Shown: positions 1 to 64,000 of the stretch, piece by piece
Numbering within the stretch: position 1 is the first letter of the stretch
Layout of the letters: each line of letters begins with the position of its first letter
Assembly (NCBI RefSeq): GCF_001428545.1
Contig: NZ_LMHZ01000003.1
Span: forward strand, 62,001-126,000
DNA: 64,000 nt
Source: Noviherbaspirillum sp. Root189
GTDB taxonomy: Bacteria > Pseudomonadota > Gammaproteobacteria > Burkholderiales > Burkholderiaceae_D
Direction: 5' to 3'
Program-made: the position numbers and the translations under genes
Notes under the pieces: generated by a model
The model's database searches: none
Seen by the model: only the letters and a program-made list of their open reading frames with translations
Told to the model about the DNA's origin: nothing

Positions 1-1037
1 CCTCTGCGAAAAAATCGTCCTTTCCGCTAGACCAGTGGTATGTCGCAGGTTTGTCAGGCGAACTAGCGGACAAACCGATTGCGCGCACGCTCCTGAACCA
101 GCCGATTGTGCTTTTTCGTAGCGGCAACGGCCAAGCCGCGGCGTTGGAAGACCGTTGCTGCCACCGCTCCCTCCCTTTGTCGTCCGGCATGGTCGAAGAA
201 CGCGGCGTACGCTGCGGCTATCACGGCTTGCTTTACGACCCGAACGGCACATGCATCGAAGTTCCAGGACAAGAACGCATTCCTGCCAAGGCCAGGGTCA
301 AGGCCTACACCTTGCGTGAGAAGGACGACATCCTCTGGATATGGATGCCAAAGGAAGACGGCAGCGTGCCTAGCCATGAACCGCCGGATTATCCGCATCA
401 TCATGACCCGAAGTACAAATACGGATGGGGCGTCTATCACTATGATGCGCCGTACCAGCTTATCCACGACAACCTGCTGGACTTGAGCCACCTTGGCTAT
501 GTGCACCTGAAAACCATCGGAGGCAATGCGCGGCTGCACATGCATGCGAAAACCATGGTGAGCAACGACGACAAGTCGGTGCTCGTGGTGCGCCACATGC
601 CGGGCAGCACACCGCCGCCTACCTATAAGGCCGCTTATCCCTTCGGCGATACCTGCGATCGCTGGCAGGAAATCGCTTTCCATGTCAGCCATCTCGCAAT
701 ATGGACTGGCGCAGTCGAGCCCGGAACGGATGCAATTGACGATCCGAACCGGGGCGGCTTTCACATGCGCGGCTTTCACGGCATCACGCCTGAGACAGAA
801 ACCACGGCGCATTACTTCTGGAGCATGGCCAGCAACAAGCATCCGGACATGCCGGATACCATAGACACTGTGGTGGAACAAACCAAGTTCACGTTCGATG
901 AGGACCGCCTGGTGGTCGAGCAGCAGTACCGTAACATGCAGCGCTTTAACGGACAGTCGGATTGGACCGATATTCATGTTGATGCGGGGCCGAACCGGGC
1001 GCGACGGATCATTGCCAAGCTGGTGGAGCAGAACTGA
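1..1037 (+). CDS. Rieske aromatic-ring oxygenase, alpha subunit (VanA-like), 5' end cut by window
   Basis: Terminal oxygenase of a Rieske non-haem iron system, probably an O-demethylase or ring hydroxylase. The frame is open from base 3, reading SAKKSSFPLDQWYVAG before the first internal start (TTG at 51). QWYVAG is the usual extreme N-terminus of VanA-like proteins, so only a few residues are missing. The Rieske cluster ligands are C-C-H and, 17 residues on, C-G-Y-H. The mononuclear iron site is NLLDLSHLGYVH (D-x2-H-x4-H). No reductase is adjacent; vanB at 32.7 kb is the only candidate electron donor in the window. The substrate cannot be told from sequence. Family certain, specificity unknown. 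Confidence 0.9.
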   Translation, partial: SAKKSSFPLDQWYVAGLSGELADKPIARTLLNQPIVLFRSGNGQAAALEDRCCHRSLPLSSGMVEERGVRCGYHGLLYDPNGTCIEVPGQERIPAKARVKAYTLREKDDILWIWMPKEDGSVPSHEPPDYPHHHDPKYKYGWGVYHYDAPYQLIHDNLLDLSHLGYVHLKTIGGNARLHMHAKTMVSNDDKSVLVVRHMPGSTPPPTYKAAYPFGDTCDRWQEIAFHVSHLAIWTGAVEPGTDAIDDPNRGGFHMRGFHGITPETETTAHYFWSMASNKHPDMPDTIDTVVEQTKFTFDEDRLVVEQQYRNMQRFNGQSDWTDIHVDAGPNRARRIIAKLVEQN

Positions 1038-1296
1038 GTTCAGGACTGCGTGCCGTCCTGAGCGGACAGCATTCTATCGGCACATTGCGGATTCGGCCTA
1101 CGCCGGTAACTTGCGCTTTTTTTCGACTCAGACATGGACGCCAGGATGAACATCGAGGACGTATTGAAGGCCCTGTCCGGCGATACGCATCTCTATGGCA
1201 CAGTGGTGCAAGTGTGGTTCGACAATCGCTTCGAGGGAAAAGGGGTCTCTGCGGGTACTTGATCTGTAGGTGCCTGGCCCGTTGCAGCGGAAGACC
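1038..1296. other. intergenic stretch without a convincing gene
   Basis: Between the Rieske gene and the convergent small-protein operon. It contains only short frames, one of 38 codons from ATG 1146 without a clear ribosome site. I see no terminator with a T-run. Confidence 0.4.
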
Positions 1297-1509
1297 CTAA
1301 TTGATTTCCTGAACCGGCCTCATTTCCAGATGAATGTGTAGCGACTTCTCATTATCTAAGTGCTTATCGTTTCCAGCGAACAGGACGTTGTAGAAAAGTG
1401 TGTCATCAGGCATAAACACGCCGCCGCTCATGGCCAGGGCCGTCAGCACGAAGCTGTCATTGAAGAAGAGCAGGAACTTGTCAATGACCTTTATGAACAT
1501 CTCGCCCAT
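1297..1509 (-). CDS. hypothetical 70-residue protein, second gene of a small operon
   Basis: I do not recognise the family. The start at 1509 is preceded at a good distance by AAGGAAGAG and lies 11 bases after the stop of the 45-residue membrane protein upstream, so the two are probably co-transcribed. Residues about 8-33 are hydrophobic with a Phe-rich stretch (FLLFFNDSF) and could make one membrane segment. The C-terminal half is polar with several His and Glu. The pair sits between two catabolic transcription units and may form a small membrane complex. This is inference; no function is proposed. Confidence 0.5.
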   Translation of the reverse strand: MGEMFIKVIDKFLLFFNDSFVLTALAMSGGVFMPDDTLFYNVLFAGNDKHLDNEKSLHIHLEMRPVQEIN

Positions 1510-1520
1510 CTCGCTCTTCC

Positions 1521-1658
1521 TTAGAACCAGACAAACCTGTCATAAACGCTGTAGATGCAGGCAATGCTGACACCGATGAATACTGCGCAATAGGCAGTAT
1601 CGGTGAACGAGCGGTACTTATCGCGGTCGGCCGAAGCGCGCGTTGAGAAGCGTTGCAT
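1521..1658 (-). CDS. hypothetical 45-residue single-pass membrane protein
   Basis: A short gene with ATG at 1658 and AAGGAGA five bases upstream, a strong ribosome site that argues for real translation. The product starts MQRFSTRASADRDKYRSF, a basic N-terminus, followed by one hydrophobic helix (about residues 22-38, AYCAVFIGVSIACIYSV) and the short tail YDRFVWF. It resembles small inner-membrane subunits in outline but matches no family I can name. The 70-residue gene follows 11 bases later. An ATC-N9-GAT motif lies about 80 bases upstream. Confidence 0.55.
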   Translation of the reverse strand: MQRFSTRASADRDKYRSFTDTAYCAVFIGVSIACIYSVYDRFVWF

Positions 1659-1736
1659 GATGTCTCCTTGTCTTGTTCTGCTTTCAGTATTGTCAAACTG
1701 ACGACGTTGGAGAAGTCAAAAATCGTGATGGGGCCT

Positions 1737-1751
1737 ATCGATGACATGGAT
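1737..1751. promoter_or_regulatory. nod-box-like ATC-N9-GAT motif (weak)
   Basis: ATC at 1737-1739 and GAT at 1749-1751 with exactly nine bases between, upstream of the small membrane operon (start 1658). The outer bases do not extend the dyad to TATC/GATA, so this may be chance. Confidence 0.25.
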
Positions 1752-1931
1752 GGTTAAAGTGGACTGATCACTTCATTCGTCTGGCATGCCATTTTTCAAT
1801 CCAGGGTATCTGCATTCACAGTTTCTCAATGTTAACCATTTGCCTTCGATTCATCAGCGACGCAAAGCCGAAATGGAGACCATTGGGATATGTCGACATG
1901 CACTAGTCCGGGATTTTCCGCCACGGCGCGT

Positions 1932-2915
1932 TCAGGTAACGAGTGTTTCCGGCGCTGATATGCGCGCTTCGCTGTCCGCAGTTGCAATGGCCGTTGCTGA
2001 CGGCGAATCCTTCTTCGCATCACAAGCCTGCTTGGCAAGATTCCTCAACCACTGATGCGAGGGATCATTGTCAAAGAACCGGTTCCACTGCATCGCAAAT
2101 TCCATGGCCGGCAAGTCGAAGGGCAGCGGCAGCAGGCGTACCGGGTAATAGCGCGCAAACAGCCGCGCCAGGCGGGAATGCATGGTGGCGATCCGATTGG
2201 TGCCGATCACCATGTGGGGCAGGGTAGTGAAATTGTCGGTGGTGACCTCGATGCGACGCTCGTGCCCGGTGGCCTGAAGCACGACCTCTTCAAAGCTCAT
2301 CTGGCTGAAATGGCCGAACATTGTCGAGACATGTCCGAGCGACATATAGGTCTCCATGTTCAGCGTGTCGCCAATGGCGGTATTGCCGGTCCACACTACG
2401 CAACTATAGTCCTCGGTGAAGAGCACTTCCTTCGGATGCACGCCGCGAAGATATTGTTTCGGCATGATGATCAGGTCAATCTCTCCGCGTTCGATCGCTT
2501 CATGAAAAATTTCATCCGGCGCGGAGATTTCTATCTTGATGTTGGGAGCGACCATCGGCAACCGGCACGCCATTTCCGACAGCAGCACCGTCGTTACGTA
2601 GTCCGACGCGGTAATCTTGAAATTGCGGAAAACAGTTGCGGGATCGAAGGCGGGCTTGATTTCGATGGTTGCCTTGATCTGCAGCAGTACGTTGCGCACC
2701 GGGTCGATGAGGCTCAGCGCCAATGGCGTTAGCTCCATCGAGCGGCCGACGGGCACGAGCAATTCGTCGGCGAAGTATTCGCGCAAGCGGGAAAGGACGC
2801 CGCTGGTTGCAGACTGGCTGAGGTTAAGCCGGCGGCCTGCACGGGTGATGCTCTTTTCGAGCAGGAGCGCCTCGAGGGCGACCAGCAAGTTCAGGTCAAG
2901 CCGGTTAAAGCGCAT
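1932..2915 (-). CDS. LysR-type regulator, NodD-like (first of three)
   Basis: DNA-binding regulator of 327 residues, divergent from the hydrolase-dioxygenase operon at 3292 that it probably controls. The N-terminal winged helix (about residues 1-65, MRFNRLDLNLLVALEALL, then LSQSATSGVLSRLREYF) is typical of NodD-like LysR proteins. The rest is the periplasmic-binding-like inducer domain with NFTTLPHMVIGTNRIATMHSRLA, shared with the two paralogues at 20.3 and 23.2 kb. ATG 2915 has TGGAG six bases upstream. The C-terminus carries an extra Ala/Ser/Thr-rich tail of about 25 residues absent from the paralogues. NodD-like regulators commonly sense flavonoids or other aromatics; the inducer here is unknown. 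Confidence 0.92.
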   Translation of the reverse strand: MRFNRLDLNLLVALEALLLEKSITRAGRRLNLSQSATSGVLSRLREYFADELLVPVGRSMELTPLALSLIDPVRNVLLQIKATIEIKPAFDPATVFRNFKITASDYVTTVLLSEMACRLPMVAPNIKIEISAPDEIFHEAIERGEIDLIIMPKQYLRGVHPKEVLFTEDYSCVVWTGNTAIGDTLNMETYMSLGHVSTMFGHFSQMSFEEVVLQATGHERRIEVTTDNFTTLPHMVIGTNRIATMHSRLARLFARYYPVRLLPLPFDLPAMEFAMQWNRFFDNDPSHQWLRNLAKQACDAKKDSPSATAIATADSEARISAPETLVT

Positions 2916-2966
2916 ATTGTCTCCAGGATTTTAGTATTGGTATAACAGCAGCAAGCGCCTGGACAT

Positions 2967-2981
2967 ATCGTATTTCGCGAT
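2967..2981. promoter_or_regulatory. nod-box-like ATC-N9-GAT site
   Basis: ATC 2967-2969 and GAT 2979-2981, nine bases apart, 52 bases upstream of the LysR start. This is the usual place for an autoregulatory LysR site between divergent genes. NodD is known to bind ATC-N9-GAT; binding here is inferred. Confidence 0.45.
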
Positions 2982-3017
2982 GCCTGACGGCGACAAGCGG
3001 TACCGGGATTCATTTTA

Positions 3018-3034
3018 TGGATAGTACGTATCCA
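3018..3034. promoter_or_regulatory. inverted repeat TGGATA-N5-TATCCA
   Basis: A perfect six-base dyad with a five-base centre, flanked by partly symmetric A/T tracts, in the LysR/hydrolase intergenic region. It is a candidate operator. A second hairpin (CCCGGA-N4-TCCGGG) follows at 3050-3065. Confidence 0.4.
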
Positions 3035-3186
3035 GAAATGAAATGCTTTCCCGGAAGTATCCGGGTCAGAGCGCCATGTCCGAAAAATCAGGGTAACTTC
3101 GTTTTGGTTCTTCTCGACGCATCGTGCCACCAGCGGCCGACACACAGCCATTGCCTTCCCCGATACCGACCATCCGTCAAAACCAT

Positions 3187-3215
3187 TTTACCGTGGCAGG
3201 TACGTTCTCTATAGT
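3187..3215 (+). promoter_or_regulatory. sigma70-type promoter for the hydrolase operon
   Basis: TTTACC at 3187-3192, a 17-base spacer, and TATAGT at 3210-3215, about 76 bases before the hydrolase ATG. Good hexamer match and ideal spacing. Confidence 0.55.
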
Positions 3216-3291
3216 CCTCGCAAGAGATGCGCTGCGGACCGCTTGCGGTCAGGCTCGTGTTCATTGATTCACATCGGAACGAGGATAGAAA

Positions 3292-4452
3292 ATGTTCAAG
3301 TACTTCCCGACTAACTATGTCTGGAACCTGTCGGTCGATCTTGCTATCGAGATGGGAGCCCGTATCGGCGAAATTGAAGAAATGTGCGCACCGTTGCAGG
3401 AGGCATCGAAACAACCCGATGCGACGGGCACACAAGCCTTTCGCGAGACCTGGTCCAGGATGGCTGACAAATTGTGCGAGCTGGCCGGCGAAGATGAAGC
3501 GAGAGGCCGCCTGATATCGGCCGGCGACAAGTACGGCCGCGCAGCGGTCTACTACATGACCGCCGAACGACTGCAGGCGCATAACGCACCTGGCCGGCTT
3601 GAGCTGTACAAGCGTTTCCTCTCCGTATTCAACAAAGGCACGCAGCTTGCCGGTGAAAATTGCGAGCACGTCGAGATTCCTTATGGTGATTCACACATTG
3701 CCGGCCTATTCGTCCGTGCCGAGGGCGTGCAAGGCCCCACACCCATCCTGGTGCAGATCAATGGCCTGGATTCGTTCAAGGAAATGAAGTACCGCGTCGG
3801 AGCGCCCGCCTGGCTTGCCAAGCGCGGCATCTCGTCGCTGGTGATCGATCAGCCGGGCACTGGCGAAGCCTTGCGACTGCATGGCATGCATGCGGTGTAC
3901 AACACTGAAATCTGGGCCAGCAAGATCGTCGACTGGCTCGAAACGCGCAGCGATGTCGATGCGAAGCGCATTGGCCTGGAAGGCGTCTCCTTGGGCGGCT
4001 ATTACTGTCCGCGCGCGGTGGCATTCGAGCCGCGCTTTGCCTGCGGTGTCGTCTGGGGAGCCAACCATGACTGGCGCGATGTGCAGAAAAAACGCCTTGC
4101 ACGCGAAGGCAACCTCCCCGTGCCGCATTACTGGGAACACGTGCGCTGGGTGTGGGGTGCGAAGAGCCAGGAAGCATTCATGGAAATCGCGGAAAAGGTT
4201 CACCTCGATGGCATCCTCGACCGCATCAAGGTGCCTTTCCTGGTCACCCATGGCGCCAAGGACTCCCAGATTCCGCTGCACTGGGCGCAGCGTACCTATG
4301 ACCAGCTGGTCAACAGTCCCAAGCGTGAATTGAAAATCTTTACCGACCGCGAAGGCGGTGCCCAACATGCAAGCTTTGATAATTCCGCCAATGCCGGCGC
4401 CTATATCGCCGACTGGGTGGCGGAAACGCTCGGCGGGCGGACAACGGTGTAA
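3292..4452 (+). CDS. alpha/beta hydrolase, 2,6-dihydroxypseudooxynicotine hydrolase-like (C-C bond hydrolase)
   Basis: Cytoplasmic hydrolase of 386 residues. The helical N-terminal cap (about 1-120) followed by the alpha/beta core is the layout of the FrsA/DHPON-hydrolase group, which cuts a carbon-carbon bond between an aromatic ring and an acyl side chain. The triad is visible as Ser233 (EGVSLGGYY), Asp324 (HGAKDSQIP) and His359 (AQHASFD). ATG 3292 follows GAGGATAGAAA. It is first in an operon with a ring-cleavage dioxygenase, Rieske ferredoxin and FAD monooxygenase. A likely role (inference) is release of a polyhydroxylated ring from an acyl-phenol or chalcone-like intermediate before or after ring hydroxylation. 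Family confident; substrate unknown. Confidence 0.88.
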   Translation: MFKYFPTNYVWNLSVDLAIEMGARIGEIEEMCAPLQEASKQPDATGTQAFRETWSRMADKLCELAGEDEARGRLISAGDKYGRAAVYYMTAERLQAHNAPGRLELYKRFLSVFNKGTQLAGENCEHVEIPYGDSHIAGLFVRAEGVQGPTPILVQINGLDSFKEMKYRVGAPAWLAKRGISSLVIDQPGTGEALRLHGMHAVYNTEIWASKIVDWLETRSDVDAKRIGLEGVSLGGYYCPRAVAFEPRFACGVVWGANHDWRDVQKKRLAREGNLPVPHYWEHVRWVWGAKSQEAFMEIAEKVHLDGILDRIKVPFLVTHGAKDSQIPLHWAQRTYDQLVNSPKRELKIFTDREGGAQHASFDNSANAGAYIADWVAETLGGRTTV

Positions 4453-4491
4453 AGACCGGCGAGAGAAACACATGAACGAGAGGAGAGAACC

Positions 4492-5451
4492 ATGAGAATC
4501 ATTGGACCTGACGCATTGGTATTCGGCGTCGACGACGTCGCGGCATGCATGCAATTCCTGACGGACTACGGTCTGGAACCCGTTGGCATTACGGAAAAGG
4601 GTGGGCGCTTTGAAGCGCTGGACGGAACGTCCGTCGTGATCGCGCACAAGGACGATCCGGCCTTGCCCCCCGGGCTGGGAACCGCCAGCATGCTGCGCAA
4701 GACAATCTATGGCGTGGTCGATGCCGCCGCGGTGGAAGCCATTGCGGCCGAACTGGCGAAGGACCGTGAAGTGAGACGCCTGCCTGACGGCAGTATCGAG
4801 TCAGTGGACGACATGGGCTTCGTGCTCGGCTTCCAGGTCAGCTGCCGGCGCGCGATTTCACTGCCTGGCGAAATTTCCAACGCGCCCGGTGCGCCGTTCA
4901 GCCGCCCGGTGAACCATCTCGGCGTGGACGAGCGCAATGCTGCCCGTCCTCGTTCCCTGTCCCATGTGGTGCTGTTCGTTCCCGATTTCGCGAAGGCGGA
5001 AGCTTTCTATACGCAGCGCCTGGGCTTCCATTGCACCGACCGCTTTACGGACGCCGGTCCTTTCCTGCGCCCCGCCGGCACGCTTGACCATCACACCCTG
5101 TTTCTGATCCAGACGCCGCCGTTCATGAAGGGCTGCGAGCACTTTACCTTCCACATGGGCGGGCCCACCGAAGTCATGCATGCCGGCACACAACTGGTGA
5201 ACAAGGGATATCAGTCTTTCTGGGGGCCTGGCCGCCATCACTATGGCTCGAACTGGTTCTGGTATTTCAACAGCCCGCTCGGCTGCCATGTCGAATATGA
5301 CGCCGACATGGACCTGCACGATGAGTCCTGGTCGCCGCGCGAAGCGCCATCGACCGCGGATATCTCGCAGTTGTTCCTGTTCGAGCGGCGCGAAAAATGG
5401 GCACCGGGCGGTCCGCCTCCCGGAGCGGCGGGCGTCGCCGAACGTCATTGA
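4492..5451 (+). CDS. VOC-family extradiol ring-cleavage dioxygenase
   Basis: Type I extradiol dioxygenase of 319 residues with two vicinal-oxygen-chelate domains: a degenerate one (about 1-115) and a catalytic one (about 150-285). The metal triad is His158 (SLSHVVLF), His221 (FTFHMGG) and Glu268 (GCHVEYDAD), matching the 2-His-1-carboxylate spacing of BphC-type enzymes, so ring cleavage between or beside hydroxyls with Fe(II) is expected. ATG 4492 has AGGAGAGAACC before it. It follows the C-C hydrolase by 39 bases and precedes the Rieske ferredoxin by 13. A paralogue is at 21.5 kb. Substrate specificity is not readable from sequence. Confidence 0.88.
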   Translation: MRIIGPDALVFGVDDVAACMQFLTDYGLEPVGITEKGGRFEALDGTSVVIAHKDDPALPPGLGTASMLRKTIYGVVDAAAVEAIAAELAKDREVRRLPDGSIESVDDMGFVLGFQVSCRRAISLPGEISNAPGAPFSRPVNHLGVDERNAARPRSLSHVVLFVPDFAKAEAFYTQRLGFHCTDRFTDAGPFLRPAGTLDHHTLFLIQTPPFMKGCEHFTFHMGGPTEVMHAGTQLVNKGYQSFWGPGRHHYGSNWFWYFNSPLGCHVEYDADMDLHDESWSPREAPSTADISQLFLFERREKWAPGGPPPGAAGVAERH

Positions 5452-5464
5452 ACCGTACGACGTC

Positions 5465-5830
5465 ATGCCGGAACCGATAGTGCTCTGCCGCCTGAACGAC
5501 ATTCCTGACGGCGGCTCGCGCGGCTTCGATCCGTACAGTCAGGGAGGCGATACGCTGTTCGTCGTCCGCCAGGGGAACAAGGTGTATGCGTATCGCGATG
5601 CCTGCCCCCACCTTGGCGGCACGCCGATGGCATGGCGCAAGGATGCGTATCTGAACAAGGCGGGCGACCGCATTGTCTGCAGCGCGCACGGCGCGCAGTT
5701 TGCGATCGATTCTGGTGTCTGCACCCTCGGGCCATGCCTGGGACAGTCGCTGGAACCGGTCGATGTCGACATCACGCAAGCGGAGGAGACGCTTGTGTTA
5801 CTCAATTCCCATTCAGGAGAACAACAATGA
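5465..5830 (+). CDS. Rieske-type [2Fe-2S] ferredoxin
   Basis: A 121-residue electron carrier with the Rieske signature C47-P-H49 and C72-S-A-H75. The spacing between the two pairs is longer than in NdoA/BphF-type ferredoxins because of an insert (GGTPMAWRKDAYLNKAG). The start ATG 5465 is the first Met in a frame that is open further upstream inside the dioxygenase gene; its ribosome site is weak, so coupling to the upstream gene is likely. The stop overlaps the FAD monooxygenase start (ATGA at 5827-5830). A close paralogue with the same insert is at 56.2 kb. Its partner could be the adjacent flavoenzyme or a Rieske oxygenase elsewhere. Confidence 0.9.
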   Translation: MPEPIVLCRLNDIPDGGSRGFDPYSQGGDTLFVVRQGNKVYAYRDACPHLGGTPMAWRKDAYLNKAGDRIVCSAHGAQFAIDSGVCTLGPCLGQSLEPVDVDITQAEETLVLLNSHSGEQQ

Positions 5831-6957
5831 ATTCGTCGGTGCGCCGCGTCCTCATCATTGGCGGTGGTTTTTCCGGCATGTCCGCTGCCATCCAGTTCCG
5901 CAAACTCGGCATCGAAGTCGACATGGTGGAAATCGATCCCGGCTGGCGCGCCTACGGGGCCGGTATCAGCCTGGGCGGCGCGACGCTGAGGGCGTTCCGG
6001 ACGCTCGGCATTCTCGACGAGTTCCTGAAGCGTGGCGCGGCAACGGATGGACTGGATATTCGTCTGGCGACAGGCCAGGTGATCGGTTCGGTGCCGACAC
6101 CGCGCATTGCCGGACCCGATGTGCCGGGCGGCGGCGGTATCATGCGACCGGAGCTCGCGGCGATCCTGGCGGAAGCCACCCGCGCGGCGGGCGTGTCTGT
6201 TCGACTGGGTTGCAGCTTCGCCGCCATCGAACAGGATGAAGAGGGCGTCAATGTGCGCTTTACCGATGGGCGCCGCAAACGATTCGACCTGGTGGTCGGA
6301 GCCGATGGCCTGTACTCCAAGGTCAGGACGACGCTGTTTCCGGATGCGCCTCAACCCCGGTATTTCGGTCAGGGCGTCTGGCGCGCAGTGCTGCGGCGGC
6401 CTGCCGAAGTCCAGCGGCCGACGATGTGGATAGGGGAGCATATCAAGCCCGGCTTCAATCCGGTCTCGGCCGATGCCATGTATATGTTCATTACCGAAAA
6501 CCGGCCGCAGAACGCCTATGTCGACCCCGCGGAATTCGTAGGCAAGGTCAAGGATTTGCTCGCGCCGTTCCCGGACCCTCTGCTGCAAAGCCTGCGCGCG
6601 CAGCTCAGTGATGACTCGCTCATCAACTACCGGCCGCTCGAAGGACTGCTGATGAAGGGAGCCTGGTATGACGGACGCATCGTGCTGATCGGCGACGCCG
6701 TGCATGCGACCACGCCGCACCTTGCATCGGGGGCCTGCATCGGCATCGAGGATGGGATCGTTCTGGCGGAAGAGATCGGTAACGGCGGGACCGCGGCGCA
6801 GGCGCTTGCACGCTTCCAGGCGCGCCGGTTCGAGCGCTGCCGAATGGTCGTGGAAAACTCCGCCCGCCTGGGGGAGATAGAAATCCAGCATGGCGACAAG
6901 GAAGAGCATGCCAGCATCATGCGACAGTCCATGATGGCACTGGCAACACCGATCTGA
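5827..6957 (+). CDS. FAD-dependent aromatic monooxygenase (UbiH/PHBH family)
   Basis: Single-component flavin hydroxylase, 376 residues. FAD motifs are present in order: GGGFSG near residue 12, the GADG segment near 160, and LIGDAVHATTPHLASGA near 290. It should hydroxylate a phenolic ring using NAD(P)H and oxygen, preparing a catechol-like substrate for the VOC dioxygenase upstream. ATG 5827 has CAGGAGAACAAC before it and overlaps the ferredoxin stop by four bases. It ends the operon and is followed by a strong terminator. The same-length paralogue at 24.3 kb is clearly related, so the window has two flavin hydroxylase/VOC dioxygenase sets. Confidence 0.92.
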   Translation: MNSSVRRVLIIGGGFSGMSAAIQFRKLGIEVDMVEIDPGWRAYGAGISLGGATLRAFRTLGILDEFLKRGAATDGLDIRLATGQVIGSVPTPRIAGPDVPGGGGIMRPELAAILAEATRAAGVSVRLGCSFAAIEQDEEGVNVRFTDGRRKRFDLVVGADGLYSKVRTTLFPDAPQPRYFGQGVWRAVLRRPAEVQRPTMWIGEHIKPGFNPVSADAMYMFITENRPQNAYVDPAEFVGKVKDLLAPFPDPLLQSLRAQLSDDSLINYRPLEGLLMKGAWYDGRIVLIGDAVHATTPHLASGACIGIEDGIVLAEEIGNGGTAAQALARFQARRFERCRMVVENSARLGEIEIQHGDKEEHASIMRQSMMALATPI

Positions 6958-6969
6958 GTTTTCCGCAAT

Positions 6970-6995
6970 GCCTGCCGGCGTTCCTTCCGGCAGGC
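6970..6995 (+). other. hairpin after the monooxygenase gene
   Basis: A perfect nine-base stem (GCCTGCCGG with its complement) and eight-base loop, 12 bases after the stop. It has no T-run and may act with the terminator that follows. Confidence 0.45.
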
Positions 6996-7016
6996 CAATT
7001 CCGCATATTCCTGATA

Positions 7017-7067
7017 CCTGTTCCAGACCATCCCGTGGAGCCCGCGATGGTCCGGAACAGGCTTTTT
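7017..7067 (+). terminator. rho-independent terminator of the hydrolase-monooxygenase operon
   Basis: The stem 7017-7032 pairs with 7046-7061 (15 of 16 positions) around a 13-base loop, followed by five T at 7063-7067. It separates the first catabolic operon from the transporter operon. Confidence 0.85.
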
Positions 7068-7100
7068 GCACACCCTAAAGCCGATTTTCCCGTGAGATGC

Positions 7101-7115
7101 ATCATGAATATCGAT
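7101..7115. promoter_or_regulatory. nod-box-like ATC-N9-GAT site
   Basis: ATC 7101-7103 and GAT 7113-7115, nine bases apart, about 140 bases upstream of the YCF48/RND operon and just after the preceding terminator. One side extends to GATA. Confidence 0.4.
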
Positions 7116-7254
7116 AGCCTTAATCTGCACAATCCATTTTTCAAATGCTGCCGGCGTCGTTATTCTCTTTCCTGCAATACCCGGATGGAGACTCCGGGAT
7201 GGTGCAGCCTGTGTTCCTGCGCAGTGCCTGCTGACCGTTCACGAACAAAATAGA

Positions 7255-8373
7255 ATGATGAAAACTTGGACGCAACTACGTGCCCGCAACGCGGCCGCGT
7301 TGATCACCGGGCTGGGAATATCGTTCCTGCCGGCGGCCATGGCCGCAAATGCTTCGAATTCCACCGGCCCTGCCGCCGGAGCAGTAAGCCTTCCACTGGA
7401 GCGTGCCGCGATCAAGACGGCAGCGCCCGAGCGACGCGTGATGCTGGGTCTTGCCCGCGCCGGCAACCGCATCGTCGCGGTGGGTGAGCGTGGCTTGGTC
7501 GTGCTCTCAGACGATGATGGCAAATCCTGGCGTCAGGCCAGCGTGCCGGTCAGCCTTACCTTGACCGCAGTAAATTTTGTCAATGAAAAGATGGGCTGGG
7601 CGACCGGCCATGCCGGCGTTGTTCTTCACACAAGCGATGGCGGTGAAACCTGGAAGCGTCAGCTTGACGGCGCAAAGGTCATTGCATTGTTGCAAAGCGC
7701 CTCCGGCAATGGTGTCGATCCGGCAGTTGTCAACCAATTCGCGGCGGATGGTCCTGACAAGCCTTTCCTTGACCTGATTTTCTTTAACGAGCGCAGAGGC
7801 ATTGTTGTCGGCGCGTACGGACTGGCGCTGCGCACGGAAGACGGCGGTCAGAGCTGGCAGCCTATCATGGATCGGATTGCCAACCCGAAGGGCTTGCACC
7901 TGTATGCGGTCAAGGCCAGCAATGATGCCATCTGGCTGGCTGGAGAGCAGGGCTTGCTGGCACGTTCCAGCGACGGCGGCAAGACCTTTGCTGCAGTCGA
8001 GACTCCCTACCGCGGCAGCTTCTTTGCACTCGCACCTCTGGCGGACGGCGGGGTGCTGGCCGGCGGACTGAAGGGCAATGCATTCCGCCTGTCGGTGGGC
8101 ACGCCGCAGCCCGAGCGCACCGAAGGACTGTTCCCGGTGTCGGTCAGCGCAATGACGCCGTTGCAGAGCGGCGGCATCATGCTGGCCAATCAGGCCGGAC
8201 AACTGTTCGCCAGCGCCGACAACGGACGCAGCGTACGGCCTTTCGCGCCGCAGGGCGGACCGCCGCTGGCTGCCATCGTGCAGGCGGCCGATGGCAGCAT
8301 GATCGGCGCCGGCGTACGCGGCCTTGTCAGTTTTCCCATGCAGGCGAAAGGCGCCGCAGGAGCAACCAAATGA
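7255..8373 (+). CDS. YCF48-like beta-propeller protein, RND transporter partner
   Basis: Exported protein of 372 residues with a cleavable signal peptide (about residues 1-30, ending AMAANA). It carries several BNR/Asp-box repeats: TSDGGETWKR, TEDGGQSWQP, SSDGGKTFAA and a degenerate SADNGRS. Proteins of this type are commonly encoded next to an RND permease and DUF1302/DUF1329 genes in lipid, steroid and aromatic degradation loci. The propeller is thought to be periplasmic. The stop overlaps the RND start by four bases. The ribosome site is weak; ATG 7255 and 7258 are both possible. Confidence 0.85.
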   Translation: MMKTWTQLRARNAAALITGLGISFLPAAMAANASNSTGPAAGAVSLPLERAAIKTAAPERRVMLGLARAGNRIVAVGERGLVVLSDDDGKSWRQASVPVSLTLTAVNFVNEKMGWATGHAGVVLHTSDGGETWKRQLDGAKVIALLQSASGNGVDPAVVNQFAADGPDKPFLDLIFFNERRGIVVGAYGLALRTEDGGQSWQPIMDRIANPKGLHLYAVKASNDAIWLAGEQGLLARSSDGGKTFAAVETPYRGSFFALAPLADGGVLAGGLKGNAFRLSVGTPQPERTEGLFPVSVSAMTPLQSGGIMLANQAGQLFASADNGRSVRPFAPQGGPPLAAIVQAADGSMIGAGVRGLVSFPMQAKGAAGATK

Positions 8374-10826
8374 GCATGCATACTTCCACCCCGGCCGATC
8401 AGCCGATCATTACCGACCTGGCGAAGTTTGATACCCGCTCGGGCAGCCCGCTGGAGCGGGTGCTGTTCAACCACCGCTTTCTGGTAGTGCTGCTGTGCCT
8501 GCTGCTGACCGTGGCGCTCGGCTGGCAGGCAACGAAGCTCAAACTCAACGCGAGTTTCGAGGACATGATTCCCGCCAATCATCCTTATATCGCCAACTAC
8601 CTGCAGAACAAAAAAGAGCTCTCGGGTCTCGGCAACGCGATCCGGATCGGCGTGGAAGCCAAGGGCGGCAACATTTATGACCCGGCCTACCTCGCCACGC
8701 TGCAAAAGATCAGCGATGAAGTCTTCCTGATTCCCGGCGTGGACCGTGCCTACATGAAATCCTTGTGGACGCCATCGACCCGCTGGATCGGCGTCACAGA
8801 GGACGGCATGGACGGCGGGCCGGTCATCCCCAACGATTACAACGGCTCTGCGCAAAGCGTGATGCAGGTCAAGGTCAATGTGCAGCGCTCCAACGAGATC
8901 GGACAGCTGGTAGCGATCGACGGGCGTTCCAGCGTCATTTACGTGCCGCTGCTGGCGCGCACGGCGGATGGTCAGGATCTTAACTATTCGGCGCTCTCCG
9001 CGCGGCTGGAAGAGATCCGCGCCAAGTATCAAGGCGAGGGCGTCAATATCTACATCATCGGCTTTGCCAAGGTGGTGGGAGACCTTATCGAGGGTTTGAA
9101 GCAGATCCTGTTGTTCTTCGCGCTGGCCATCGCCATTGCCGCCATCACTCTCTACTGGTACACGCGCTGCGTTCGCAGCACCCTGCTGGTGGTGTCCTGT
9201 TCCATCGTCGCGGTGATCTGGCAGCTCGGCCTGCTGCCCAGCCTGGGCTACAGCCTCGACCCGTACTCCATTCTGGTGCCCTTCCTGGTATTCGCCATCG
9301 GCATGAGCCATGGCGCGCAAAAGATGAACGGCATCATGCAGGATATCGGTCGCGGCGCACACAAGCTTGTCGCCGCGCGCTATACGTTCCGCCGGCTGTT
9401 CCTTGCCGGTCTCACGGCCCTGCTGTGCGACGCGGTGGGCTTTGCGGTGCTGATAGTGATCGACATCAAGGTCATCAAGGACCTCGCCATTGTCGCCAGC
9501 ATTGGCGTGGCGGCGCTGATCTTTACCAACCTGATCCTGCTGCCCATTCTGCTGTCCTATGTAGGCGTCAGTCCGGAGGCGGCCCGCCGCAGCCTGCAGG
9601 CTGAAGAAGCCGGCAGGCTGCAGGCGCCGGCGCTGTGGCGCGCGCTGGACCTGTTCACCCGTAAAAGCGCCGCCTGGTCAGCGCTCGTGGTGGCGCTGGT
9701 ATTGGGCGTCGGCGGCTTCATCATCAGCAAGCAGCTGAAGATCGGCGATCTCGATCCCGGCGCGGCTGAATTACGTGCCGACTCGCGTTATAACCAGGAC
9801 TATGCGTTCATCGTAAAGAACTATGCCGCCAGTACCGACGTTTTTGCGGTGATGGTCAAGACGCCTGAGGGCGGCTGCGCCAACTATGACACGCTGATGA
9901 AAGTCGATGCGCTGGAATGGCAGCTGTCGCAAGTCCCCGGCGTGGAAATGACCAACACGCTGGCGCTGCTGAACCGGCGCGTGACCACTGGCCTGAATGA
10001 AGGAAACCTCAAATGGTACGACTTGCTGCAGAACCAGGCCTCGCTCAACATGGTGACGGCGGGAGCGCCGCGCGGTCTGTACAACGACAGCTGCAACCTT
10101 CTGACGGTCTATGCTTACCTGACAGACCACAAGACCGACACGCTCACCCGCGTGGTCAATACGGTCGAGACATTTGCCAAGGCTAACAATACCAGGGAGG
10201 TGCAATTCCAGCTTGCGGCAGGCAGCGCAGGCATCGAAGCGGCGACCAACATCGTGGTCAAGGCTGCCAGCAACGAGATGCTCTACTGGGTCTATGCCGC
10301 GGTGATTCTGCTGTGCCTGGTGACGTTCCGGTCCTGGCGCGCGGTGATATGCGCAGTGGTGCCGCTGGTGCTCACGTCGATCCTGTGTGAAGCCCTGATG
10401 GTATGGCTCAACATCGGGGTAAAGGTGGCAACCCTCCCGGTCATCGCGCTGGGCGTTGGCATCGGCATCGACTATGCCCTGTATGTGATGAGCATCATGC
10501 TGGCGCGCATGCGTGCCGGAGAAAGTCTCTCGCAGGCGTATTACAGTGCGCTTGTGTTCACCGGCAAGGTGGTGCTGCTGACAGGGATCACGCTGGCTAT
10601 CGGCGTGGCGACCTGGGCACTGTCGCCGATCAAATTCCAGGCGGACATGGGGATTCTTCTGGCCTTCATGTTCCTGTGGAACATGGTCGGTGCGCTGGTA
10701 CTGTTGCCCGCTCTCGCTTACTTCCTGTTGCCCGGCGCAAAAGGCGCGGCCGTACAAGAGGATGCGTCTGAGACCACTGGTCGAACAGATTTTCCGACGA
10801 ACGCCCCGATCGTGCAGACAGCATAG
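8370..10826 (+). CDS. RND-superfamily transporter (MMPL/HAE3-type permease)
   Basis: Inner-membrane permease of 818 residues with the two-fold RND layout: one transmembrane helix near residue 35, a large periplasmic domain, about five helices at 235-400, then the same order again with helices at about 430 and 635-790. GVGIGIDYALYVMSIM in the second half is a typical proton-relay region. ATG 8370 has CAGGAG upstream and overlaps the YCF48-like stop (ATGA), so expression is coupled. In related loci this class is associated with movement of hydrophobic substrates; direction cannot be told from sequence. A terminator follows at 10843. Confidence 0.92.
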   Translation: MSMHTSTPADQPIITDLAKFDTRSGSPLERVLFNHRFLVVLLCLLLTVALGWQATKLKLNASFEDMIPANHPYIANYLQNKKELSGLGNAIRIGVEAKGGNIYDPAYLATLQKISDEVFLIPGVDRAYMKSLWTPSTRWIGVTEDGMDGGPVIPNDYNGSAQSVMQVKVNVQRSNEIGQLVAIDGRSSVIYVPLLARTADGQDLNYSALSARLEEIRAKYQGEGVNIYIIGFAKVVGDLIEGLKQILLFFALAIAIAAITLYWYTRCVRSTLLVVSCSIVAVIWQLGLLPSLGYSLDPYSILVPFLVFAIGMSHGAQKMNGIMQDIGRGAHKLVAARYTFRRLFLAGLTALLCDAVGFAVLIVIDIKVIKDLAIVASIGVAALIFTNLILLPILLSYVGVSPEAARRSLQAEEAGRLQAPALWRALDLFTRKSAAWSALVVALVLGVGGFIISKQLKIGDLDPGAAELRADSRYNQDYAFIVKNYAASTDVFAVMVKTPEGGCANYDTLMKVDALEWQLSQVPGVEMTNTLALLNRRVTTGLNEGNLKWYDLLQNQASLNMVTAGAPRGLYNDSCNLLTVYAYLTDHKTDTLTRVVNTVETFAKANNTREVQFQLAAGSAGIEAATNIVVKAASNEMLYWVYAAVILLCLVTFRSWRAVICAVVPLVLTSILCEALMVWLNIGVKVATLPVIALGVGIGIDYALYVMSIMLARMRAGESLSQAYYSALVFTGKVVLLTGITLAIGVATWALSPIKFQADMGILLAFMFLWNMVGALVLLPALAYFLLPGAKGAAVQEDASETTGRTDFPTNAPIVQTA

Positions 10827-10842
10827 GAAAATGCGTTCAAGG

Positions 10843-10873
10843 TGCGGGCCGCTTATGCGGCCCGCATGCTTTT
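10843..10873 (+). terminator. rho-independent terminator after the RND gene
   Basis: A perfect ten-base GC stem (TGCGGGCCGC with its complement), TTAT loop, then TGCTTTT. It lies 16 bases after the stop. Confidence 0.75.
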
Positions 10874-11060
10874 CAAACCTTCACGGAACCGTAACGCTGC
10901 AAAATTTTCGGTATCCGCGCATGTCGGTGGCGGCAATGCCACGCATCGAAATAATCAATGCCTCGCTGCGGCTCAGGTTCCATATCATTGTCTCAAAGCA
11001 AGCGGCATGACATCACTGCCTCTTGATAACAATCCGGTTGCGGGAGTCAAGGAGAGGAAA

Positions 11061-12752
11061 ATGCATATTGAAAAATTCACGATAGGCGCGCGCCTGCGTT
11101 TCGGCTTCGCCGTTATTGTTGTGATGCTGGCGATCACGTCCGTGCTGGGGGTCATGCGCATGGCGGAAAACCAGGAGCGCATGGATCAGATCGCGAACGT
11201 CAATAGTCTCAAATCCAAGCTGGCCGGCGCGATGCGAGATTCCGTCTATGAGCGCATGATTGCGCTGCGTAACGCCGCTCTGGTTGGCTCCTTGGCCGAA
11301 ATGCAGCCGGAGGTCGCCAAGCTCAAGCAGCAGCAGACGCTGTATCTCGAGGCGCAGGCGCAGCTTGAGAAGATGCTCGTCAATGCGAGCGCCAAGGAAA
11401 AGGATTTGCTCGCGCCTATCATCCAGCTCGGCAAGGCCGCACAGCCGCATATCGACAAATGCGCCGAAATGGCATTGGCGGCCCAGGCGGACCAGGTCTA
11501 TACCTTGCTCATCAACGATGTGTTGCCGATCCAGGAAAAATGGATGGCGGCGCTGCGCGCATTGATTCAATTCCAAGCCGATGAAAGCGAACGCGCAGCG
11601 CAGGAAGCGCGCAAGGCCTATGAGTCGGCGCGACTCATGATGATCGTCAATGGCGTGGCCGCCATCGCCATCGCAATGATCGTATCGTTTGTCCTCTCGC
11701 GGAGCATACAGCGGCAGCTTGGCGGCGACATCACTTATGCCATGACCGTCGCCGAGAAAATTTCTTCGGGCGATCTGGAGGCGGAAGTGAGGACACGTCC
11801 GGGCGATGAGAACAGCCTGCTCGCCGCCATGAAAAAGATGCGGGACAGGCTGGCCGATATCGTCAGCAATGTGCGCACCAACACGAATGTCATCACGTCG
11901 GTGTCGACCGACATTGCAGCCAGCAGCCAGGATCTGGCCGGCCGGACCGAGCAGCAAGCCGCTTCGCTCAGAAAGACGGCAACGCTGATGGAAGAGCTGA
12001 CCAGCACGGTCGCAACCAATGCGGACCATGCCAAACTTGCCAGCGTCATGGTCGGCAATGCGTCCACGGCAGCCGAAAGCGGTGGCCAGGTGGTGACACG
12101 CATGGTGCAGACAATGGGATCGATCAATGCCTCGGCCAATCGCATTGCCGACATTATCAGCGTCATTGACGGCATCGCGTTTCAGACCAACCTGCTGGCG
12201 CTCAATGCCGCGGTCGAAGCGGCGCGTGCCGGCGAGCAGGGGCGGGGATTTGCCGTCGTGGCATCCGAAGTGCGCGGATTGGCGCATCGGTCCGCATCAG
12301 CGGCGAAGGAGATCAAGCAGCTCATCAGTGCCTCGCTGGACGAGGTCACCGACGGACGAACGCTGGCCAATGAAGCAGGCGCGAGCATGGATGCCATCGT
12401 CAAGGGAGTCAGGCAGGTTGCCGAGCTGATGCGGGATATTGCGGACGCCAGTGAACAGCAACGATCGGATATCGCCTTTGCGGGCAGGGCGGTGGCGGAA
12501 ATGGATTCCGTTACGCAGCAAAATGCCGTGATGGTGGAGCAGGCCGCATCGTCCGTGGAAAATCTGAAGGCTTATGCAAGCGACCTTGCGCAGGCCGTCA
12601 GTCTGTTCAAGCTTGATTCGGCTGTTGCAACTCCTGAGCTTGTTCCCATCGCAGTCCCGCAACCGCTGCCGACCGTACAAATCGCCGGTCCGGCACCTTC
12701 CCACTCCAAGCGGCATGCAATGATCGGAGATGCGGGAGCGATGCGCGGTTAA
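11061..12752 (+). CDS. methyl-accepting chemotaxis protein
   Basis: Membrane chemoreceptor of 563 residues: transmembrane helix about 8-30, a helical periplasmic sensor of the four-helix-bundle type (about 35-185), second helix about 190-212, HAMP (to about 265), then the cytoplasmic signalling coiled coil. The hairpin tip [20 protein letters not shown] is nearly invariant in the family. ATG 11061 is chosen because CAAGGAGAGG precedes it; an upstream in-frame extension lacks a ribosome site. Its place between a transporter operon and fdhA suggests chemotaxis towards the substrate of this region, but the ligand cannot be predicted. No C-terminal CheR-binding pentapeptide is seen. Confidence 0.93.
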
Positions 12753-12775
12753 TACCAGTCTCTGACCATGGTATT
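12751..12775 (+). other. inverted repeat at the end of the chemoreceptor gene
   Basis: AATACCA at 12751-12757 and its complement at 12769-12775, 11-base loop, overlapping the stop codon. There is no T-run; possibly a weak terminator or mRNA-stabilising hairpin. Confidence 0.3.
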
Positions 12776-12854
12776 GCATGGCATGGCATAAGGCTGGTTG
12801 TGGAACCATTGCAGTGAAAGCAGGGAGCCTCAGTCGCATTTAGTCCAGGCATGT

Positions 12855-12873
12855 GTATCGACTGACACGATAC
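12855..12873. promoter_or_regulatory. nod-box-like dyad GTATC-N9-GATAC upstream of fdhA
   Basis: GTATC and GATAC separated by nine bases (ATC-N9-GAT core 12857-12871), ending 21 bases before the putative -35 of fdhA. This is the position expected for a LysR activator and the longest-symmetry example in the window. It suggests that fdhA belongs to the NodD-like regulon (inference). Confidence 0.55.
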
Positions 12874-12894
12874 GACCCATCGAACGAATCGGTT

Positions 12895-12922
12895 TTGTTT
12901 GGTCGCCAGCCGCCTCTATAGT
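12895..12922 (+). promoter_or_regulatory. sigma70-type promoter for fdhA
   Basis: TTGTTT 12895-12900, a 16-base spacer, and TATAGT 12917-12922, about 84 bases before the ATG. The -10 context CTCTATAGTC is identical to that of the 3.2 kb promoter. Confidence 0.5.
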
Positions 12923-13006
12923 CTCCAAAGGCTGGTAAGCCTCTTCACCCCGTCATGCACATGAAGCAGACGGACCCTGAAAACTAAAAGGCATTAGGAG
13001 ATCTAG

Positions 13007-14206
13007 ATGGCAGAGAACCGTGGCGTTGTGTACATGGGAGCAGGCAAGGTCCAAGTACAGGACATTCCCTTTCCCAAAATGGAAGACCCTAGCGGTCGGA
13101 AGATCGAGCATGGCGTGATCCTGCGCGTGGTATCGACCAATATCTGCGGCTCAGACCAGCACATGGTGCGCGGACGCACTACCGCACAGGTAGGCCTGGT
13201 TCTCGGACATGAAATCACCGGCGAAGTCCTTGAAGTCGGTCGCGACGTTGAAACCCTTAAGAAGGGCGACCTGGTATCAGTGCCTTTCAACGTCGCCTGC
13301 GGCCGCTGCCGCACCTGCAAGGAACAGCACACCGGTGTCTGCCTGAACGTCAACGAGTCGCGCGCCGGCGGCGCCTATGGCTACGTCGACATGGGCGGCT
13401 GGATCGGCGGGCAGGCGGAGTATGTGATGGTGCCGTATGCGGACTTCAACCTGCTGAAATTTCCGGACCGCGACAAGGCGCTGGCAAAGATCCGCGACCT
13501 GACCTGCCTGTCCGACATCCTGCCGACCGGCTATCACGGTGCGGTGACCGCAGGCGTGGGACCGGGCAGCACCGTCTACATCGCGGGCGCAGGGCCGGTG
13601 GGCATGGCCGCGGCGGCATCGGCGCGACTGCTGGGCGCAGCAGTGACGATCGTGGGGGACGTCAATCCGGTGCGTCTGGCGCATGCGAAGGCGGTGGGCT
13701 TCGAGACGGTGGATCTATCGCAGGATGCGACGCTGAGTGAACAGATTGCTCAAATTCTCGGAACGCCTGAAGTGGATTGCGCGGTGGATTGCGTGGGATT
13801 CGAAGCACGAGGTCACGGCCATGCCGGCGCACAGCATGAGGCGCCGGCGACCGTGCTCAATTCGCTGATGGAAATCACGCGCGCGGCCGGCAAGATCGGC
13901 ATTCCCGGTCTGTACGTGACCGATGATCCCGGTGCGGCGGATGCGGCGGCCAAGCACGGCAGCCTGTCGATCCGCCTCGGTCTGGGCTGGGCGAAGTCGC
14001 ACAGTTTCCATACAGGTCAGACGCCGGTGATGAAGTACAACCGCGCGCTGATGCAGGCCATCCTGTGGGACCGCATCAATGTGGCCGAGATCGTCAATGT
14101 GCAGGTGATCAGCCTGGATGATGCGCCCACGGGCTACGGAGAGTTCGATGCTGGCGTGCCGAAGAAATTCGTGATCGATCCTCATCAAATGCTCAAGGCC
14201 GCCTGA
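13007..14206 (+). CDS. fdhA: glutathione-independent formaldehyde dehydrogenase
   Basis: Zinc-dependent, NAD-using medium-chain dehydrogenase oxidising formaldehyde to formate; 399 residues, as in Pseudomonas putida FdhA. Visible features are catalytic Cys47 (NICGSDQHMVRGR), the GHE segment near 67, structural-zinc cysteines (CGRCRTCKEQHTGVC, about 97-111) and the Rossmann motif GAGPVGMAAA near 197. The family-specific C-terminal region is present (AKSHSFHTGQTPVMKYN). ATG 13007 has TTAGGAG upstream. It is expressed alone from its own promoter with a nod-box-like site. In this window it would detoxify formaldehyde released by Rieske O-demethylases such as VanAB. Confidence 0.95.
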   Translation: MAENRGVVYMGAGKVQVQDIPFPKMEDPSGRKIEHGVILRVVSTNICGSDQHMVRGRTTAQVGLVLGHEITGEVLEVGRDVETLKKGDLVSVPFNVACGRCRTCKEQHTGVCLNVNESRAGGAYGYVDMGGWIGGQAEYVMVPYADFNLLKFPDRDKALAKIRDLTCLSDILPTGYHGAVTAGVGPGSTVYIAGAGPVGMAAAASARLLGAAVTIVGDVNPVRLAHAKAVGFETVDLSQDATLSEQIAQILGTPEVDCAVDCVGFEARGHGHAGAQHEAPATVLNSLMEITRAAGKIGIPGLYVTDDPGAADAAAKHGSLSIRLGLGWAKSHSFHTGQTPVMKYNRALMQAILWDRINVAEIVNVQVISLDDAPTGYGEFDAGVPKKFVIDPHQMLKAA

Positions 14207-14235
14207 GCCTGGGAAGGCGCGGGGCACGCCGGGAC

Positions 14236-14254
14236 GGCTTGGCAGCCCCAAGCC
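14236..14254. other. hairpin between convergent genes
   Basis: GGCTTGG, five-base loop, perfect complement, between fdhA and the convergent FAH gene. There is no T-run on either strand; weak bidirectional terminator candidate. Confidence 0.35.
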
Positions 14255-14301
14255 ATCCGGCTGTTGCCCTGCATCCGCTGCGATAGCGGCAAATACGGTC
14301 G

Positions 14302-15345
14302 TTATGTGATATCGGTATCGATGCAGGCATTGCGCTGCGCGCCAATGCCTGCAACCGTAGCCTCGACCACGTCGCCGACGCGCAGGAATCGGCCGAAGTG
14401 CGATCCGAATCCCGCTGGCGAGCCTGTGCAGATCAAGTCGCCGGGGAAAAGGCGGGCATGCCGGGAAACATGAGCGATCTGGGCGGCGATGTCGAACATC
14501 ATGTCGCGGCAACATTCCTGCTGCATCGTTGTTCCGTTGAGCCTCAACGACATGTGCAGCGTATACGGATCATTGATTTCACAAGCCGGCACCAGGAACG
14601 GCCCGACGGGAAGAAAGCCAGGACCGGATTTCGCCTTGAGCCAGTCCGTGCCCATGGCGGGCACGTCGGAACGCGCAATGAGATCGCGCGCAGTAATGTC
14701 ATTGACGACGGTGTAAGCGGCCACATGCCGCATGGCGTCTTCGCGTCGTATCGCGTAACCGCCGGTTCCGATGACGACACCGAGTTCAACCTCCCAGTCC
14801 ACCTGCAGCGCAGATGCCGGAATGGGAATCGGATCGTAGGGACCAATGACGGCCGAGGACAATTTTGAGGCAACGTACGGTTCGCCATGGCGGACCCGGT
14901 GTTGGCAGGCGTCCAGCACGGCGGAGGCAACGGACTTTGCCGACGCGGGATCGTTCGTCTTCGCGGCCTTGTCCAGTACCGCCTCAATGGCCCCGGAATG
15001 GTAATTCGCAATCGTGCAGAATATCTGCCGCGGCATGACCGGTGCATGTATCTGCAGTGCCGACAAGGGCACTGCAGATCGCTTGATTGCCTCGGCCGCG
15101 CCTTCACCGGCGATGGCCTTGCGAAGCGCATCAAGGTAATGCGGCCACGATTCCAGCAAGTCCCTCATTGATTCGTCACCGCGAAAGGCAGCCCGGGCTT
15201 CAGCGGATACAGCCGCGATCGAGGTCAATGCGCGCAGCGCAACGACGCTCTCGTCATTGAATACCAGTCCGGTGAACGGCGTGCATCCGGCGATGGAAAA
15301 ACGGCCCAGTTTGAAAATGGATTGATTGCGCGGCGGATTACTCAT
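14302..15345 (-). CDS. fumarylacetoacetate hydrolase (FAH) family protein
   Basis: 347-residue hydrolase with a divergent N-terminal domain (about 1-110, RFSIAGCTPFTGLV) and a C-terminal FAH fold. The metal-binding acidic residues are in DWEVELGVVIG (E-x-E) and VVNDITARD. Enzymes of this family hydrolyse acylpyruvate-type ring-cleavage products or act as hydratases or decarboxylases. It is a full-length paralogue of the gene at 25.5 kb (same N-terminal FSIAGCPPF motif). It is divergent from the ACMSD-like gene and convergent with fdhA. ATG 15345 has AAGAG upstream. It probably acts after a VOC dioxygenase; the substrate is unknown. Confidence 0.88.
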   Translation of the reverse strand: MSNPPRNQSIFKLGRFSIAGCTPFTGLVFNDESVVALRALTSIAAVSAEARAAFRGDESMRDLLESWPHYLDALRKAIAGEGAAEAIKRSAVPLSALQIHAPVMPRQIFCTIANYHSGAIEAVLDKAAKTNDPASAKSVASAVLDACQHRVRHGEPYVASKLSSAVIGPYDPIPIPASALQVDWEVELGVVIGTGGYAIRREDAMRHVAAYTVVNDITARDLIARSDVPAMGTDWLKAKSGPGFLPVGPFLVPACEINDPYTLHMSLRLNGTTMQQECCRDMMFDIAAQIAHVSRHARLFPGDLICTGSPAGFGSHFGRFLRVGDVVEATVAGIGAQRNACIDTDIT

Positions 15346-15595
15346 GGTCTCTTGGTTGAATGTCAGGTCCGCAGGAGTATAAAAGTGGACCGCTCGTGCA
15401 AGGTGTCACTTTTTTAGGTAGCGGCCAGCAGAAAAATTGATGGCAGAGCATTCCGGTCGACCATCCGATTTTCGCAAGCATGCCAATCGGAATAATCCAT
15501 GGATCGGAGCCGCCTGTTCACGCATGTCGTCATTACAATCGAACTGCCGTGCCGCCATGCGTGCACGCCGATTCATTCAGTCCTGGAGAGACTTC

Positions 15596-16711
15596 ATGCT
15601 ATTTCATAAATGCACCTCCGCTTGTCCCGTTCAATGTCCGGCGGACGAACGGGGACAGGCCGGTGGCGCCATGCACGGCAAGCGCAAGACGCTGACCGTC
15701 GATCTGCACTGCCATGCCATGTTCCCCGAAGTGGAAAAGCTGGTGGCGGGCCTGCCGCAAAAAGCGGCGGAACCTGAAATGATGCTGCGCGCGATGGGTA
15801 GCGAGTCAGTGCAGTACAACAATACGCACATGCTGCCGCAGGTCGGCCCCAAGCTGGTCAACCTGGAACTGCGCCTGCGCGACATGGATGCGATGGGCGT
15901 CGACGTGCAACTCGTCAGCCCGACATCCACACAGCATTACTATTGGGCCGAACCGGACCTGTCCGAGGAAGTCGTGCGTATTCAGAACGAAGGCATCGCG
16001 CAGTTGTGCGCGACGCATCCAGACCGGTTTGTCGGATTGGGAACCCTCGCGCTCCAGCATCCCGATCTCGCCATCGCTCAGCTTGAGCACGCGGTGCGCA
16101 AACTGGGCCTGCGCGGGGTGGAAATCTCCACGATGATTGGTGGCAAGGAACTGGCTGATCCGTCGCTCGAACGTTTCTGGGCCAAGGTCGAAGAGCTGGG
16201 GTGCATCGTCTTCATCCATCCCTTCGGCACCACGCTCGGGTCCCGTCTTGACCGCTTTTACCTGCAAAACGTGATCGGCCAGCCGATCGAGACGACGATT
16301 GCGCTCTCTCACCTGATTTTCGGCGGCGTGCTTGATCGCTATCCCGGGGTGAAGATTCTTGCGGCGCACGGCGGCGGTTACCTGCCGTCTTATATCGGCC
16401 GTTCCAACCATGCATGGCAGGCGCGCGACGATGCGCACAAGAGCAAGAAGGCTCCAGGCGAGTATCTCAAGCAGATCTGGTTCGATCATCTCGTGTACGA
16501 ACCGGAGGCGATGCGCCATCTGGTTGCCGAGGCCGGCGCAAGCCAGGTGGTGATCGGGACAGATTATCCGTTTGACATGGGCCATTACGCGATTCACGAC
16601 CTGCTGGACGCGGTGCCTGGCTTATCCGAGTCGGACAAGGAATTGATTCTTCACAAGAACGCGGAGCGCCTGCTGGGCGTCGCGTTCAGCGACATGCGGA
16701 CCAAGCGTTGA
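15596..16711 (+). CDS. amidohydrolase-2 family, ACMSD-like decarboxylase/hydrolase
   Basis: TIM-barrel metal enzyme of 371 residues. VDLHCHAMFPE carries the HxH metal pair. Further ligands are the His of VFIHPFG and the Asp of GTDYPFDMG. This pattern fits 2-amino-3-carboxymuconate semialdehyde decarboxylase and related non-oxidative decarboxylases of aromatic acids (LigW, gamma-resorcylate decarboxylase). ATG 15596 is preferred because GGAG lies seven bases upstream. A second start at 15671, just before the conserved domain, would remove a Cys-rich 25-residue extension (CTSACPVQCPAD) that is unusual for the family. A carboxylated aromatic or a ring-cleavage product is the likely substrate. 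Confidence 0.85.
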   Translation: MLFHKCTSACPVQCPADERGQAGGAMHGKRKTLTVDLHCHAMFPEVEKLVAGLPQKAAEPEMMLRAMGSESVQYNNTHMLPQVGPKLVNLELRLRDMDAMGVDVQLVSPTSTQHYYWAEPDLSEEVVRIQNEGIAQLCATHPDRFVGLGTLALQHPDLAIAQLEHAVRKLGLRGVEISTMIGGKELADPSLERFWAKVEELGCIVFIHPFGTTLGSRLDRFYLQNVIGQPIETTIALSHLIFGGVLDRYPGVKILAAHGGGYLPSYIGRSNHAWQARDDAHKSKKAPGEYLKQIWFDHLVYEPEAMRHLVAEAGASQVVIGTDYPFDMGHYAIHDLLDAVPGLSESDKELILHKNAERLLGVAFSDMRTKR

Positions 16712-16792
16712 ACACGATCTCGTGCAGAGCGTGCAGAGCATGACGAAGCGCATGCAAGAGACGGATTGAACCGCCAGCTATCTGAAATATGG

Positions 16793-16840
16793 AGGCCTCG
16801 GATTGAAAGATTCGATTTTTCAGATCAGAGGCCTTTCTCT
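16793..16840 (+). terminator. nested hairpin, possible terminator of the amidohydrolase gene
   Basis: AGGCCTC (16793-16799) pairs with GAGGCCT (16828-16834). Inside it TGAAA pairs with TTTCA. A pyrimidine-rich TTCTCT follows. The T-run is poor, so it may instead be regulatory for the DUF1302 gene downstream. Confidence 0.4.
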
Positions 16841-16998
16841 ATGCTTGTCATGCAGTCATAAAGCAGCCGAGCCACTACCGGCCATGCGCAACAGATGCAC
16901 ACCAGATGCACGCTGAAGACAGCGAGATGCCGATGACAGGCAGACGACTCGTCTGGGTCCGACGGTCGCATCCAAGAAACTCAACAAGAGGAGACGAA

Positions 16999-18687
16999 AT
17001 GGCTTCAAAGGGAAAGACATCACATCGGCATTACCCGCAAAGGCAGTTTGTGCGGATGAAGCCGCGCGCCATCGCCATGGCAGTCGCGGCAATGCTGGCG
17101 GTGCCTGCGGCGTCCGCAATGGAAATCGACACCGGCAGTCCGGATCTCAAGCTCCGTTGGGACAACTCCTTCAAATACAGCGCCGGGGTACGTGTCAAGG
17201 ATCGCAATCCCGTTCTGATCGACGCCCCCAACGGCGCGAATGTTGACGACGGTGACCGCAATTTCGGCAAGGGTCTCATTTCCAATCGATTGGACTGGTT
17301 GACCGAAGCCGATCTCACCTACCGGAACTTCGGCGCGCGCGTCAGTGGCGCGGCCTGGTACGACTCCGTCTATAACCGGTCTACCGACAACAATTCCCCC
17401 TTTACCTACAACGCCATTTCCGTGCCTAACACGGAGTTTCCCGGCCCGACCCGCGATCTCCACGGGCGCAGGGGGGAACTGCTGGACGCTTTTGTGTTCG
17501 CCAAGGGGGAAATCGGCGACATGTCAGGCGTGGTCCGTCTCGGACGCCATGCGCTTGTGTACGGCGAAACGCTGTTCTTCGGCGCCAACGGCATCGCAGC
17601 CGCGCAGCAGCCGATTGATATCGTCAAGGCGCAATCGGTGCCGGGTACGCAATTCAAGGAACTGATTCGCCCGGTAGGACAGTTGTCCGGCCAACTGCAG
17701 GTTAATTCCAATGTTTCGGTGGGCGGCTATTACCAGTATCGATGGGAAGAATCGCTGCTGCCCGGCGTCGGCAGTTATTTCTCATCGGTCGACTTCCTGG
17801 GCACGGGGGCGGAACGCCTGTTGCTCGGTCCTGGCGCGGCCGATGTGCGTACCGCCGACCTCAAGGCACGCAATTCCGGCCAGGGCGGCCTGCAGCTGAA
17901 ATGGACACCGGAGGGCTCCGGTTTCGACTTTGGCTTCTATGCTGCGCAGTACCATGACAAGACGCCGCAGGTGATATTGCGCCCGGCCACATCGACCTAT
18001 GCACTGGCCTATCACGAGAATATTCGCACCTATGGCGTCAGCGCCACCACGACGGTGGGACCCGTGAACTTCTCCGCCGAAGCGTCGGTGCGTCGCAATG
18101 TGGCGTTGAGCAATACCGCAACCGCCGATCTGTTCCGCGTGGTGCCCGCTGCGTTCGGCGGCCCGGCCGCCGCAGCCGACAATCGCGACAATCCGACCTA
18201 TCCGGTAGGCCGCACGGCCCACCTGAATCTGTCTGCACTGGCGACGCTCAATCCGAATTTCATTGCGCAGGAATCGAGCCTTCTTGCGGAAGTTGCATGG
18301 AACCGGGTCACCAGCGTGACGCGCAATGCCGCCTTTCTGGACAGGAATGCAGAGCGCGACTCCTGGGGTTTCCGCGCACTGTACACACCGACCTACCGAC
18401 AGGCTATGCCCGGTCTGGACATCGATGTGCCGGTCAGCCTGAGCTATTTCCCGAAAGGGCGCTCCGGTGCCCTTGGTGTCGGTTTCGGACCTGACGGCGG
18501 TGGCGACATCAGTATCGGCATCAACGGCAATTATCAAAGCACCTGGAATTTCGGCATCAACTACACCCATTACTACGGTCCGGCGGCACCGGGCGCCGTA
18601 CTGGCCGGATTGGGTACCGTGTACACATATCAGCAGACTCTGAAGGACCGCGATTTCATATCGCTGACCGTGCGCCGCACGTTCTGA
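16999..18687 (+). CDS. DUF1302 family outer-membrane protein (first copy)
   Basis: 562-residue envelope protein. An N-terminal extension of about 20 residues precedes a signal peptide (about 20-45, AVAAMLAVPAASAME). The mature part is rich in alternating Gly/aromatic strands and ends in Phe (TVRRTF), as expected for an outer-membrane beta-barrel. Family members are found with DUF1329 and RND genes in hydrophobic-substrate degradation loci, and a role in passage of such compounds across the outer membrane is assumed. ATG 16999 has AAGAGGAGACG upstream. DUF1329 follows after 19 bases. The second copy at 51.2 kb shares most of the sequence pattern. Confidence 0.9.
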   Translation: MASKGKTSHRHYPQRQFVRMKPRAIAMAVAAMLAVPAASAMEIDTGSPDLKLRWDNSFKYSAGVRVKDRNPVLIDAPNGANVDDGDRNFGKGLISNRLDWLTEADLTYRNFGARVSGAAWYDSVYNRSTDNNSPFTYNAISVPNTEFPGPTRDLHGRRGELLDAFVFAKGEIGDMSGVVRLGRHALVYGETLFFGANGIAAAQQPIDIVKAQSVPGTQFKELIRPVGQLSGQLQVNSNVSVGGYYQYRWEESLLPGVGSYFSSVDFLGTGAERLLLGPGAADVRTADLKARNSGQGGLQLKWTPEGSGFDFGFYAAQYHDKTPQVILRPATSTYALAYHENIRTYGVSATTTVGPVNFSAEASVRRNVALSNTATADLFRVVPAAFGGPAAAADNRDNPTYPVGRTAHLNLSALATLNPNFIAQESSLLAEVAWNRVTSVTRNAAFLDRNAERDSWGFRALYTPTYRQAMPGLDIDVPVSLSYFPKGRSGALGVGFGPDGGGDISIGINGNYQSTWNFGINYTHYYGPAAPGAVLAGLGTVYTYQQTLKDRDFISLTVRRTF

Positions 18688-18706
18688 TACAACAGGAGAC
18701 AGAAAC

Positions 18707-20065
18707 ATGAAATTCAAGACTAGCCTGATCGCTGCGCTTATCGGTAGCGCCATGGGAATGTCCGGCATGTCCTTGGCGGGGGTGTCGGCCGACGAAGCCG
18801 CGCAGCTGGGCAAGACGCTCACGCCGCTGGGCGGCGAAAAAGCCGGCAACAAGGACGGTTCGATTCCGGCCTGGGATGGCGGCTATACGAAGCCGCTGCC
18901 CGGTTTCAAGAACGGCGAGCGCCGCGACCACGATCCGTTCGCCAGTGAAAAGCCGCTGTACACGGTCACCGCGAAGAACATGGACCAGTATGCCGACAAG
19001 CTGACCGACGGCACCAAGGCCATGCTGAAGAAGTATCCAAGCTATCGGCTGGACGTCTATCCCACCCATCGTACTGCGGCGGCTCCGCAATGGGTATATG
19101 AAAACACGCTGAAGAATGCTTCCCGTGCCAAGCTGGACGAAAAGGGGGTACCTGCCGGAGCGTTCGGCGGCATTCCGTTTCCCATCCCGAAGAACGGCCA
19201 GGAAGTGATGTGGAATTATCTGCTCCACTGGCGCGGAGCGGATTTCCATATCGATTTCCGTCACTATCTCATCACTTCCGATGGCAAGCCCGTGATGACG
19301 GTGGATGCGCAAGGCGAATTCAGCATGCCGTACTACTACCAGGAAACATCGCCTGACAAATGGAATGGCAATTATTGGAATATCCGCCTGATCAATGCCG
19401 GTCCGCCGGTGCGCGCCGGCGAGGCCATCAACGGCCGCCTGAATGTGGATTCGGATAAGGATCAGAGCTATGTCTATCTGGCCGGTCAGCGCCGTACACG
19501 AAAGCTGCCCAATGCCTGCTGCGACACGCCTACTCCCGCTACTGCAGGCGTCATGACGTTCGACGAACTGGAAGTGTGGTCCGGCCGACTGGATCGCTTC
19601 GACTGGAAACTGGTCGGCAAGAAGGAAGTGCTCATTCCCTACAATACCAACAAGTTGAACAAGCCGACGAACTCTGCGGATGTACTCGGCGCAAATCATC
19701 TTAATCCCGACCATGTGCGCTGGGAGCTCCATCGCGTGTGGGTGGTGGAGGCGAATCTGAAAGCGGGCCAGCGACATGTTGCGCCGAAGGGGGTGTACTA
19801 CGTTGACGAAGACAGCTGGCTTGCCGTGCTCGGCGATCGCTGGGACGCGAAGGGTCAGCTCTGGAAGAGCACCTGGCTGATGCCGATACTGATGCCCGAC
19901 CTGCCCGCCGTGACGCAGATTTCCTTCGGCTTCAATGATCTGCTTTCGAACACATGGTTTGCCGGCAACCTGATGAATGACAAGCAGTCGCAATACAAAA
20001 TCGTCACGCCGCATTTTCCGGACTCGCTCTTTTCACCGGACGCACTGTCCAGCAATGCACGCTGA
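18707..20065 (+). CDS. DUF1329 family exported protein (first copy)
   Basis: 452 residues with a signal peptide (about 1-25, LIGSAMGMSGMSLAG), then the family start VSADEAAQLGKTLTPLGGEKAGNKDG. The body has the conserved RRTRKLPNACCDTPTP stretch and many Trp/Tyr. The fold is thought to resemble periplasmic or outer-membrane LolB-like beta sheets that bind hydrophobic ligands (family knowledge, not proven here). It follows DUF1302 with CAGGAGACAG as ribosome site, so both are co-expressed, and the operon ends at a strong terminator (20111). Partner function with the DUF1302 barrel is inferred from this constant pairing, which recurs at 52.9 kb. Confidence 0.9.
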   Translation: MKFKTSLIAALIGSAMGMSGMSLAGVSADEAAQLGKTLTPLGGEKAGNKDGSIPAWDGGYTKPLPGFKNGERRDHDPFASEKPLYTVTAKNMDQYADKLTDGTKAMLKKYPSYRLDVYPTHRTAAAPQWVYENTLKNASRAKLDEKGVPAGAFGGIPFPIPKNGQEVMWNYLLHWRGADFHIDFRHYLITSDGKPVMTVDAQGEFSMPYYYQETSPDKWNGNYWNIRLINAGPPVRAGEAINGRLNVDSDKDQSYVYLAGQRRTRKLPNACCDTPTPATAGVMTFDELEVWSGRLDRFDWKLVGKKEVLIPYNTNKLNKPTNSADVLGANHLNPDHVRWELHRVWVVEANLKAGQRHVAPKGVYYVDEDSWLAVLGDRWDAKGQLWKSTWLMPILMPDLPAVTQISFGFNDLLSNTWFAGNLMNDKQSQYKIVTPHFPDSLFSPDALSSNAR

Positions 20066-20110
20066 CCAACATTGCGTCTTTACTGGTTAGGGTAGGAAAC
20101 GTTCTCCGAT

Positions 20111-20142
20111 AACCGGATGTCTGGAAAGGCATCCGGTTTTTT
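20111..20142 (+). terminator. rho-independent terminator of the DUF1302-DUF1329 operon
   Basis: AACCGGATG (20111-20119) pairs with CATCCGGTT (20130-20138) around a ten-base loop, followed by TTTTTT to 20142. Confidence 0.9.
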
Positions 20143-20288
20143 GTATTGCCGTTTTCGATAGCTCGAATCAAATTAAATCGTTTTAAGAATACATGGGCGT
20201 CGATTATCTTTCTCCTGAAGAAAACAGGCTGGTCGGATCACGGCGATCCAATGGCATGACCAGACCGGAAAATCATGGAGACAAGGCA

Positions 20289-21215
20289 ATGCGATTCCAA
20301 AAACTGGACTTGAACCTGTTGGTGGCACTCGATCTGCTTCTTGATGAAAAGAGCATCACCAGAACAGCAAAGAGATTGCATCTGAGTCAATCGGCGACGA
20401 GCAGCATTCTCGGACGCCTGCGTGAGTATTTCAATGACGAATTGCTGGTCAATGTCGGGCGCAACATGGTACCCACGGCGTTGGCGATCAGCCTGCAAAA
20501 ACCGGTTCGCCAGCTTGTGCTGCAAATTCAGGCGACGCTGGAGATCCGGCCCCATTTCATTGCAGCGGAATGCGAGCGGCATTTCCGCCTGATTGCTTCC
20601 GATTACACCACCAGTATTCTTCTGACGCGCGTGGCGCAACGCCTTCGAACGGAGGCGCCCAAGGTCACGATAGAAGTATCTCCGCCCTCACTTGATGCGG
20701 CCGAATACATCGGTCGTGGGGAAGCAGATTTCATGTTCGTACCGGAAGAGTTCATCTTGGAAGATTTCTCCGGCGAGGTCCTGCTGGAAGACACCTACAG
20801 CTGCGTGACTTGGGCAGGCAATGACTTGGTGGGAGAGTCGATCACCAGAGAGCAATACCTCGAAATGGGGCACGTCAGCGTGGAGTTCACCGGCCGTACG
20901 AAGTCTTTCGAACACTGGGTATTTGATAACGCACAGATCAAGAGACGAGTGGAGATCACCGCCACATCGTATAGTGCACTGCCGCAGCTATTGCTTGGGA
21001 CGGACCGGGTTGCCACCATGCACACCCGCTTGGCCAGATATCTTGCGGATTACTTTCCCATCCGCTGCCTGCCGTTGCCGATCGACGTACCCAAGATGAA
21101 AATGGTAATGCAGTGGAATGTGTATCAGGAGAAAGACCCCGCGCATCAATGGCTGCGCGCGGTGATGAAAGAGGTGGCGATGGAGCGCTGCCCCTTGGTG
21201 ACGGCATTCCCTTGA
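20289..21215 (+). CDS. LysR-type regulator, NodD-like (second of three)
   Basis: 308 residues. The start MRFQKLDLNLLVALDLLL at ATG 20289 is preceded by GGAGACAAGG; an upstream in-frame ATG at 20193 would add 32 residues and is unlikely because the paralogues begin at MRF. Winged helix about 1-65 (LSQSATSSILGRLREYF), effector domain after. It is much closer to the third copy at 23.2 kb than to the first. It lies upstream of the second VOC dioxygenase in the same direction and probably controls it through the sites at 21275-21316. The inducer is likely an aromatic or flavonoid-like compound. Confidence 0.92.
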   Translation: MRFQKLDLNLLVALDLLLDEKSITRTAKRLHLSQSATSSILGRLREYFNDELLVNVGRNMVPTALAISLQKPVRQLVLQIQATLEIRPHFIAAECERHFRLIASDYTTSILLTRVAQRLRTEAPKVTIEVSPPSLDAAEYIGRGEADFMFVPEEFILEDFSGEVLLEDTYSCVTWAGNDLVGESITREQYLEMGHVSVEFTGRTKSFEHWVFDNAQIKRRVEITATSYSALPQLLLGTDRVATMHTRLARYLADYFPIRCLPLPIDVPKMKMVMQWNVYQEKDPAHQWLRAVMKEVAMERCPLVTAFP

Positions 21216-21274
21216 TCTACCGGGGAGACCGGCCCCTGCGCATGGCCGCCGTACCAGGGAAGACGGCGTCTGGT

Positions 21275-21289
21275 ATCCATGGCGGTGAT
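21275..21289. promoter_or_regulatory. nod-box-like TATC-N9-GATA site upstream of the second VOC operon
   Basis: ATC 21275-21277 and GAT 21287-21289 with nine bases between, extended to TATC and GATA. It is immediately followed by a 20-base block (21297-21316) that recurs at 58168-58187 with a second ATC-N9-GAT at the same offset. Confidence 0.6.
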
Positions 21290-21296
21290 AACGGTG

Positions 21297-21316
21297 TTCA
21301 ATTTATTCGGCTTATC
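21297..21316 (+). repeat. 20-base promoter element shared with 58168-58187
   Basis: TTCAATTTATTCGGCTTATC, identical on the opposite strand at 58168-58187. In both places it lies between an ATC-N9-GAT site and the downstream gene and reads in that gene's direction, which points to a shared regulatory element. Confidence 0.7.
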
Positions 21317-21466
21317 GCAAGACACCGATTCGCCTAATATCCTTTCATGCATTCAGCACTCGTTCGGCAGTCCGTACAAGCCCGACGGTATGACAGTCAT
21401 GGCTCGGATCGAGAGCCATCCTGCACTGCATCCTGAACAATCCAACACTCGCGAGGAAAGGCACTC

Positions 21467-22537
21467 ATGGCAATTTATGGAATCAACGGCATCCACACCG
21501 TTCTGTACGGCGTTGACGACGTTGCGCTCTGCACCCGCTTTTTTGACGACTTCGGCTTGCCGCTGCTCGAAAAAAGCGACCAGCATGCACACTTTCTTCT
21601 GGACGAAGGCTCGAATGTCATCATCCGGCATATTTCCGATCCAGCCATCCCGAAATCAAAGCTTGTCGGCACCGGCGTTCAGGAAGTCATCTGGGGCGTG
21701 AATACCGAAGAAGGTCTGGCAAGGCTGCTGAAAGATCTTGGCCGCGACCGTGAAATCCGGATTGATGAAGAGGGCACCGCACATTGTTTCACCGATGACG
21801 GAATGGCGATCGGCTTCCGCATATTCCGGAAGAATCCGGTCGTGTCCAGTGTCGATCCGGCCAACTCGCCGGGCAATATCAACCGCGTCAACAAGCACCG
21901 CCGCTGGATTGCGCGCGCCCGGCCAAAAACTATTCAGCACGTCGTGTTCCAGGTGCCTGATACCGAAGCCTCCTGGACTTTCTACCGTGACCGCCTGGGA
22001 TTCAGGCTGTCGGATGTTCAGCGGACCTTCGGCATCTTTGGCCGCGCCGATGGCGCGCACGACCATCACAACATCTATTTTCTGAACGCCCACCTGCCGT
22101 TCCCCGGCCTGGACGGCAAGCCGCGTTTCGACCATGTTAATTACGGCGTGGACGACGTTGACGAAATCATGATCGGCGCGAATTACATGGAACGCAAGGG
22201 CTGGCCCAAGTCGGCCTGGGGTCTGGGCCGGCATCGCATTGCGTCCTCGCTCTTCATGTATTTGCCATGCCCGACGGGCGGTCAGGCGGAGTATGGAGCG
22301 GATTCCGATCATATCGATGACAACTGGGTCCCGCGTACCTGGAATCCGATGTTCGGCGCCTGGAGCTTCGTCACGAACATTCAGCCCTTCATGGTGGATG
22401 CGGCTTGGGATTTCGAAGTGGTCGATGGTTATACACCGTCCAGGCAAGCGCCTGCTCTCGTGCCGCCCACGGCTGATGCAGCGGCGCCCGAGCCCTCCAA
22501 CGATGCCATAGTTCCGGTGCCGGTCAGGCAGGCCTAA
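21467..22537 (+). CDS. VOC-family extradiol dioxygenase (second copy)
   Basis: 356-residue two-domain VOC protein. Metal ligands His158 (TIQHVVFQV), His223 (PRFDHVNYG) and Glu275 (GGQAEYGAD) give the 2-His-1-carboxylate iron site of type I extradiol dioxygenases. It is about 35 residues longer than the 4.5 kb copy because of a Pro/Ala-rich C-terminal tail (from about 325). ATG 21467 follows GAGGAAAGG. The NTF2-like gene starts 19 bases after the stop. It probably opens the ring made by the FAD monooxygenase encoded on the opposite strand at 24.3 kb. The N-terminal half carries His10 and other residues of a degenerate first domain. Confidence 0.88.
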   Translation: MAIYGINGIHTVLYGVDDVALCTRFFDDFGLPLLEKSDQHAHFLLDEGSNVIIRHISDPAIPKSKLVGTGVQEVIWGVNTEEGLARLLKDLGRDREIRIDEEGTAHCFTDDGMAIGFRIFRKNPVVSSVDPANSPGNINRVNKHRRWIARARPKTIQHVVFQVPDTEASWTFYRDRLGFRLSDVQRTFGIFGRADGAHDHHNIYFLNAHLPFPGLDGKPRFDHVNYGVDDVDEIMIGANYMERKGWPKSAWGLGRHRIASSLFMYLPCPTGGQAEYGADSDHIDDNWVPRTWNPMFGAWSFVTNIQPFMVDAAWDFEVVDGYTPSRQAPALVPPTADAAAPEPSNDAIVPVPVRQA

Positions 22538-22556
22538 CATTTGAACAGGAGCTTAT

Positions 22557-22973
22557 GTGCAAACCAATGACCATGAACCGACGAACATAGCAAACCATCT
22601 TCTCGAACTGGAGGCGTTGCGCCGCAAGTGCCTGGTGGAGCGGAATTTCGACAAACTGGAAACGCTGTTTGCGGACGATCTGAGTTATACCCATTCGATT
22701 GGCAATGTGCAGGACAAGCCAACATATCTGGCCTACGTGCAGGGTCCGGCGCGCTTCCTATCGATCGAGCGCGACAAGCTGGCGGTCAAGGCATATGGCG
22801 ATGTCGCGGTGATGACCGGATACATGACAAACACCATTACGGCTCCCAACCTGGAAGCGCCAGTCGTGGTTCAGGCCTTCGTGACACAGGTATGGAAGAA
22901 TGACCCTCAAGCAGGATGGCAAATCGTCAATTTCCAGGCAACGCGGCTGCCGGTAATGGAGTCCGGCAAGTAA
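22557..22973 (+). CDS. NTF2-like (SnoaL/DUF4440-type) small protein
   Basis: 138 residues forming a predicted cone-shaped NTF2 fold: an N-terminal helix (LLELEALRRKCLVERNFDKLETLFADDLSYTHS split over about 15-48) followed by strands ending in WQIVNFQATRLP. The start is GTG 22557 with CAGGAGC upstream; the overlapping ATG at 22555 leads to an immediate stop. It is co-transcribed with the VOC dioxygenase. Members of this fold act as isomerases, dehydratases or hydrolases on small hydrophobic substrates, or only bind ligands. Here it may process the ring-cleavage product (inference). A strong terminator follows. Confidence 0.8.
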   Translation: MQTNDHEPTNIANHLLELEALRRKCLVERNFDKLETLFADDLSYTHSIGNVQDKPTYLAYVQGPARFLSIERDKLAVKAYGDVAVMTGYMTNTITAPNLEAPVVVQAFVTQVWKNDPQAGWQIVNFQATRLPVMESGK

Positions 22974-23012
22974 ACGGCCAGGTTGAAGCGGTTACCATTC
23001 TTTGAGTTCCCG

Positions 23013-23038
23013 AAACGGGCCGCGATGCGGCCCGTTTT
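23013..23038 (+). terminator. rho-independent terminator of the VOC2 operon
   Basis: A perfect 11-base stem (23013-23023 with 23027-23037) and three-base loop, with four T at the end. It separates the VOC2 operon from the third LysR gene. Confidence 0.85.
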
Positions 23039-23197
23039 ACTTGTCTGGCGAAGCCAATGAATATTATTGAAAGATAATTGCATTCTTGGAACTGAAGTTG
23101 TCTCGCCTTCGAATGACGGTGTCTTGCAATAACGATTTGCAGGGAAGCTTCCATGATTAATTTCGTATAATGAGAAAAACTTGAAAATGGAGACAGC

Positions 23198-24121
23198 ATG
23201 CGCTTCCAGAAGCTGGATTTAAATCTTCTACACGCGCTCGATATTCTTCTCGATGAGAAAAACATAACCAAGGCCGCGAAGCGGCTCCATTTGAGTCAAT
23301 CGGCCACCAGCAGCATACTCGGCCGGTTGCGTGAATACTTCGAGGATGAAGTGCTGGTCAATGTCGGACGCAACATGGTGCCGACGGCCCTTGCACTCAG
23401 CTTGCAAGACCCGGTTCACCAACTGTTGCTCCAAATTCAATCAACGCTGGAAATCAGGCCCACATTCACGCCTGAACAATGCGATCGGCATTTCCGCATC
23501 GTGGCTTCCGATTACACGACCAGCATCTTGCTCGCCCAGGTCGCGCAGCGACTGCGCAGCGAAGCACCGAAGGTTACATTTGAAATTATCCAGCCGTCGC
23601 AGGCAAGTGCGGATTACGTTATCCGTGGCGAAGCGGACATGCTATTCATACCGAGGGGTTATGCGCCGGAGGAATTGCAAGGAGAATTGCTGCTGGAAGA
23701 TTCATTTTGCTGTGTCGTCTGCGCGCGCAACGACCTTGTGGGCAACACCTTGACGATCGAACACTATCTGGCAATGGGACATGTCGTTACCCATTTCCCG
23801 GGCGCCCTGAGAACGTTCGAAGAACTGCATTTCAGCACGACAGGGTACAAGCGGCGCGTTGAAATCACAGTACCCAACTTTAACGCGGTGCCCCAGATGG
23901 TCATCGGAACCGACCGCATCGGCACCATGCATACCCGGCTTGCGCGAAAACTGGCTAACTATTTTCCAATTCGCCTGATGCCTGTACCGATCTCGTACCC
24001 TAAAACCCAGCAGATGATGCTGTGGCATCCTTACCTGGAAAAAGATCCGGTACATCAGTGGCTGCGTGGATTGATGCATGACGCAGCAAGGAATGAGCCG
24101 ATATTGCTGGAAATTAGTTAA
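23198..24121 (+). CDS. LysR-type regulator, NodD-like (third of three)
   Basis: 307 residues starting MRFQKLDLNLLHALDILL, with ATGGAGACAGC before ATG 23198. Winged-helix and effector domains are close to those of the 20.3 kb copy, including VNVGRNMVPTALA and GTDRIGTMHTRLARKLA, so the two look like a recent duplication. It is convergent with the minus-strand dehydrogenase-enolase-kinase-FAH-monooxygenase operon and downstream of the VOC2 operon. The AT-rich leader (23041-23190) lacks a clear ATC-N9-GAT site. It may control the minus-strand operon or act redundantly with its paralogue. Confidence 0.92.
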   Translation: MRFQKLDLNLLHALDILLDEKNITKAAKRLHLSQSATSSILGRLREYFEDEVLVNVGRNMVPTALALSLQDPVHQLLLQIQSTLEIRPTFTPEQCDRHFRIVASDYTTSILLAQVAQRLRSEAPKVTFEIIQPSQASADYVIRGEADMLFIPRGYAPEELQGELLLEDSFCCVVCARNDLVGNTLTIEHYLAMGHVVTHFPGALRTFEELHFSTTGYKRRVEITVPNFNAVPQMVIGTDRIGTMHTRLARKLANYFPIRLMPVPISYPKTQQMMLWHPYLEKDPVHQWLRGLMHDAARNEPILLEIS

Positions 24122-24291
24122 TCATTTGGTTCCAACAGACAGACTGCATAATTCTGAAAGCTCGAAAGACTCGCGACCTTTGCAGATTGCCATCGAAGAG
24201 CCGGAAGCGAGCTGCAAGCTTGGTTAGATTGTGCCCTGCACCGGATTCAGGCAGGGCACAGACATGGCTCGGTCCTGATTGAACCAAGTCT

Positions 24292-25422
24292 TCAGATCGG
24301 GGCAGCCAGGGCCTGCACAGCTTTCATCATGAGCTGGGTATGTTCCTGCTTGGCGTCTTCCGTACCGAGGTTTTCCAGCACGCCGAGCTTGACGGAGCTG
24401 TCGACCACGAGCTTGCATCGTTCATAGCGGCGTGAGGCGAAGGCTGTGAACGCATCGACAATGTTCTCATGGCGATCCAGTTCCTGCGCCAATACAATCG
24501 CGTCCTCCACGCCGATGCCGGCGCCTGACGCCAGATGCGGGGTTGTCGCATGCATGGTGTCGCCAACGAACACGATATTGCCCACATGCCAGGGCGCCGC
24601 CACCATCAACTTGTGCAGCGGCCGATAAAGTATGTGAGAGTGTTCATTGAGACCATCGCGGATTTGGCCAACGACGCCGCTGAAATCGCTCAGCAGCGCG
24701 GCCAGGCGCGCCGGCCAGGTTTCCTTTGGAATGAACTCATCGGTCTCCATCCGCTGCAGGCAGAACAGGTACATCTCGGTCTTCGAGACCGGATTGATGC
24801 CGGCCTTGGTGGTTTTGCTGATGTAGAAGGATGCATTCTGGATTTCTGCCGGACGCGGTACGACGGCACGCCACGATCCCTGCCCAGTAAACTCCGGTTT
24901 CGGCAGATGCGGCAAGAGCAGGCTGCGGGTTTTGGACGTCACGCCATCGGCTGCGACGACCAGATCGTAGGTAGACGATGTGCCGTCGGTAAAGGTCACA
25001 TGTACCTTGCCATTGCTCTGTTCGATGGCAGTGTAGGTGAGGCCGAGCCGTACCGTAGCGCCGGAAGCCCGCGTTGCCTTGGCCAGAATTTGTGCCAGGA
25101 CGGGGCGTAGAATTCCGCCGGTTCCGGGGATGTCCGGGCCGGCGACGCGCTGGGTTGGGATCTGTGCCACCACCTGGCCGTTCGCCAGGCCGATAGTGAG
25201 GTTATCGGTACAGGCTCCCTGCTCCATGATGTCAGCGATCACGCCCACTTCCTTGAACGCGCGCAGCGTTGGTCCGCTGATCGTGATGCCTGCGCCGTCA
25301 ATGCGCCAGTTGGGATCGATCTCCACAAGCTCGACGTCGTACTGCAGTTTGCGCAGCTGGATGGCCGTGCACATGCCGGTAATTCCGCCACCGATAATCA
25401 AAACCTTGCGATGCGTTGCCAT
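24292..25422 (-). CDS. FAD-dependent aromatic monooxygenase (second copy)
   Basis: 376-residue flavin hydroxylase of the UbiH/PHBH family, with GGGITG near residue 12, VVAADG near 160 and FVGDTMHATTPHLASGAG near 290. It is the same length as the 5.8 kb paralogue and alignable throughout. It is last in a five-gene minus-strand operon: 37 bases after the FAH gene, ATG 25422 with TTGGAGAAG. It would hydroxylate a phenol ahead of the VOC2 dioxygenase encoded convergently at 21.5 kb. No Rieske ferredoxin accompanies this copy, unlike the first, so that ferredoxin is not essential for the flavoenzyme. Confidence 0.92.
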   Translation of the reverse strand: MATHRKVLIIGGGITGMCTAIQLRKLQYDVELVEIDPNWRIDGAGITISGPTLRAFKEVGVIADIMEQGACTDNLTIGLANGQVVAQIPTQRVAGPDIPGTGGILRPVLAQILAKATRASGATVRLGLTYTAIEQSNGKVHVTFTDGTSSTYDLVVAADGVTSKTRSLLLPHLPKPEFTGQGSWRAVVPRPAEIQNASFYISKTTKAGINPVSKTEMYLFCLQRMETDEFIPKETWPARLAALLSDFSGVVGQIRDGLNEHSHILYRPLHKLMVAAPWHVGNIVFVGDTMHATTPHLASGAGIGVEDAIVLAQELDRHENIVDAFTAFASRRYERCKLVVDSSVKLGVLENLGTEDAKQEHTQLMMKAVQALAAPI

Positions 25423-25459
25423 GTCTTCTCCAATGATGTGTTTGATGTCTGTGTGCTGC

Positions 25460-26509
25460 TCAGGCGGTGTTCACGCCGGGGGTTGGTTCCTTGACGCAAG
25501 GATTGCGCTGCATGCCGAGACCGGTGATGGAACCTTCCATCACATCGCCCTCCTGTAGGAAGCGTTTGTAGTGGGTGCCGTTGCCGGCGGGAGACCCGGT
25601 ACAGATGACGTCACCCGGCCACAGTTGTACCCGACTGGAGATGTATTCGATCTGGCGTGCGATATCGAAGATCATGTCCGAGGTGCTCTCGTCCTGCATG
25701 GTTTTGCCGTTGAGCTTGAGCGTTATGCGCAAATCCTGCGGTTTCGGTACGAAGGCTGCCGGTACGAGATACGGACCGAATGGAAGAAAGGTCGGCGAGT
25801 TTTTGGAAGATATCCAGTCGGTCCCCATCGCCTTGTTGTCCTTGGTGCACCAGATCAGATCACGGCTCGTAATGTCGTTGGCGATCGAGTAGCCTGCAAT
25901 GTAGCTCAGCGCATCCTCGCGCCGAACATGGCGAGCCGGTTTGCCGATGATGACAGCAAGTTCGAGTTCCCAGTCCGGCTTGTGTGAAATTGCGGGCAGG
26001 ATCACCGGGTCGAACGGGCCGGTCACTGCTGACGGCACTTTGCTGAAGACATAGGGGAAGCCTGTTCTGGAACGCTCGGTCATGAGGTTTTCCGCAAAGG
26101 TCCGCAACTCCTCGGGTGTCATTTTTTCGGTGCCCGGCGTGGCTCCCGCACCCAGGTCAACAATGAGATCGACCACGTGCTTGAAGTAGTTCGCCCCGGT
26201 GCAGAAAATCTGGCGCGGCAAATCCACGGGAGCGTGCACGTGCAATGCATCGACAGGCGCCCAGGCCGGATCATTCGCATCCACTAACGTAACGGCTTTG
26301 GCGAGGGAACTGAAATTGCTCTCCCAATTTTGCAGCAGCGCCAGTACTGAGCCAGTCCCGGTCACCGGTAATCCCTGCGCATCTGCGACTTTCTTGACGG
26401 CGTCGAGCGCAATGACTCGATTGCCCGCAACGAGGCCCGCGAAGGGCGGACAGCCGGCGATCGAGAAGGTCCCGAGATTAAAAGCCGGTGTAGATAATGG
26501 AACAGACAT
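25460..26509 (-). CDS. fumarylacetoacetate hydrolase family protein (second copy)
   Basis: 349-residue FAH-family enzyme with the same two-part layout as the 14.3 kb gene: N-terminal FSIAGCPPFAGLVAGN, C-terminal FAH domain with DWELELAVIIG and SIANDITSRD as metal-site segments. The ending, GDVICTGSPAGNGTHYKRFL, is typical. ATG 26509 has GTGGAGACC upstream. It is fourth in the minus-strand operon, after the APH-type kinase (71-base gap) and before the FAD monooxygenase. It likely hydrolyses the VOC2 ring-cleavage product to a keto acid and a second acid. If that keto acid carries an extra hydroxyl, it would feed the enzymes encoded upstream (inference). Confidence 0.9.
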   Translation of the reverse strand: MSVPLSTPAFNLGTFSIAGCPPFAGLVAGNRVIALDAVKKVADAQGLPVTGTGSVLALLQNWESNFSSLAKAVTLVDANDPAWAPVDALHVHAPVDLPRQIFCTGANYFKHVVDLIVDLGAGATPGTEKMTPEELRTFAENLMTERSRTGFPYVFSKVPSAVTGPFDPVILPAISHKPDWELELAVIIGKPARHVRREDALSYIAGYSIANDITSRDLIWCTKDNKAMGTDWISSKNSPTFLPFGPYLVPAAFVPKPQDLRITLKLNGKTMQDESTSDMIFDIARQIEYISSRVQLWPGDVICTGSPAGNGTHYKRFLQEGDVMEGSITGLGMQRNPCVKEPTPGVNTA

Positions 26510-26580
26510 GTGGTCTCCACTTCAAGGTATGGGAAAGTCAGTTGGACGTCAGTTGGACGTCGGTTAGCGGGGTAGCGCCG

Positions 26581-27642
26581 TCACCGGCCATGGAATTGCC
26601 GGTCCAGGGCAAGCTGCAGCTGCCTGCCGATCTCGTGCAGGTGAGTGACCGGCCTTTCGATCAGAGGTATGGCGACCCGCCGGACCAGATCCTTCTGCGC
26701 GGCCCCGGTCAGGTATTCCACCGGGGATTTGCCGTCGACCCGTGCAAGGAACAACATGGGCAGCAAGCGCGCACTGCGTCCTTCCAATCCATTTTCACCG
26801 CTGCGCGGCTCCCACCGCGCAAGGTCAAAATAGGCCTCGCTCAGTCGCGCAAAGCTGGCAAGCAGACTGAAACGCTGATCCGGCCTGGCAATGCATTTGA
26901 GCATCAGGTGGTTGAGGCAAAACGCAAGGTCGAATGCCGGGTCGCCAAACCAGGCGCACTCGGCGTCCAGGAACACCGGTCCGCGCGGGCCGACCAGAAT
27001 GTTTTTAGGGCTGACGTCGCCATGTACCAGAGCGATGCGCGCAGCGGTAAGCGAGTGGACCATCTCCCGGATAGGTTGCGCGAGCGCAGGATGACGCTCG
27101 GCGGTGGCGAGCAGGTAGGGATCGAGGCGCAACGCGTGAAAATTGCTGGTGGTGGCAAACTCGCTTTCCAGCTGCTGATCGTAGGCGCTGGCGTTATGAA
27201 GACGGCCGAGCAGGGCGCCGACCGCAGCGGCCGTGTCAATATCGACATGGCCATCGAGCAGTTGCGCCTTCCAGACCGGATGCGCCGCCGGATCGAGGAA
27301 TTCCATCGCAAACAGTCCAGCCGCCGGATCGTGCGCGAGCGGTCGCGGGACGGCGTGAGGCTCTTGTTGCGACGCAAACTCGATCCAGGCCCATTCATAA
27401 GCATTGCGCGACGTCGGCGCCTTCCACTCCGCGGCAACCTTCAATTGCGCCAGGGCGCGTTTGACGCACAGCGTGCGTCCGGGCAGGTCGACGCGCCAGA
27501 TGTCGGAGGAGACGCCGCCGGTCAACGGATGCCAGCTTGCCGCTTCACCGTCGGTCGCCAGGCCGGCACGGACCAGAAATTGCGTCAGCGCCGGATCCGC
27601 GGTGTCGGTTTTCAGCGTGGGTTGTTGTTGCATGGAGCCCAT
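26581..27642 (-). CDS. APH/choline-kinase-like phosphotransferase
   Basis: 353-residue small-molecule kinase of the aminoglycoside-phosphotransferase fold. The nucleotide lobe has VCVKRALA-like lysine (about residue 60, CVKRAL). The catalytic loop is HGDVSPKNILV and the metal site is FLDAECAWFGDPAFDLA. ATG 27642 follows GAGGACGG, nine bases after the enolase stop. Substrates in this family include aminoglycosides, choline, homoserine, methylthioribose and other hydroxyl compounds, so it cannot be named. Its place between enolase and FAH makes a carboxylic-acid hydroxyl such as glycerate a reasonable guess (inference). An antibiotic-resistance role is unlikely from context. Confidence 0.85.
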   Translation of the reverse strand: MGSMQQQPTLKTDTADPALTQFLVRAGLATDGEAASWHPLTGGVSSDIWRVDLPGRTLCVKRALAQLKVAAEWKAPTSRNAYEWAWIEFASQQEPHAVPRPLAHDPAAGLFAMEFLDPAAHPVWKAQLLDGHVDIDTAAAVGALLGRLHNASAYDQQLESEFATTSNFHALRLDPYLLATAERHPALAQPIREMVHSLTAARIALVHGDVSPKNILVGPRGPVFLDAECAWFGDPAFDLAFCLNHLMLKCIARPDQRFSLLASFARLSEAYFDLARWEPRSGENGLEGRSARLLPMLFLARVDGKSPVEYLTGAAQKDLVRRVAIPLIERPVTHLHEIGRQLQLALDRQFHGR

Positions 27643-27651
27643 GGACCGTCC

Positions 27652-28947
27652 TCAGTTCTTCAGTGTAATGGCCGACATGCCGGCGAATTCGGCGCGGCTT
27701 TGCTCTTCGATGCGCAGCAACTGGTTGTATTTCGAAAGGCGGTCCGAGCAGCGCACGGAACCGATCTTGATCTGCCCGGCCGCGGAGCCGACGGCAAGGT
27801 CGGCGATAAAGCTGTCTTCTGTTTCGCCGGAGCGCGCCGATACCACAGGCGCATAGGCTGCCGCGCGCGATGCCGCGATGACGGCAAGAGTGCCTGACAG
27901 GCTGCCGTTCTGGTTAACCTTCACCAGCACGCCATTGGCGATGCCGGCTTCAATGCCGCGGCGTACGCGCCCCAGGTTGGTGGTGAACAGATCATCGCCG
28001 ATGAGCCTGACCTTGCCGCCGAGTCGGGCGCTAAGCTTTTCCCAGCCGGCCCAGTCTTCCTCATCGAGACCATCCTCGATCGATATGATCGGGAATTCGC
28101 TTACCCAGGCTTCCAGCATGGCGATCATGTCCTCGCTGGTGACGTTGCGTCCTTCGCGTGCGAGCCGGTAAGTGCCGTTGGGTCCCTTGAGCGAGCTTGC
28201 GGCCACGTCAATCGCGATAACGATGTCCTTGCCCGGTTGCAGACCCGCATGTTCGGTGGCTTCCACCATCAGCTGCAGTGCTTCACGGCCGGTCTCGAAG
28301 CCCGGGCTCAGTCCGCCTTCGTCGGCCAGCAGGGTGGAGAGGCCGCGGCGCTGCATGACTTCGGTGGCGGCGGAACGCACGCGGGAAATGAGATGGATCG
28401 CTTCATTGATGGATTGCGCGCTGGCGGGGATCGCAAGAAAATCTTGCACATCCATGCCGCGTCCGGCATGCAGGCCACCGCTGAGAATGTTCACCATCGG
28501 CATGGGCATGGTCAGGCGCGCGGTATCTGAAAGTTCGGCGATGCGCTGGTAGAGCGGCTGGCGCGCGCTGGCGGCGGCGGCGCGGCAGATCGCAAGCGAG
28601 GAACCAAGGATCGCATTGGCGCCCAGCCGCTTGAGCTGAGGCGTTCCGTCCAGCTCCAGCAACGTGGCGTCGATCGCATTCTGCTGCATGGCGTCGCTGC
28701 CGCGCAGCCGTGCGGCGATCTCATCATTGACATGGGCAACCGCCTGCAGCACGCCGCGCCCTTCGTAACGCGACTTGTCGCCGTCACGCAGTTCATGCGC
28801 CTCGGCGGCGCCGGTGGAAGCGCCGGAAGGAACGGAGGCACGTCCTTCCGTGCCGTCCTCCAGTTCCACATCGACTTCTACGGTCGGTCGGCCCCGCGAG
28901 TCGAGAATCTGGCGCGCGCGGAGTGTACGGATGCTGGTCTTGCTCAT
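27652..28947 (-). CDS. divergent enolase
   Basis: 431 residues, alignable over its length with glycolytic enolase (2-phosphoglycerate to phosphoenolpyruvate). Kept residues are the SGAS loop (41-44), His160, general base/acid Glu210 and Lys343, metal ligands Asp247, Glu291 and Asp318, Arg372, Ser373 and Lys394. Changed ones are Ala371, where yeast has His373 (SARSGETED instead of SHRSGETED), Asp169 for yeast Glu168, and the loop GLHAGRGMD for GSHADNNVD. ATG 28947 is chosen because AAGGAA precedes it. The gene is co-transcribed with a hydroxyacid dehydrogenase (27-base gap) and the APH kinase (9 bases), a setting unlike housekeeping eno. It may take a modified substrate. Confidence 0.88.
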   Translation of the reverse strand: MSKTSIRTLRARQILDSRGRPTVEVDVELEDGTEGRASVPSGASTGAAEAHELRDGDKSRYEGRGVLQAVAHVNDEIAARLRGSDAMQQNAIDATLLELDGTPQLKRLGANAILGSSLAICRAAAASARQPLYQRIAELSDTARLTMPMPMVNILSGGLHAGRGMDVQDFLAIPASAQSINEAIHLISRVRSAATEVMQRRGLSTLLADEGGLSPGFETGREALQLMVEATEHAGLQPGKDIVIAIDVAASSLKGPNGTYRLAREGRNVTSEDMIAMLEAWVSEFPIISIEDGLDEEDWAGWEKLSARLGGKVRLIGDDLFTTNLGRVRRGIEAGIANGVLVKVNQNGSLSGTLAVIAASRAAAYAPVVSARSGETEDSFIADLAVGSAAGQIKIGSVRCSDRLSKYNQLLRIEEQSRAEFAGMSAITLKN

Positions 28948-28974
28948 GAAATTCCTTATCAAGGTTGTAGCGTT

Positions 28975-29952
28975 TTAGGCCGGTACCGTCGGCTTGTTGC
29001 ACGGAAAATGCGCGTTTTCGCCGCGTAGCACACGCACGACTTCTTCGCAGGCGCGGCGCCGCAGTTCGATGAGGGAAACATCGGATGAAAACGCGACATG
29101 GGGAGTAATGATGGCGCCGGGCTGGTCAGCCAGCGCCGCCGGGACATCGGGTTCGCTCTCCAGTACATCCAGGCCTGCACCGCTCAGCTGGCCCGATTGA
29201 AGAGCGGCGATCACCGCGTCGGTGTCGACGATGCCGCCCCGGCTGACATTGACGAGCATGGCGCCCTGTTTCATGCGCGCGATGCGTTCGCGATTGATCA
29301 GGTGCCTGGTCGAAGGCACGAGTGGTGCGTGCACGATGACCGCATCGCTTTGCGCCAGCAAGGTATCGAGGTCGGTGAAGGTAATGCCGTCTTCTGCCTG
29401 TGGATGAGGATCGCTGACGAGCAGGCGCACGCCGAAGGCCTTCAGCTTTGCGGCGGTACGGCGGCCGATGCGGCCATAGCCGATAATGCCGCAGGTCAGG
29501 GCGGACAGCCTGCGCAGTTGTGCGCTGGCCGGGTTCCAGTTGCCGGACCGCACGTCGCGGTCAAAGGAAACGATGCCGCGTGTCCAGGCCAGCAGCATCC
29601 CCATGACATGGTCGGAAACCTCTTCCACGCAATAATCCGGAACGTTCGTTACCAGCACGCCCCGTTCAGTGGCGCTGGCGACGGCGATGTTGTCGAGGCC
29701 GACGCCCATTCGCGCAACAATCTTCAATCCGGGGCTGGAAGCAATTGCCGCCGATGACACTTGCGCCCAGCAAGTCATGATTGCGGCCGGCTGATGTTCC
29801 CGGGCGAGGGCTTCAATGGTTTCCGCAGAGGCGGGACTTGACGGGCCGGCCACCAGTCTGAAGCCGGCGGCGGCAATAATGCCGCGTTCCAGTTCGATGT
29901 CGGGCCAGGCGAAGTCGGTGAGCAGTACGGTGTCCTGCCGGAATTGGGTCAT
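28975..29952 (-). CDS. D-2-hydroxyacid dehydrogenase (hydroxypyruvate/phosphoglycerate dehydrogenase-like)
   Basis: NAD(P)-dependent dehydrogenase of 325 residues, of the SerA/CtBP/GyaR superfamily. The Rossmann motif is GIIGYGRIGRRTA (about 150). The catalytic trio is Arg in VNVSRGG, Glu in LDVLESEPD and His in ITPHVAFSS. There is no ACT domain, so regulation by serine as in SerA is unlikely. ATG 29952 is preferred (GGAGACCCTC upstream) over 29964. First gene of the minus-strand operon. A fitting role is reduction of hydroxypyruvate or a similar 2-keto acid to a D-2-hydroxy acid for the kinase (inference). No recognisable operator was found upstream. Confidence 0.88.
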   Translation of the reverse strand: MTQFRQDTVLLTDFAWPDIELERGIIAAAGFRLVAGPSSPASAETIEALAREHQPAAIMTCWAQVSSAAIASSPGLKIVARMGVGLDNIAVASATERGVLVTNVPDYCVEEVSDHVMGMLLAWTRGIVSFDRDVRSGNWNPASAQLRRLSALTCGIIGYGRIGRRTAAKLKAFGVRLLVSDPHPQAEDGITFTDLDTLLAQSDAVIVHAPLVPSTRHLINRERIARMKQGAMLVNVSRGGIVDTDAVIAALQSGQLSGAGLDVLESEPDVPAALADQPGAIITPHVAFSSDVSLIELRRRACEEVVRVLRGENAHFPCNKPTVPA

Positions 29953-30251
29953 GAGGGTCTCCATATTGTTCGATCAACGTCCGACACCCCGGGCGCCGGT
30001 CATTGCTTGAGCATGGAGCGAGTATATTTTTCTGCCGTGCGATTGAAGAGTGAATTTTTCAGAAAGGGCCAAGTGCAAAAATTGATAGCAGGCCACCTGC
30101 CGGCATCAATCATCCGTATCAACCCCCGTATCCATCGCTTGTGCAAGCCCGGATCATCGGCTGGCGGCCCGCTTCCTTCTACCTGATCGCGCAAGGCGGG
30201 GAGGAATGAATAATTCCGATAGCCGGTATCGGCGGCGCCGAATGGTCGGAT

Positions 30252-31235
30252 TCAGCGGCGCTGCGTACGGCCGCGCTTGCGGAATTCGCTCGGGGTTGTC
30301 CCGGTTTTCTTCAGAAATGCCTTCCTGAAAGCGCTTTCCGATTGATACCCGACGCTGGCCAGGATTTCACCGATTGACCGGTCGCTGTTTGCCAGTGCGT
30401 CCCGCGCCATTGTTACCCGCCATTCAGTGAGATAGTCGATGGGAGACTGTCCGGCACATTCATTGAATCGCTGAGCGAAGGCGGAACGCGACATGCCTGA
30501 CTGCTCAGCCAGTCCCTCGACCGTCCAGGCATGCTGGGGGCGCTGATGAATCGCCTGCAAGGCTTTGCGGATCTGCGGGTCGAACAGTGCGCGCAGCCAG
30601 CCTGGGGCATGCTGGCGTTCCTGAATGATGTATTCGCGCAGAAAGGAGATGAACAGGAGTTCGGCGAGTTCGTTGGCCAACGCCATGTAGCCCGGAGTGC
30701 TGCTCGCTTCTTCCACGGTAAGGAAGTCCAGCGCGGTGCGGATGAAGGGAGTCGCGCCATGCTGGCCGCCGCGCAGCACCAGGGTTTGCGGCAGCGCGGC
30801 CATGAGCCCGAGATGGCGTTGTCCGCGGAAGCGGTAGGCCAGGGCGAGCGCACGAGTGGTATCGCCGCCGGCGCCCAGGTGAACGTGAATGGGTTTGGAG
30901 GTTTTCGCCGAGGCGTCGAAGTTGGGTAACTGCTGCTGTTGCCAGATATCGCCGACCAAGGTGAGCTTCGCATCCGGCGACGATGCGATGGTGCTCGCAC
31001 CGCCGTGCGGCAGCAGCAGGGTATCTCCAGGCAGAAGCGTGACCGGGTCCTTGCCATTCTGCAAAGCGATCGCCCGGCCTTCAATAATGCAGTAGCAGTA
31101 CGCCGGTTCGAAGCGGTCGGCGTCCTTGATCTCCAGCCCCCAGGGCGCCCGCAGGTGAAAATTGACGAAAGCGGTCGCCTCCACCCTGATGGACAGCAGG
31201 ACATCACTGAGCAGATCCACGTCTTCGTTTTCCAT
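30252..31235 (-). CDS. AraC-family regulator with cupin-type sensor domain
   Basis: 327 residues: an N-terminal cupin-like ligand domain (about 1-185, with EPAYCYCIIEG and LPGDTLLLPHG) and two C-terminal helix-turn-helix motifs (about 220-320, LAEQSGMSRSAFAQRF and VGYQSESAFRKAFLK). It is encoded just downstream of vanA on the same strand and may control the vanA/vanB promoters, where direct repeats occur (32419-32441). AraC proteins usually bind direct repeats. A perfect 12-base hairpin sits between vanA and this start. It is related in layout to the AraC gene at 59.5 kb. Confidence 0.9.
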   Translation of the reverse strand: MENEDVDLLSDVLLSIRVEATAFVNFHLRAPWGLEIKDADRFEPAYCYCIIEGRAIALQNGKDPVTLLPGDTLLLPHGGASTIASSPDAKLTLVGDIWQQQQLPNFDASAKTSKPIHVHLGAGGDTTRALALAYRFRGQRHLGLMAALPQTLVLRGGQHGATPFIRTALDFLTVEEASSTPGYMALANELAELLFISFLREYIIQERQHAPGWLRALFDPQIRKALQAIHQRPQHAWTVEGLAEQSGMSRSAFAQRFNECAGQSPIDYLTEWRVTMARDALANSDRSIGEILASVGYQSESAFRKAFLKKTGTTPSEFRKRGRTQRR

Positions 31236-31246
31236 GAGATGGCAGT

Positions 31247-31279
31247 CTGACCGTTTCCTTTGAAGGCGGAAACGGTCAG
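31247..31279 (-). terminator. strong hairpin between vanA and araC-type gene
   Basis: CTGACCGTTTCC (31247-31258) pairs perfectly with 31268-31279 around a nine-base loop. There is no T-run, so it may act as an attenuator or translational control element: one arm ends 11 bases before the AraC-type start codon. Confidence 0.5.
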
Positions 31280-31286
31280 CTTACCA

Positions 31287-32339
31287 TCATGCAGCGACGG
31301 ACCCCGCGGCCTGTTCCTTATCGATCATTGCGGACAGCACGCGGCGTGTGCGGATGGCCGGGCCGTCTCCGGGCAGGAGTACCGGCTTGAGCGAAAACAG
31401 GTCGTTGGTGCCCATCAGCTCGGCGCAAGCGACAATCATCTTTTCGTCTTCGTTCTGGAAAACATCACTGATGCCGGCCTTGAGAATAGCATCGAGCTCC
31501 GCACTGTCACGCTTGGTGTCGCGCGCTTGCGCCCAGAAATAGTGGGTGCTGTTTTCCGTCTCCGGCGTCAACAGGTGAGCGGTCGGGATGGACGGCCCTG
31601 CACTGACGGGTCCGTTAGACGGGTACATGCCGACATCCAGCATCAGGTTCGACGGCGCATCCCAGCGCATGTGGGCGCGCATGTCGGCCACGGAAGGCGC
31701 CTCGCCATTCCAGAGCATCTGAAACAGCGGTGACATCGGCATGTTCTTGTTGGTATGCATGGAATACACGGTGTTGCCATCCTGTTTCAGCTCGCGGATT
31801 TCCTGGAAATCCGGCGGCAGCGGCCCGCTCCCCGTCAGGAAGGGATGAAGATAAGGCACATGGCTCAGGTCCATCAGGTTATCGGTTATCAATTCATAAT
31901 GGGCGCGGACCGGCAGATGACCGCGGATGACACGCCAGCCATCCTGACTGGCGATTTCATGCACGTCGGGAATGGCGTCCGGGTTGGCCAGGCTGCTCTC
32001 ACCCATCCAGATCCAGAGCACGTCGTAGCGCTCTACCATCGGGTACGCAGGCACGCGGGCGGCCTTGGGGATGGCGCCGTCGCCATGCGGATTATGGCTG
32101 CACGCACCGGTCTGATCGAAGCGGAGCCCATGATAGGGACATTCGATACAGCCATCCTTGACCTTGCCCATCGCCAGCGGCGCGAAGCGGTGCGGGCAGC
32201 GGCCGCCGATCGCCACCGCCGCGCCGTCTTCCTTGCGGTACATGACCACGGGTTCGCCGAGGAAAGTGCGGCCGATCGGCTTGTCGGAAAGTTCGTCGGT
32301 CCAGCCGGCGCAATACCATGCGTTTCTCAGAAATGCCAT
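31287..32339 (-). CDS. vanA: vanillate O-demethylase-type oxygenase subunit
   Basis: 350-residue Rieske oxygenase. Cluster ligands are C48-P-H50 and C67-P-Y-H70; the mononuclear iron motif is DNLMDLSHVPYLHP. The start MAFLRNAWYCAG is the standard VanA N-terminus, and ATG 32339 has CAAGGAGACGAC upstream; the frame is open much further 5' but that part is antisense to vanB. The reaction is removal of a methyl group from a methoxylated aromatic as formaldehyde. Divergent from vanB rather than in the usual vanAB operon. Symbol given from overall VanA resemblance; the true substrate may be another methoxy-aromatic. Confidence 0.85.
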   Translation of the reverse strand: MAFLRNAWYCAGWTDELSDKPIGRTFLGEPVVMYRKEDGAAVAIGGRCPHRFAPLAMGKVKDGCIECPYHGLRFDQTGACSHNPHGDGAIPKAARVPAYPMVERYDVLWIWMGESSLANPDAIPDVHEIASQDGWRVIRGHLPVRAHYELITDNLMDLSHVPYLHPFLTGSGPLPPDFQEIRELKQDGNTVYSMHTNKNMPMSPLFQMLWNGEAPSVADMRAHMRWDAPSNLMLDVGMYPSNGPVSAGPSIPTAHLLTPETENSTHYFWAQARDTKRDSAELDAILKAGISDVFQNEDEKMIVACAELMGTNDLFSLKPVLLPGDGPAIRTRRVLSAMIDKEQAAGSVAA

Positions 32340-32708
32340 GTCGTCTCCTTGAGTTGAATTTGATCTGCAGGGACCGAGCGGCAGGCCGTCCCGGTATTTC
32401 TTGGTTCTTGTCGACCTTATAGCTTTAGTCATAGCTTTAGTTTTAAAGCGGTCGGAAATGCAGAAGACTATATAGGCGAGATTCTGGATAAACAAGTCGT
32501 TATGGTCCAATAAACCGATGCAATCGTCCAGGAATGTTGCGCGAGCAGTCGCTGCATTCTCACCACGCCCGACGTTTATCCATTGGCCTCGCAAATAGAT
32601 GGCATTGCGAAAATCGGCTTTACGGCATTGCCCGTTTTTCTCTATTCTGCGATTGCCTGGTGCAATAAGCCACGTGGAATGCAATAAAAAAGGAAAGAAG
32701 GAGGCCTG
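32340..32708. other. vanA/vanB divergent promoter region
   Basis: 369 bases, AT-richer than the flanking genes. It holds a tandem 12-base repeat and an inverted repeat (32419-32448) and long A/T tracts near 32640-32700. No gene. Confidence 0.6.
32419..32448. promoter_or_regulatory. tandem ATAGCTTTAGT repeats plus GCTTTA-N4-TAAAGC dyad
   Basis: ATAGCTTTAGT occurs at 32419-32429 and 32431-32441, one and a bit helical turns apart. The second copy also forms a dyad with TAAAGC (32433-32448). This is a candidate AraC operator between vanA and vanB. A similar dyad is at 59410-59427 beside the other AraC gene. Confidence 0.5.
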
Positions 32709-33665
32709 ATGAGTACTATGGAAGTGCGAGTGATTCGCAAGCGCGTCGAAGCTGAAGACATCGCCAGTTTTGAACTGTCCAGCCTGGACGGCTCGCCGCT
32801 GCCGGCGTTCAGCGCGGGCTCGCATATCGATGTCCATGCGCCAGGCGGCGTGATTCGGCAATACTCGTTGTGCAACGATCCCGGCGAGACCCATCGCTAC
32901 CTGATCGCGGTGCTGCGTGATCCGGCGTCGCGCGGCGGATCGGTGGCCATGCACGACAGCGTACAGGAGGGCGACGTCATCCAGATCAGCGCTCCAAGAA
33001 ATCATTTTTCCCTGGTGCCGGCGCAACGCAGCCTGCTGCTGGCCGGCGGCATTGGCGTCACGCCCATTCTGTGCATGGCCGAACGCCTGGCAAAGACCGG
33101 GGCTGATTTCGAGATGCATTACTGTACGCGTTCGCCGGAGCGTACCGCGTTCATCGACCGCATCCGCAAATGCGGCTTCGCCGGCGCGGTGCAGTTCCAC
33201 CATGACAGCGGTCCGGCCGAGCAGAAGCTGGACATGGCGCAATTGCTCCGTCAATGCGGTCCCGAAACGCATTTGTACGTCTGCGGACCCGGAGGATTCA
33301 TCGAGCATGTGACCAAGACCGCTGAAGCACAAGGCTGGGGAAAGGACCGCATCCACTTCGAATATTTCGCCGCCGCGCCGGTGGACACCAGCGGCGATCA
33401 GGCGTTTGAAGTCACGATCGCCAGCACCGGCAGGACCATCCTCATTCCGTCTGACAAGAGCGTGGCGCAGGTTCTGGAAGACGAAGGGATGAGCATTCCC
33501 GTGTCCTGTGAGCAGGGCGTTTGCGGCACCTGCATTACCCGCGTGCTCGGCGGCGTGCCCGATCACCGCGACATGTACTTTACCGATGATGAGAAGGCGA
33601 AGAACGACCAGTTCACGCCATGCTGTTCGCGAGCCAGAAGCGGGCCGTTGGTTCTTGACCTTTAA
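32709..33665 (+). CDS. vanB: vanillate O-demethylase-type reductase
   Basis: 318-residue phthalate-dioxygenase-reductase family protein passing electrons from NAD(P)H to a Rieske oxygenase. An FMN domain comes first (RQYSLCND, about 54), then an NAD domain (LLAGGIGVTPI, about 110), then a C-terminal plant-type [2Fe-2S] domain (CEQGVCGTC plus a later Cys near 302). ATG 32709 has AAGAAGGAGG upstream. It is the only intact oxygenase reductase in the window and so may serve VanA and the four other Rieske oxygenases. The ABC importer follows at 33.9 kb. Confidence 0.92.
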   Translation: MSTMEVRVIRKRVEAEDIASFELSSLDGSPLPAFSAGSHIDVHAPGGVIRQYSLCNDPGETHRYLIAVLRDPASRGGSVAMHDSVQEGDVIQISAPRNHFSLVPAQRSLLLAGGIGVTPILCMAERLAKTGADFEMHYCTRSPERTAFIDRIRKCGFAGAVQFHHDSGPAEQKLDMAQLLRQCGPETHLYVCGPGGFIEHVTKTAEAQGWGKDRIHFEYFAAAPVDTSGDQAFEVTIASTGRTILIPSDKSVAQVLEDEGMSIPVSCEQGVCGTCITRVLGGVPDHRDMYFTDDEKAKNDQFTPCCSRARSGPLVLDL

Positions 33666-33726
33666 GCACGGCAAGCAGAGTGCAGCGCGCGATACCCGGC
33701 AGCGGGTTCGCGCTTAATGGCGATGT

Positions 33727-33741
33727 ATCGGGCCGAACGAT
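33727..33741. promoter_or_regulatory. nod-box-like ATC-N9-GAT motif
   Basis: ATC 33727-33729 and GAT 33739-33741 with nine bases between, 179 bases upstream of the ABC importer genes. Only one half extends to TATC; moderate. Confidence 0.3.
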
Positions 33742-33796
33742 GCCGGGTATCCATAAAAACATTGGCTTTCGAGTGACGCTAGTACAGCCGGTCAAC

Positions 33797-33808
33797 CTGA
33801 TATATCAG
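33797..33808. promoter_or_regulatory. palindrome CTGATATATCAG upstream of ABC importer
   Basis: A perfect 12-base palindrome about 110 bases before the substrate-binding protein gene. Its right half, TATCAGT, is identical to that of the operator at 44294-44311. It may be a site for a GntR regulator of this region. Confidence 0.45.
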
Positions 33809-33919
33809 TAACATGGCCATGCTTTGAATTGGTTCGTCGATTGCGCTCCATCGCTACGTACCGACACTTCCCGCGATGAAAAGGCGGCTTATCTTTCCCA
33901 TCCATGAACCTCATCCGAT

Positions 33920-34840
33920 ATGAAAATCATCAAGGCCCTGTGTCTCGTTGCGGCGCTGATATCGCCAACGGTGTTTGCCCAGACCAAAATGGTCGTCGGT
34001 TATACGGCAGTCACCGCTTTCGCCGCGCTCTATGTCGCAAAGGAACAGAAGATCTTTGACAAGCACGGGCTGGACGTCACGCCGCAGCTGGTGGCGTTAA
34101 GCGGCGTTCTGCCCGCGGCCCTGCAGTCCGACTCGATCCAGGTCGGCGCCAGTGCCACGCCGGTGCTGATCCAGGCGGCGGACAGCGGCATGGACCTCGT
34201 TGCCTTCGCCAATGCGAGCGTCAATGCCAGACCCGCCACCGAAGTCGGATTGATCGTTCGCACCGGCGCCAATATCCGCTCGGCGCAAGATCTGGCCGGC
34301 AAGAAGATCGGGGTACCCGGCCTGAACGCCGCACTGCATATCATGGCCAGGCAATGGCTTGCCGGCAAGGGCGTGGATCCGAAAAAGGTAAGTTTCACCG
34401 AGATTGCATTCCCGCAAATGAACGATGTGCTCAAGGCGGGCACTGTTGACGCCGTGATGACCGCCGATCCTTTCCTGCTTCGCATCCTGCAGGCAGGTAC
34501 CGGTAGCCTGCTTGCCTACGTGATGCAGGAACTGCCGGAAGGATTTTCCCAGGTGTTGTACATGACCACGCGGGAATGGGCCGGCAGGAATCCGGTAGCG
34601 TTGCGCGCTTTCCGCGACGCGCTGAAGGAAGCCGAACGGCACGCGCTGGCACATCCGGAACAGGCTCGCCAGGCGATCGGTAAATATGTGCGGGTACCGC
34701 CGGAGGTACTGGCCTCGCTGCAGATTCCCAAGCTGAAGACGGAGATCGAGCCGAATGAGCTTGCCTTCTTCGACAAGGCGATGCGCGAGCAGAACATGCT
34801 CAGGAACCCGCCCAAGCTGAACACCTTGATCGTTAAATGA
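33920..34840 (+). CDS. ABC importer substrate-binding protein (SsuA/NMT1-like)
   Basis: 306-residue periplasmic binding protein with signal peptide (about 1-20, LVAALISPTVFAQ). The NMT1/SsuA-type start KMVVGYTAVTAFAALYVAKE is followed by QDLAGKKIGVPG, typical of nitrate/sulfonate/taurine/aromatic-acid binders. The ribosome site is weak. It begins an importer unit with an ATPase and two permeases. Known relatives carry sulfonates, phthalates, thiamine precursors and other anions; an aromatic acid fits the context (inference). Confidence 0.9.
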   Translation: MKIIKALCLVAALISPTVFAQTKMVVGYTAVTAFAALYVAKEQKIFDKHGLDVTPQLVALSGVLPAALQSDSIQVGASATPVLIQAADSGMDLVAFANASVNARPATEVGLIVRTGANIRSAQDLAGKKIGVPGLNAALHIMARQWLAGKGVDPKKVSFTEIAFPQMNDVLKAGTVDAVMTADPFLLRILQAGTGSLLAYVMQELPEGFSQVLYMTTREWAGRNPVALRAFRDALKEAERHALAHPEQARQAIGKYVRVPPEVLASLQIPKLKTEIEPNELAFFDKAMREQNMLRNPPKLNTLIVK

Positions 34841-34949
34841 AGAGAGCCGCCCGGATGCGGAGTGGCGCAAGGCAGGACCGCTCATGCGGTTCAGCGCGGG
34901 CAATTCCCTTCGCTTTACGAGCCGTTCCAGTTACGCCAGGCATTCACCA

Positions 34950-35726
34950 ATGACATCATCCAGCGCAGATATCGTCGTTTCCTTCCACCAGGTACAGCTC
35001 TCGCTCGGCGGCAGGCTCATTCTGCAGGACTTTTCGCTGGATATCCGGCGCAGGGAATTTGTTTGCGTGATCGGCCCCTCGGGATGCGGCAAGACGACGC
35101 TGCTGCGCCTGCTGGCCGGATTGCTGAAGCCGACTTCAGGGCAGGTGGTGCATGAAGGGCGGCCTGTGACCGGGCCGTCGCCGGATGTGGCGATCGTTTT
35201 TCAGGATTATGCCAAGGCGCTGCTGCCATGGCGCACTGCGGCAGGCAACATCAGCCTTGCGCTGGAATCTGCCGGCATGCCGAAGGGCGAACGGTCCGAC
35301 CGCATTGCGGCTCTGCTGCAGAAGGTCGGCCTCTCGCAGCATGGGAACAGGTATCCGGCCCAGCTTTCCGGTGGCATGCAGCAGCGATTGCAGATTGCGC
35401 GCTGCCTGGCGCAGGAGCCGGCCGTGCTGCTGATGGACGAACCTTTTGGCGCGCTGGACGCGATGACCCGCCAGAGCCTGCAGGATGAAGTTGCGCGCAT
35501 CGCCGCCGACAGCGGAACGACGGTGCTGTTCATTACGCATGATCTGGATGAGGCACTTTACCTGGGCGACCGTGTCGTGGCGCTGAAGGCGGATCCGGGG
35601 CGGCTGGCCAGGCTCGTTGACGTGCCGCTAGCGCGTCCGCGCGACCAGCTGGCAACGTATGAAGAACCCGGATTTCACGGTTTGCGCCGTTCCCTCTTCG
35701 GTCTGGTTCAGGGGAATCATTCATGA
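34950..35726 (+). CDS. ABC importer ATP-binding protein (SsuB/TauB-like)
   Basis: 258-residue ATPase: Walker A GPSGCGKTT, Q-loop VFQDYAKALLPW, signature LSGGMQQRLQIARCL, Walker B VLLMDEPFGALD and H-loop FITHDLDEAL. The Q-loop context (LLPWRT) is that of nitrate/sulfonate importers. ATG 34950 is chosen because it starts just before the conserved domain; upstream in-frame starts add a non-conserved Ser/Arg-rich stretch. The stop overlaps the first permease start by four bases. 109 bases separate it from the binding-protein gene, without an evident terminator. Confidence 0.92.
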   Translation: MTSSSADIVVSFHQVQLSLGGRLILQDFSLDIRRREFVCVIGPSGCGKTTLLRLLAGLLKPTSGQVVHEGRPVTGPSPDVAIVFQDYAKALLPWRTAAGNISLALESAGMPKGERSDRIAALLQKVGLSQHGNRYPAQLSGGMQQRLQIARCLAQEPAVLLMDEPFGALDAMTRQSLQDEVARIAADSGTTVLFITHDLDEALYLGDRVVALKADPGRLARLVDVPLARPRDQLATYEEPGFHGLRRSLFGLVQGNHS

Positions 35727-36484
35727 CGCATGGCACCTGGCACGGAGCGGTACTGCCGCTTGGCGCTCTGGCGGCGGCTGAAGCCGCAATGCGGATGGGC
35801 GGCACGCAAAGCGATGCGCTCGCCGCGCCCTCGGCGGTGCTGGCCGCCGGCTGGCAAGCGCTCGCGGACGGCAGCCTGCTCGAAGCCACGCTGCAGACCC
35901 TGGAGACCGTGGCCGGCGGCATTGTCATCGGCGGCGGCCTCGGCCTGCTGCTAGGCATCTGGCTAGGGTTGACGCCGGCGGCGGCGCGCTTGTCGCGCGC
36001 AACCGTCGAGATGCTGCGACCCGTTCCATCGGTGGCGCTCATTCCGCTGGCCATGCTGCTGTTCGGCTTCGGGTTTCGCATGCAGGCAGCCGTGATTTCC
36101 TTCGCGTGCTTCTGGCCGATGCTGCTGCTATCCGAAGCGGCCGTGCGCGAGATCGAACCATGTCTGCTGGAAGTCTCCCGGATGCTGGGCCTGGGACCGC
36201 TGAAGCGCGTATTGAACATCGTACTGCCGGCGGCCCTGCCGCGTTTATTCGTGGCGCTGCGCCTGGTTACCGGCGTGGCTCTCGTGCTTGCCATCACGAC
36301 GGAAATCACGGCCAATCCACGCGGCCTCGGCTACGCGATGATGAGCGCGCAACAGACTCTGCAGCCTGCCCTGATGCTGGCATTCCTGCTATGGGTGGCT
36401 GTACTTGGTTGGGGTATCAATGCCTTGATGCTGGCCGTGCAGAACCGGCTATTGTTTCGCCTTGGGCCGGGGAGGCCGGCATGA
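35723..36484 (+). CDS. ABC importer permease 1 (SsuC-like)
   Basis: 253-residue inner-membrane protein of the BPD_transp_1 type with about six hydrophobic helices. The EAA-like coupling loop is about residues 140-165 (EVSRMLGLGPLKRVLNIVLPAALP). It starts at ATG 35723 inside the ATPase stop (ATGA) and its own stop overlaps permease 2 in the same way. Two different permeases would form a heterodimer, less common for SsuC-like systems, which usually use one permease gene. Confidence 0.9.
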   Translation: MTHGTWHGAVLPLGALAAAEAAMRMGGTQSDALAAPSAVLAAGWQALADGSLLEATLQTLETVAGGIVIGGGLGLLLGIWLGLTPAAARLSRATVEMLRPVPSVALIPLAMLLFGFGFRMQAAVISFACFWPMLLLSEAAVREIEPCLLEVSRMLGLGPLKRVLNIVLPAALPRLFVALRLVTGVALVLAITTEITANPRGLGYAMMSAQQTLQPALMLAFLLWVAVLGWGINALMLAVQNRLLFRLGPGRPA

Positions 36485-37248
36485 ATCGGGAGCGGCTGGG
36501 TTGGATGACAGGAAGTCTGCTGGTGGCCGCGGGATTTGCCGTGCTATGGCATGCGGTATGCGCAATGCAATGGGTGTCTCCGGTGTACCTGCCGTCGCCC
36601 GGCGCCGTCGCCGCCGCGCTTGCTGACGGTTTCCGACAGGGGAACCTGGCCGAACTCGCGCTTGGCACCATTGCGCACATGGTCTATGGATGGTTGCTCG
36701 CAACATTGCTGGGCATCGTGCTGGGCACGCTGATCGGCGTTTCGCCGTCCGCACGCGCCTGGCTCCAGCCCACTCTGGAATACATTCGGCCACTGCCGGC
36801 CTCCGCCGTGGTTCCCGTTGCAATTGCCCTGTTCGGTCTGTCTCCGGCCATGGTGCTGGGCGTGATTGCCTTTGGCGCGGTATGGCCGGTCCTGCTGGCA
36901 TCGATTCACGGCTTTGCGGTCATCGAGCCGCGCCTGATTGAAACCGCCCGCATGCTGCGAATGTCGCGTTTGGCATTTATCTGGAAGATCGGCTTGCCGA
37001 ACGCCTTGCCGGATATTTTGTCTGGCGCAAGGCTGTCGCTGACCGTTGCGCTGGTGTTGTCGGTTGTGGGAGAAATGCTGGCGTCGCAGGAAGGGCTCGG
37101 CATGGCCATCCTGGTCGCTTCGCGCGGATATCAGTCTGCCGACTTGTTCGCCGGCGTCGTCCTGTTGAGCCTGATCGGTTACGTGAGCGATACGGCATTG
37201 AAGAATGCGGAGCGGCGCTTCTTGCGCTGGCGATTGCGACAGGACTGA
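36481..37248 (+). CDS. ABC importer permease 2 (SsuC-like)
   Basis: 255-residue permease with about six transmembrane helices and the coupling loop ETARMLRMSRLAFIWKIGLP (about 158-177). The start overlaps the permease 1 stop (ATGA at 36481-36484). It is similar in layout to permease 1, so an old duplication is likely, and the pair should form the channel. It is the last clear gene of the importer unit; BKACE starts about 335 bases later. Confidence 0.9.
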   Translation: MNRERLGWMTGSLLVAAGFAVLWHAVCAMQWVSPVYLPSPGAVAAALADGFRQGNLAELALGTIAHMVYGWLLATLLGIVLGTLIGVSPSARAWLQPTLEYIRPLPASAVVPVAIALFGLSPAMVLGVIAFGAVWPVLLASIHGFAVIEPRLIETARMLRMSRLAFIWKIGLPNALPDILSGARLSLTVALVLSVVGEMLASQEGLGMAILVASRGYQSADLFAGVVLLSLIGYVSDTALKNAERRFLRWRLRQD

Positions 37249-37582
37249 ACCCGGTCTGGCGCGGACGGCATCCTGCAGCCGCGCGAACAGATTGTATCGA
37301 GGAGAAAAGCGCCATGTGGGAAAAGATCATACCCGTCGCTCTCAACCTGCTGGAACCTTGTGCGGCTGCGCACGACGGACTGCTGTTTATGCATGCCCGG
37401 TCCAGCCAAAAGGAATGCCAGGCCGAACAGCAGGACGGCATACCGATCCAGAGCGGCGCTGCTGCCATACCCGTGACGGCGGGCCTGCCCGTTTTCATGC
37501 TGATGGTATGAGAGTCGAGGTATGAGCGCGGACATGTGCGCCGGAACCTTTGTTCATTGAGTCAACCACCAAGAGGAAGAAC
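37249..37582. other. stretch between importer and BKACE gene
   Basis: 334 bases with one short frame (37314-37511) and no terminator or palindrome that I can see. Frames on the other strand are also open here, so coding potential is unclear. Confidence 0.4.
37314..37511 (+). CDS. possible small protein of 65 residues
   Basis: ATG 37314 has GAGGAGAAAAGC upstream, a strong ribosome site. The product (start MWEKIIPVALNLLEPC) matches nothing I recognise. It has mixed hydrophobic segments and ends AAIPVTAGLPVFMLMV. The opposite strand is also open, which weakens the case. Confidence 0.3.
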   Translation: MWEKIIPVALNLLEPCAAAHDGLLFMHARSSQKECQAEQQDGIPIQSGAAAIPVTAGLPVFMLMV

Positions 37583-38518
37583 ATGTCCAAGAAACAGTCG
37601 AAAGTGATTATTACCTGCGCGATTACCGGCTCGATCCATACGCCGACCATGTCGCCTTATCTGCCGGTCACTCCCGAGCAGATCGCCCAGTCCGCGATAG
37701 GCGCTGCAGAAGCGGGCGCGGCAATCGTGCACCTTCATGCACGCAATCCACAGACAGGCGAACCGTCTCAGGATCCGAGGCTGTTTGCCGAATTCCTGCC
37801 TGTCATCAAATCGGCTTCCGACGTCGTGGTCAATATCACGACCGGTGGATCGCCGGCGATGTCGGTCGAGGACAGGTTGCGCCCGGCTCACCAGTTCAGC
37901 CCCGAGGTGGCATCGCTGAACATGGGCTCCATGAATTTCGGCCTGTACGAAATGGTTCCGCGCTACAAGGAGTTCAAGCATGACTGGGAGTTGCCCTATC
38001 TGGCCGGCAGCGATGAGCGCATCTTCAAGAATAGCTTCCGCGACATCGCCTATATTCTTGAATCCTGCAGCAATAACGGCACGCGCTTCGAGATCGAGTG
38101 CTACGACATCGGACATCTCTACACGGCGGCGCACTTCCTCGATCGCGGCCTGATCAAGCCGCCATTCTTTATTCAGTCCGTGTTCGGCCTGCGAGGCGGC
38201 ATCGGCCCGCATCCGGAAGATGTGCTGCATATGAAGCGCACGGCCGACAGGCTTTTCGGCGATGACTACCTGTGGTCGGTGCTGGGTGCCGGCCGCAATC
38301 AGATGTTCGTCGCGGCGCAGTCCGCGGTCATGGGCGGCAACGTCCGTGTCGGCCTGGAAGATAGCCTGTGGCTGAAGAAGGGAGAACTGGCGGAATCCAA
38401 CGCATCGCAGGTGGCCAAGGTCCGCCGCATCCTGGAGGAGCTGGGGCTTGAAGTGGCTAGTCCCGCGGATGCACGGGAACTGCTCGCGCTGAAGGGGCCG
38501 AACAACGTCGGCTTCTAG
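37583..38518 (+). CDS. BKACE (DUF849) beta-keto acid cleavage enzyme
   Basis: 311-residue TIM-barrel zinc enzyme that condenses a beta-keto acid with acetyl-CoA, giving a CoA ester and acetoacetate (Kce-type family). Zinc ligands are in AIVHLHARNP (two His, about 49 and 51) and Glu in RVGLEDSLW; VNITTGGS is the substrate loop. ATG 37583 has AAGAGGAAG upstream; an earlier in-frame start lacks one. It opens a 37.5-46 kb block with thioesterase, cyclase and thiolase genes, consistent with handling beta-keto acids after ring cleavage and releasing acetoacetate for the thiolase (inference). Confidence 0.9.
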   Translation: MSKKQSKVIITCAITGSIHTPTMSPYLPVTPEQIAQSAIGAAEAGAAIVHLHARNPQTGEPSQDPRLFAEFLPVIKSASDVVVNITTGGSPAMSVEDRLRPAHQFSPEVASLNMGSMNFGLYEMVPRYKEFKHDWELPYLAGSDERIFKNSFRDIAYILESCSNNGTRFEIECYDIGHLYTAAHFLDRGLIKPPFFIQSVFGLRGGIGPHPEDVLHMKRTADRLFGDDYLWSVLGAGRNQMFVAAQSAVMGGNVRVGLEDSLWLKKGELAESNASQVAKVRRILEELGLEVASPADARELLALKGPNNVGF

Positions 38519-38552
38519 ACAGAAATGCCGCATGGCGCGGCATCGACAATGT

Positions 38553-38574
38553 TTTCCCCACTTTCGTGGGGAAA
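38553..38574. terminator. bidirectional terminator between convergent genes
   Basis: TTTCCCCAC (38553-38561) pairs with 38566-38574 around TTTC. It lies between BKACE (+) and the FAH gene (-), with A/T closings on both sides. A second hairpin, TGCCGC with GCGGCA, is at about 38526-38542. Confidence 0.5.
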
Positions 38575-38581
38575 GAAAGGA

Positions 38582-39568
38582 TTAGCGCGTTGCAGGCGGC
38601 ACGAAACGCTGGTCGATCGCGCCGAAAATCGAGTGTCCATCCGCGCCGAACATTTCAAAACGCAGCCTGTCGCCGTACTGCAGGAAAGGAGTCTTGGCCT
38701 CGCCATGGGCGATGGTTTCCAGTGCCCGCCGTTCAGCCAGGCATGCCGAGCCCACTGTCTCATGGTCGACGTTCGAGAACGTGCCGGTGCCCAGCACCGT
38801 GCCGGCGCGCAGATTGCGGTTGTGGCAGAGGTGCTGAAGCAGCTGGCCGAAACTGTAATCCATTTCTCTTCCGTTCGGATGGCCGAACAGCTCTCCGTTG
38901 CGATGAACGTGCAGGTCCAGGCAGACACGCCCGTTTGACCATCCCACGCCCAGTTCGTCCGGAGTAACGGCCACCGGTCCGAACGTCGTTGCCGGCTTGG
39001 CCTGGATGAAGCCGAATCCCATTCCCATTTCGCGTCCCACATGGGCGCGCATGCTGACGTCGTTGAGAATCATCAGCAGACGGATATGTTTCATGGTTTG
39101 ATCGGCCTTCGTGCCAAAGGGGATGTCATCCACAATGACCGCGATTTCTCCCTCGAAGTCGCCGAGTTCAGCCTCATCCACCAGGACATAGTCATCATTG
39201 GGGCCGCAGAAGTCGTCTCCCTGGCGCTGCACCAGGATGGGAGTTCCCGGCGGAACCTGGGGCGCTACCTTGAACGCCTTTTCCATGATGCTTCCATGAT
39301 TGAGAAACGAAGAGGCATCGACAAACTGGTAGGCGCGGGGCAGCGGGGCAGCGGCGTCACTGGAATGGAATGGAATCGCGCCCGATATGTCATTGCTGTT
39401 GAGCCGATCGGACAAGTCCTGAAGGTAGGGCAAGACCTGTTCCCAATGTTCAATCGCGGCCTGCATGGTCGGCACCTTTGCGCCCGCTTCGACAGCACGG
39501 GTGAGGTCCCGCGATACCACGACAAGCTTGCCGTCCCTGGTGCCATTCTTGAGTGTTGCGAGTTTCAT
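38582..39568 (-). CDS. fumarylacetoacetase-type hydrolase (third FAH-family gene, distinct subgroup)
   Basis: 328 residues starting MKLATLKNGTRDGKLVVVSRD, the start of a subgroup different from the two FAH paralogues at 14.3 and 25.5 kb. The FAH core has FEGEIAVIVDD (acidic metal pair) and LMILNDVSMR in place of VND(I/V)TARD, and ends with AGTVLGTGTFSNVD. ATG 39568 fits the subgroup length; an upstream start adds 11 residues. It is monocistronic on the minus strand. A role in hydrolysing an acylpyruvate or diketone intermediate is expected; related genes occur in homogentisate-type and other ring-cleavage pathways. Confidence 0.85.
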   Translation of the reverse strand: MKLATLKNGTRDGKLVVVSRDLTRAVEAGAKVPTMQAAIEHWEQVLPYLQDLSDRLNSNDISGAIPFHSSDAAAPLPRAYQFVDASSFLNHGSIMEKAFKVAPQVPPGTPILVQRQGDDFCGPNDDYVLVDEAELGDFEGEIAVIVDDIPFGTKADQTMKHIRLLMILNDVSMRAHVGREMGMGFGFIQAKPATTFGPVAVTPDELGVGWSNGRVCLDLHVHRNGELFGHPNGREMDYSFGQLLQHLCHNRNLRAGTVLGTGTFSNVDHETVGSACLAERRALETIAHGEAKTPFLQYGDRLRFEMFGADGHSIFGAIDQRFVPPATR

Positions 39569-39902
39569 CTGTTGCCATCCTGTAGAGTAATTGACGAGCA
39601 CGATCCAACTGCGGCTTCTGCTGCTGCCTAACGGATCTTACTAGCGGGGCAATGCATGGAAAAGTCGCATGTTGTGATGCACGCTATCGATACCATCAAT
39701 ACGACGGATTGCGTTGGCGCTGCGAAGCTTGCCTCGAACTATCCATTTTCTGGATGGCGCCGATCACCGAATTCCATGCAGGACGCACCGGCAAGACACA
39801 GTAAGATCAGCATTGCCCGGGTGCTGCAGGGATTGCATCCATTGCATCCATTGCAGCTATTGCCCTTGAGGCCTCTTCCAGAAACCTACGAAAGAATGAC
39901 GC
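39569..39902. other. intergenic region with 9-base tandem repeats
   Basis: 334 bases between divergent FAH and thioesterase genes. It contains ATTGCATCC twice plus a degenerate third copy (39832-39858) and one unextended ATC-N9-GAT motif (39695-39709). No gene. Confidence 0.5.
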
Positions 39903-40328
39903 GTGTTGGCCCCAGGGATCTCCTTTACCTTTACTTATGCGGTTCCGCCCAGCAAGACGGTGCCTTGCCTCTATCCCGAATCGGATATGTTCCAGCAAAT
40001 GCCCAAAGTGCTTGCCACGGGGTTCATGGTGGGATTGCTGGAGTGGGCTTGCATCGAGTCCATCAAGGATCACATGGACTGGCCCAAGGTGCAGTCCGTC
40101 GGCACCGGCGTGTACTTCACCCACCAGGCTGCGACGCCGCCCGGACTGACGGTTACGGTATCGACCGAACTCGTCGAAGTCGTGGGTAGGAGGCTGTTAT
40201 TCAAGGTTTCCGCGCATGATGGCGTCGATGTCATATCGCAGGGTACGCATGAGCGTTACCTGATTGACCCGGTGCGTTTCAACGAGAAGCTCAAACAAAA
40301 GCAGGAAAGGGCTGCGGACGCCGACTGA
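39903..40328 (+). CDS. thioesterase, FlK (fluoroacetyl-CoA thioesterase)-like hot-dog protein
   Basis: 141-residue hot-dog fold protein. The pattern TVPCLYPESDMFQQMPKV, ATGFMVGLLEWACIE (helix with catalytic-type Glu) and GTGVYFTHQAATPPGLTVT is that of the FlK-like thioesterase group. The first in-frame start is GTG 39903; the nearby ATG 39896 is out of frame. The tail (from about 125) is charged and Lys-rich. It likely releases CoA from a small acyl-CoA made in this block. It precedes the cyclase gene by 50 bases on the same strand. Confidence 0.82.
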   Translation: MLAPGISFTFTYAVPPSKTVPCLYPESDMFQQMPKVLATGFMVGLLEWACIESIKDHMDWPKVQSVGTGVYFTHQAATPPGLTVTVSTELVEVVGRRLLFKVSAHDGVDVISQGTHERYLIDPVRFNEKLKQKQERAADAD

Positions 40329-40378
40329 GGCGCGGTGCAGATCCCTTTCGTCTTAACCTGTCAACTAAGGAGACCGCT

Positions 40379-41173
40379 ATGGCAAGGCAGCTGATCGATC
40401 TGTCGATCTATCTGGAAAACGATGTTCCCTCCGATCCGCCGGGACTGGGACCGAAAATCAATTACAGCACGCACAAGGACGAGCATTCCGAAAAGGCGAT
40501 GGATATCCTGATGCCCGGCTTCGAACTCGAAGACATGCCTGAAGGCGAATTCGCGGCGGTGGAAAACATTTCCCTGAGCACCCATAACGGCACTCACCTC
40601 GATGCGCCGTATCACTTCCACTCGACCATGAACCACGGCGAGAAGTCGACCACCATCGACGAAGTGGACTTGAACTGGTGCTTCCAGCCTGGCGTCAAGC
40701 TCGACTTCCGCCATTTCCCGGATGGCTACCTGGTGACGGCGAAGGATGTGGAAGCGGAACTGAAACGCATCGACCATGAACTCAAGCCGCTCGAAATCGT
40801 CGTGGTCAACACCTCCGCGGGCAAGAAGTATGGCGACCCGAACTACTGGCGCTCCGGTTGCGGCATGGGTTATGAAGCAACGATGTACTTGCTGGAACGC
40901 GGCGTGCGGCTGACCGGTACCGATGCCTGGAGTTGGGACCCGCCGCTGTCGTACCAGGTCGAACGCGCGAAAGCGACAGGCGATGCTTCCCTGCTGTGGG
41001 AAGGGCATAAGGCTGGCCGTCATATCGGTTACTGCCACCTGGAGAAGCTTCATAATCTCGAAGCCCTGCCGTCCGATGGCTTTTTTATCTCCTGCTTCCC
41101 GCACAAGATCCGCGGCGCTTCCGCCGGCTGGACGCGCGCGGTTGCCATCATCGACGATAAGCTCAAGCCCTGA
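40379..41173 (+). CDS. cyclase-family (kynurenine formamidase-like) metal hydrolase
   Basis: 264-residue enzyme of the PF04199 family. The metal-site signature is STHNGTHLDAPYHF (about 68-81). A second His cluster follows at HFPDG, and the late acidic/aromatic segment is TGTDAWSWDPP. Family members hydrolyse amides or lactones, or act as isatin hydrolases; 'cyclase' is historical. ATG 40379 has CTAAGGAGACC upstream. It probably opens a lactone or hydrolyses a ring-derived amide in the BKACE-thiolase route. It is convergent with the GntR gene. Confidence 0.88.
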   Translation: MARQLIDLSIYLENDVPSDPPGLGPKINYSTHKDEHSEKAMDILMPGFELEDMPEGEFAAVENISLSTHNGTHLDAPYHFHSTMNHGEKSTTIDEVDLNWCFQPGVKLDFRHFPDGYLVTAKDVEAELKRIDHELKPLEIVVVNTSAGKKYGDPNYWRSGCGMGYEATMYLLERGVRLTGTDAWSWDPPLSYQVERAKATGDASLLWEGHKAGRHIGYCHLEKLHNLEALPSDGFFISCFPHKIRGASAGWTRAVAIIDDKLKP

Positions 41174-41180
41174 TTGATCA

Positions 41181-41208
41181 TGCCGGCCGGCCTTTGCACC
41201 GGCCGGCA
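41181..41208. terminator. hairpin between convergent cyclase and gntR genes
   Basis: A perfect ten-base stem, TGCCGGCCGG with its complement, and eight-base loop. There is no T-run on either strand; probable bidirectional transcription stop or mRNA end. Confidence 0.5.
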
Positions 41209-41235
41209 ACATGCGTTGGGCACGACACAAGCGCT

Positions 41236-41955
41236 CTACATGCCGGCGTCCAGCGTGGCGCGGGTAAATTCCTCGATATAGTTGATCAGTGCGTCCGAGG
41301 CCTTTGCCGCCGCGACATCATCACGGTTGGCGATGGCGCGCGCGACTTCGGCGTGGAGCCGGGCCGCCAACGGCATGTCGGCCACCTGCTTGTAATGGAT
41401 ATACCAGAAGCGGCGGGACAGGGACTGGGTCAGGCTCATCGACGTGGTCAGAAATTCATTGCGTGCCGCCTTGGCCACCAGCAGATTGAATTCCCTGTCA
41501 AGGCGCATGAACGTTGTTTCGTCATTGGTGCGGGACGCCTTCTCCAGTCCGCTGGCGATGCGCTTGAACTGAGCGATCTCGTCGGTGGTCACCCGTCTGG
41601 CCGCCAGGCGCGCCAGCAGGCGCTCGAGCTCACGGCGCAGCTCCAGCAGCTTGAGCTGGCTGCCGACGTTGATCTCGGAAACAAAGATGCCGCGCTGCGG
41701 CAGAATGACCAGCAATTTTTCCCGTGCAAGCCGTTGCACCGCTTCGCGAATCGGCGTCCGGCCGATGCCCAGCTTTGCGCTGAGACTGGCTTCGGACACC
41801 GCTTCTCCAGGCGCCAGCTGCAGGGTAACGATCATTTCCTCCAGGTCCGCATAGGCCTTGTCCGTCAGGGTCATGTGGTGTTCTTCAGCCATTTTCGGCT
41901 CCGCGGCCTTCTTTGGGCTGCCCGGTTTGGATGCGCTGCTTGCGGCTCGTGACAT
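41236..41955 (-). CDS. GntR-family regulator, FCD (FadR/VanR) subfamily
   Basis: 239 residues. A basic, low-complexity N-terminus (SKPGSPKKAAEPK) precedes the winged helix (about 30-95; LGIGRTPIREAVQRLAREKLL is the recognition segment). The all-helical FCD effector domain follows (about 100-235). ATG 41955 is the first Met; starts at MAEEHH or MTLTDK are possible. It is next to the iron-dependent dehydrogenase and the CAACTRAYATATYAGTTG operators (43349, 44294), which are the obvious candidates for its binding sites. FCD proteins usually repress until a carboxylic acid or CoA ester binds. Confidence 0.9.
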   Translation of the reverse strand: MSRAASSASKPGSPKKAAEPKMAEEHHMTLTDKAYADLEEMIVTLQLAPGEAVSEASLSAKLGIGRTPIREAVQRLAREKLLVILPQRGIFVSEINVGSQLKLLELRRELERLLARLAARRVTTDEIAQFKRIASGLEKASRTNDETTFMRLDREFNLLVAKAARNEFLTTSMSLTQSLSRRFWYIHYKQVADMPLAARLHAEVARAIANRDDVAAAKASDALINYIEEFTRATLDAGM

Positions 41956-42087
41956 TGAGTGAATCCTGGAAAGAATTGGAAACGACAGCGCAGTTTACCT
42001 AAAAGGCGCCGTTCGCAACAGGATACTCCCATGCGGACATCGGATTGCCCGGAAGCGGCCGGTCGCCGAGCCCCGGCCGCTCGCGGT

Positions 42088-43323
42088 TCAGTCGGTCAGG
42101 ATCTTGCCGGCATAGGCATTCGCGACGATCGCTTCGAACGCCTGCCGCGGCGGCTGGATAGGAAAGGCCTTGACCAGGCGCGTGACCGCCAAGCCATTGC
42201 TTGCGAGGCCGGCAAGGTCGCCCTTGGTAACACCGAAGTCCTTGAGCGTGACGGGAATGCCGACTTGTGCAACGAGGTCGCGCGTGGCAATGACTGCCTT
42301 TCTGGCCAGCTCGGACTGCGATGCGGCGGTGAGCCCGGCCAAGCTGCCAATGTGCGCCAGTTCCCGCTCGCGGACCGGCAGCAGGCTTTGCATGACATAG
42401 GGCAGGAACACCGCGTTCGTGCTGCCGTGCGATGCATGCGTCAGGCCGGCCAAGGCATAGGCCAACGCATGCACCGCGTTCAGTCCGGCATTGGCATAGG
42501 AAAACGCCGCCAGCAGACTGCCGTAAGCCATTCCGATGCGCGCATCGACGTCCGCGCCTTGCCTGTAAGCCGTCGGCAGATGCGCGAAGCAAAGACGGAT
42601 CGATTCCGCCGCCATCAACTGCGTGATGTGATTGCGTCCGCTATAGCCCGGATCGGCCAGGCCCTGGCGGTCGAAGTGCATGGAGTCGCAGGTCAGATAG
42701 GATTCGATGGCGTGCGTGAGCGCGTCGATGCCGGCGTCGGCCGTCACCTTCGGCGGGCACGAGACGGTAAGCAGGGGATCGACAACCACGGTAACCGGAC
42801 GCAAGTCGTTATCCATGAGCGCAACTTTGGTGGACGAGTTCTCCTGCACCAGGATGGCGCCCGGCGTGATTTCAGAACCAGCGCCCGATGTTGTTGGAAC
42901 GGCAACGAGGGCCAGCGGCTTTCCCGGGATCTTGCCTTCCCCCACATAGTCCGCGGGATGCCCGCCATACTTCAATGTCACTGAAAGCACCTTTGCCAGG
43001 TCGATGTTGCTGCCGCCGCCCACCGCGATCACATGATCGATATCCGCCAGCGCCGATACTCGGGATAAACGCTCCGCAGCCCGCTGGCACAGCGCGACGC
43101 TGGGATCCGGCTCGCCTTCGTCGAATATGACGGACCCGATGCCATGGCTGGCCAAGCTCTCCATCAGTCGGACCACGATGTCCGATTGGTCAGTAAAGAA
43201 CTTGTCGGTGACAATCAGCGCCTGGCGAAAGCGCTGCTTCTGCAAAAGCGGTGCCAGAGATAAAAGTTCGCCGCAGCCGAACAAGATACGCGAGGGCCAC
43301 GCCATGAAGGTTTTGTCATTCAT
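42088..43323 (-). CDS. iron-containing alcohol dehydrogenase / maleylacetate reductase-like
   Basis: 411-residue group III dehydrogenase. Nucleotide motifs are VIAVGGGSNIDLAK (about 97-110) and PTTSGAGSEITPG (about 146-158). Iron ligands are in DAGIDALTHAIESY, HALAYALAGLTHASHG and nearby. The insert around LADPGYSGRN (about 235) is longer than in maleylacetate reductase. ATG 43323 follows GGAGTC; a TTG just upstream is less likely. Its promoter lies in a 32-base perfect palindrome shared with the divergent hydrolase gene. The substrate may be a small alcohol/aldehyde or a keto-acid from ring cleavage; not determinable. Confidence 0.88.
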   Translation of the reverse strand: MNDKTFMAWPSRILFGCGELLSLAPLLQKQRFRQALIVTDKFFTDQSDIVVRLMESLASHGIGSVIFDEGEPDPSVALCQRAAERLSRVSALADIDHVIAVGGGSNIDLAKVLSVTLKYGGHPADYVGEGKIPGKPLALVAVPTTSGAGSEITPGAILVQENSSTKVALMDNDLRPVTVVVDPLLTVSCPPKVTADAGIDALTHAIESYLTCDSMHFDRQGLADPGYSGRNHITQLMAAESIRLCFAHLPTAYRQGADVDARIGMAYGSLLAAFSYANAGLNAVHALAYALAGLTHASHGSTNAVFLPYVMQSLLPVRERELAHIGSLAGLTAASQSELARKAVIATRDLVAQVGIPVTLKDFGVTKGDLAGLASNGLAVTRLVKAFPIQPPRQAFEAIVANAYAGKILTD

Positions 43324-43341
43324 CAATTCTCGACTCCAAAT

Positions 43342-43373
43342 TACAATACAACTAATATATTAGTTGTATTGTA
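43342..43373. promoter_or_regulatory. 32-base perfect palindromic operator
   Basis: The sequence 43342-43373 is identical to its reverse complement. Its core is CAACTAATATATTAGTTG (43349-43366). It lies 19 bases from the dehydrogenase start and about 107 from the hydrolase start. The same core with two changes recurs at 44294. Likely operator for the adjacent FCD-GntR protein. Confidence 0.75.
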
Positions 43374-43479
43374 TTTATTCAGCACTCTTACGTCAATTCA
43401 TCTTGCGTCCTACAGGCAGCGGCATACCTGCGCGAACCAACCCAACCCTGGAATGTCCAGGCAATCAAAAGCATCGACC

Positions 43480-44262
43480 ATGAAAACATTCAACAGTCCG
43501 CAAGGCCCCATCACCTATACCGAACAAGGCAGCGGAACGCCGGTGATTCTCGTGCATGGCATACAGGGAACGGCGAGAACCTGGGATACCATCGTGCCGG
43601 CGCTGGCCCGGCATTACCGGGTAATCGCCCCCAACCTGCGTGGCCGCGGCGGTTCGCATGCGCCCGGCGACCTTGATGGCTACCGTCTGGAATGCTTTGC
43701 GGACGATCTGCGATCCGTGCTTGATGTAGTGGCCGAGCCTGCGGCAGTCGTCGCCTGGAGCATGGGTGTTTCGGTTGTCCTGGAAATGATCCGCAAATGG
43801 CCCGCCGCGATGCTGAATGCCCTGATACTCGTTTCCGGTACCGCGCATGCCGGCGTACAGGCAAGATGGTTTCACGGAGGAAGTCCGGAGGAGGTCGAAC
43901 AGGAGGCAAGCGAGCGCGCGGCGCGCCTCAATCTCGTTGAAACGGCAACCCCTCTCGCTGTGGCTGGCGCCTGGCGCTCGGTCCAGCAAGCGGATTATCG
44001 CAACCTGCTGTGTGCTGTCACCACGCCGACCATGGTTCTCCATGGCGCTCTGGACGATCAATGCCCGATCTCGCATGGCCGCCTCATAGCCGCCGAACTG
44101 CCGCGTTGCGTGCTCCATGAATGGAGCCATGTCGGTCACAATCCGATGACGGCCGATCCCGGAAGATTCGTCGCCGAAGTGCATGAGTTCATCGGCAGGC
44201 AGTCACAGTCACAGACACAGCCGGAGTTGATCGGCCGTTCGGCAGCGCAAGCAACAGAATGA
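43480..44262 (+). CDS. alpha/beta hydrolase
   Basis: 260-residue hydrolase of the esterase/lactonase/C-C hydrolase class. The oxyanion segment is VILVHGIQGTART. The nucleophile is Ser in VVAWSMGVS (the preceding Gly is replaced by Ala, as in some family members). The acid is in HGALDDQCP and the His in HVGHNPM. ATG 43480 is used; ATG 43453 in the same frame would add nine residues and neither has a strong ribosome site. The C-terminal tail is Gln/Ser-rich (QSQSQTQPE). Divergent from the dehydrogenase over the palindrome; the membrane hydroxylase follows after a second operator. Confidence 0.88.
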   Translation: MKTFNSPQGPITYTEQGSGTPVILVHGIQGTARTWDTIVPALARHYRVIAPNLRGRGGSHAPGDLDGYRLECFADDLRSVLDVVAEPAAVVAWSMGVSVVLEMIRKWPAAMLNALILVSGTAHAGVQARWFHGGSPEEVEQEASERAARLNLVETATPLAVAGAWRSVQQADYRNLLCAVTTPTMVLHGALDDQCPISHGRLIAAELPRCVLHEWSHVGHNPMTADPGRFVAEVHEFIGRQSQSQTQPELIGRSAAQATE

Positions 44263-44293
44263 AAAAGAATGGCATTGACCGGTTTGGTGTATC

Positions 44294-44311
44294 CAACTAA
44301 CATATCAGTTG
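44294..44311. promoter_or_regulatory. second CAACTRAYATATYAGTTG operator
   Basis: CAACTAACATATCAGTTG, 16 of 18 bases identical to the core of the 43342 palindrome, 26 bases before the membrane hydroxylase ATG and just before its ribosome site. Repression by blocking transcription start is plausible. Confidence 0.7.
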
Positions 44312-44337
44312 TGTATTTATAAGGAGGAGATTGCACC

Positions 44338-45144
44338 ATGATGTCTGAACGCCAGCGCAAGTTTCGTGAAAACTACAAGTCAAGGATTAGCCCGTTTTAC
44401 AACGGACTGCTGCATATCGCAGTGATGTACGGAGCCGGCATAAGCGCAATCTACTACTGCGCCGGCAAGCTGCAGAATCCTGGCTGGGAATGGCTGATTG
44501 CGATACCTGTTTTCATTGCCGGAAACTTCATCGAATGGGCAATGCACATGTACGTGATGCATCGCCGCATCGATGTGTTCGCGCTGCGTGCCATCTATGA
44601 GCGGCATACCCGCGAACACCACCAGTACTTTACCGACAATGAACCCACCATCGACGCCGTCCGTGAATTCCGGATTGTTTTTTTCCCATGGCGGGTCCTG
44701 ATTACGCTCGGCGTGTTCGGTACTGTTCTCGGTTATACCGCCAGCCAGATCTTCAATGCCAATGCCGGGTATATCGTGTTCATGTCCATGGCGGCCCAAT
44801 ACCTGGTTTATGAAACCTTCCACTATTGCTGCCACGTCCGCGACAACTGGTTCGTCCGCAACATGCCTTTCATCAATACGATCCGCCGCCACCACACCGC
44901 GCACCACAATCAAGGCATCATGATGAAGTACAACATGAACCTGACCTTTCCACTCGCCGACTGGTTCATGGGCACGTCGGACCTGCGCCGCGGACTGTTC
45001 GGACACCTCTTCAACGGTTACAGCGAAACGCATGTGAAGGAAGAGCTCAAGCCGGTCATCAATCGTTTCCGGATCGATGATTCACGTGTCACTCTGGACG
45101 GTCCCGCATTGACCGATGATGAGAAACGCGCGATGGCGCAATAG
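44338..45144 (+). CDS. fatty-acid hydroxylase / sterol desaturase superfamily membrane protein
   Basis: 268-residue integral membrane di-iron oxygenase with about four hydrophobic helices. The histidine clusters are HMYVMH (about 70-75), HTREHH (about 90-95), a further His pair around YETFHYCCHV and RRHHTAHH near 182-189. The superfamily hydroxylates or desaturates lipids and sterols or breaks ether bonds. Its presence inside a catabolic operon with thiolase suggests oxidation of an alkyl, isoprenoid or ether side chain (inference). ATG 44338 follows ATAAGGAGGAG, a very strong ribosome site, with the operator directly upstream. Thiolase starts 27 bases after the stop. Confidence 0.87.
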   Translation: MMSERQRKFRENYKSRISPFYNGLLHIAVMYGAGISAIYYCAGKLQNPGWEWLIAIPVFIAGNFIEWAMHMYVMHRRIDVFALRAIYERHTREHHQYFTDNEPTIDAVREFRIVFFPWRVLITLGVFGTVLGYTASQIFNANAGYIVFMSMAAQYLVYETFHYCCHVRDNWFVRNMPFINTIRRHHTAHHNQGIMMKYNMNLTFPLADWFMGTSDLRRGLFGHLFNGYSETHVKEELKPVINRFRIDDSRVTLDGPALTDDEKRAMAQ

Positions 45145-45171
45145 CACCACAACGCGATGAGGAGCGAATCA

Positions 45172-46353
45172 ATGATGGATGTAGTGATTGTAGGCGCCGC
45201 CCGCACGGCAATCGGCGGCTTCGGCGGAGCGCTAAAGGAGTTTTCCGCAAGCGAGCTGGGAACGATTGCGGTGAAGGAGGCGGTTTCACGCGCCGGCATC
45301 GACCCGGTGCAGGTGCAGCAGATCACTGTGGGAAATGTGATCCATTGCGAACCGCGTGACATGTATCTCTCCCGGGTCATAGGAATCAATGCCGGGATGC
45401 CGCCCGAATCCACGGCGCTGACGGTCAACCGGCTGTGCGGCTCGGGCCTGCAGGCGATCATCACCACCGCACAAGCAATCCAGTTGGGGGAAGCGGAAAT
45501 CTGCGTCGGCGCCGGCAGTGAAACCATGAGCCGCGCACCGTATTCCATACCCTCCATGCGATGGGGTGCGCGGATGGGCGACGCAAGGACGGTCGACATG
45601 CTCGTGGGAGCCTTGTCGGACCCGTTCGGTGCCGGCCACATGGGGGTGACTGCCGAAAATGTCGCCGCCAAGTTCGGCGTGTCGCGCGAGGAGCAGGATC
45701 GCTTTGCCGTTGAGAGCCACCGCCGAGCCATCCATGCGATCAACGAGGGTTATTTCCGCGATCAGATCGTCCCGGTCGAAATCAGGGGCCGCAAGGGCGT
45801 TACATTGTTCGACACTGACGAACATCCCAAGGCGGACACCACGCTGGAGTCTCTCTCCCGTCTCAAGCCTGTGTTCAAGCGCGAGGATGGTTCGGTCACT
45901 GCAGGCAATGCATCCGGAATCAATGACGGGGCCGCCGCATGCGTGCTGATGGCTGCATCGGCGGCGCAGCGATCCGGAGCGATTCCTCTGGCTCGCATCG
46001 TGTCGACCGCTGTGGCAGGCGTGGAGCCCGGCCTGATGGGCACCGGACCGATCCCCGCAGTCCGCATCGCGCTTGAGCGCGCGGGCCTGCGCCTGCACGA
46101 GATGGACCTGGTCGAATCCAACGAGGCATTCGCGGCGCAAGCGATCGCCGTCGGTAAAGGACTCGATCTCGATCCGGCACGCACCAATCCCAACGGCGGC
46201 GCCATTGCGCTCGGTCATCCGGTTGGCGCGAGCGGCGCGGTCATTACCGTGAAATGCTTGTATGAACTGATCCGAACCGGCAAGCGTTACGGCTTGATCA
46301 CGATGTGTATTGGCGGCGGCCAAGGGATCGCGATGATTATCGAGCGGGTGTAG
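45172..46353 (+). CDS. thiolase (acetyl-CoA acetyltransferase family)
   Basis: 393-residue type II thiolase. The acylated cysteine is Cys89 (RLCGSGLQA). The His motif is GGAIALGHPVGASG and the second active Cys is in MCIGGGQG. It cleaves a 3-ketoacyl-CoA or interconverts acetoacetyl-CoA and acetyl-CoA. ATG 45172 has GATGAGGAGCG upstream. It is co-expressed with the membrane hydroxylase. Together with BKACE, which yields acetoacetate, it could complete conversion to acetyl-CoA, though no CoA transferase is present here. Confidence 0.92.
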   Translation: MMDVVIVGAARTAIGGFGGALKEFSASELGTIAVKEAVSRAGIDPVQVQQITVGNVIHCEPRDMYLSRVIGINAGMPPESTALTVNRLCGSGLQAIITTAQAIQLGEAEICVGAGSETMSRAPYSIPSMRWGARMGDARTVDMLVGALSDPFGAGHMGVTAENVAAKFGVSREEQDRFAVESHRRAIHAINEGYFRDQIVPVEIRGRKGVTLFDTDEHPKADTTLESLSRLKPVFKREDGSVTAGNASGINDGAAACVLMAASAAQRSGAIPLARIVSTAVAGVEPGLMGTGPIPAVRIALERAGLRLHEMDLVESNEAFAAQAIAVGKGLDLDPARTNPNGGAIALGHPVGASGAVITVKCLYELIRTGKRYGLITMCIGGGQGIAMIIERV

Positions 46354-46709
46354 ACGCCGCAGGCATGACCGGCAGGATTTAAAGCTGATTGTTGATTGAA
46401 TACGACGTATCGCAAGATGAAAAAAGCCCGCTTCCATGGAAGCGGGCCGAAGCCATTCTGGAGACAACCAGACAATGGGAGAGACAAGCTGCCAAGTCGT
46501 CGCCTGAACGCCCCCCGAAAATCCCATCTGAGGAAGCGCGCGACACCTGATGCATCTTAGGGAATGCCGCTGCTGCGGACAAGTCGATAAGCTGGATAGC
46601 TGCTATCACTGCAGGCAATTCCCGGTGTCCCTATGAAGCGTTGAACTTTTCGCCGCCGTCATGTTGCTCAAGTGTCTTGGCCCGCACGATATCGCCTTGG
46701 TCTCGGACT
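46354..46709. other. intergenic region with a minus-strand terminator
   Basis: 356 bases between thiolase (+) and the second GntR gene (-). Apart from the terminator at 46420-46447 I see no feature; short frames are not convincing. Confidence 0.6.
46420..46447 (-). terminator. rho-independent terminator on the minus strand
   Basis: The perfect 22-base palindrome 46426-46447 is followed on the minus strand by six T (46425-46420). It would end the transcript of the GntR gene at 46.7-47.5 kb. Confidence 0.8.
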
Positions 46710-47492
46710 TCAGGCGCGTCGGACCAGGGACGCTCCCGGAATGTGATCCAGTGCTTCGGGCTGGCGCAGTGCCAGTTGCAGATTTTTGTGCGCGACGTGC
46801 GCGTGTTCCTTCATCAATGCCTCGATCCTCGCGCCGGAACGAGCCTCGAGCGCATCAACGATATCGTGATGCTGCATCTGTGCGAGTCGCAGGATGTCGA
46901 GCGAGCCTGGCAGGCTGGCCTGCGCCGTGACGAACGCGTTGGGCGAAGCGAAGGGCAGGGACGTCACGCGCATCAGTGCGCGTTGCACCATGCCGCTGCC
47001 CGACGCGTTCAGGATAAGCGCGTGAAAGCGCTCGTTGGCTTCCGCATACCGCGCAAGTCTTTCAAGCTGCAGACAATGTGAAATCGGACTGGCAAGGGCA
47101 GCATCCATCCTGGCGACGCATTCGCGCAGTTCCTGCAGCCGAGACCGCTGTATGCCGCGTTCGGCTGCCATGCGCGCCGCCAAGGCTTCAAGGGTGCCGC
47201 GAATTTCGATAGCGTCGGCAATGTCCTCTTCGGAAAATTCCCGCACCGCAAAGCCGGCCGGTTGCAGCATTTCCAGCAACCCTTCTTCCGTCAGGCGCTG
47301 CATTGCCGCACGTACCGGCGTGCGGGACACGCCCAGATGTTCCGCCACATCGGTTTCGGCAAGGCGCTCGCCGGCATGGTACTGGCCGCGCAGCACGGCA
47401 TCGCGTAGGCCCAAGATGGCATGCTCGGTCTGCGATAGTGCGCGTCCGCCGATGCTTTTTTGCAGCGACTTTACTTGGTTCAGATCAGGCAT
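46710..47492 (-). CDS. GntR-family regulator, FCD subfamily (VanR-like)
   Basis: 260 residues: winged helix about 20-90 (recognition part LGVSRTPVRAAMQRLTEEGLL), then FCD helices with acidic/His ligand residues (DAIEIRGTLEALAARMAAE and ANERFHALIL). ATG 47492 is preferred; a TTG at 47528 would add 12 residues. It lies directly downstream of a VanA-like oxygenase on the same strand. TGTATACA palindromes in that oxygenase's promoter (48673, 48768) fit the FCD operator style, so it probably represses the oxygenase and the divergent lactonase gene. Confidence 0.9.
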   Translation of the reverse strand: MPDLNQVKSLQKSIGGRALSQTEHAILGLRDAVLRGQYHAGERLAETDVAEHLGVSRTPVRAAMQRLTEEGLLEMLQPAGFAVREFSEEDIADAIEIRGTLEALAARMAAERGIQRSRLQELRECVARMDAALASPISHCLQLERLARYAEANERFHALILNASGSGMVQRALMRVTSLPFASPNAFVTAQASLPGSLDILRLAQMQHHDIVDALEARSGARIEALMKEHAHVAHKNLQLALRQPEALDHIPGASLVRRA

Positions 47493-47537
47493 GGTCAGCA
47501 ACGGATCGGGTCGGCGGCAAATGAACAAGCAAGGAAG

Positions 47538-48584
47538 TCAGCGAGCCATACCGCCGACGTCGCGCTCCCCGGCCAGCATCCGCTCGATGATGCGGCGCGA
47601 CTGTACGCCGCCGGCATCGATATTGAGCATCAGCAGCTTGCGGTCCGGGTACTTCAGCAGGTTTGCCTGCTGCTGCTCCAGCATCTCGCGATCTTCGGCA
47701 AACACGTTGCCCTGGCCATGGCGTATGGAGGTGGTCAGTTCTTCGTCGTGCGGCTTGAAATTGCGTGCCATGCCCCAGAAATACCAGTGCGTGGTTTCCG
47801 TTTCGGGAGTGATGAAGTCCACCACGATGGCGCTTGCCTTGTATTCGGGATCGGCATGGTAACCGCCCTTGCCGGCAAGGGCTACGCCGACTTCGATCAG
47901 CACATGGCTGGGCGGCGTGAAATGACAGATCTGCCAGCGGTCCACCGGTTGATCGTCCGGCAAGTCGTTGCCGCGCAGGGCCATTTTCCAGAACGGCGGC
48001 GCCATGATGTTTTCCATGAATCGGCTGGTAATCACTTCCTCGGCTTCAAACCTGGTATTCACCGGCGCTTCGTCGATTTCCTTCTGGCCGATGCTGGTCG
48101 AATGCACATAGGTTTCATGGGTCAAATCCATCAGGTTGTCGATCATCAGGCGATAGTCGCATTTGATGTGATACAGGCCACCTCCATAGGCCCAGTCGGA
48201 ACTCTCTGCCCATGCCAGATGATGCAGCTTTGCCGGGTCGGCCTCCCCGGAGTCCCCAGGCCATACCCAGATGAAACCATACCGTTCGATCACCGGGAAG
48301 CTCTTGATGGCAGGGAAGCCGCGTACGCGCTGGCAAGGCATCGAGATGGTCTTGCCGTCGCATCCCATTTCCAGGCCGTGATAGCCGCACACCAGCTGTT
48401 CATCACGGATGAAGCCGAGCGAAAGCGGTGCGCCGCGGTGCGGGCAGAAATCTTCAAGTGCCGCCACCTTGCCACCGGGACCGCGATAGAACACCATTCT
48501 CTCGCCGCAAATCTGGCGGCCCAGCGGTTTGGTCTCGATTTCGTCAGGCGTGCAGGCGACATACCAGGTGTTTTTCGGAAACAT
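47538..48584 (-). CDS. Rieske oxygenase, VanA-like
   Basis: 348-residue terminal oxygenase. Cluster ligands are C47-P-H49 and C66-G-Y-H69; the iron motif is DNLMDLTHETYVH. ATG 48584 gives the normal start MFPKNTWYVAC and has TGGAGAAAA upstream; an in-frame extension of 26 Arg-rich residues is unlikely. It differs clearly from the 31.3 kb VanA, so another substrate is likely. It is probably an O-demethylase or ring hydroxylase. Divergent from the SMP-30 gene over a region with two TGTATACA sites, and followed by a GntR gene. No dedicated reductase is nearby. Confidence 0.92.
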   Translation of the reverse strand: MFPKNTWYVACTPDEIETKPLGRQICGERMVFYRGPGGKVAALEDFCPHRGAPLSLGFIRDEQLVCGYHGLEMGCDGKTISMPCQRVRGFPAIKSFPVIERYGFIWVWPGDSGEADPAKLHHLAWAESSDWAYGGGLYHIKCDYRLMIDNLMDLTHETYVHSTSIGQKEIDEAPVNTRFEAEEVITSRFMENIMAPPFWKMALRGNDLPDDQPVDRWQICHFTPPSHVLIEVGVALAGKGGYHADPEYKASAIVVDFITPETETTHWYFWGMARNFKPHDEELTTSIRHGQGNVFAEDREMLEQQQANLLKYPDRKLLMLNIDAGGVQSRRIIERMLAGERDVGGMAR

Positions 48585-48672
48585 GGCGATATTTTCTCCA
48601 GGATCAACAGGGGCACGACGGCGAAGCGCGATTGTCATCGTTCTTCTCCGTACGGAATGCATTGCGTCGAAG

Positions 48673-48680
48673 TGTATACA
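48673..48680. promoter_or_regulatory. TGTATACA palindrome, candidate FCD-GntR operator
   Basis: A perfect eight-base palindrome 89 bases upstream of the Rieske oxygenase start. FCD-GntR regulators commonly bind GTATAC-centred sites. Paired with the copy at 48768. Confidence 0.5.
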
Positions 48681-48766
48681 GCCCGATGTGCCGGCACTAT
48701 TTGAATATATCGATGCCTGGTATCTGGCACTCGGATCAACGGGAATTGCTCATTAAGGAAGGGCTT

Positions 48767-48776
48767 CTGTATACAG
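48767..48776. promoter_or_regulatory. CTGTATACAG palindrome, candidate FCD-GntR operator
   Basis: A ten-base perfect palindrome containing TGTATACA, 95 bases from the first copy. Both lie between the divergent oxygenase and lactonase genes. Confidence 0.5.
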
Positions 48777-48935
48777 TCGGCATACGGTCGGCAGGAACTT
48801 CCAGGCACCGTCATCGCAAGTCCCGCTGAAAATCGGGCTTACGGTTTTCCGGATGGCTGGCATCTTGAAAATCGCGTTCTCACGGCGCAGGGCAGTCTTT
48901 ATCATCCGCTCAGAATCAATCAATTTGAAAAACCC

Positions 48936-49976
48936 ATGTCCGATCACCAGAATCCGCTCCTTGACTGGGAGCTCGACCGAAGCACAATCGGCAAGACAGG
49001 CGAGGGTCTGCAGCGGCCCGAATGCATACTTGCTCAGGCGGACGGATCGCTGCTGGTCGCGGATGCGCGCGGCGGCATCATGCATATTGCCGCCAATGGC
49101 GAGCAAACCTTGAAGCTTCCGGCGTCGCAGACCGGAGCCGAGCAGCGGGCGGGTTTCAAAGACCGCTATGTGATGGCAGTGGGATCGCTGCCGAACGGTC
49201 TCGCGTTGCTGGACAATGGCGACATCCTGATCGCCAACTGGGGAACCGACTCGGTCGACCGTTTCTCCCGCGACGGTTCGTACAAGGTCCTGCACACCGA
49301 GATCGACGGCCGGCCGATCGGCAAGGCGAACTTTGTCATGCGCGATTCGAAGGGACGCATCTGGCTGACCGTCACCACGCGCATGTCGCCGTGGACGGAA
49401 TCAATCAATTCCGGCGTGCTCGATGGTTATCTGGCGCTGATGGATGACAAGGGCATGCGCATCGTCGCAGAAGGTTTCGGCGGCACCAATGAAGTGAAGT
49501 TCGATGCCAATGAGGAATGGCTTTATGTGGTGGAAAGCAATGCGCGCCGCATATCGCGCCTGCGCGTGCAGCCCGACGGGTCCCTGACCGACCGCGAATT
49601 CTTCGGTCCGAGCCGGCTCGAAGGCTTCCCCGACGGATTCGCCTTCGACGCATTCGGCAACCTGTGGGTCACGCTCATCATGAGCGACAAGCTGATCGCC
49701 CTCACGCCGCAGGGCGATGTGCTCACGATTCTCGACGACGGAAATCCCGAGGCGACCGCGAGGCTGAACAGGCACTGGCATGAGAAGTCCGTCACGCCCG
49801 ACATCATGGCGCAGGCGAAAGGCACGCTGGCGCCATGGATGGCGAGCATCACCTTCGGCGGCTCTGACTTGCGCACCGTCTATCTTGGCAGCCTTCTGGG
49901 CACAACCATTCCCTGCTTCCGCTCGCCGGTGCCGGGGCTGCCTCTGGCGCACTGGGGTGGACAACGCTTTGCTTGA
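48936..49976 (+). CDS. SMP-30/gluconolactonase-like beta-propeller lactonase
   Basis: 346-residue six-bladed propeller with no signal peptide, so probably cytoplasmic. Conserved segments include QRPECILAQADGSLLVAD (metal Glu in RPE), ANWGTDSVDRF, GTNEVKFDANEEWLYVVES (Asn/Asp metal region) and EGFPDGFAFDAFGNLWVT. It should hydrolyse a sugar-acid-like or other lactone in a divalent-metal-dependent way. The ribosome site is weak. The DenD-like dehydrogenase starts 39 bases after the stop, an arrangement suggesting a short lactone/polyhydroxy-acid step. Confidence 0.88.
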   Translation: MSDHQNPLLDWELDRSTIGKTGEGLQRPECILAQADGSLLVADARGGIMHIAANGEQTLKLPASQTGAEQRAGFKDRYVMAVGSLPNGLALLDNGDILIANWGTDSVDRFSRDGSYKVLHTEIDGRPIGKANFVMRDSKGRIWLTVTTRMSPWTESINSGVLDGYLALMDDKGMRIVAEGFGGTNEVKFDANEEWLYVVESNARRISRLRVQPDGSLTDREFFGPSRLEGFPDGFAFDAFGNLWVTLIMSDKLIALTPQGDVLTILDDGNPEATARLNRHWHEKSVTPDIMAQAKGTLAPWMASITFGGSDLRTVYLGSLLGTTIPCFRSPVPGLPLAHWGGQRFA

Positions 49977-50015
49977 TGACCGCGAGGCATCCGGATTCGC
50001 ATGGAAAGGCAAGAC

Positions 50016-51005
50016 ATGAACATCATCATTACGGGTGCCAGCGGCTTTATCGGCAGGAGGCTGGTCGATTGTCTGCTCGGCCAGGGCACAATGGACACAA
50101 TGGACACATCAGGATCCGCCAATGAGCCATTCCGGTCGCTGGTGCTGGTGGACATGGCATTCGATCAGGAGTTTCATGATGAGCGCGTGAGACTGGTACG
50201 CGGCAGCATTGCGGACCCGCTAGTCCTGCGGGATGCATTCCGGTCTCCCGCAGACTGCGTCATTCATCTTGCCAGCGTGCCGGGCGGCGCGGCGGAAAAG
50301 GATTTTGAGCTCGGCCTCGATGTGAACCTCGGAGCAACCATGCAGATGCTGGAACTGCTTCGACGTCAAACCATCCCGGCCCGCTTTGTGTTCGCGAGCA
50401 CGATTGCGGTATATGGCGCAAGCTTGCCGCCTCTCGTGACGGATGCAACACCCATGCGACCGGTGCTGAGCTATGGCGCCCACAAGCTTGCCAGCGAGAT
50501 TCTGCTGCAGGATTACAGCCGGCGTGGCTGGGTCGACGGACGCATCATCCGGCTGCCGGGTATCGTTGCACGTCCGCCGGCGCCATCCGGTCTGCTGTCG
50601 GCCTTCATGAGCGACCTCTTCTGGAAACTGGCCGATGGCGAAGCTTTCACCGTTCCTGTCGCGCCCGAAGCGAAGACATGGCTGATGTCGGTCGGCTGCT
50701 GCGTCCGGAATCTGATGCATGCCGCCAACCTGCTGTCCGAGGCCGTTGCCGCAAGGCGGGATTTCACTTTGCCTGTATTGCGGATTTCCATGTCGGAAAT
50801 CGTCGATGCAATGGCAAGCATGTTCGGCAGCGACCGGCGCAGGCTGGTGACCTATGCGCCTGACGAGCAGCTGGAAGCGGTCTTCGCACGCTTTCCGGAA
50901 ATGGACATGGCGGCTGCATTGAAGGCCGGCTACACCCATGACGGCACGGTCGAGAACCTGGTGCGCAATGCGCTTGCCGGGCGCGATCCTTCGATTGCCT
51001 TGTGA
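50016..51005 (+). CDS. NAD-dependent epimerase/dehydratase family, D-erythronate dehydrogenase (DenD)-like
   Basis: 329-residue extended SDR: NAD motif TGASGFIGRRLVD at the N-terminus, HLASVPGGAAEKDFELGLDV (characteristic of the DenD group) and catalytic YGAHK (Tyr-x3-Lys) with FASTIAVYG before it. ATG 50016 is preferred because AAAGGCAAG precedes it; ATG 50001 adds five residues. A 9-base tandem repeat inside the gene makes MDTMDT near residue 30, in a loop before the second strand. It would oxidise a 2-hydroxy group of a polyhydroxy acid, possibly the product of the upstream lactonase (inference). Confidence 0.85.
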   Translation: MNIIITGASGFIGRRLVDCLLGQGTMDTMDTSGSANEPFRSLVLVDMAFDQEFHDERVRLVRGSIADPLVLRDAFRSPADCVIHLASVPGGAAEKDFELGLDVNLGATMQMLELLRRQTIPARFVFASTIAVYGASLPPLVTDATPMRPVLSYGAHKLASEILLQDYSRRGWVDGRIIRLPGIVARPPAPSGLLSAFMSDLFWKLADGEAFTVPVAPEAKTWLMSVGCCVRNLMHAANLLSEAVAARRDFTLPVLRISMSEIVDAMASMFGSDRRRLVTYAPDEQLEAVFARFPEMDMAAALKAGYTHDGTVENLVRNALAGRDPSIAL

Positions 51006-51173
51006 TGCTATTGGCCTTTCCGATACGTGGCTTCCAATCTATCAATTTTACGTAGGGACGCCAGCTGTTTATTCTGTGCCGGCAGGTCATGGCATACAAA
51101 ACGATATGCCCTACAAAAAATATCTGTCGGAAGTATCGAAGAGGTACGACAGCAATTCAATGAGGAGATAGGA

Positions 51174-52844
51174 ATGAAGGGGAGAGGCATGCGGTCACGC
51201 CTTGCGTTCAAGCGCATCTTAATTGCCGAACTGATCGGCGTTTCGGCAATCGGCATGATAGCGCCGGCACACGGTTTCGAAATTGATTCGGGCAATGAAG
51301 ACGTCAAGATCCGTTGGGACACGACGGTCAAGTACAGCACGGCATATCGCGTGAAGGATCGCTCGCCGGGGTTGTCCACTTGCGCCATCTGCACCAATCA
51401 GAATGACGGCAACCTGAATTTCGACAAGGGCTTCGTCTCCAACCGCCTCGATCTGTTCAGCGAGTTCGATGTCGTGACGCGGCACTTTGGCGCGCGCGTC
51501 AGCGGTGCCGGATGGTACGACAGCGTTTATAACACGAGCAACGATAATACCTCGCCGACGTCGAACAGCATTCCTTTCAATACCTTTCCGCGCGGCACAC
51601 GCTCCCTGATGGGACGAAAGGCGGAAATTCTGGATGCCTTCGTCTTTGGCAAGGGTGAAATCGAAGACATGCCGGTATCGGGCCGGCTGGGGCGTCATGC
51701 GCTTGTCTGGGGTGAAAGCCTGTTCTACGGCAGCAACGGCATTGCAGGAACGATGGCGCCGACGGACCTGATCAAGCTGACCAGCGTGCCGAACGCCCAG
51801 TTCAAGGAGACCGTGCTGCCGACAGGCAAGCTGTCGGGACAGATACAGGTATCGCCAACGGCGTCGTTGGGCGCTTACTACCAGTATGAATACCGCAAGA
51901 CGCGTTTTGTCCCTGTAGGCGCCTATCTTTCGAGTTCCGATACGCTCGGCGAAGGCGCCCAGCGTATCATCGCCGGCAATCCGTTTGCGCCTGTGGTGCC
52001 CCAATTCTCCTATCGCGGCGATATCGAGCCGCGCGACTCTGGCCAGTACGGCACTCAGTTGCGTTTGCGCTCAGAAGATCTGGATACGGACTTCGGTCTC
52101 TACGCGATTCGCTATCATGCCACCGGTCCGAGCAATAACCTCACGACGCTGACCGGATTCCCGCCCGCGCTCACGCCGAGCAGCTATCAGTGGGTGTATG
52201 CGGAGGGAATCAAGGCGTTCGGCGCCAGCTTCGCCAAGACCGTCGGCGAAGTGGCCCTTGCCGGCGAAGTTTCAGTTCGTCGCGACACGCCACTGGCCAG
52301 CTCGGGACAAGCGATCTTGCGCAGCATCGGTGTCAATACAACGCTTAACAACAATTCCAATCCGGGATATGCGGTCGGCAATACCGCGCACGCCCAGCTG
52401 TCATGGATCGCATCCTTGCAACCATCGTTCATCGCGGCCGAGTCTTCGCTCGTGGGGGAAGTCGCCTGGAATACGCGGACCAGCGTCACGCGTAACGCCA
52501 GCATGCTCAATCCCAATGCGGACAAATCGGCGTGGGCATTCCGCATGGTGTACACCCCGACTTATCGTCAGGCGTATCCGGGCCTCGATCTTTCCGTACC
52601 CATCGGGCTCAGCTACACACATGGACGCTCGTCGGCAGTGGGGTCGGGTTTTGGCGTCAATCGGGGCGGCGACATGAATATCGGATTGACGGGCACTTAT
52701 CTGAATGACTGGACCTTTACGTTGAACTACATTCATTTCTATGGCAAAGAAGCGCCGAGCACCGATGCGGCCAACAATATCCAGTTCCTTCAGGCCTTGA
52801 AGGATCGCGACTATCTCACATTTTCCGTTCGCACTTCCTTCTAA
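51174..52844 (+). CDS. DUF1302 family outer-membrane protein (second copy)
   Basis: 556 residues with signal peptide (about 6-35, IGVSAIGMIAPAHGF), then the family start EIDSGNEDVKIRWDTTVKYS. It is rich in beta-strand patterns and ends SVRTSF with a C-terminal Phe, as in outer-membrane barrels. ATG 51174 has TGAGGAGATAGG upstream; the frame is open to 51027 but without a ribosome site. It is paired with DUF1329, as at 17-20 kb. It contains a CAIC cysteine pair (about residue 65) not present in the first copy. Presumed role is passage of a hydrophobic substrate. Confidence 0.9.
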   Translation: MKGRGMRSRLAFKRILIAELIGVSAIGMIAPAHGFEIDSGNEDVKIRWDTTVKYSTAYRVKDRSPGLSTCAICTNQNDGNLNFDKGFVSNRLDLFSEFDVVTRHFGARVSGAGWYDSVYNTSNDNTSPTSNSIPFNTFPRGTRSLMGRKAEILDAFVFGKGEIEDMPVSGRLGRHALVWGESLFYGSNGIAGTMAPTDLIKLTSVPNAQFKETVLPTGKLSGQIQVSPTASLGAYYQYEYRKTRFVPVGAYLSSSDTLGEGAQRIIAGNPFAPVVPQFSYRGDIEPRDSGQYGTQLRLRSEDLDTDFGLYAIRYHATGPSNNLTTLTGFPPALTPSSYQWVYAEGIKAFGASFAKTVGEVALAGEVSVRRDTPLASSGQAILRSIGVNTTLNNNSNPGYAVGNTAHAQLSWIASLQPSFIAAESSLVGEVAWNTRTSVTRNASMLNPNADKSAWAFRMVYTPTYRQAYPGLDLSVPIGLSYTHGRSSAVGSGFGVNRGGDMNIGLTGTYLNDWTFTLNYIHFYGKEAPSTDAANNIQFLQALKDRDYLTFSVRTSF

Positions 52845-52861
52845 TGAGTTGGAGACAAATC

Positions 52862-54223
52862 ATGTTGATGAAACGACTTGCATCGCATAGCCTGACCTTT
52901 GCCATTGCCTCGGCTGCGTTCGGCCTGCATGGCGCGCATGCAGCGGTCGGCGCCGATGAAGCGGCACAGTTGAAATCCACGCTGACCCCCTTCGGCGCCG
53001 AAAAAGCGGGCAACAAGGAGGGAACGATTCCCGCATGGACCGGCGGCCATACTACGCCGGTTCCCGGCTTCAAGAACGGCGGCCGCCGCGGCGATCCGTT
53101 TGCGGATGAAAAGCCGCTATTCACGATTTCGGCCAAGAACGTCGACCAGTATACGGACAAACTGTCCGATGGCACCAAGGCGATGTTCAAGCGCTACCCG
53201 GACACCTATCGCGTCGACATCTATAAGACGCACCGCACCGCGGCAGCGCCGCAATGGGTGTACGACAACACGTTCAAGAATGCGACCACAGCGAAAATAA
53301 ATGGCACAGTAATCACCGGCGCCTACGGCGGGATTCCTTTTCCGATTCCCAAGTCGGCCAATGAAGTGATGGCCAACCATCTGCTGCACTGGCGCGGCGA
53401 CGCATGGCGCATGGACTTCCGTCATTTTCTCGGTACGTCGGATGGCAAGCGCGTCATGTCTGCCGAAGGATCGGCGGATTACCAGATGCCTTACTACGTC
53501 AAGGATGGCGAAAGCAAATTCAAGGGCGATTACTGGATGATCCGTTTAGCCACGTCGGGTCCGGCGATCCGTGCAGGCGAAGCCATCGTGGGTCGAGAAA
53601 ATCTCGACCATGAAAAGACCCAGAGCTGGACGTATCTGCCGGGACAGCGGCGTGTGCGCAAGCTGCCAAACGGCTGCTGCGATACGCCCACGCCCGCATC
53701 CGCAGGGGTGATGAGCTTTGACGAAATCGATGTCTTCGCCGGTCGTCTCGACCGCTTTGACTGGAAGATCGTCGGCAAAAAAGAGATGTTCATTCCATAC
53801 AATTCGAACCGCACGCATATGGCCAGCGAGTCGGCGTTGTTCGGGCCTCACCACATCAATCCGGATCATGTGCGCTGGGAATTGCATCGAGTATGGATAG
53901 TTGAAGCCAACCTCGCATCCGGAAAACGGCACGTCGCCCCGAAATCGCGTTACTACATTGATGAGGATTCCTGGGTTGCGGTCCTGGGCGACCGCTGGGA
54001 TGCCAATGGCCAGCTCTGGAAAACCTTGTGGACCATGCCGGTTGTCATGCCGGACCTGCCGGCTACCACGCCGCAGCAGCAGTCCGGATTCTATGATCTC
54101 GTCTCCGGAGCCTGGTATTACAGCGGATCGGTTAACGAGAAGAACTCGCATTACAAGATTCAGGCTCCGCTGCCGGATTCGACCTTCACTCCGGACTCGA
54201 TGGCCGGAGAAGGTGTCCGGTAA
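52862..54223 (+). CDS. DUF1329 family exported protein (second copy)
   Basis: 453 residues. ATG 52862 is chosen because TTGGAGAC lies at the right distance; ATG 52844 overlaps the DUF1302 stop and has no ribosome site. The signal peptide (about 4-27, FAIASAAFGLHGAHA) is followed by VGADEAAQLKSTLTPFGAE. Conserved RRVRKLPNGCCDTPTP and Trp-rich C-terminal parts match the first copy. It forms an operon with DUF1302 and probably with the MFS gene 124 bases downstream. Envelope localisation is inferred from the signal peptide. Confidence 0.9.
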   Translation: MLMKRLASHSLTFAIASAAFGLHGAHAAVGADEAAQLKSTLTPFGAEKAGNKEGTIPAWTGGHTTPVPGFKNGGRRGDPFADEKPLFTISAKNVDQYTDKLSDGTKAMFKRYPDTYRVDIYKTHRTAAAPQWVYDNTFKNATTAKINGTVITGAYGGIPFPIPKSANEVMANHLLHWRGDAWRMDFRHFLGTSDGKRVMSAEGSADYQMPYYVKDGESKFKGDYWMIRLATSGPAIRAGEAIVGRENLDHEKTQSWTYLPGQRRVRKLPNGCCDTPTPASAGVMSFDEIDVFAGRLDRFDWKIVGKKEMFIPYNSNRTHMASESALFGPHHINPDHVRWELHRVWIVEANLASGKRHVAPKSRYYIDEDSWVAVLGDRWDANGQLWKTLWTMPVVMPDLPATTPQQQSGFYDLVSGAWYYSGSVNEKNSHYKIQAPLPDSTFTPDSMAGEGVR

Positions 54224-54346
54224 TTGTCCTGCGCTAATCAGGATAGCCGGTCTGCCTTGTCTGGCAGCCGGCGCAACCTGATCAATTTGGTTTGCAAACC
54301 TGCTTTGGCGGTGTCTTAGCGAGCTGCCGAAGCTCAGGATTTCATC

Positions 54347-55588
54347 ATGAAAAATCTCTCTTCGATGCATCCCGCGCGCACCGCGGGAACGGCGCAAGGC
54401 CTGATCCTGCTGATGTTGAGCTGCCTGCCGGTCCTTGCCGTCGTGCTGCTTGGTGCAGTACTGCCGCAGATCAGGCATGCCTTCCGCAATGTTCCTTCGG
54501 TGGATGCGCTCGCCCCGCTGGTCATGACCTTGCCTGCGCTGATGATCGCGCTGTTGTCCCCCTTTGCCGGCGCAATCGTCGACAAGCTCGGACGACGCAT
54601 GCTCTTGTTCTGGAGCCTGGTTCTTTACAGTGTGTTCGGTACGGCCCCGCTATGGCTGGATTCTATTTACGCCATTCTCGTGTCCCGCGCGGCCCTTGGC
54701 GTTGTCGAAGCCGGCATCATGACCTGCTGCACGGTGCTCATCGCGGATTACTTCGACGGCGCGCGCAGGGAGAAGTGGCTTTCGCTTCAAACCGTGGCGA
54801 CTTCGCTGGCCGCGACAATTTTCTTCGTGGTTGGCGGCGCGCTCGGCGAACATGGATGGCGCACGCCGTTCTGGCTGTATGCCGCGTCGATCGTCTTATC
54901 GAGTCTTGTGCTGCTGTTCTTGTATGAGCCGGCGCCTGTACAGCGCGAGCAAGCCGGGCAGGGTGCGGGTGATGCGAACGTTTCAGCCTTTCCGTGGCGG
55001 CCGATGGTGGTCATTTATTCCATCACGATGTTCGGCGTCATCCTGTTTTTCATCATTCCCGTGCAAGCGGGCTTCTTGTTGAACAAGCTTGGTATCGCGT
55101 CGTCGCAAGAGATCGGGAAAGCGATCGCTTTGAATTCCATCGGCGTCGTTATCGGCGCCGCGAGTTTCAGATGGCTTGCGCGGCACGGCACGCCCTTGCT
55201 CCTGACGGCGGCATTCCTGATTTCGGGCGTAAGTCTGATCATGTGCACGCTGGCGCAAAACTATGCAAGTTTCATTGCAGCGATTGCATTGAACGGTCTC
55301 GCATGCGGCCTGACGCTGCCCGCTCTCGTCAACTGGTGCGTATCGTATCTGCCGCCGCAGTTCAGGGGCAGGGGCATCGGCGGCTTTCAATGCAGCTTCT
55401 TCTTTGGACAATTCATCAGTCCACTGGTGGTCTTTGCCGCCACAGCGCTGGCGGGCGATCTCAATCGAGCGATAGTGTCAATCGGAGTTTGCTGTGCTGT
55501 GCTCGCAGCCTTTAGCCTTATGGCTAATCGTTTGATTGGCTATACGCCTTCGGCACTTTCTGCGGAACCCGTTCTCGGGCATATGTAA
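54347..55588 (+). CDS. MFS transporter
   Basis: 413-residue major facilitator protein with about 12 hydrophobic helices. The loop 2-3 motif is FAGAIVDKLGRRMLLFW (about 65-81), a standard MFS signature; the central loop is about 190-215. ATG 54347 follows CAGGAT. It lies downstream of the second DUF1302-DUF1329 pair, followed by DoxX after 18 bases. It resembles aromatic-acid/H+ symporters and drug transporters alike, so direction and substrate remain open; uptake of an aromatic intermediate fits the context. Confidence 0.9.
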   Translation: MKNLSSMHPARTAGTAQGLILLMLSCLPVLAVVLLGAVLPQIRHAFRNVPSVDALAPLVMTLPALMIALLSPFAGAIVDKLGRRMLLFWSLVLYSVFGTAPLWLDSIYAILVSRAALGVVEAGIMTCCTVLIADYFDGARREKWLSLQTVATSLAATIFFVVGGALGEHGWRTPFWLYAASIVLSSLVLLFLYEPAPVQREQAGQGAGDANVSAFPWRPMVVIYSITMFGVILFFIIPVQAGFLLNKLGIASSQEIGKAIALNSIGVVIGAASFRWLARHGTPLLLTAAFLISGVSLIMCTLAQNYASFIAAIALNGLACGLTLPALVNWCVSYLPPQFRGRGIGGFQCSFFFGQFISPLVVFAATALAGDLNRAIVSIGVCCAVLAAFSLMANRLIGYTPSALSAEPVLGHM

Positions 55589-55606
55589 TTATTCAGGAGT
55601 GTTGAT

Positions 55607-56023
55607 ATGAATGAAAAAGCGTATCCATGGATTGGTCTGGCCGGGCGAGTGCTCGTTGCGGCTGTCTTTTTGCACTCGGGAGTCGGCAAGGTGCTTGGAT
55701 TCGAAGGAATCTCAGCCTTTATCGCCTCCAAGGGCATTCCGATTTCTTTTGCCGTAGCGGGGGGAGCAGCACTTTTGGAAATTGCTTGCGGGCTTGCACT
55801 TCTGTTCGGCTTCAAGGTGCGGCTGGCAGGATTCCTGCTCGCCGCCTTTACTGTGGCGGCCACCGTGTTGTTCCATAACTTCTGGAGCGAGCCGCCCGGA
55901 ATGATGCGGATGATGCAAACCATCATGTTCTCGAAAAACCTGGCAATTCTTGGCGGCCTTTTGTTCATCATCGGCTTCGGTCCAGGCGCGTTCGCTCTGA
56001 GCGGCAGGCGCGGTCCGGCTTGA
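55607..56023 (+). CDS. DoxX family membrane protein
   Basis: 138 residues with four hydrophobic helices (about 8-30, 48-70, 75-95, 105-128) and the family pattern GRVLVAAVFLHSGVGKV followed by FAVAGGAALLEIACGLALLFG. DoxX proteins have been linked to quinone- and thiosulfate-related redox and to oxidative-stress complexes, and often occur next to oxygenase genes. ATG 55607 has TTCAGGAG upstream. It follows the MFS gene closely, so co-transcription is likely. Confidence 0.85.
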   Translation: MNEKAYPWIGLAGRVLVAAVFLHSGVGKVLGFEGISAFIASKGIPISFAVAGGAALLEIACGLALLFGFKVRLAGFLLAAFTVAATVLFHNFWSEPPGMMRMMQTIMFSKNLAILGGLLFIIGFGPGAFALSGRRGPA

Positions 56024-56198
56024 TTTTCTGATCTCCCGGGTGTTCGCCTGACCAGAAAAGCCTGCCATGTACCGCCGAGGAATTGGCGCGTTGACGCAGG
56101 CCACGTTGCGTCTACGCTTGAGGAAGGATGGCAACCTCCATGCCCTGAATGCCAAGCAGTCATGCCTTGCCAATTTCGTCGGGATTGGCGTTCAAAAT

Positions 56199-56561
56199 TT
56201 ACGCCATCCTGTCTGGAACAATATAAATCTCGCCTTCCGGCGTGACAACGGTAGGCAGTGCCTGAAGCGATAGTCCTATACACGGCCCGTAGGTGCACTT
56301 GCCGGTTTCGATCTCGAACTCCGCGCCGTGAGCACTGCAGAGGATGCGAGTACCGCCCTTGTTGAGATAGTCATCCTTTCGCCAGGGCATGGGCGGGCCG
56401 TCATTGCCATAATGAGGGCATGAGTCGCGGTAAGCGAAGATGCGCTGGCCCCGGCGTACCATCAATATGGAATCCCGTCCCCGCTTTCCCGGATCGAAGC
56501 CGCGTGATGCGCCATCCGGGATGTCATTGAGCATGCACAAGAAAAAACCGATGGCGGTCAT
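56199..56561 (-). CDS. Rieske-type [2Fe-2S] ferredoxin (second copy)
   Basis: 120-residue ferredoxin closely related to the 5.5 kb copy: shared LNDIPDG(A/G)SRGFDP, CPH, PMPWRKDDYLNKGG insert and CSAHG ligand pair. ATG 56561 has GAGGAAGAAGC upstream. It is isolated on the minus strand, downstream of two Rieske oxygenases (56968-59383), so it may serve as their electron carrier. That would also fit the first copy donating to an oxygenase rather than to the flavoenzyme. Convergent with DoxX. Confidence 0.9.
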   Translation of the reverse strand: MTAIGFFLCMLNDIPDGASRGFDPGKRGRDSILMVRRGQRIFAYRDSCPHYGNDGPPMPWRKDDYLNKGGTRILCSAHGAEFEIETGKCTYGPCIGLSLQALPTVVTPEGEIYIVPDRMA

Positions 56562-56967
56562 GATGCTTCTTCCTCCACGCTACCGGCAGTGACGCGGACG
56601 TTAACGGATGGGCGAGCGAACCATGCTGGAATTAAGTTTGATTCGAAATAGTGGAGCATGACATGTAATCTCCCATATGCCAGTCTGCTGCGCTGCGGTG
56701 GTCCGAGGCGGTCAACTGATGAGCTTGGACGAACCTGTAGCAAGGGGTATTGACCTGATTTAGGAATTTGTAGCCAATCAGTAGGTTTGTCTTCTGGTTC
56801 AAGCACTCTGCTTTTGCCACCGCTCGCCAATCTGGAGGCCTCTTGTCCATACTCGGCTTGCTTCGACTTATGCGTTCCCGCACAATTGGGGAGCGAGGCG
56901 GTTGAATCGTATAACTCTTTACTGGGGTTTTACAACCCCAGTTCCAGCCCTCTCGAGCTGGTAGAGT
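56562..56967. other. AT-richer stretch without a recognisable gene, possible relic
   Basis: 406 bases with short frames on both strands (for example minus strand 56632-56883) whose products match nothing I know. Two hairpins lie near its right end, next to the Rieske stop: ACTGGGGTT (56921-56929) with 56934-56942, and CCAGC with GCTGG just after. Neither has a T-run; they may act as a processing site or terminator. Confidence 0.4.
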
Positions 56968-58056
56968 TTATTCTTGCTCTTTTTTAAGCGAAGCTTCCAG
57001 TTTGCGTCGCGACTGGATGGCTGCTTGGTCAGCCTGCACAATAATCTCGGGATAGTCCAAGTGCCGCGGATCGCGCAAGATCATCTCCTGGACTTTTTCA
57101 AGAATGAACTTATCCTCAGCATAGCCCTTGGGCACATGCTGACGCATACCTTCCAGATATTCGGGCGACAATTCCGTATCCCATCCCATGAACCAGGTGT
57201 AACGGAACCGGGTCGGACTTTCGGGAGTCGTCAAATGCATGATTTGAAGCGTCCATTTATCGCGCTCACCAGGCTTCGGATTCGGATGGCGAATTTCGAG
57301 GAAGCCAACATGCGCTGCTGGCGTGTAGGAAGTGCTCCAATTGGTTCGCTCGGCTGGCGTCTGCATGCCGAGCCCTGTGGGAATGCCGTAGATTGCTGGC
57401 AATGGCGCCGCCGCAAACTCTTGACGGAAGGTGACGGTTGAATCCGTAACTTCGACTTTGGGGGGATTCGTCCAATCCGACGCACCAATTGTAGTCGGAT
57501 GCACATGCGGAATGTGCGTCAGATCGAGAACATTCTCTTTCAGGAGCTGATAGTTGGCATTGACTTCACTAAAGCCGTTGACCCACCACCATTTACCATT
57601 CGTCAACCAAGACGTATCAATCGGCAGAGGCACACCTTCTGCCTTGGCAGCGTCGCCCATCCAGATCCACACTATGCCGTCTTTCTCCTGCAGCGGATAA
57701 GCCTTTACCTTTGCCTTGCTCGGAATAGTTTTTTGCGAAGGAATTTCGACGCATTGGCCCTCAGGGCAAAACTTGAATCCATGATAGGGGCAGACGATGT
57801 TATCCCCGTCGATTCGTCCTTCGGACAAGGGGGCCCAACGATGGGGGCAGCGGTTATCCAAAGCCACGGCGCTGCCATCCTGCTTGCGGTACAGCACAAC
57901 TGGCTCATCGAGCAGCCAGAGGCCAAGTGGCTTTTCATGAGACACGTCTTTCGACAAGGCGGCCACCCACCATAGATTGCGTGGATAGTTCGCAGGCTGG
58001 GTAAAGCCGGTGCCGGTGTCGATGCGTGTAAGCGGGAATTCGACAGGCTGGTTCAT
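56968..58056 (-). CDS. Rieske oxygenase, aromatic
   Basis: 362-residue terminal oxygenase. Cluster ligands are C70-P-H72 and C89-P-Y-H92; the iron motif is ENVLDLTHIPHVHP. It has a longer N-terminus than the VanA group (about 25 residues before NLWWVAAL), and its C-terminal half differs from the other four oxygenases. ATG 58056 has GAGGAGATAATTG. Upstream lies the element shared with the VOC2 promoter (58168-58209). Base composition is more AT-rich than in the genes before 56 kb. Substrate unknown; no adjacent reductase. Confidence 0.9.
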   Translation of the reverse strand: MNQPVEFPLTRIDTGTGFTQPANYPRNLWWVAALSKDVSHEKPLGLWLLDEPVVLYRKQDGSAVALDNRCPHRWAPLSEGRIDGDNIVCPYHGFKFCPEGQCVEIPSQKTIPSKAKVKAYPLQEKDGIVWIWMGDAAKAEGVPLPIDTSWLTNGKWWWVNGFSEVNANYQLLKENVLDLTHIPHVHPTTIGASDWTNPPKVEVTDSTVTFRQEFAAAPLPAIYGIPTGLGMQTPAERTNWSTSYTPAAHVGFLEIRHPNPKPGERDKWTLQIMHLTTPESPTRFRYTWFMGWDTELSPEYLEGMRQHVPKGYAEDKFILEKVQEMILRDPRHLDYPEIIVQADQAAIQSRRKLEASLKKEQE

Positions 58057-58167
58057 CAATTATCTCCTCATAAATGGATTATGTTCACAATCGCAAAGCG
58101 GCGGGTAATTCGGGGCCAGCATCCTGCACGAATACATGGAGGCATGTTAGGTTAATGTACGATGTAC

Positions 58168-58187
58168 GATAAGCCGAATAAATTGAA
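58168..58187 (-). repeat. 20-base promoter element shared with 21297-21316
   Basis: Exact reverse complement of 21297-21316, located 109 bases upstream of the Rieske start and reading towards it. Similarity continues into the ATC-N9-GAT site at 58195-58209. Confidence 0.7.
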
Positions 58188-58194
58188 GTGCTGT

Positions 58195-58209
58195 ATCACA
58201 GGCGCAGAT
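58195..58209. promoter_or_regulatory. nod-box-like TATC-N9-GATA site
   Basis: ATC 58195-58197 and GAT 58207-58209, nine bases apart, extended to TATC/GATA. It has the same spacing to the 20-base element as the site at 21275. Confidence 0.6.
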
Positions 58210-58345
58210 ACCTTATCTCGGACATCAAACGGATCGCACGCTTCGCAATTCCTGCAGGACCGACACCATTCTGTTGCACCGATTTTTTATCAGGTTGCGT
58301 ATCCAGGCGGTGCGCCGCGTTTGTTCGGTGGAACCCGTCCCAAGA

Positions 58346-59383
58346 TCACTTCTCGCCCGCGATTTGAGACGCTAATGTGCGGCGAACCCGAATTGCTCCT
58401 GCATCCGCTTGGCAGGACAGCTCGGTTTTCGTGCTGCCATAACGTTCAATATGGGGTTCGATTTCTTCAAGTACGGTGACATCTTCCGCAATAACCCGAG
58501 CCATCTGAGCAAGCATCATGGCACTAAACTCATCATCGTCAGCGCGGAAATTGCGCGAGATGGCATTGAAATAGTGCGTAGTCGTCGGTGTTTCCGGCGT
58601 AATGAAGTGAATGAAATGGAACTGCCTATCAACACCTTCTTCGGTTATAACCGCCGGCCCGACTGCATCGACTAGACACGGGCCGTAGTAATCAGACGAG
58701 AGATAGCTTTCTACAGTGGTTCCAGCAATGTCCGGGAAGAAGAAGGCGAGGGGACCTTCTACTTTCGTATTTGGAAATTTTCGTAATACGCGTATCGATT
58801 GGTCATCGTTCGACATGATCGGCGGCGTAGCCGCTATGAAATCGTTGTTTCCTAATGTCTTTTCGTGAGAGTAGGAAATATGGCTGAGATCCATTAAGTT
58901 ATCTACCAGGATCGAATACCTAGCCTTGAGCGGTGTATTGCACCCCACATCAGCACGCCATTGTTCTGCGCCGAGCCCTATGCGCTCAATCGGGGGAATT
59001 TTAGTTGGGTCAGCAAGTTCTGGATCACCCATCCAAATCCAGGTTAATTCCCAACGGTCGACGACCGGATAACTCTTCGTCGCGAATCGTGCAGGAACAG
59101 CTTCTTGTGCCGGTATCGCGGTGCAACGGCCTGAACAGTCAAACTTATAACCATGGTAACCGCATACTACTGTATCGCCAAGCAGCTTACCAAAACGCAA
59201 AGGATAAAGACGATGCGGGCAAAGGGCTGCAAGCGCGACCGGGTCACCCGCTTCGGTGCGATAAAAGACAATCGGCTCGTCAAGAATACGCCGCTCAAAC
59301 ATTTCCCGGCTAATTTCGTTACGGATTGCTGCTACGTACCACTGGTTCTTTGGATAAGGTTTATGTTGCTCAATGGGATACAT
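58346..59383 (-). CDS. Rieske oxygenase, VanA-like
   Basis: 345 residues, start MYPIEQHKPYPKNQWYVAAI. Ligands are C55-P-H57 and C74-G-Y-H77; the iron motif is DNLMDLSHISYSH. ATG 59383 has ACGGAGACAAA upstream. The gene is visibly richer in A/T at third positions than vanA at 31 kb, suggesting a different origin. It is divergent from the AraC gene at 59.5 kb over a dyad-containing promoter, so it is probably under that regulator. Likely an O-demethylase; substrate unknown. Confidence 0.92.
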   Translation of the reverse strand: MYPIEQHKPYPKNQWYVAAIRNEISREMFERRILDEPIVFYRTEAGDPVALAALCPHRLYPLRFGKLLGDTVVCGYHGYKFDCSGRCTAIPAQEAVPARFATKSYPVVDRWELTWIWMGDPELADPTKIPPIERIGLGAEQWRADVGCNTPLKARYSILVDNLMDLSHISYSHEKTLGNNDFIAATPPIMSNDDQSIRVLRKFPNTKVEGPLAFFFPDIAGTTVESYLSSDYYGPCLVDAVGPAVITEEGVDRQFHFIHFITPETPTTTHYFNAISRNFRADDDEFSAMMLAQMARVIAEDVTVLEEIEPHIERYGSTKTELSCQADAGAIRVRRTLASQIAGEK

Positions 59384-59409
59384 TTTGTCTCCGTATTCCT
59401 TGTTGTTAT

Positions 59410-59427
59410 GAATGCTTAAATATAAGC
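59410..59427. promoter_or_regulatory. inverted repeat ATGCTTA-N4-TAAGCAT
   Basis: A perfect seven-base dyad about 27 bases upstream of the Rieske start and 120 before the AraC start. It resembles the GCTTTA-N4-TAAAGC dyad between vanA and vanB, which also sits beside an AraC gene. Confidence 0.5.
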
Positions 59428-59544
59428 ATCTAACATACCGCCTTGCTAATCAGGGCGAAATACGAAAAAATCCAAAACGCCGGCGGAATCGTCCAAACGA
59501 GAAGATATTGTTTTTATAGTGCGAATGGTTTTGGGAAATCAATA

Positions 59545-60555
59545 ATGGATACATTGTCGGAAGTGCTGTCTCCATTCAAATGTACGGACCAGGTCCTTGG
59601 AACATCCAAATTGAATGGTAATTGGGCATTCGTGATTGAAGATATATTGCCTGGCTACTGCCATGTCATCACGGAGGGCACCTGCTGGTTCGAAGGCGAA
59701 AATAAGCAACTGGTACAGCTGTGTGCCGGCGATAGTATTCTTGCAGTTAAAGGCGGCGAGATCAGACTGACCTCGGTCCCTGGTATCCCATTCTCTTCAT
59801 GGGGGAAGATGTGGGAAGGGCGTCGATTGCCGAAATTCCGTAAAGGGAACTCAATAGAAAGCCCAATTAAAATCAATTTCAAGCAGGCCGGATATAGTTT
59901 CGGTGTCAATGAGGCGACGCCCAGTACTAGCATTCTCACCATGGCTTTTTGCATTCATAGCGAATCCCAAACGTTGATAGATGCGCTACCTGCACGAATC
60001 GTCATAAGTGCATCGGAACTGAATATGCGACCTTGGGTGGAGGGCATTCTGGCACTGCTAGACGAGAGGGAACGGCATGTCGATAAAGAAGGCTTTCACG
60101 CTGAGTCCGGAAGACTAATTGAAGCTTACCTGCTGCGTCTAATACGCTTTCATGCCGCGACCTCAGATTTTTCTGTATTGGGATTGGTGCAGCGTGTGGG
60201 AGACTCAAGAATTACAAACGTCTTATTCGCGATGAATCGAAATCTCGCGATAGATTGGTCGCTGGACTCCCTGTCTTCGATCGCCGGCATGTCACGGTCA
60301 GCATTTGCGCAGAAGTTTTGTAGCATGGTAGGCCAGACGCCATTTGAATACCTTACCATGTTAAGAATGCAATTGGCGTGTCACCTTCTAAGTAAAGAAA
60401 CTATCAAGATGGTAGAAGTCGCAGCAAAGTCAGGTTTTCAGTCCGAGCGGACATTCCGCGATGCCTTTAGACGGCATCACGGAATGTCGCCTTTGGAATA
60501 TCGACGCTCTGTCATCCTTGCCCATGCGACGGCAGAAGTTTCGCATTACTCGTGA
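59545..60555 (+). CDS. AraC-family regulator with cupin-type sensor domain (second)
   Basis: 336 residues: cupin-like N-terminal domain (CHVITEGTCWFEG, LCAGDSILAVKGGE) and a C-terminal pair of helix-turn-helix motifs (LSSIAGMSRSAFAQKF and AAKSGFQSERTFRDAF). It has the same architecture as the 30.3 kb regulator. ATG 59545 gives the expected start MDTLSEVLSPFKCTDQV; the frame is open upstream but lacks a ribosome site. Strongly AT-shifted codons (many ATT, AAA, TTA) set it apart from the rest of the window. Divergent from the Rieske oxygenase it probably controls. Confidence 0.9.
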   Translation: MDTLSEVLSPFKCTDQVLGTSKLNGNWAFVIEDILPGYCHVITEGTCWFEGENKQLVQLCAGDSILAVKGGEIRLTSVPGIPFSSWGKMWEGRRLPKFRKGNSIESPIKINFKQAGYSFGVNEATPSTSILTMAFCIHSESQTLIDALPARIVISASELNMRPWVEGILALLDERERHVDKEGFHAESGRLIEAYLLRLIRFHAATSDFSVLGLVQRVGDSRITNVLFAMNRNLAIDWSLDSLSSIAGMSRSAFAQKFCSMVGQTPFEYLTMLRMQLACHLLSKETIKMVEVAAKSGFQSERTFRDAFRRHHGMSPLEYRRSVILAHATAEVSHYS

Positions 60556-60655
60556 TATTCTTAAATCAGGCGGCAGAGCCACCCTACATAGGTTGGGCTT
60601 ACTGTGCTGCAGGCGGTACTTAAAGCTGGTCGATTGACCGAAGCTTGTACTAATT

Positions 60656-60995
60656 AAGTTCTCTTATTGGCGCCAGCCGATCGGCTGGATGCTGGCTGTG
60701 CTGATGGCAAGCGTCAGTGCCGCCGCGGTGCTGATCCTCTGCGGTCGCCTCGGTGATAGAAGGCCCGTATGGCTGCTTCGACTTCAAGGATCGTCAGCCG
60801 CGCCAGATTTGGATCGGCGCCGGCATCGGCATTACGCCATTTGTCACGCGCATGATGCAACTGACGGCGGAGCCGGATGGTCGACCGATTGACCTGTTTC
60901 ATTCGACATCGGTTCCGGAGCCGACGGCCATGCACATGCTCATGACGGATGCAAAAGCCGCTGTGGCTGCAACCGGCGGAACCCGGTTAATCTAG
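60656..60995 (+). pseudogene. remnant of a ferric-reductase/ferredoxin-reductase-like gene
   Basis: A frame starting at GTG 60753 encodes VIEGPYGCFDFKDRQPRQIW, then IGAGIGITPFVTRMMQL and IDLFHSTSVPEPTA. These are the flavin/NAD-domain motifs of membrane ferric-reductase-type oxidoreductases, but it begins in mid-domain and stops soon after. A hydrophobic segment just upstream in another frame (WMLAVLMASVSAAAVLILCG, from about 60686) could be the N-terminal membrane part. The best reading is one gene with a large internal deletion and frameshift at about 60745. It is convergent with the siderophore-interacting protein gene. Confidence 0.65.
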
Positions 60996-61724
60996 CTGCT
61001 CGTGATAATTCGATGCGCCATGGCGCCAGTAGGCGGCTACCCGCATCGATTCCTTCGCAATGCCTTTTTCGGTACGAAGAATTTCCCGTAGCCGAGCCAT
61101 TAGCGAGGCTTCCCCTGCACACCATGCGAAACCCTCGCCCTCAGGGAGTTGAACTGCACTCAGTCCAGCGGCCAGTTCATCTGGCGAGAACACCCAATGC
61201 AGCTCCAGTTGCGCGTTGCTGTCGAACTCGCAACGGTCAGCATCATCGTCGGCTAGTGCCATAACAATGGCGCGCGCCGTGGCGGGGAGTTCTTCCAGAC
61301 GCCGGCGAATAGCAGGGAAGGCGGTAGAGTCGCCGGCTAACAGGTGCCAGTCATAATCCTGCGGAATGATCATCGAGCCGCGCGGGCCGGCGATGATCGC
61401 GCGCTGGCCGACGGCCGCCTGCCTCGCCCATTCCGACGCCTTGCCGTCGCCATGGCGAACGAACTCTATCGTTAGCTCGCGCTTGTCGCGGTTGAAATGC
61501 CGGGGCGTGTAATCCCTGCGGATCACTTCCCTAGCAGCATCGTTGAATGTGAATTTGACATGATCGTCGAACGAGGCGGACGCGAAATCCTGCAATGCCT
61601 CACCTTGGAACGTAATGCTGATAAAGTTGGCGCCGACCGGCCGGATGCGGACAACTTCCACATCCCGCTGCTTGATTTCATGACGAACCCGCTGGACCCT
61701 TCTTGCCTCCAAACCATTTTCCAT
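60987..61724 (-). CDS. siderophore-interacting protein (NADPH-dependent ferric-chelate reductase, ViuB family)
   Basis: 245-residue soluble flavoprotein: FAD domain with RDYTPRHFNRDKRELTIEFV (about 70-89) and NAD(P) domain with GDSTAFPAIRRRLEELP. The C-terminal AWCAGEASLMARLREIL and WRHGASNYHEQLD are typical SIP ends. It would release iron from ferric siderophores with NAD(P)H, in the cytoplasm. Divergent from the MarR gene 17 bases away, which may regulate it. Its stop slightly overlaps the end of the convergent reductase remnant. Confidence 0.93.
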   Translation of the reverse strand: MENGLEARRVQRVRHEIKQRDVEVVRIRPVGANFISITFQGEALQDFASASFDDHVKFTFNDAAREVIRRDYTPRHFNRDKRELTIEFVRHGDGKASEWARQAAVGQRAIIAGPRGSMIIPQDYDWHLLAGDSTAFPAIRRRLEELPATARAIVMALADDDADRCEFDSNAQLELHWVFSPDELAAGLSAVQLPEGEGFAWCAGEASLMARLREILRTEKGIAKESMRVAAYWRHGASNYHEQLD

Positions 61725-61747
61725 TGCTTAGGCCTTTTTGATTGATA

Positions 61748-62242
61748 ATGTCTCCTATTATGAATAAACAAGTTGATAAAGTCAACCAAAGTTCGGCCGC
61801 CGCTTCCGACATGGCCGATGAGGTATTTGAATCCATCCACGCGATCATGCACCTCTACCGCTCGCGGCAATACCGCACGCTGCGCGACGGCCTGCATGAT
61901 CTGACCCATATGGAAACCAAGACGCTCGGCTATTTCGCAAGGCACCCGGGAACGACGCAGAGCGATCTCGTCGCGCATACCGGCCGCGACAAGGCGCAGC
62001 TTGCACGCCTGATCAAGGGCTTGAGAGAGAAGGGTTTGCTCGAAGCGAGCACCGATGTTGCAGACCGCCGTAGTGTGCGCCTGCAGGTTACTGCGGCCGG
62101 ACAGGAAGTCTTCCGGCATTTGCAGCTGCAGGGCAGGCACCTGTCCAATATGGCCGTCGAGCATTTAAGTGAAGAGGAACGCAGTGCGCTGCTGTCGATG
62201 CTGCAAAAGGTTCGCTCGAACCTGGAAGATGAAACGGAGTGA
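61748..62242 (+). CDS. MarR-family regulator
   Basis: 164-residue winged-helix repressor-type protein: helices DEVFESIHAIMHLYRSRQY, recognition region GTTQSDLVAHTGRDKAQLARLI (spread over about 75-95) and the wing DRRSVRLQVTAAGQEVF, all typical. Start uncertain: ATG 61748 or ATG 61760, both with weak ribosome sites. Divergent from the siderophore-interacting protein gene with almost no gap, so it probably controls that gene and itself. Some MarR proteins respond to iron or phenolic ligands. Confidence 0.88.
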   Translation: MSPIMNKQVDKVNQSSAAASDMADEVFESIHAIMHLYRSRQYRTLRDGLHDLTHMETKTLGYFARHPGTTQSDLVAHTGRDKAQLARLIKGLREKGLLEASTDVADRRSVRLQVTAAGQEVFRHLQLQGRHLSNMAVEHLSEEERSALLSMLQKVRSNLEDETE

Positions 62243-62633
62243 GATCGGAAAGATTGGAGAAGTAAGAGCAGAGTGTTCAGTGTGGTGGCCGTCATCAGTT
62301 CGCACGTCGAGGCCATGGAAGACAGTCGAATCGCCATAGCTCATTAGCTCGCTCGTACCGCGCCAGAGCATTCCGTGGTTTCCTCCCTTGGGCTTGTAGG
62401 ACGCCTGCCGCAAGATTCAGATCGGCACCAAACTCCTGCGCGTGTAGGCAGGCATCCTACAACCCTTAACAAATGCAGCCATCCCTCAAAATATGCTCAA
62501 AGACTGCATTAACTTTGATAGCTGCAGGTTCCGCAGCTTGATAAATGCTGTTTGCATGGGCCCGGACTGGTTGTCCCTAAACTTGTTTCGCTGCAGGCAA
62601 GGCGGGCTTTTTCCTTGCGTTGAATATCAAACT
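62243..62633. other. 391-base region without a convincing gene
   Basis: Between the MarR gene and the convergent LysR gene. Short frames only. The long inverted repeat 62396-62460 is the sole structure seen. Confidence 0.5.
62396..62460. repeat. long-spaced inverted repeat
   Basis: GTAGGACGCCTGCC (62396-62409) and its complement at 62447-62460, 13 of 14 matching, 37 bases apart. It could be a hairpin in the MarR or LysR transcript or a remnant of a mobile-element end. Confidence 0.45.
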
Positions 62634-63545
62634 TTAGACAACCGCTCGGCGGCGCGCCTCGACGCATTCGGCCGCCAAGAACTCCAGCAGCGTTCGGACG
62701 GATGGCAGCAGCCCTCGCCGAGACGGAAATACGGCATGGACGATGCCAGCGCGCGGCCTCCAGTTGGGCAAAATGTGAACGAGCTGCCCGGATTCGACGT
62801 GGCGCCACACCATCATCGTGGGCAGCGCAACCACCCCTACGCCGGCAATGGCTGCATCGCACAGGGCCGCCTGGTCATCGCTGACCAAGCGTGGCACATG
62901 GGTGACGTTTGCGGTCTGACCGTCAGTGTGTTCGAGTTGCCACTGATAGTCGCGCCGTGGCGGCCCCAAAGTCACGCTGGGTGATTGGTGCAAGTCGGCA
63001 GGCGAGGTAATGGTTCGACCCGCTAGAAATCCCGGACTGGCTACCAAGCATTGCGTACTGGTGTCGAGCCTGCGCATGACAAGCTCAGTCGGTTCAAGCG
63101 GCGGGAAGCGCACGCGAATGGCAATGTCGAATCCTTCGGCAATCACATCGACCCGCCGGTTAGTGCTTTCCAGATGGATTTCCACGGCCGGGTAAGCGCT
63201 AAGGAAGCGCGCGAATAATTCGCCGAACTGAAAGTTGATCAGCGCTACCGGGCAACTTACGCGGATGATGCCACGCGGTGCGGCCTGCACTTGCGCGATT
63301 ACGTCGTCGGCGGCCTCGGCTTCCACCAGCATAGCGACGCAGCGTTCATAGTACGCGTGGCCAATCTCGGTAACCGAAAACCGGCGGGAGGAACGGTTGA
63401 GCAAGCGTAGCCCCAGCCTGTCTTCTAATTGAAGAATGCGCCGACTCAGCTTAGATTTTTGCATGCCCGTGGCGCGAGCCGCAGCGGCAAAGCCACCGTG
63501 GTCCACTACTTGGACGAAGTAATAAAGGTCGTTAAGGTCTTGCAT
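62634..63545 (-). CDS. LysR-family regulator, CrgA-like
   Basis: 303 residues starting MQDLNDLYYFVQVVDHGGFA with the helix-turn-helix ATGMQKSKLSRRILQLEDRLG, typical of the CrgA/PA2758-type LysR subgroup and unlike the three NodD-like proteins in this window. ATG 63545 has ATAGGACG upstream; an in-frame extension of 15 residues is unlikely. Divergent from the pirin gene at 63.66 kb, an arrangement common for this subgroup, so it probably regulates that gene. An effector cannot be named. Confidence 0.9.
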   Translation of the reverse strand: MQDLNDLYYFVQVVDHGGFAAAARATGMQKSKLSRRILQLEDRLGLRLLNRSSRRFSVTEIGHAYYERCVAMLVEAEAADDVIAQVQAAPRGIIRVSCPVALINFQFGELFARFLSAYPAVEIHLESTNRRVDVIAEGFDIAIRVRFPPLEPTELVMRRLDTSTQCLVASPGFLAGRTITSPADLHQSPSVTLGPPRRDYQWQLEHTDGQTANVTHVPRLVSDDQAALCDAAIAGVGVVALPTMMVWRHVESGQLVHILPNWRPRAGIVHAVFPSRRGLLPSVRTLLEFLAAECVEARRRAVV

Positions 63546-63658
63546 CGTCCTATTATTAGGATGGTGCGTCAGAAAATGCAATCTTTTCAAGCATTCGTTG
63601 CGTTGCTATCTTCAGTAACAACAGGCGGTGCTTATTACCGCTGTCACTGGAGATGAGA

Positions 63659-64000
63659 ATGAGCAAGGAAATTCTTGGCCGTTACGGCAACAATCGCAGC
63701 CACTGGGTGGGTGACGGTTTCCCAGTCCGCTCGCTATTTTCGTACAACAACCTTGGCCAGCATATCAGCCCGTTCCTGCTGCTTGACTACGCAGGGCCGC
63801 ACTACTTTGATCCGACGACCAAGCGCCGCGGCGTGGGCCAGCATCCGCATCGCGGGTTCGAGACGGTGACCGTCGTTTACGACGGTCAGGTGGCGCACAA
63901 CGATTCCGCTGGCAATGGCGGGGTCATCGGCCCCGGGGACGTCCAGTGGATGACAGCCGGAGCCGGCATCCTGCATGAGGAATACCATGCATCGGCGTTT
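63659..64000 (+). CDS. pirin family protein, 3' end beyond the window
   Basis: The first 114 codons of a cupin-fold pirin. ATG 63659 has TGGAGATGAGA upstream (ATG 63653 in the same frame overlaps the ribosome site). Visible features are GQHPHRGFETVTVVYDG with the metal-binding His pair, and VQWMTAGAGILHEEYH with another His and Glu; all four metal ligands expected in pirins appear present. Bacterial pirins can act as quercetin dioxygenases or as redox-linked regulators. Quercetinase activity would fit a flavonoid theme but is not shown. Confidence 0.9.
   Translation, partial: MSKEILGRYGNNRSHWVGDGFPVRSLFSYNNLGQHISPFLLLDYAGPHYFDPTTKRRGVGQHPHRGFETVTVVYDGQVAHNDSAGNGGVIGPGDVQWMTAGAGILHEEYHASAF

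Follow-up and report, generated by a model that had tools for sequence, protein, structure and literature searches.

The window, the whole 64-kb stretch of Noviherbaspirillum sp. Root189 DNA analyzed here, carries a gene cluster with three LysR genes, a VOC (glyoxalase-fold) ring-cleavage dioxygenase-like gene and four Rieske/VanA_C oxygenases; going by the usual role of this family, the latter may carry out demethylation or hydroxylation steps (Table 1). Two copies of a promoter element had been predicted here, each reading toward a different catabolic gene, and Pfam confirmed both genes: the VOC dioxygenase-like gene lies downstream of copy 1 and a Rieske/VanA_C oxygenase gene downstream of copy 2.

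As predicted, the 20-base block at 21297–21316 is the exact reverse complement of 58168–58187. These are its only two matches in the window at up to three mismatches, and 100 dinucleotide shuffles contained none. A TATC-N9-GATA dyad was likewise found at equal offset in both copies, which therefore both contain the ATC-N9-GAT palindrome characteristic of nod boxes. By itself this dyad is loose, with 3 exact matches in the window versus 0.3 expected and, in a wider form allowing up to three mismatches, 38 versus 28 expected. The similarity between the copies is real but had been understated: a gapless alignment runs for ~84 bp (21272–21355 against 58212–58129), reaching the -10 box, with the conserved blocks GGTATC, GTGATA, TTCAATTTATTCGGCTTATCG, CCTAAYAT (the -10 box) and CATGYATTC in that order. 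Identity amounts to 59 of 90 compared positions and is clustered in these blocks, the spacers having diverged while remaining equal in length.

Table 1 Regulators, oxygenase genes, nod-box-like sites and -10 boxes located in the window
Feature	Position	Strand	Remarks
LysR-A, NodD-clade regulator	20289..21215	+	
LysR-B	23198..24121	+	64% identical to LysR-A
LysR-C	1932..2915	-	50% identical to LysR-A
VOC (glyoxalase-fold) ring-cleavage dioxygenase-like gene	21467..22537	+	Pfam
Rieske/VanA_C oxygenase gene	56968..58056	-	Pfam
Copy 1, candidate nod-box-like operator (ATC-N9-GAT-N7-TTC...)	21272..21321	+	upstream of VOC dioxygenase gene; 21.3 bits leave-pair-out
-10 box TAATAT, copy 1	21335..21340	+	60 nt past A of ATC
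Copy 2, candidate nod-box-like operator	58163..58212	-	upstream of Rieske/VanA_C oxygenase gene; 20.1 bits leave-pair-out
-10 box TAACAT, copy 2	58144..58149	-	60 nt past A of ATC
Nod-box-like site	1705..1754	-	two small ORFs downstream; leave-one-out 28.7 bits; no TAnnnT at +60/61
Nod-box-like site	3147..3196	+	alpha/beta hydrolase-VOC-FAD monooxygenase operon (3292-6957) downstream; -10 at +60
Nod-box-like site	7098..7147	+	YCF48-like/MMPL operon (7255-10826) downstream; -10 at +60; weak, leave-one-out 15.4 bits
Nod-box-like site	10920..10969	+	chemoreceptor (MCP) gene 11061 downstream; core changed (GTC, AAT); -10 at +60
Nod-box-like site	12854..12903	+	alcohol dehydrogenase gene 13007 downstream; -10 at +60
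Nod-box-like site	16777..16826	+	DUF1302/DUF1329 genes (17056-20065) downstream; core changed (GAG); -10 at +60
Nod-box-like site	20142..20191	+	LysR-A gene downstream (possible autoregulation); -10 at +60
Possible site, uncertain	30196..30245	-	upstream of 29964-24292 operon; core changed (TTC); no -10 at +60/61
Nod-box-like site	32579..32628	+	Fer2/DmmA-like reductase gene 32709-33665 downstream; core changed (AAT); -10 at +61
Possible site	33724..33773	+	NMT1/ABC transporter operon 33920 downstream; weak, leave-one-out 14.0 bits; no -10 at +60/61
Nod-box-like site	39654..39703	-	FAH-family hydrolase gene 39568-38582 downstream; best genome-wide R1 score; -10 at +60
Nod-box-like site	39738..39787	+	FlK-like thioesterase gene 39999 downstream; weak, leave-one-out 14.4 bits; -10 at +61
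Nod-box-like site	46573..46622	-	terminator 46448-46425 downstream; -10 at +60
Nod-box-like site	48690..48739	-	Rieske/VanA_C gene 48584-47538 downstream; weak, leave-one-out 15.3 bits; -10 at +60
Weaker nod-box-like site	48837..48886	+	SMP-30-like gene 48936 downstream; core changed (TAC); -10 at +60
Nod-box-like site	51007..51056	+	DUF1302/DUF1329/MFS operon 51174-55588 downstream; -10 at +60

The LysR proteins of the cluster belong to the NodD clade

LysR-A is 35–40% identical to NodD sequences; with the listed proteins annotated as NodD, identity is 37–39% across 91–94% of its length. The genome contains nine LysR matches at E ≤ 1e-12, namely the three paralogues of the cluster and six proteins with 25–29% identity to LysR-A. 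In a midpoint-rooted tree of 29 LysR proteins, from which a NodD2 with a truncated start and one remote LysR were omitted, LysR-A, -B and -C group together (support 99/98) inside a larger group (100/97) that contains NodD, LysRs adjoining VOC orthologues and the LysR encoded at an fde-like locus (see below). NahR does not belong to this group, and neither do the genome's six remaining LysRs. Thus, all three paralogues are members of the NodD clade, and the tree bears out the NodD-like label that had been given to the LysR genes at 20.3 and 23.2 kb (LysR-A and LysR-B).

A family of sites with a fixed distance to the -10 box

The pair is part of a larger family with the layout ATY-N9-GAT-N7-WTC-...-(AATC.ATTT). 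The core ATY-N9-GAT-N7-WTC has 16 matches in the 8.7 kb of the window that are intergenic by our own gene map, 4 in its coding DNA and 2 in the intergenic contig flanks outside the window, while the other 80 combinations of spacer lengths gave 0–6 intergenic matches each. The count of two copies in the original prediction was therefore correct for the pair but too low for the element, as 14 further intergenic places have the same core, most of them 100–260 bp upstream of a gene. Of these 16 unselected intergenic matches, 11 have TAnnnT at a distance of 60–61 nt from the A of ATY. None of the 4 coding matches, the 4 matches beyond the window or the 31 intergenic matches of the other 80 spacings has it (background 1.7–1.9%). 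A -10 box at +60/61 places the dyad center at -65, and the usual position of a LysR recognition site is about -65. Because ATC-N9-GAT contains T-N11-A, the sites have the form of LysR-type promoters, with a T-N11-A dyad centered at -65 and a sigma-70 -10 box. Chance as the origin of the element was rejected on the basis of the shuffles, the spacing scan and the -10 position test. No Rfam family was found in the window at gathering scores.

A weight matrix, the columns of which end 43 nt after the A of the core, was built from 12 sites, leaving out 3008, 3020/3044, 16802 and 1727/1751. The matrix added six sites; five exceed 15.8 bits, the highest score in 20 Markov-shuffled versions of the 138-kb contig, and the sixth, 48840, lies below this maximum at 10.2 bits (17.8 bits by leave-one-out). 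One non-training position in the 138 kb reached at least 20 bits: 3008(+), upstream of the 3292 operon. When each site was scored with itself left out, 11 of the 16 sites other than the pair were outscored by no non-site position, and the five weak ones (7101, 33727, 39741, 48736 and 48840) were outscored only by intergenic DNA of the cluster. Both copies of the pair still score as family members when the matrix is trained without them (Table 1). The family hence numbers ~18 sites in the 64-kb cluster, 13 strong and 5 weaker. Exact ATY-N9-GAT is retained in 13 of the 18 listed sites, and TTC replaces ATC as the third half-site in only three (21275, 51010 and 58209). TAnnnT lies at +60 in 13 and at +61 in 2 and is absent at 1751, 30242 and 33727; this count of 15/18 is not fully independent, as the aligned -10 boxes were already in view before the 12 seeds were chosen and also when 10923, 32582 and 48840 were added, and the unselected figure is the 11 of 16 given above.

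Within the family, the pair at 21275 and 58209 are the closest two members. Their common proximal half departs from the AATC.ATTT of the other sites, retaining only part of AATC.ATTTT (ATTCGGCTTATC), and their proximal block contains 21 identical bases absent from the remaining sites.

The ferredoxin-reductase-like (Fer2/DmmA) gene at 32709–33665 (+) had been missed in the initial gene calling and was revealed by the motif at 32582. A long minus-strand open frame (31287–33566) masks this gene, and a Rieske oxygenase and the reductase appear to be divergently transcribed. The strong site at 46619 (-) has no gene downstream; its neighbors are a thiolase gene on one side and a GntR-type gene on the other. 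An intrinsic terminator (46448–46425) is located ~100 nt past the predicted start of this site, and the minus strand of 46622–46425, which has no Rfam match, may possibly encode a short RNA (predicted at 46547–46425) under the same control as the other sites. Behind the site at 1705..1754 are two minus-strand ORFs, 1658–1521 (45 aa), which is partly hydrophobic by eye, and 1509–1297 (70 aa), which has no Pfam match. Between LysR-C and the 3292 operon, a near-perfect palindrome at 3005–3047, GGATTCATTTTATGGATAGTACGTATCCAGAAATGAAATGC, scores in both orientations and is possibly an autoregulatory site. No site was detected upstream of LysR-B and several other genes of the cluster.

The sites are confined to the cluster

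We next describe searches with R1, a sequence-only covariance model of 50 columns built from the 18 sites (left out were 3008(+), 3044(-), 30086(-), 39777(-), 15405(+), 1786(+) and 16802(+)), the E-values of which are rough. Across the whole 6.15-Mb genome, the 18 training sites ranked first, with E from 4.8e-5 to 0.06. Such a ranking of its own training sites is circular, but the absence of other sites is not: the best non-training place, among the 150 of 1158 first-look candidates that were scored, reached E 0.69. Neither 72 kb of contig flanks nor 50 kb of plasmid NAH7 contained anything at E ≤ 10.

Among 145 genomes of the family, more than two R1 matches at E ≤ 0.05 were present in this genome only; 25 others had one or two, versus ~7 expected. 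Among 369 genomes of the class, more than two matches at E ≤ 0.02 were again found in this genome only, and one or two in nine others. At up to three mismatches, the 20-base block of the pair occurs at its two places alone in the 6.15 Mb (90 contigs) of this genome, and it had no match in 59 other genomes of the genus, family and order. The original prediction had named a widespread intergenic repeat as the finding that would speak against it. For this genome that explanation was rejected, as there is no further copy at up to three mismatches and R1 found no comparable site beyond the cluster among the candidates scored.

Kinship with the nod box

R1, which was trained on the promoters of the window alone, matches sites on the symbiotic plasmids of Rhizobium and Sinorhizobium, where the matched sequences carry CATCCAAACAATCGATTTTAC or variants of it. 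Rhizobium phaseoli gave two matches (E 4.2e-5 and 2.8e-4), the second located 382 bp upstream of the annotated nodB, and Sinorhizobium meliloti pSymA gave three (1.5e-6, 1.2e-3 and 1.8e-3), of which one is arranged back to back with a nodD-like gene. Weaker matches came from R. jaguaris and S. fredii (0.014 and 0.017). An AATC.ATTTT proximal half is present in several window sites and is common to the matches on the symbiotic plasmids. We also compared the site at 7098..7147 with a nod-box consensus, and it agreed at 30 of 41 informative positions; this served as a first lead only, and our nod-box claim is based on R1 and the symbiotic plasmids.

According to PMC5596368, the nod box is a 47-bp region with ATC-N9-GAT. 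The window sites share with the nod box of NodD this dyad, a further ATC seven bases on and, in several sites, the AATC.ATTTT proximal half. They differ in that ~18 are present in 64 kb, in the degeneracy of the proximal half and in preceding catabolic and transport genes rather than nodulation genes. Since the Pfam-named genes downstream are catabolic, transport, chemoreceptor and regulatory, none of them a nodulation gene, we refer to the sites as nod-box-like.

Related loci in other bacteria

Thirteen loci, from Pseudomonas, Paraburkholderia, Burkholderia, Rubrivivax, Rhizobium, Hoeflea and others, contain a VOC relative. R1 marked eight sites in six of these loci (Pseudomonas, Rhizobium, Hoeflea and Burkholderia; E 2.3e-4 to 0.065) and had no match in the other seven. 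Seven of the eight sites are closely upstream of VOC, FAH-like or FAD-monooxygenase genes, seven of the eight have TA at +60/61, and NodD-clade LysR genes are located near matching sites in other genera. When the 13 genomes were searched in full, 10 of them yielded R1 matches at E ≤ 0.5, 27 in total, most of which are not close to VOC, FAH-like or FAD-monooxygenase genes. In Pseudomonas sp. PB101, a stretch of 8 kb contains four weak matches (E 0.18–0.46) next to genes of the kinds seen in the window, for LysR, VOC, hydrolase, reductase and FAD monooxygenase. Three near-identical elements of PB101, AGGTATCGCGWTTGSCGATA...ATCCC...CGCGATTAGTCA, and one similar (L116, L123, L126 and L128) form another multi-copy set. 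Within the order, 2 of 398 other genomes contain a VOC orthologue at E ≤ 1e-60 (44–45% identical), and neither shows a clear site.

In three Burkholderia/Paraburkholderia loci, the weight matrix detected an ATT-N9-AAT version with equal spacing. It reads ATT-N9-AAT-N7-ATT...AATCAAGTTGA at L045 9761, L047 9749 and 7211, and L048 9709, and the LysRs of these loci form a separate sub-group. The changed half-sites and the separate sub-group may possibly reflect co-evolution of protein and operator.

One locus of a relative in the same family, L087, has a NodD-clade LysR gene divergent from an operon, with a nod-box-like site between them and a -10 box at +60. The window genes 3292 (hydrolase), 4492 (VOC), 5827 (FAD monooxygenase) and 40379 (cyclase) are 77, 69, 62 and 70% identical to L087 genes. 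The gene order of L087 resembles that of the fde operon, and we infer its fde identity from this likeness; the 62–77% identity of the window genes refers to these fde-like genes.

Comparison with known catabolic systems

FdeR, the regulator of fde (naringenin degradation), reportedly binds a rhizobial nod box. The title of Wassem 2017 describes a NodD-like LysR (FdeR) over flavonoid-degrading genes in Herbaspirillum seropedicae, and according to PMC10799723, a 60-bp stretch between fdeR and fdeA is protected by FdeR, and the FdeR-DNA complex changes in response to naringenin, chrysin and daidzein. The cluster has in common with FdeR/fde a NodD-like LysR and the enzyme kinds FAD monooxygenase and glyoxalase-fold dioxygenase. 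By contrast, fde is one operon with a divergent regulator, whereas the window contains ~18 sites and three LysR paralogues, along with four Rieske/VanA_C oxygenases and additional genes for transport and a chemoreceptor.

According to PMC11069340, the Variovorax homologue of fdeE is an FAD monooxygenase and that of fdeC a glyoxalase, the target of these fde enzymes being the naringenin A-ring. The same paper describes ifc of Variovorax sp. V35 as one daidzein-induced cluster with an fdeC-like glyoxalase, an fdeE-like FAD monooxygenase and an alpha/beta hydrolase, all of which have counterparts in the window. Regulation of ifc is not described in the main text of PMC11069340, from which the terms 'LysR', 'nod box' and 'promoter' are absent. 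The likeness to ifc is at the level of the described enzymes. The naphthalene plasmid NAH7 provides a further example of LysR-type control of aromatic catabolism, by NahR. This type of regulation is shared with the cluster, but NahR lies outside the group of NodD and the window LysRs and R1 found nothing at E ≤ 10 in the 50 kb of NAH7 searched, and a NahR-type system was rejected as the nearest kind. A catabolic nod-box regulon did not appear among the titles listed in a literature survey of nod-box regulons outside nodulation.

A putative plant-polyphenol regulon

The motif family, its spacing and confinement, the matches on symbiotic plasmids, the NodD-clade LysRs and the sites beside some orthologues are computed results. 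We consider it highly probable, from these sequence comparisons, that the element serves as a LysR-type operator-promoter with the layout of a nod box and that the cluster represents a multi-operon NodD-like regulon for plant-polyphenol catabolism, an expanded relative of FdeR/fde. The single regulon of the original prediction, shared under NodD-like LysR proteins, is well supported at the sequence level by the layout, the -65 dyad, the NodD clade and the sites in 6 of 13 loci. Its proposed scope, ring hydroxylation and ring cleavage, was far too small, as candidate sites are also found in front of genes for transport, the chemoreceptor and LysR-A.

In the mechanism that we propose, one or more of LysR-A, -B and -C would probably bind the ATC-N9-GAT dyad centered at -65, and LysR would probably also contact the promoter-proximal half, from about -50 to -30. 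The inducer would probably be an aromatic plant compound, a flavonoid-type polyphenol; the substrate class is probably flavonoid-type plant polyphenol as well, because of the fde-like genes and the fde/FdeR literature. Inducer-bound LysR would then help sigma-70 RNA polymerase to initiate transcription at the -10 box, which lies 60 nt further downstream, such that oxygenases, ring-cleavage enzymes, hydrolases, transport, chemoreceptor and LysR-A would be switched on together via the ~18 sites.

The division of labor among the paralogues could be sharper than this. The pair, perhaps together with 51010, might form a small sub-regulon of one LysR paralogue while the other paralogues read other sites, which we regard as conceivable but rather unlikely. 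There are three paralogues, the TTC third half-site is found only at 21275, 51010 and 58209, and the identical promoter-proximal half, special to the pair, may mark a sub-regulon; yet the leave-pair-out score groups both copies with the other sites, and no sequence feature here separates the sites of the paralogues. It is improbable that the pair merely go back to one promoter region that was recently duplicated and owe their likeness to common descent rather than to the needs of a regulator. Although the two copies are mutually closest and have a 21-base identical proximal block not found in the other listed sites, their identity falls in blocks (dyad halves, proximal block and -10) separated by diverged spacers of equal length, and nine other unselected core matches of the window combine the dyad and the third half-site with the same distance to a -10 box. 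Duplication may nevertheless be the reason why the pair is closest. Finally, a site for another regulator, such as the AraC-type (30252–31235 and 59545–60555) or GntR-type proteins encoded in the cluster, is very improbable given the nod-box layout and -65 centering, the R1 matches on symbiotic plasmids, including the one next to a nodD-like gene, and the NodD-clade LysR genes near matching sites in other genera.

A NodD-like regulator of flavonoid degradation, FdeR, is already known; what appears to be new here, judged from the DNA, is the many promoters, the three paralogous regulators and the confinement to one large cluster. The preferred reading, a NodD-like plant-polyphenol regulon, links a switch of symbiosis signaling with the control of catabolic genes outside nodulation, and does so across several genera of proteobacteria. 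More tentatively, the nod box could at root be a catabolic operator: NodD-clade LysRs with nod-box-like, multi-promoter regulons would have governed plant-polyphenol breakdown in free-living proteobacteria, and rhizobia would have recruited the sensor together with the operator for symbiosis. If so, this cluster would keep an elaborate catabolic form, with its three paralogues and ~18 sites. The cluster bears on how paralogues divide a regulon and on whether nod signaling arose from flavonoid degradation, and its ~18 candidate promoters and three sensors offer material for the study of DNA and inducer recognition by NodD-type proteins. Having its -10 box at a fixed distance, the motif may further aid the discovery of plant-polyphenol catabolic genes.
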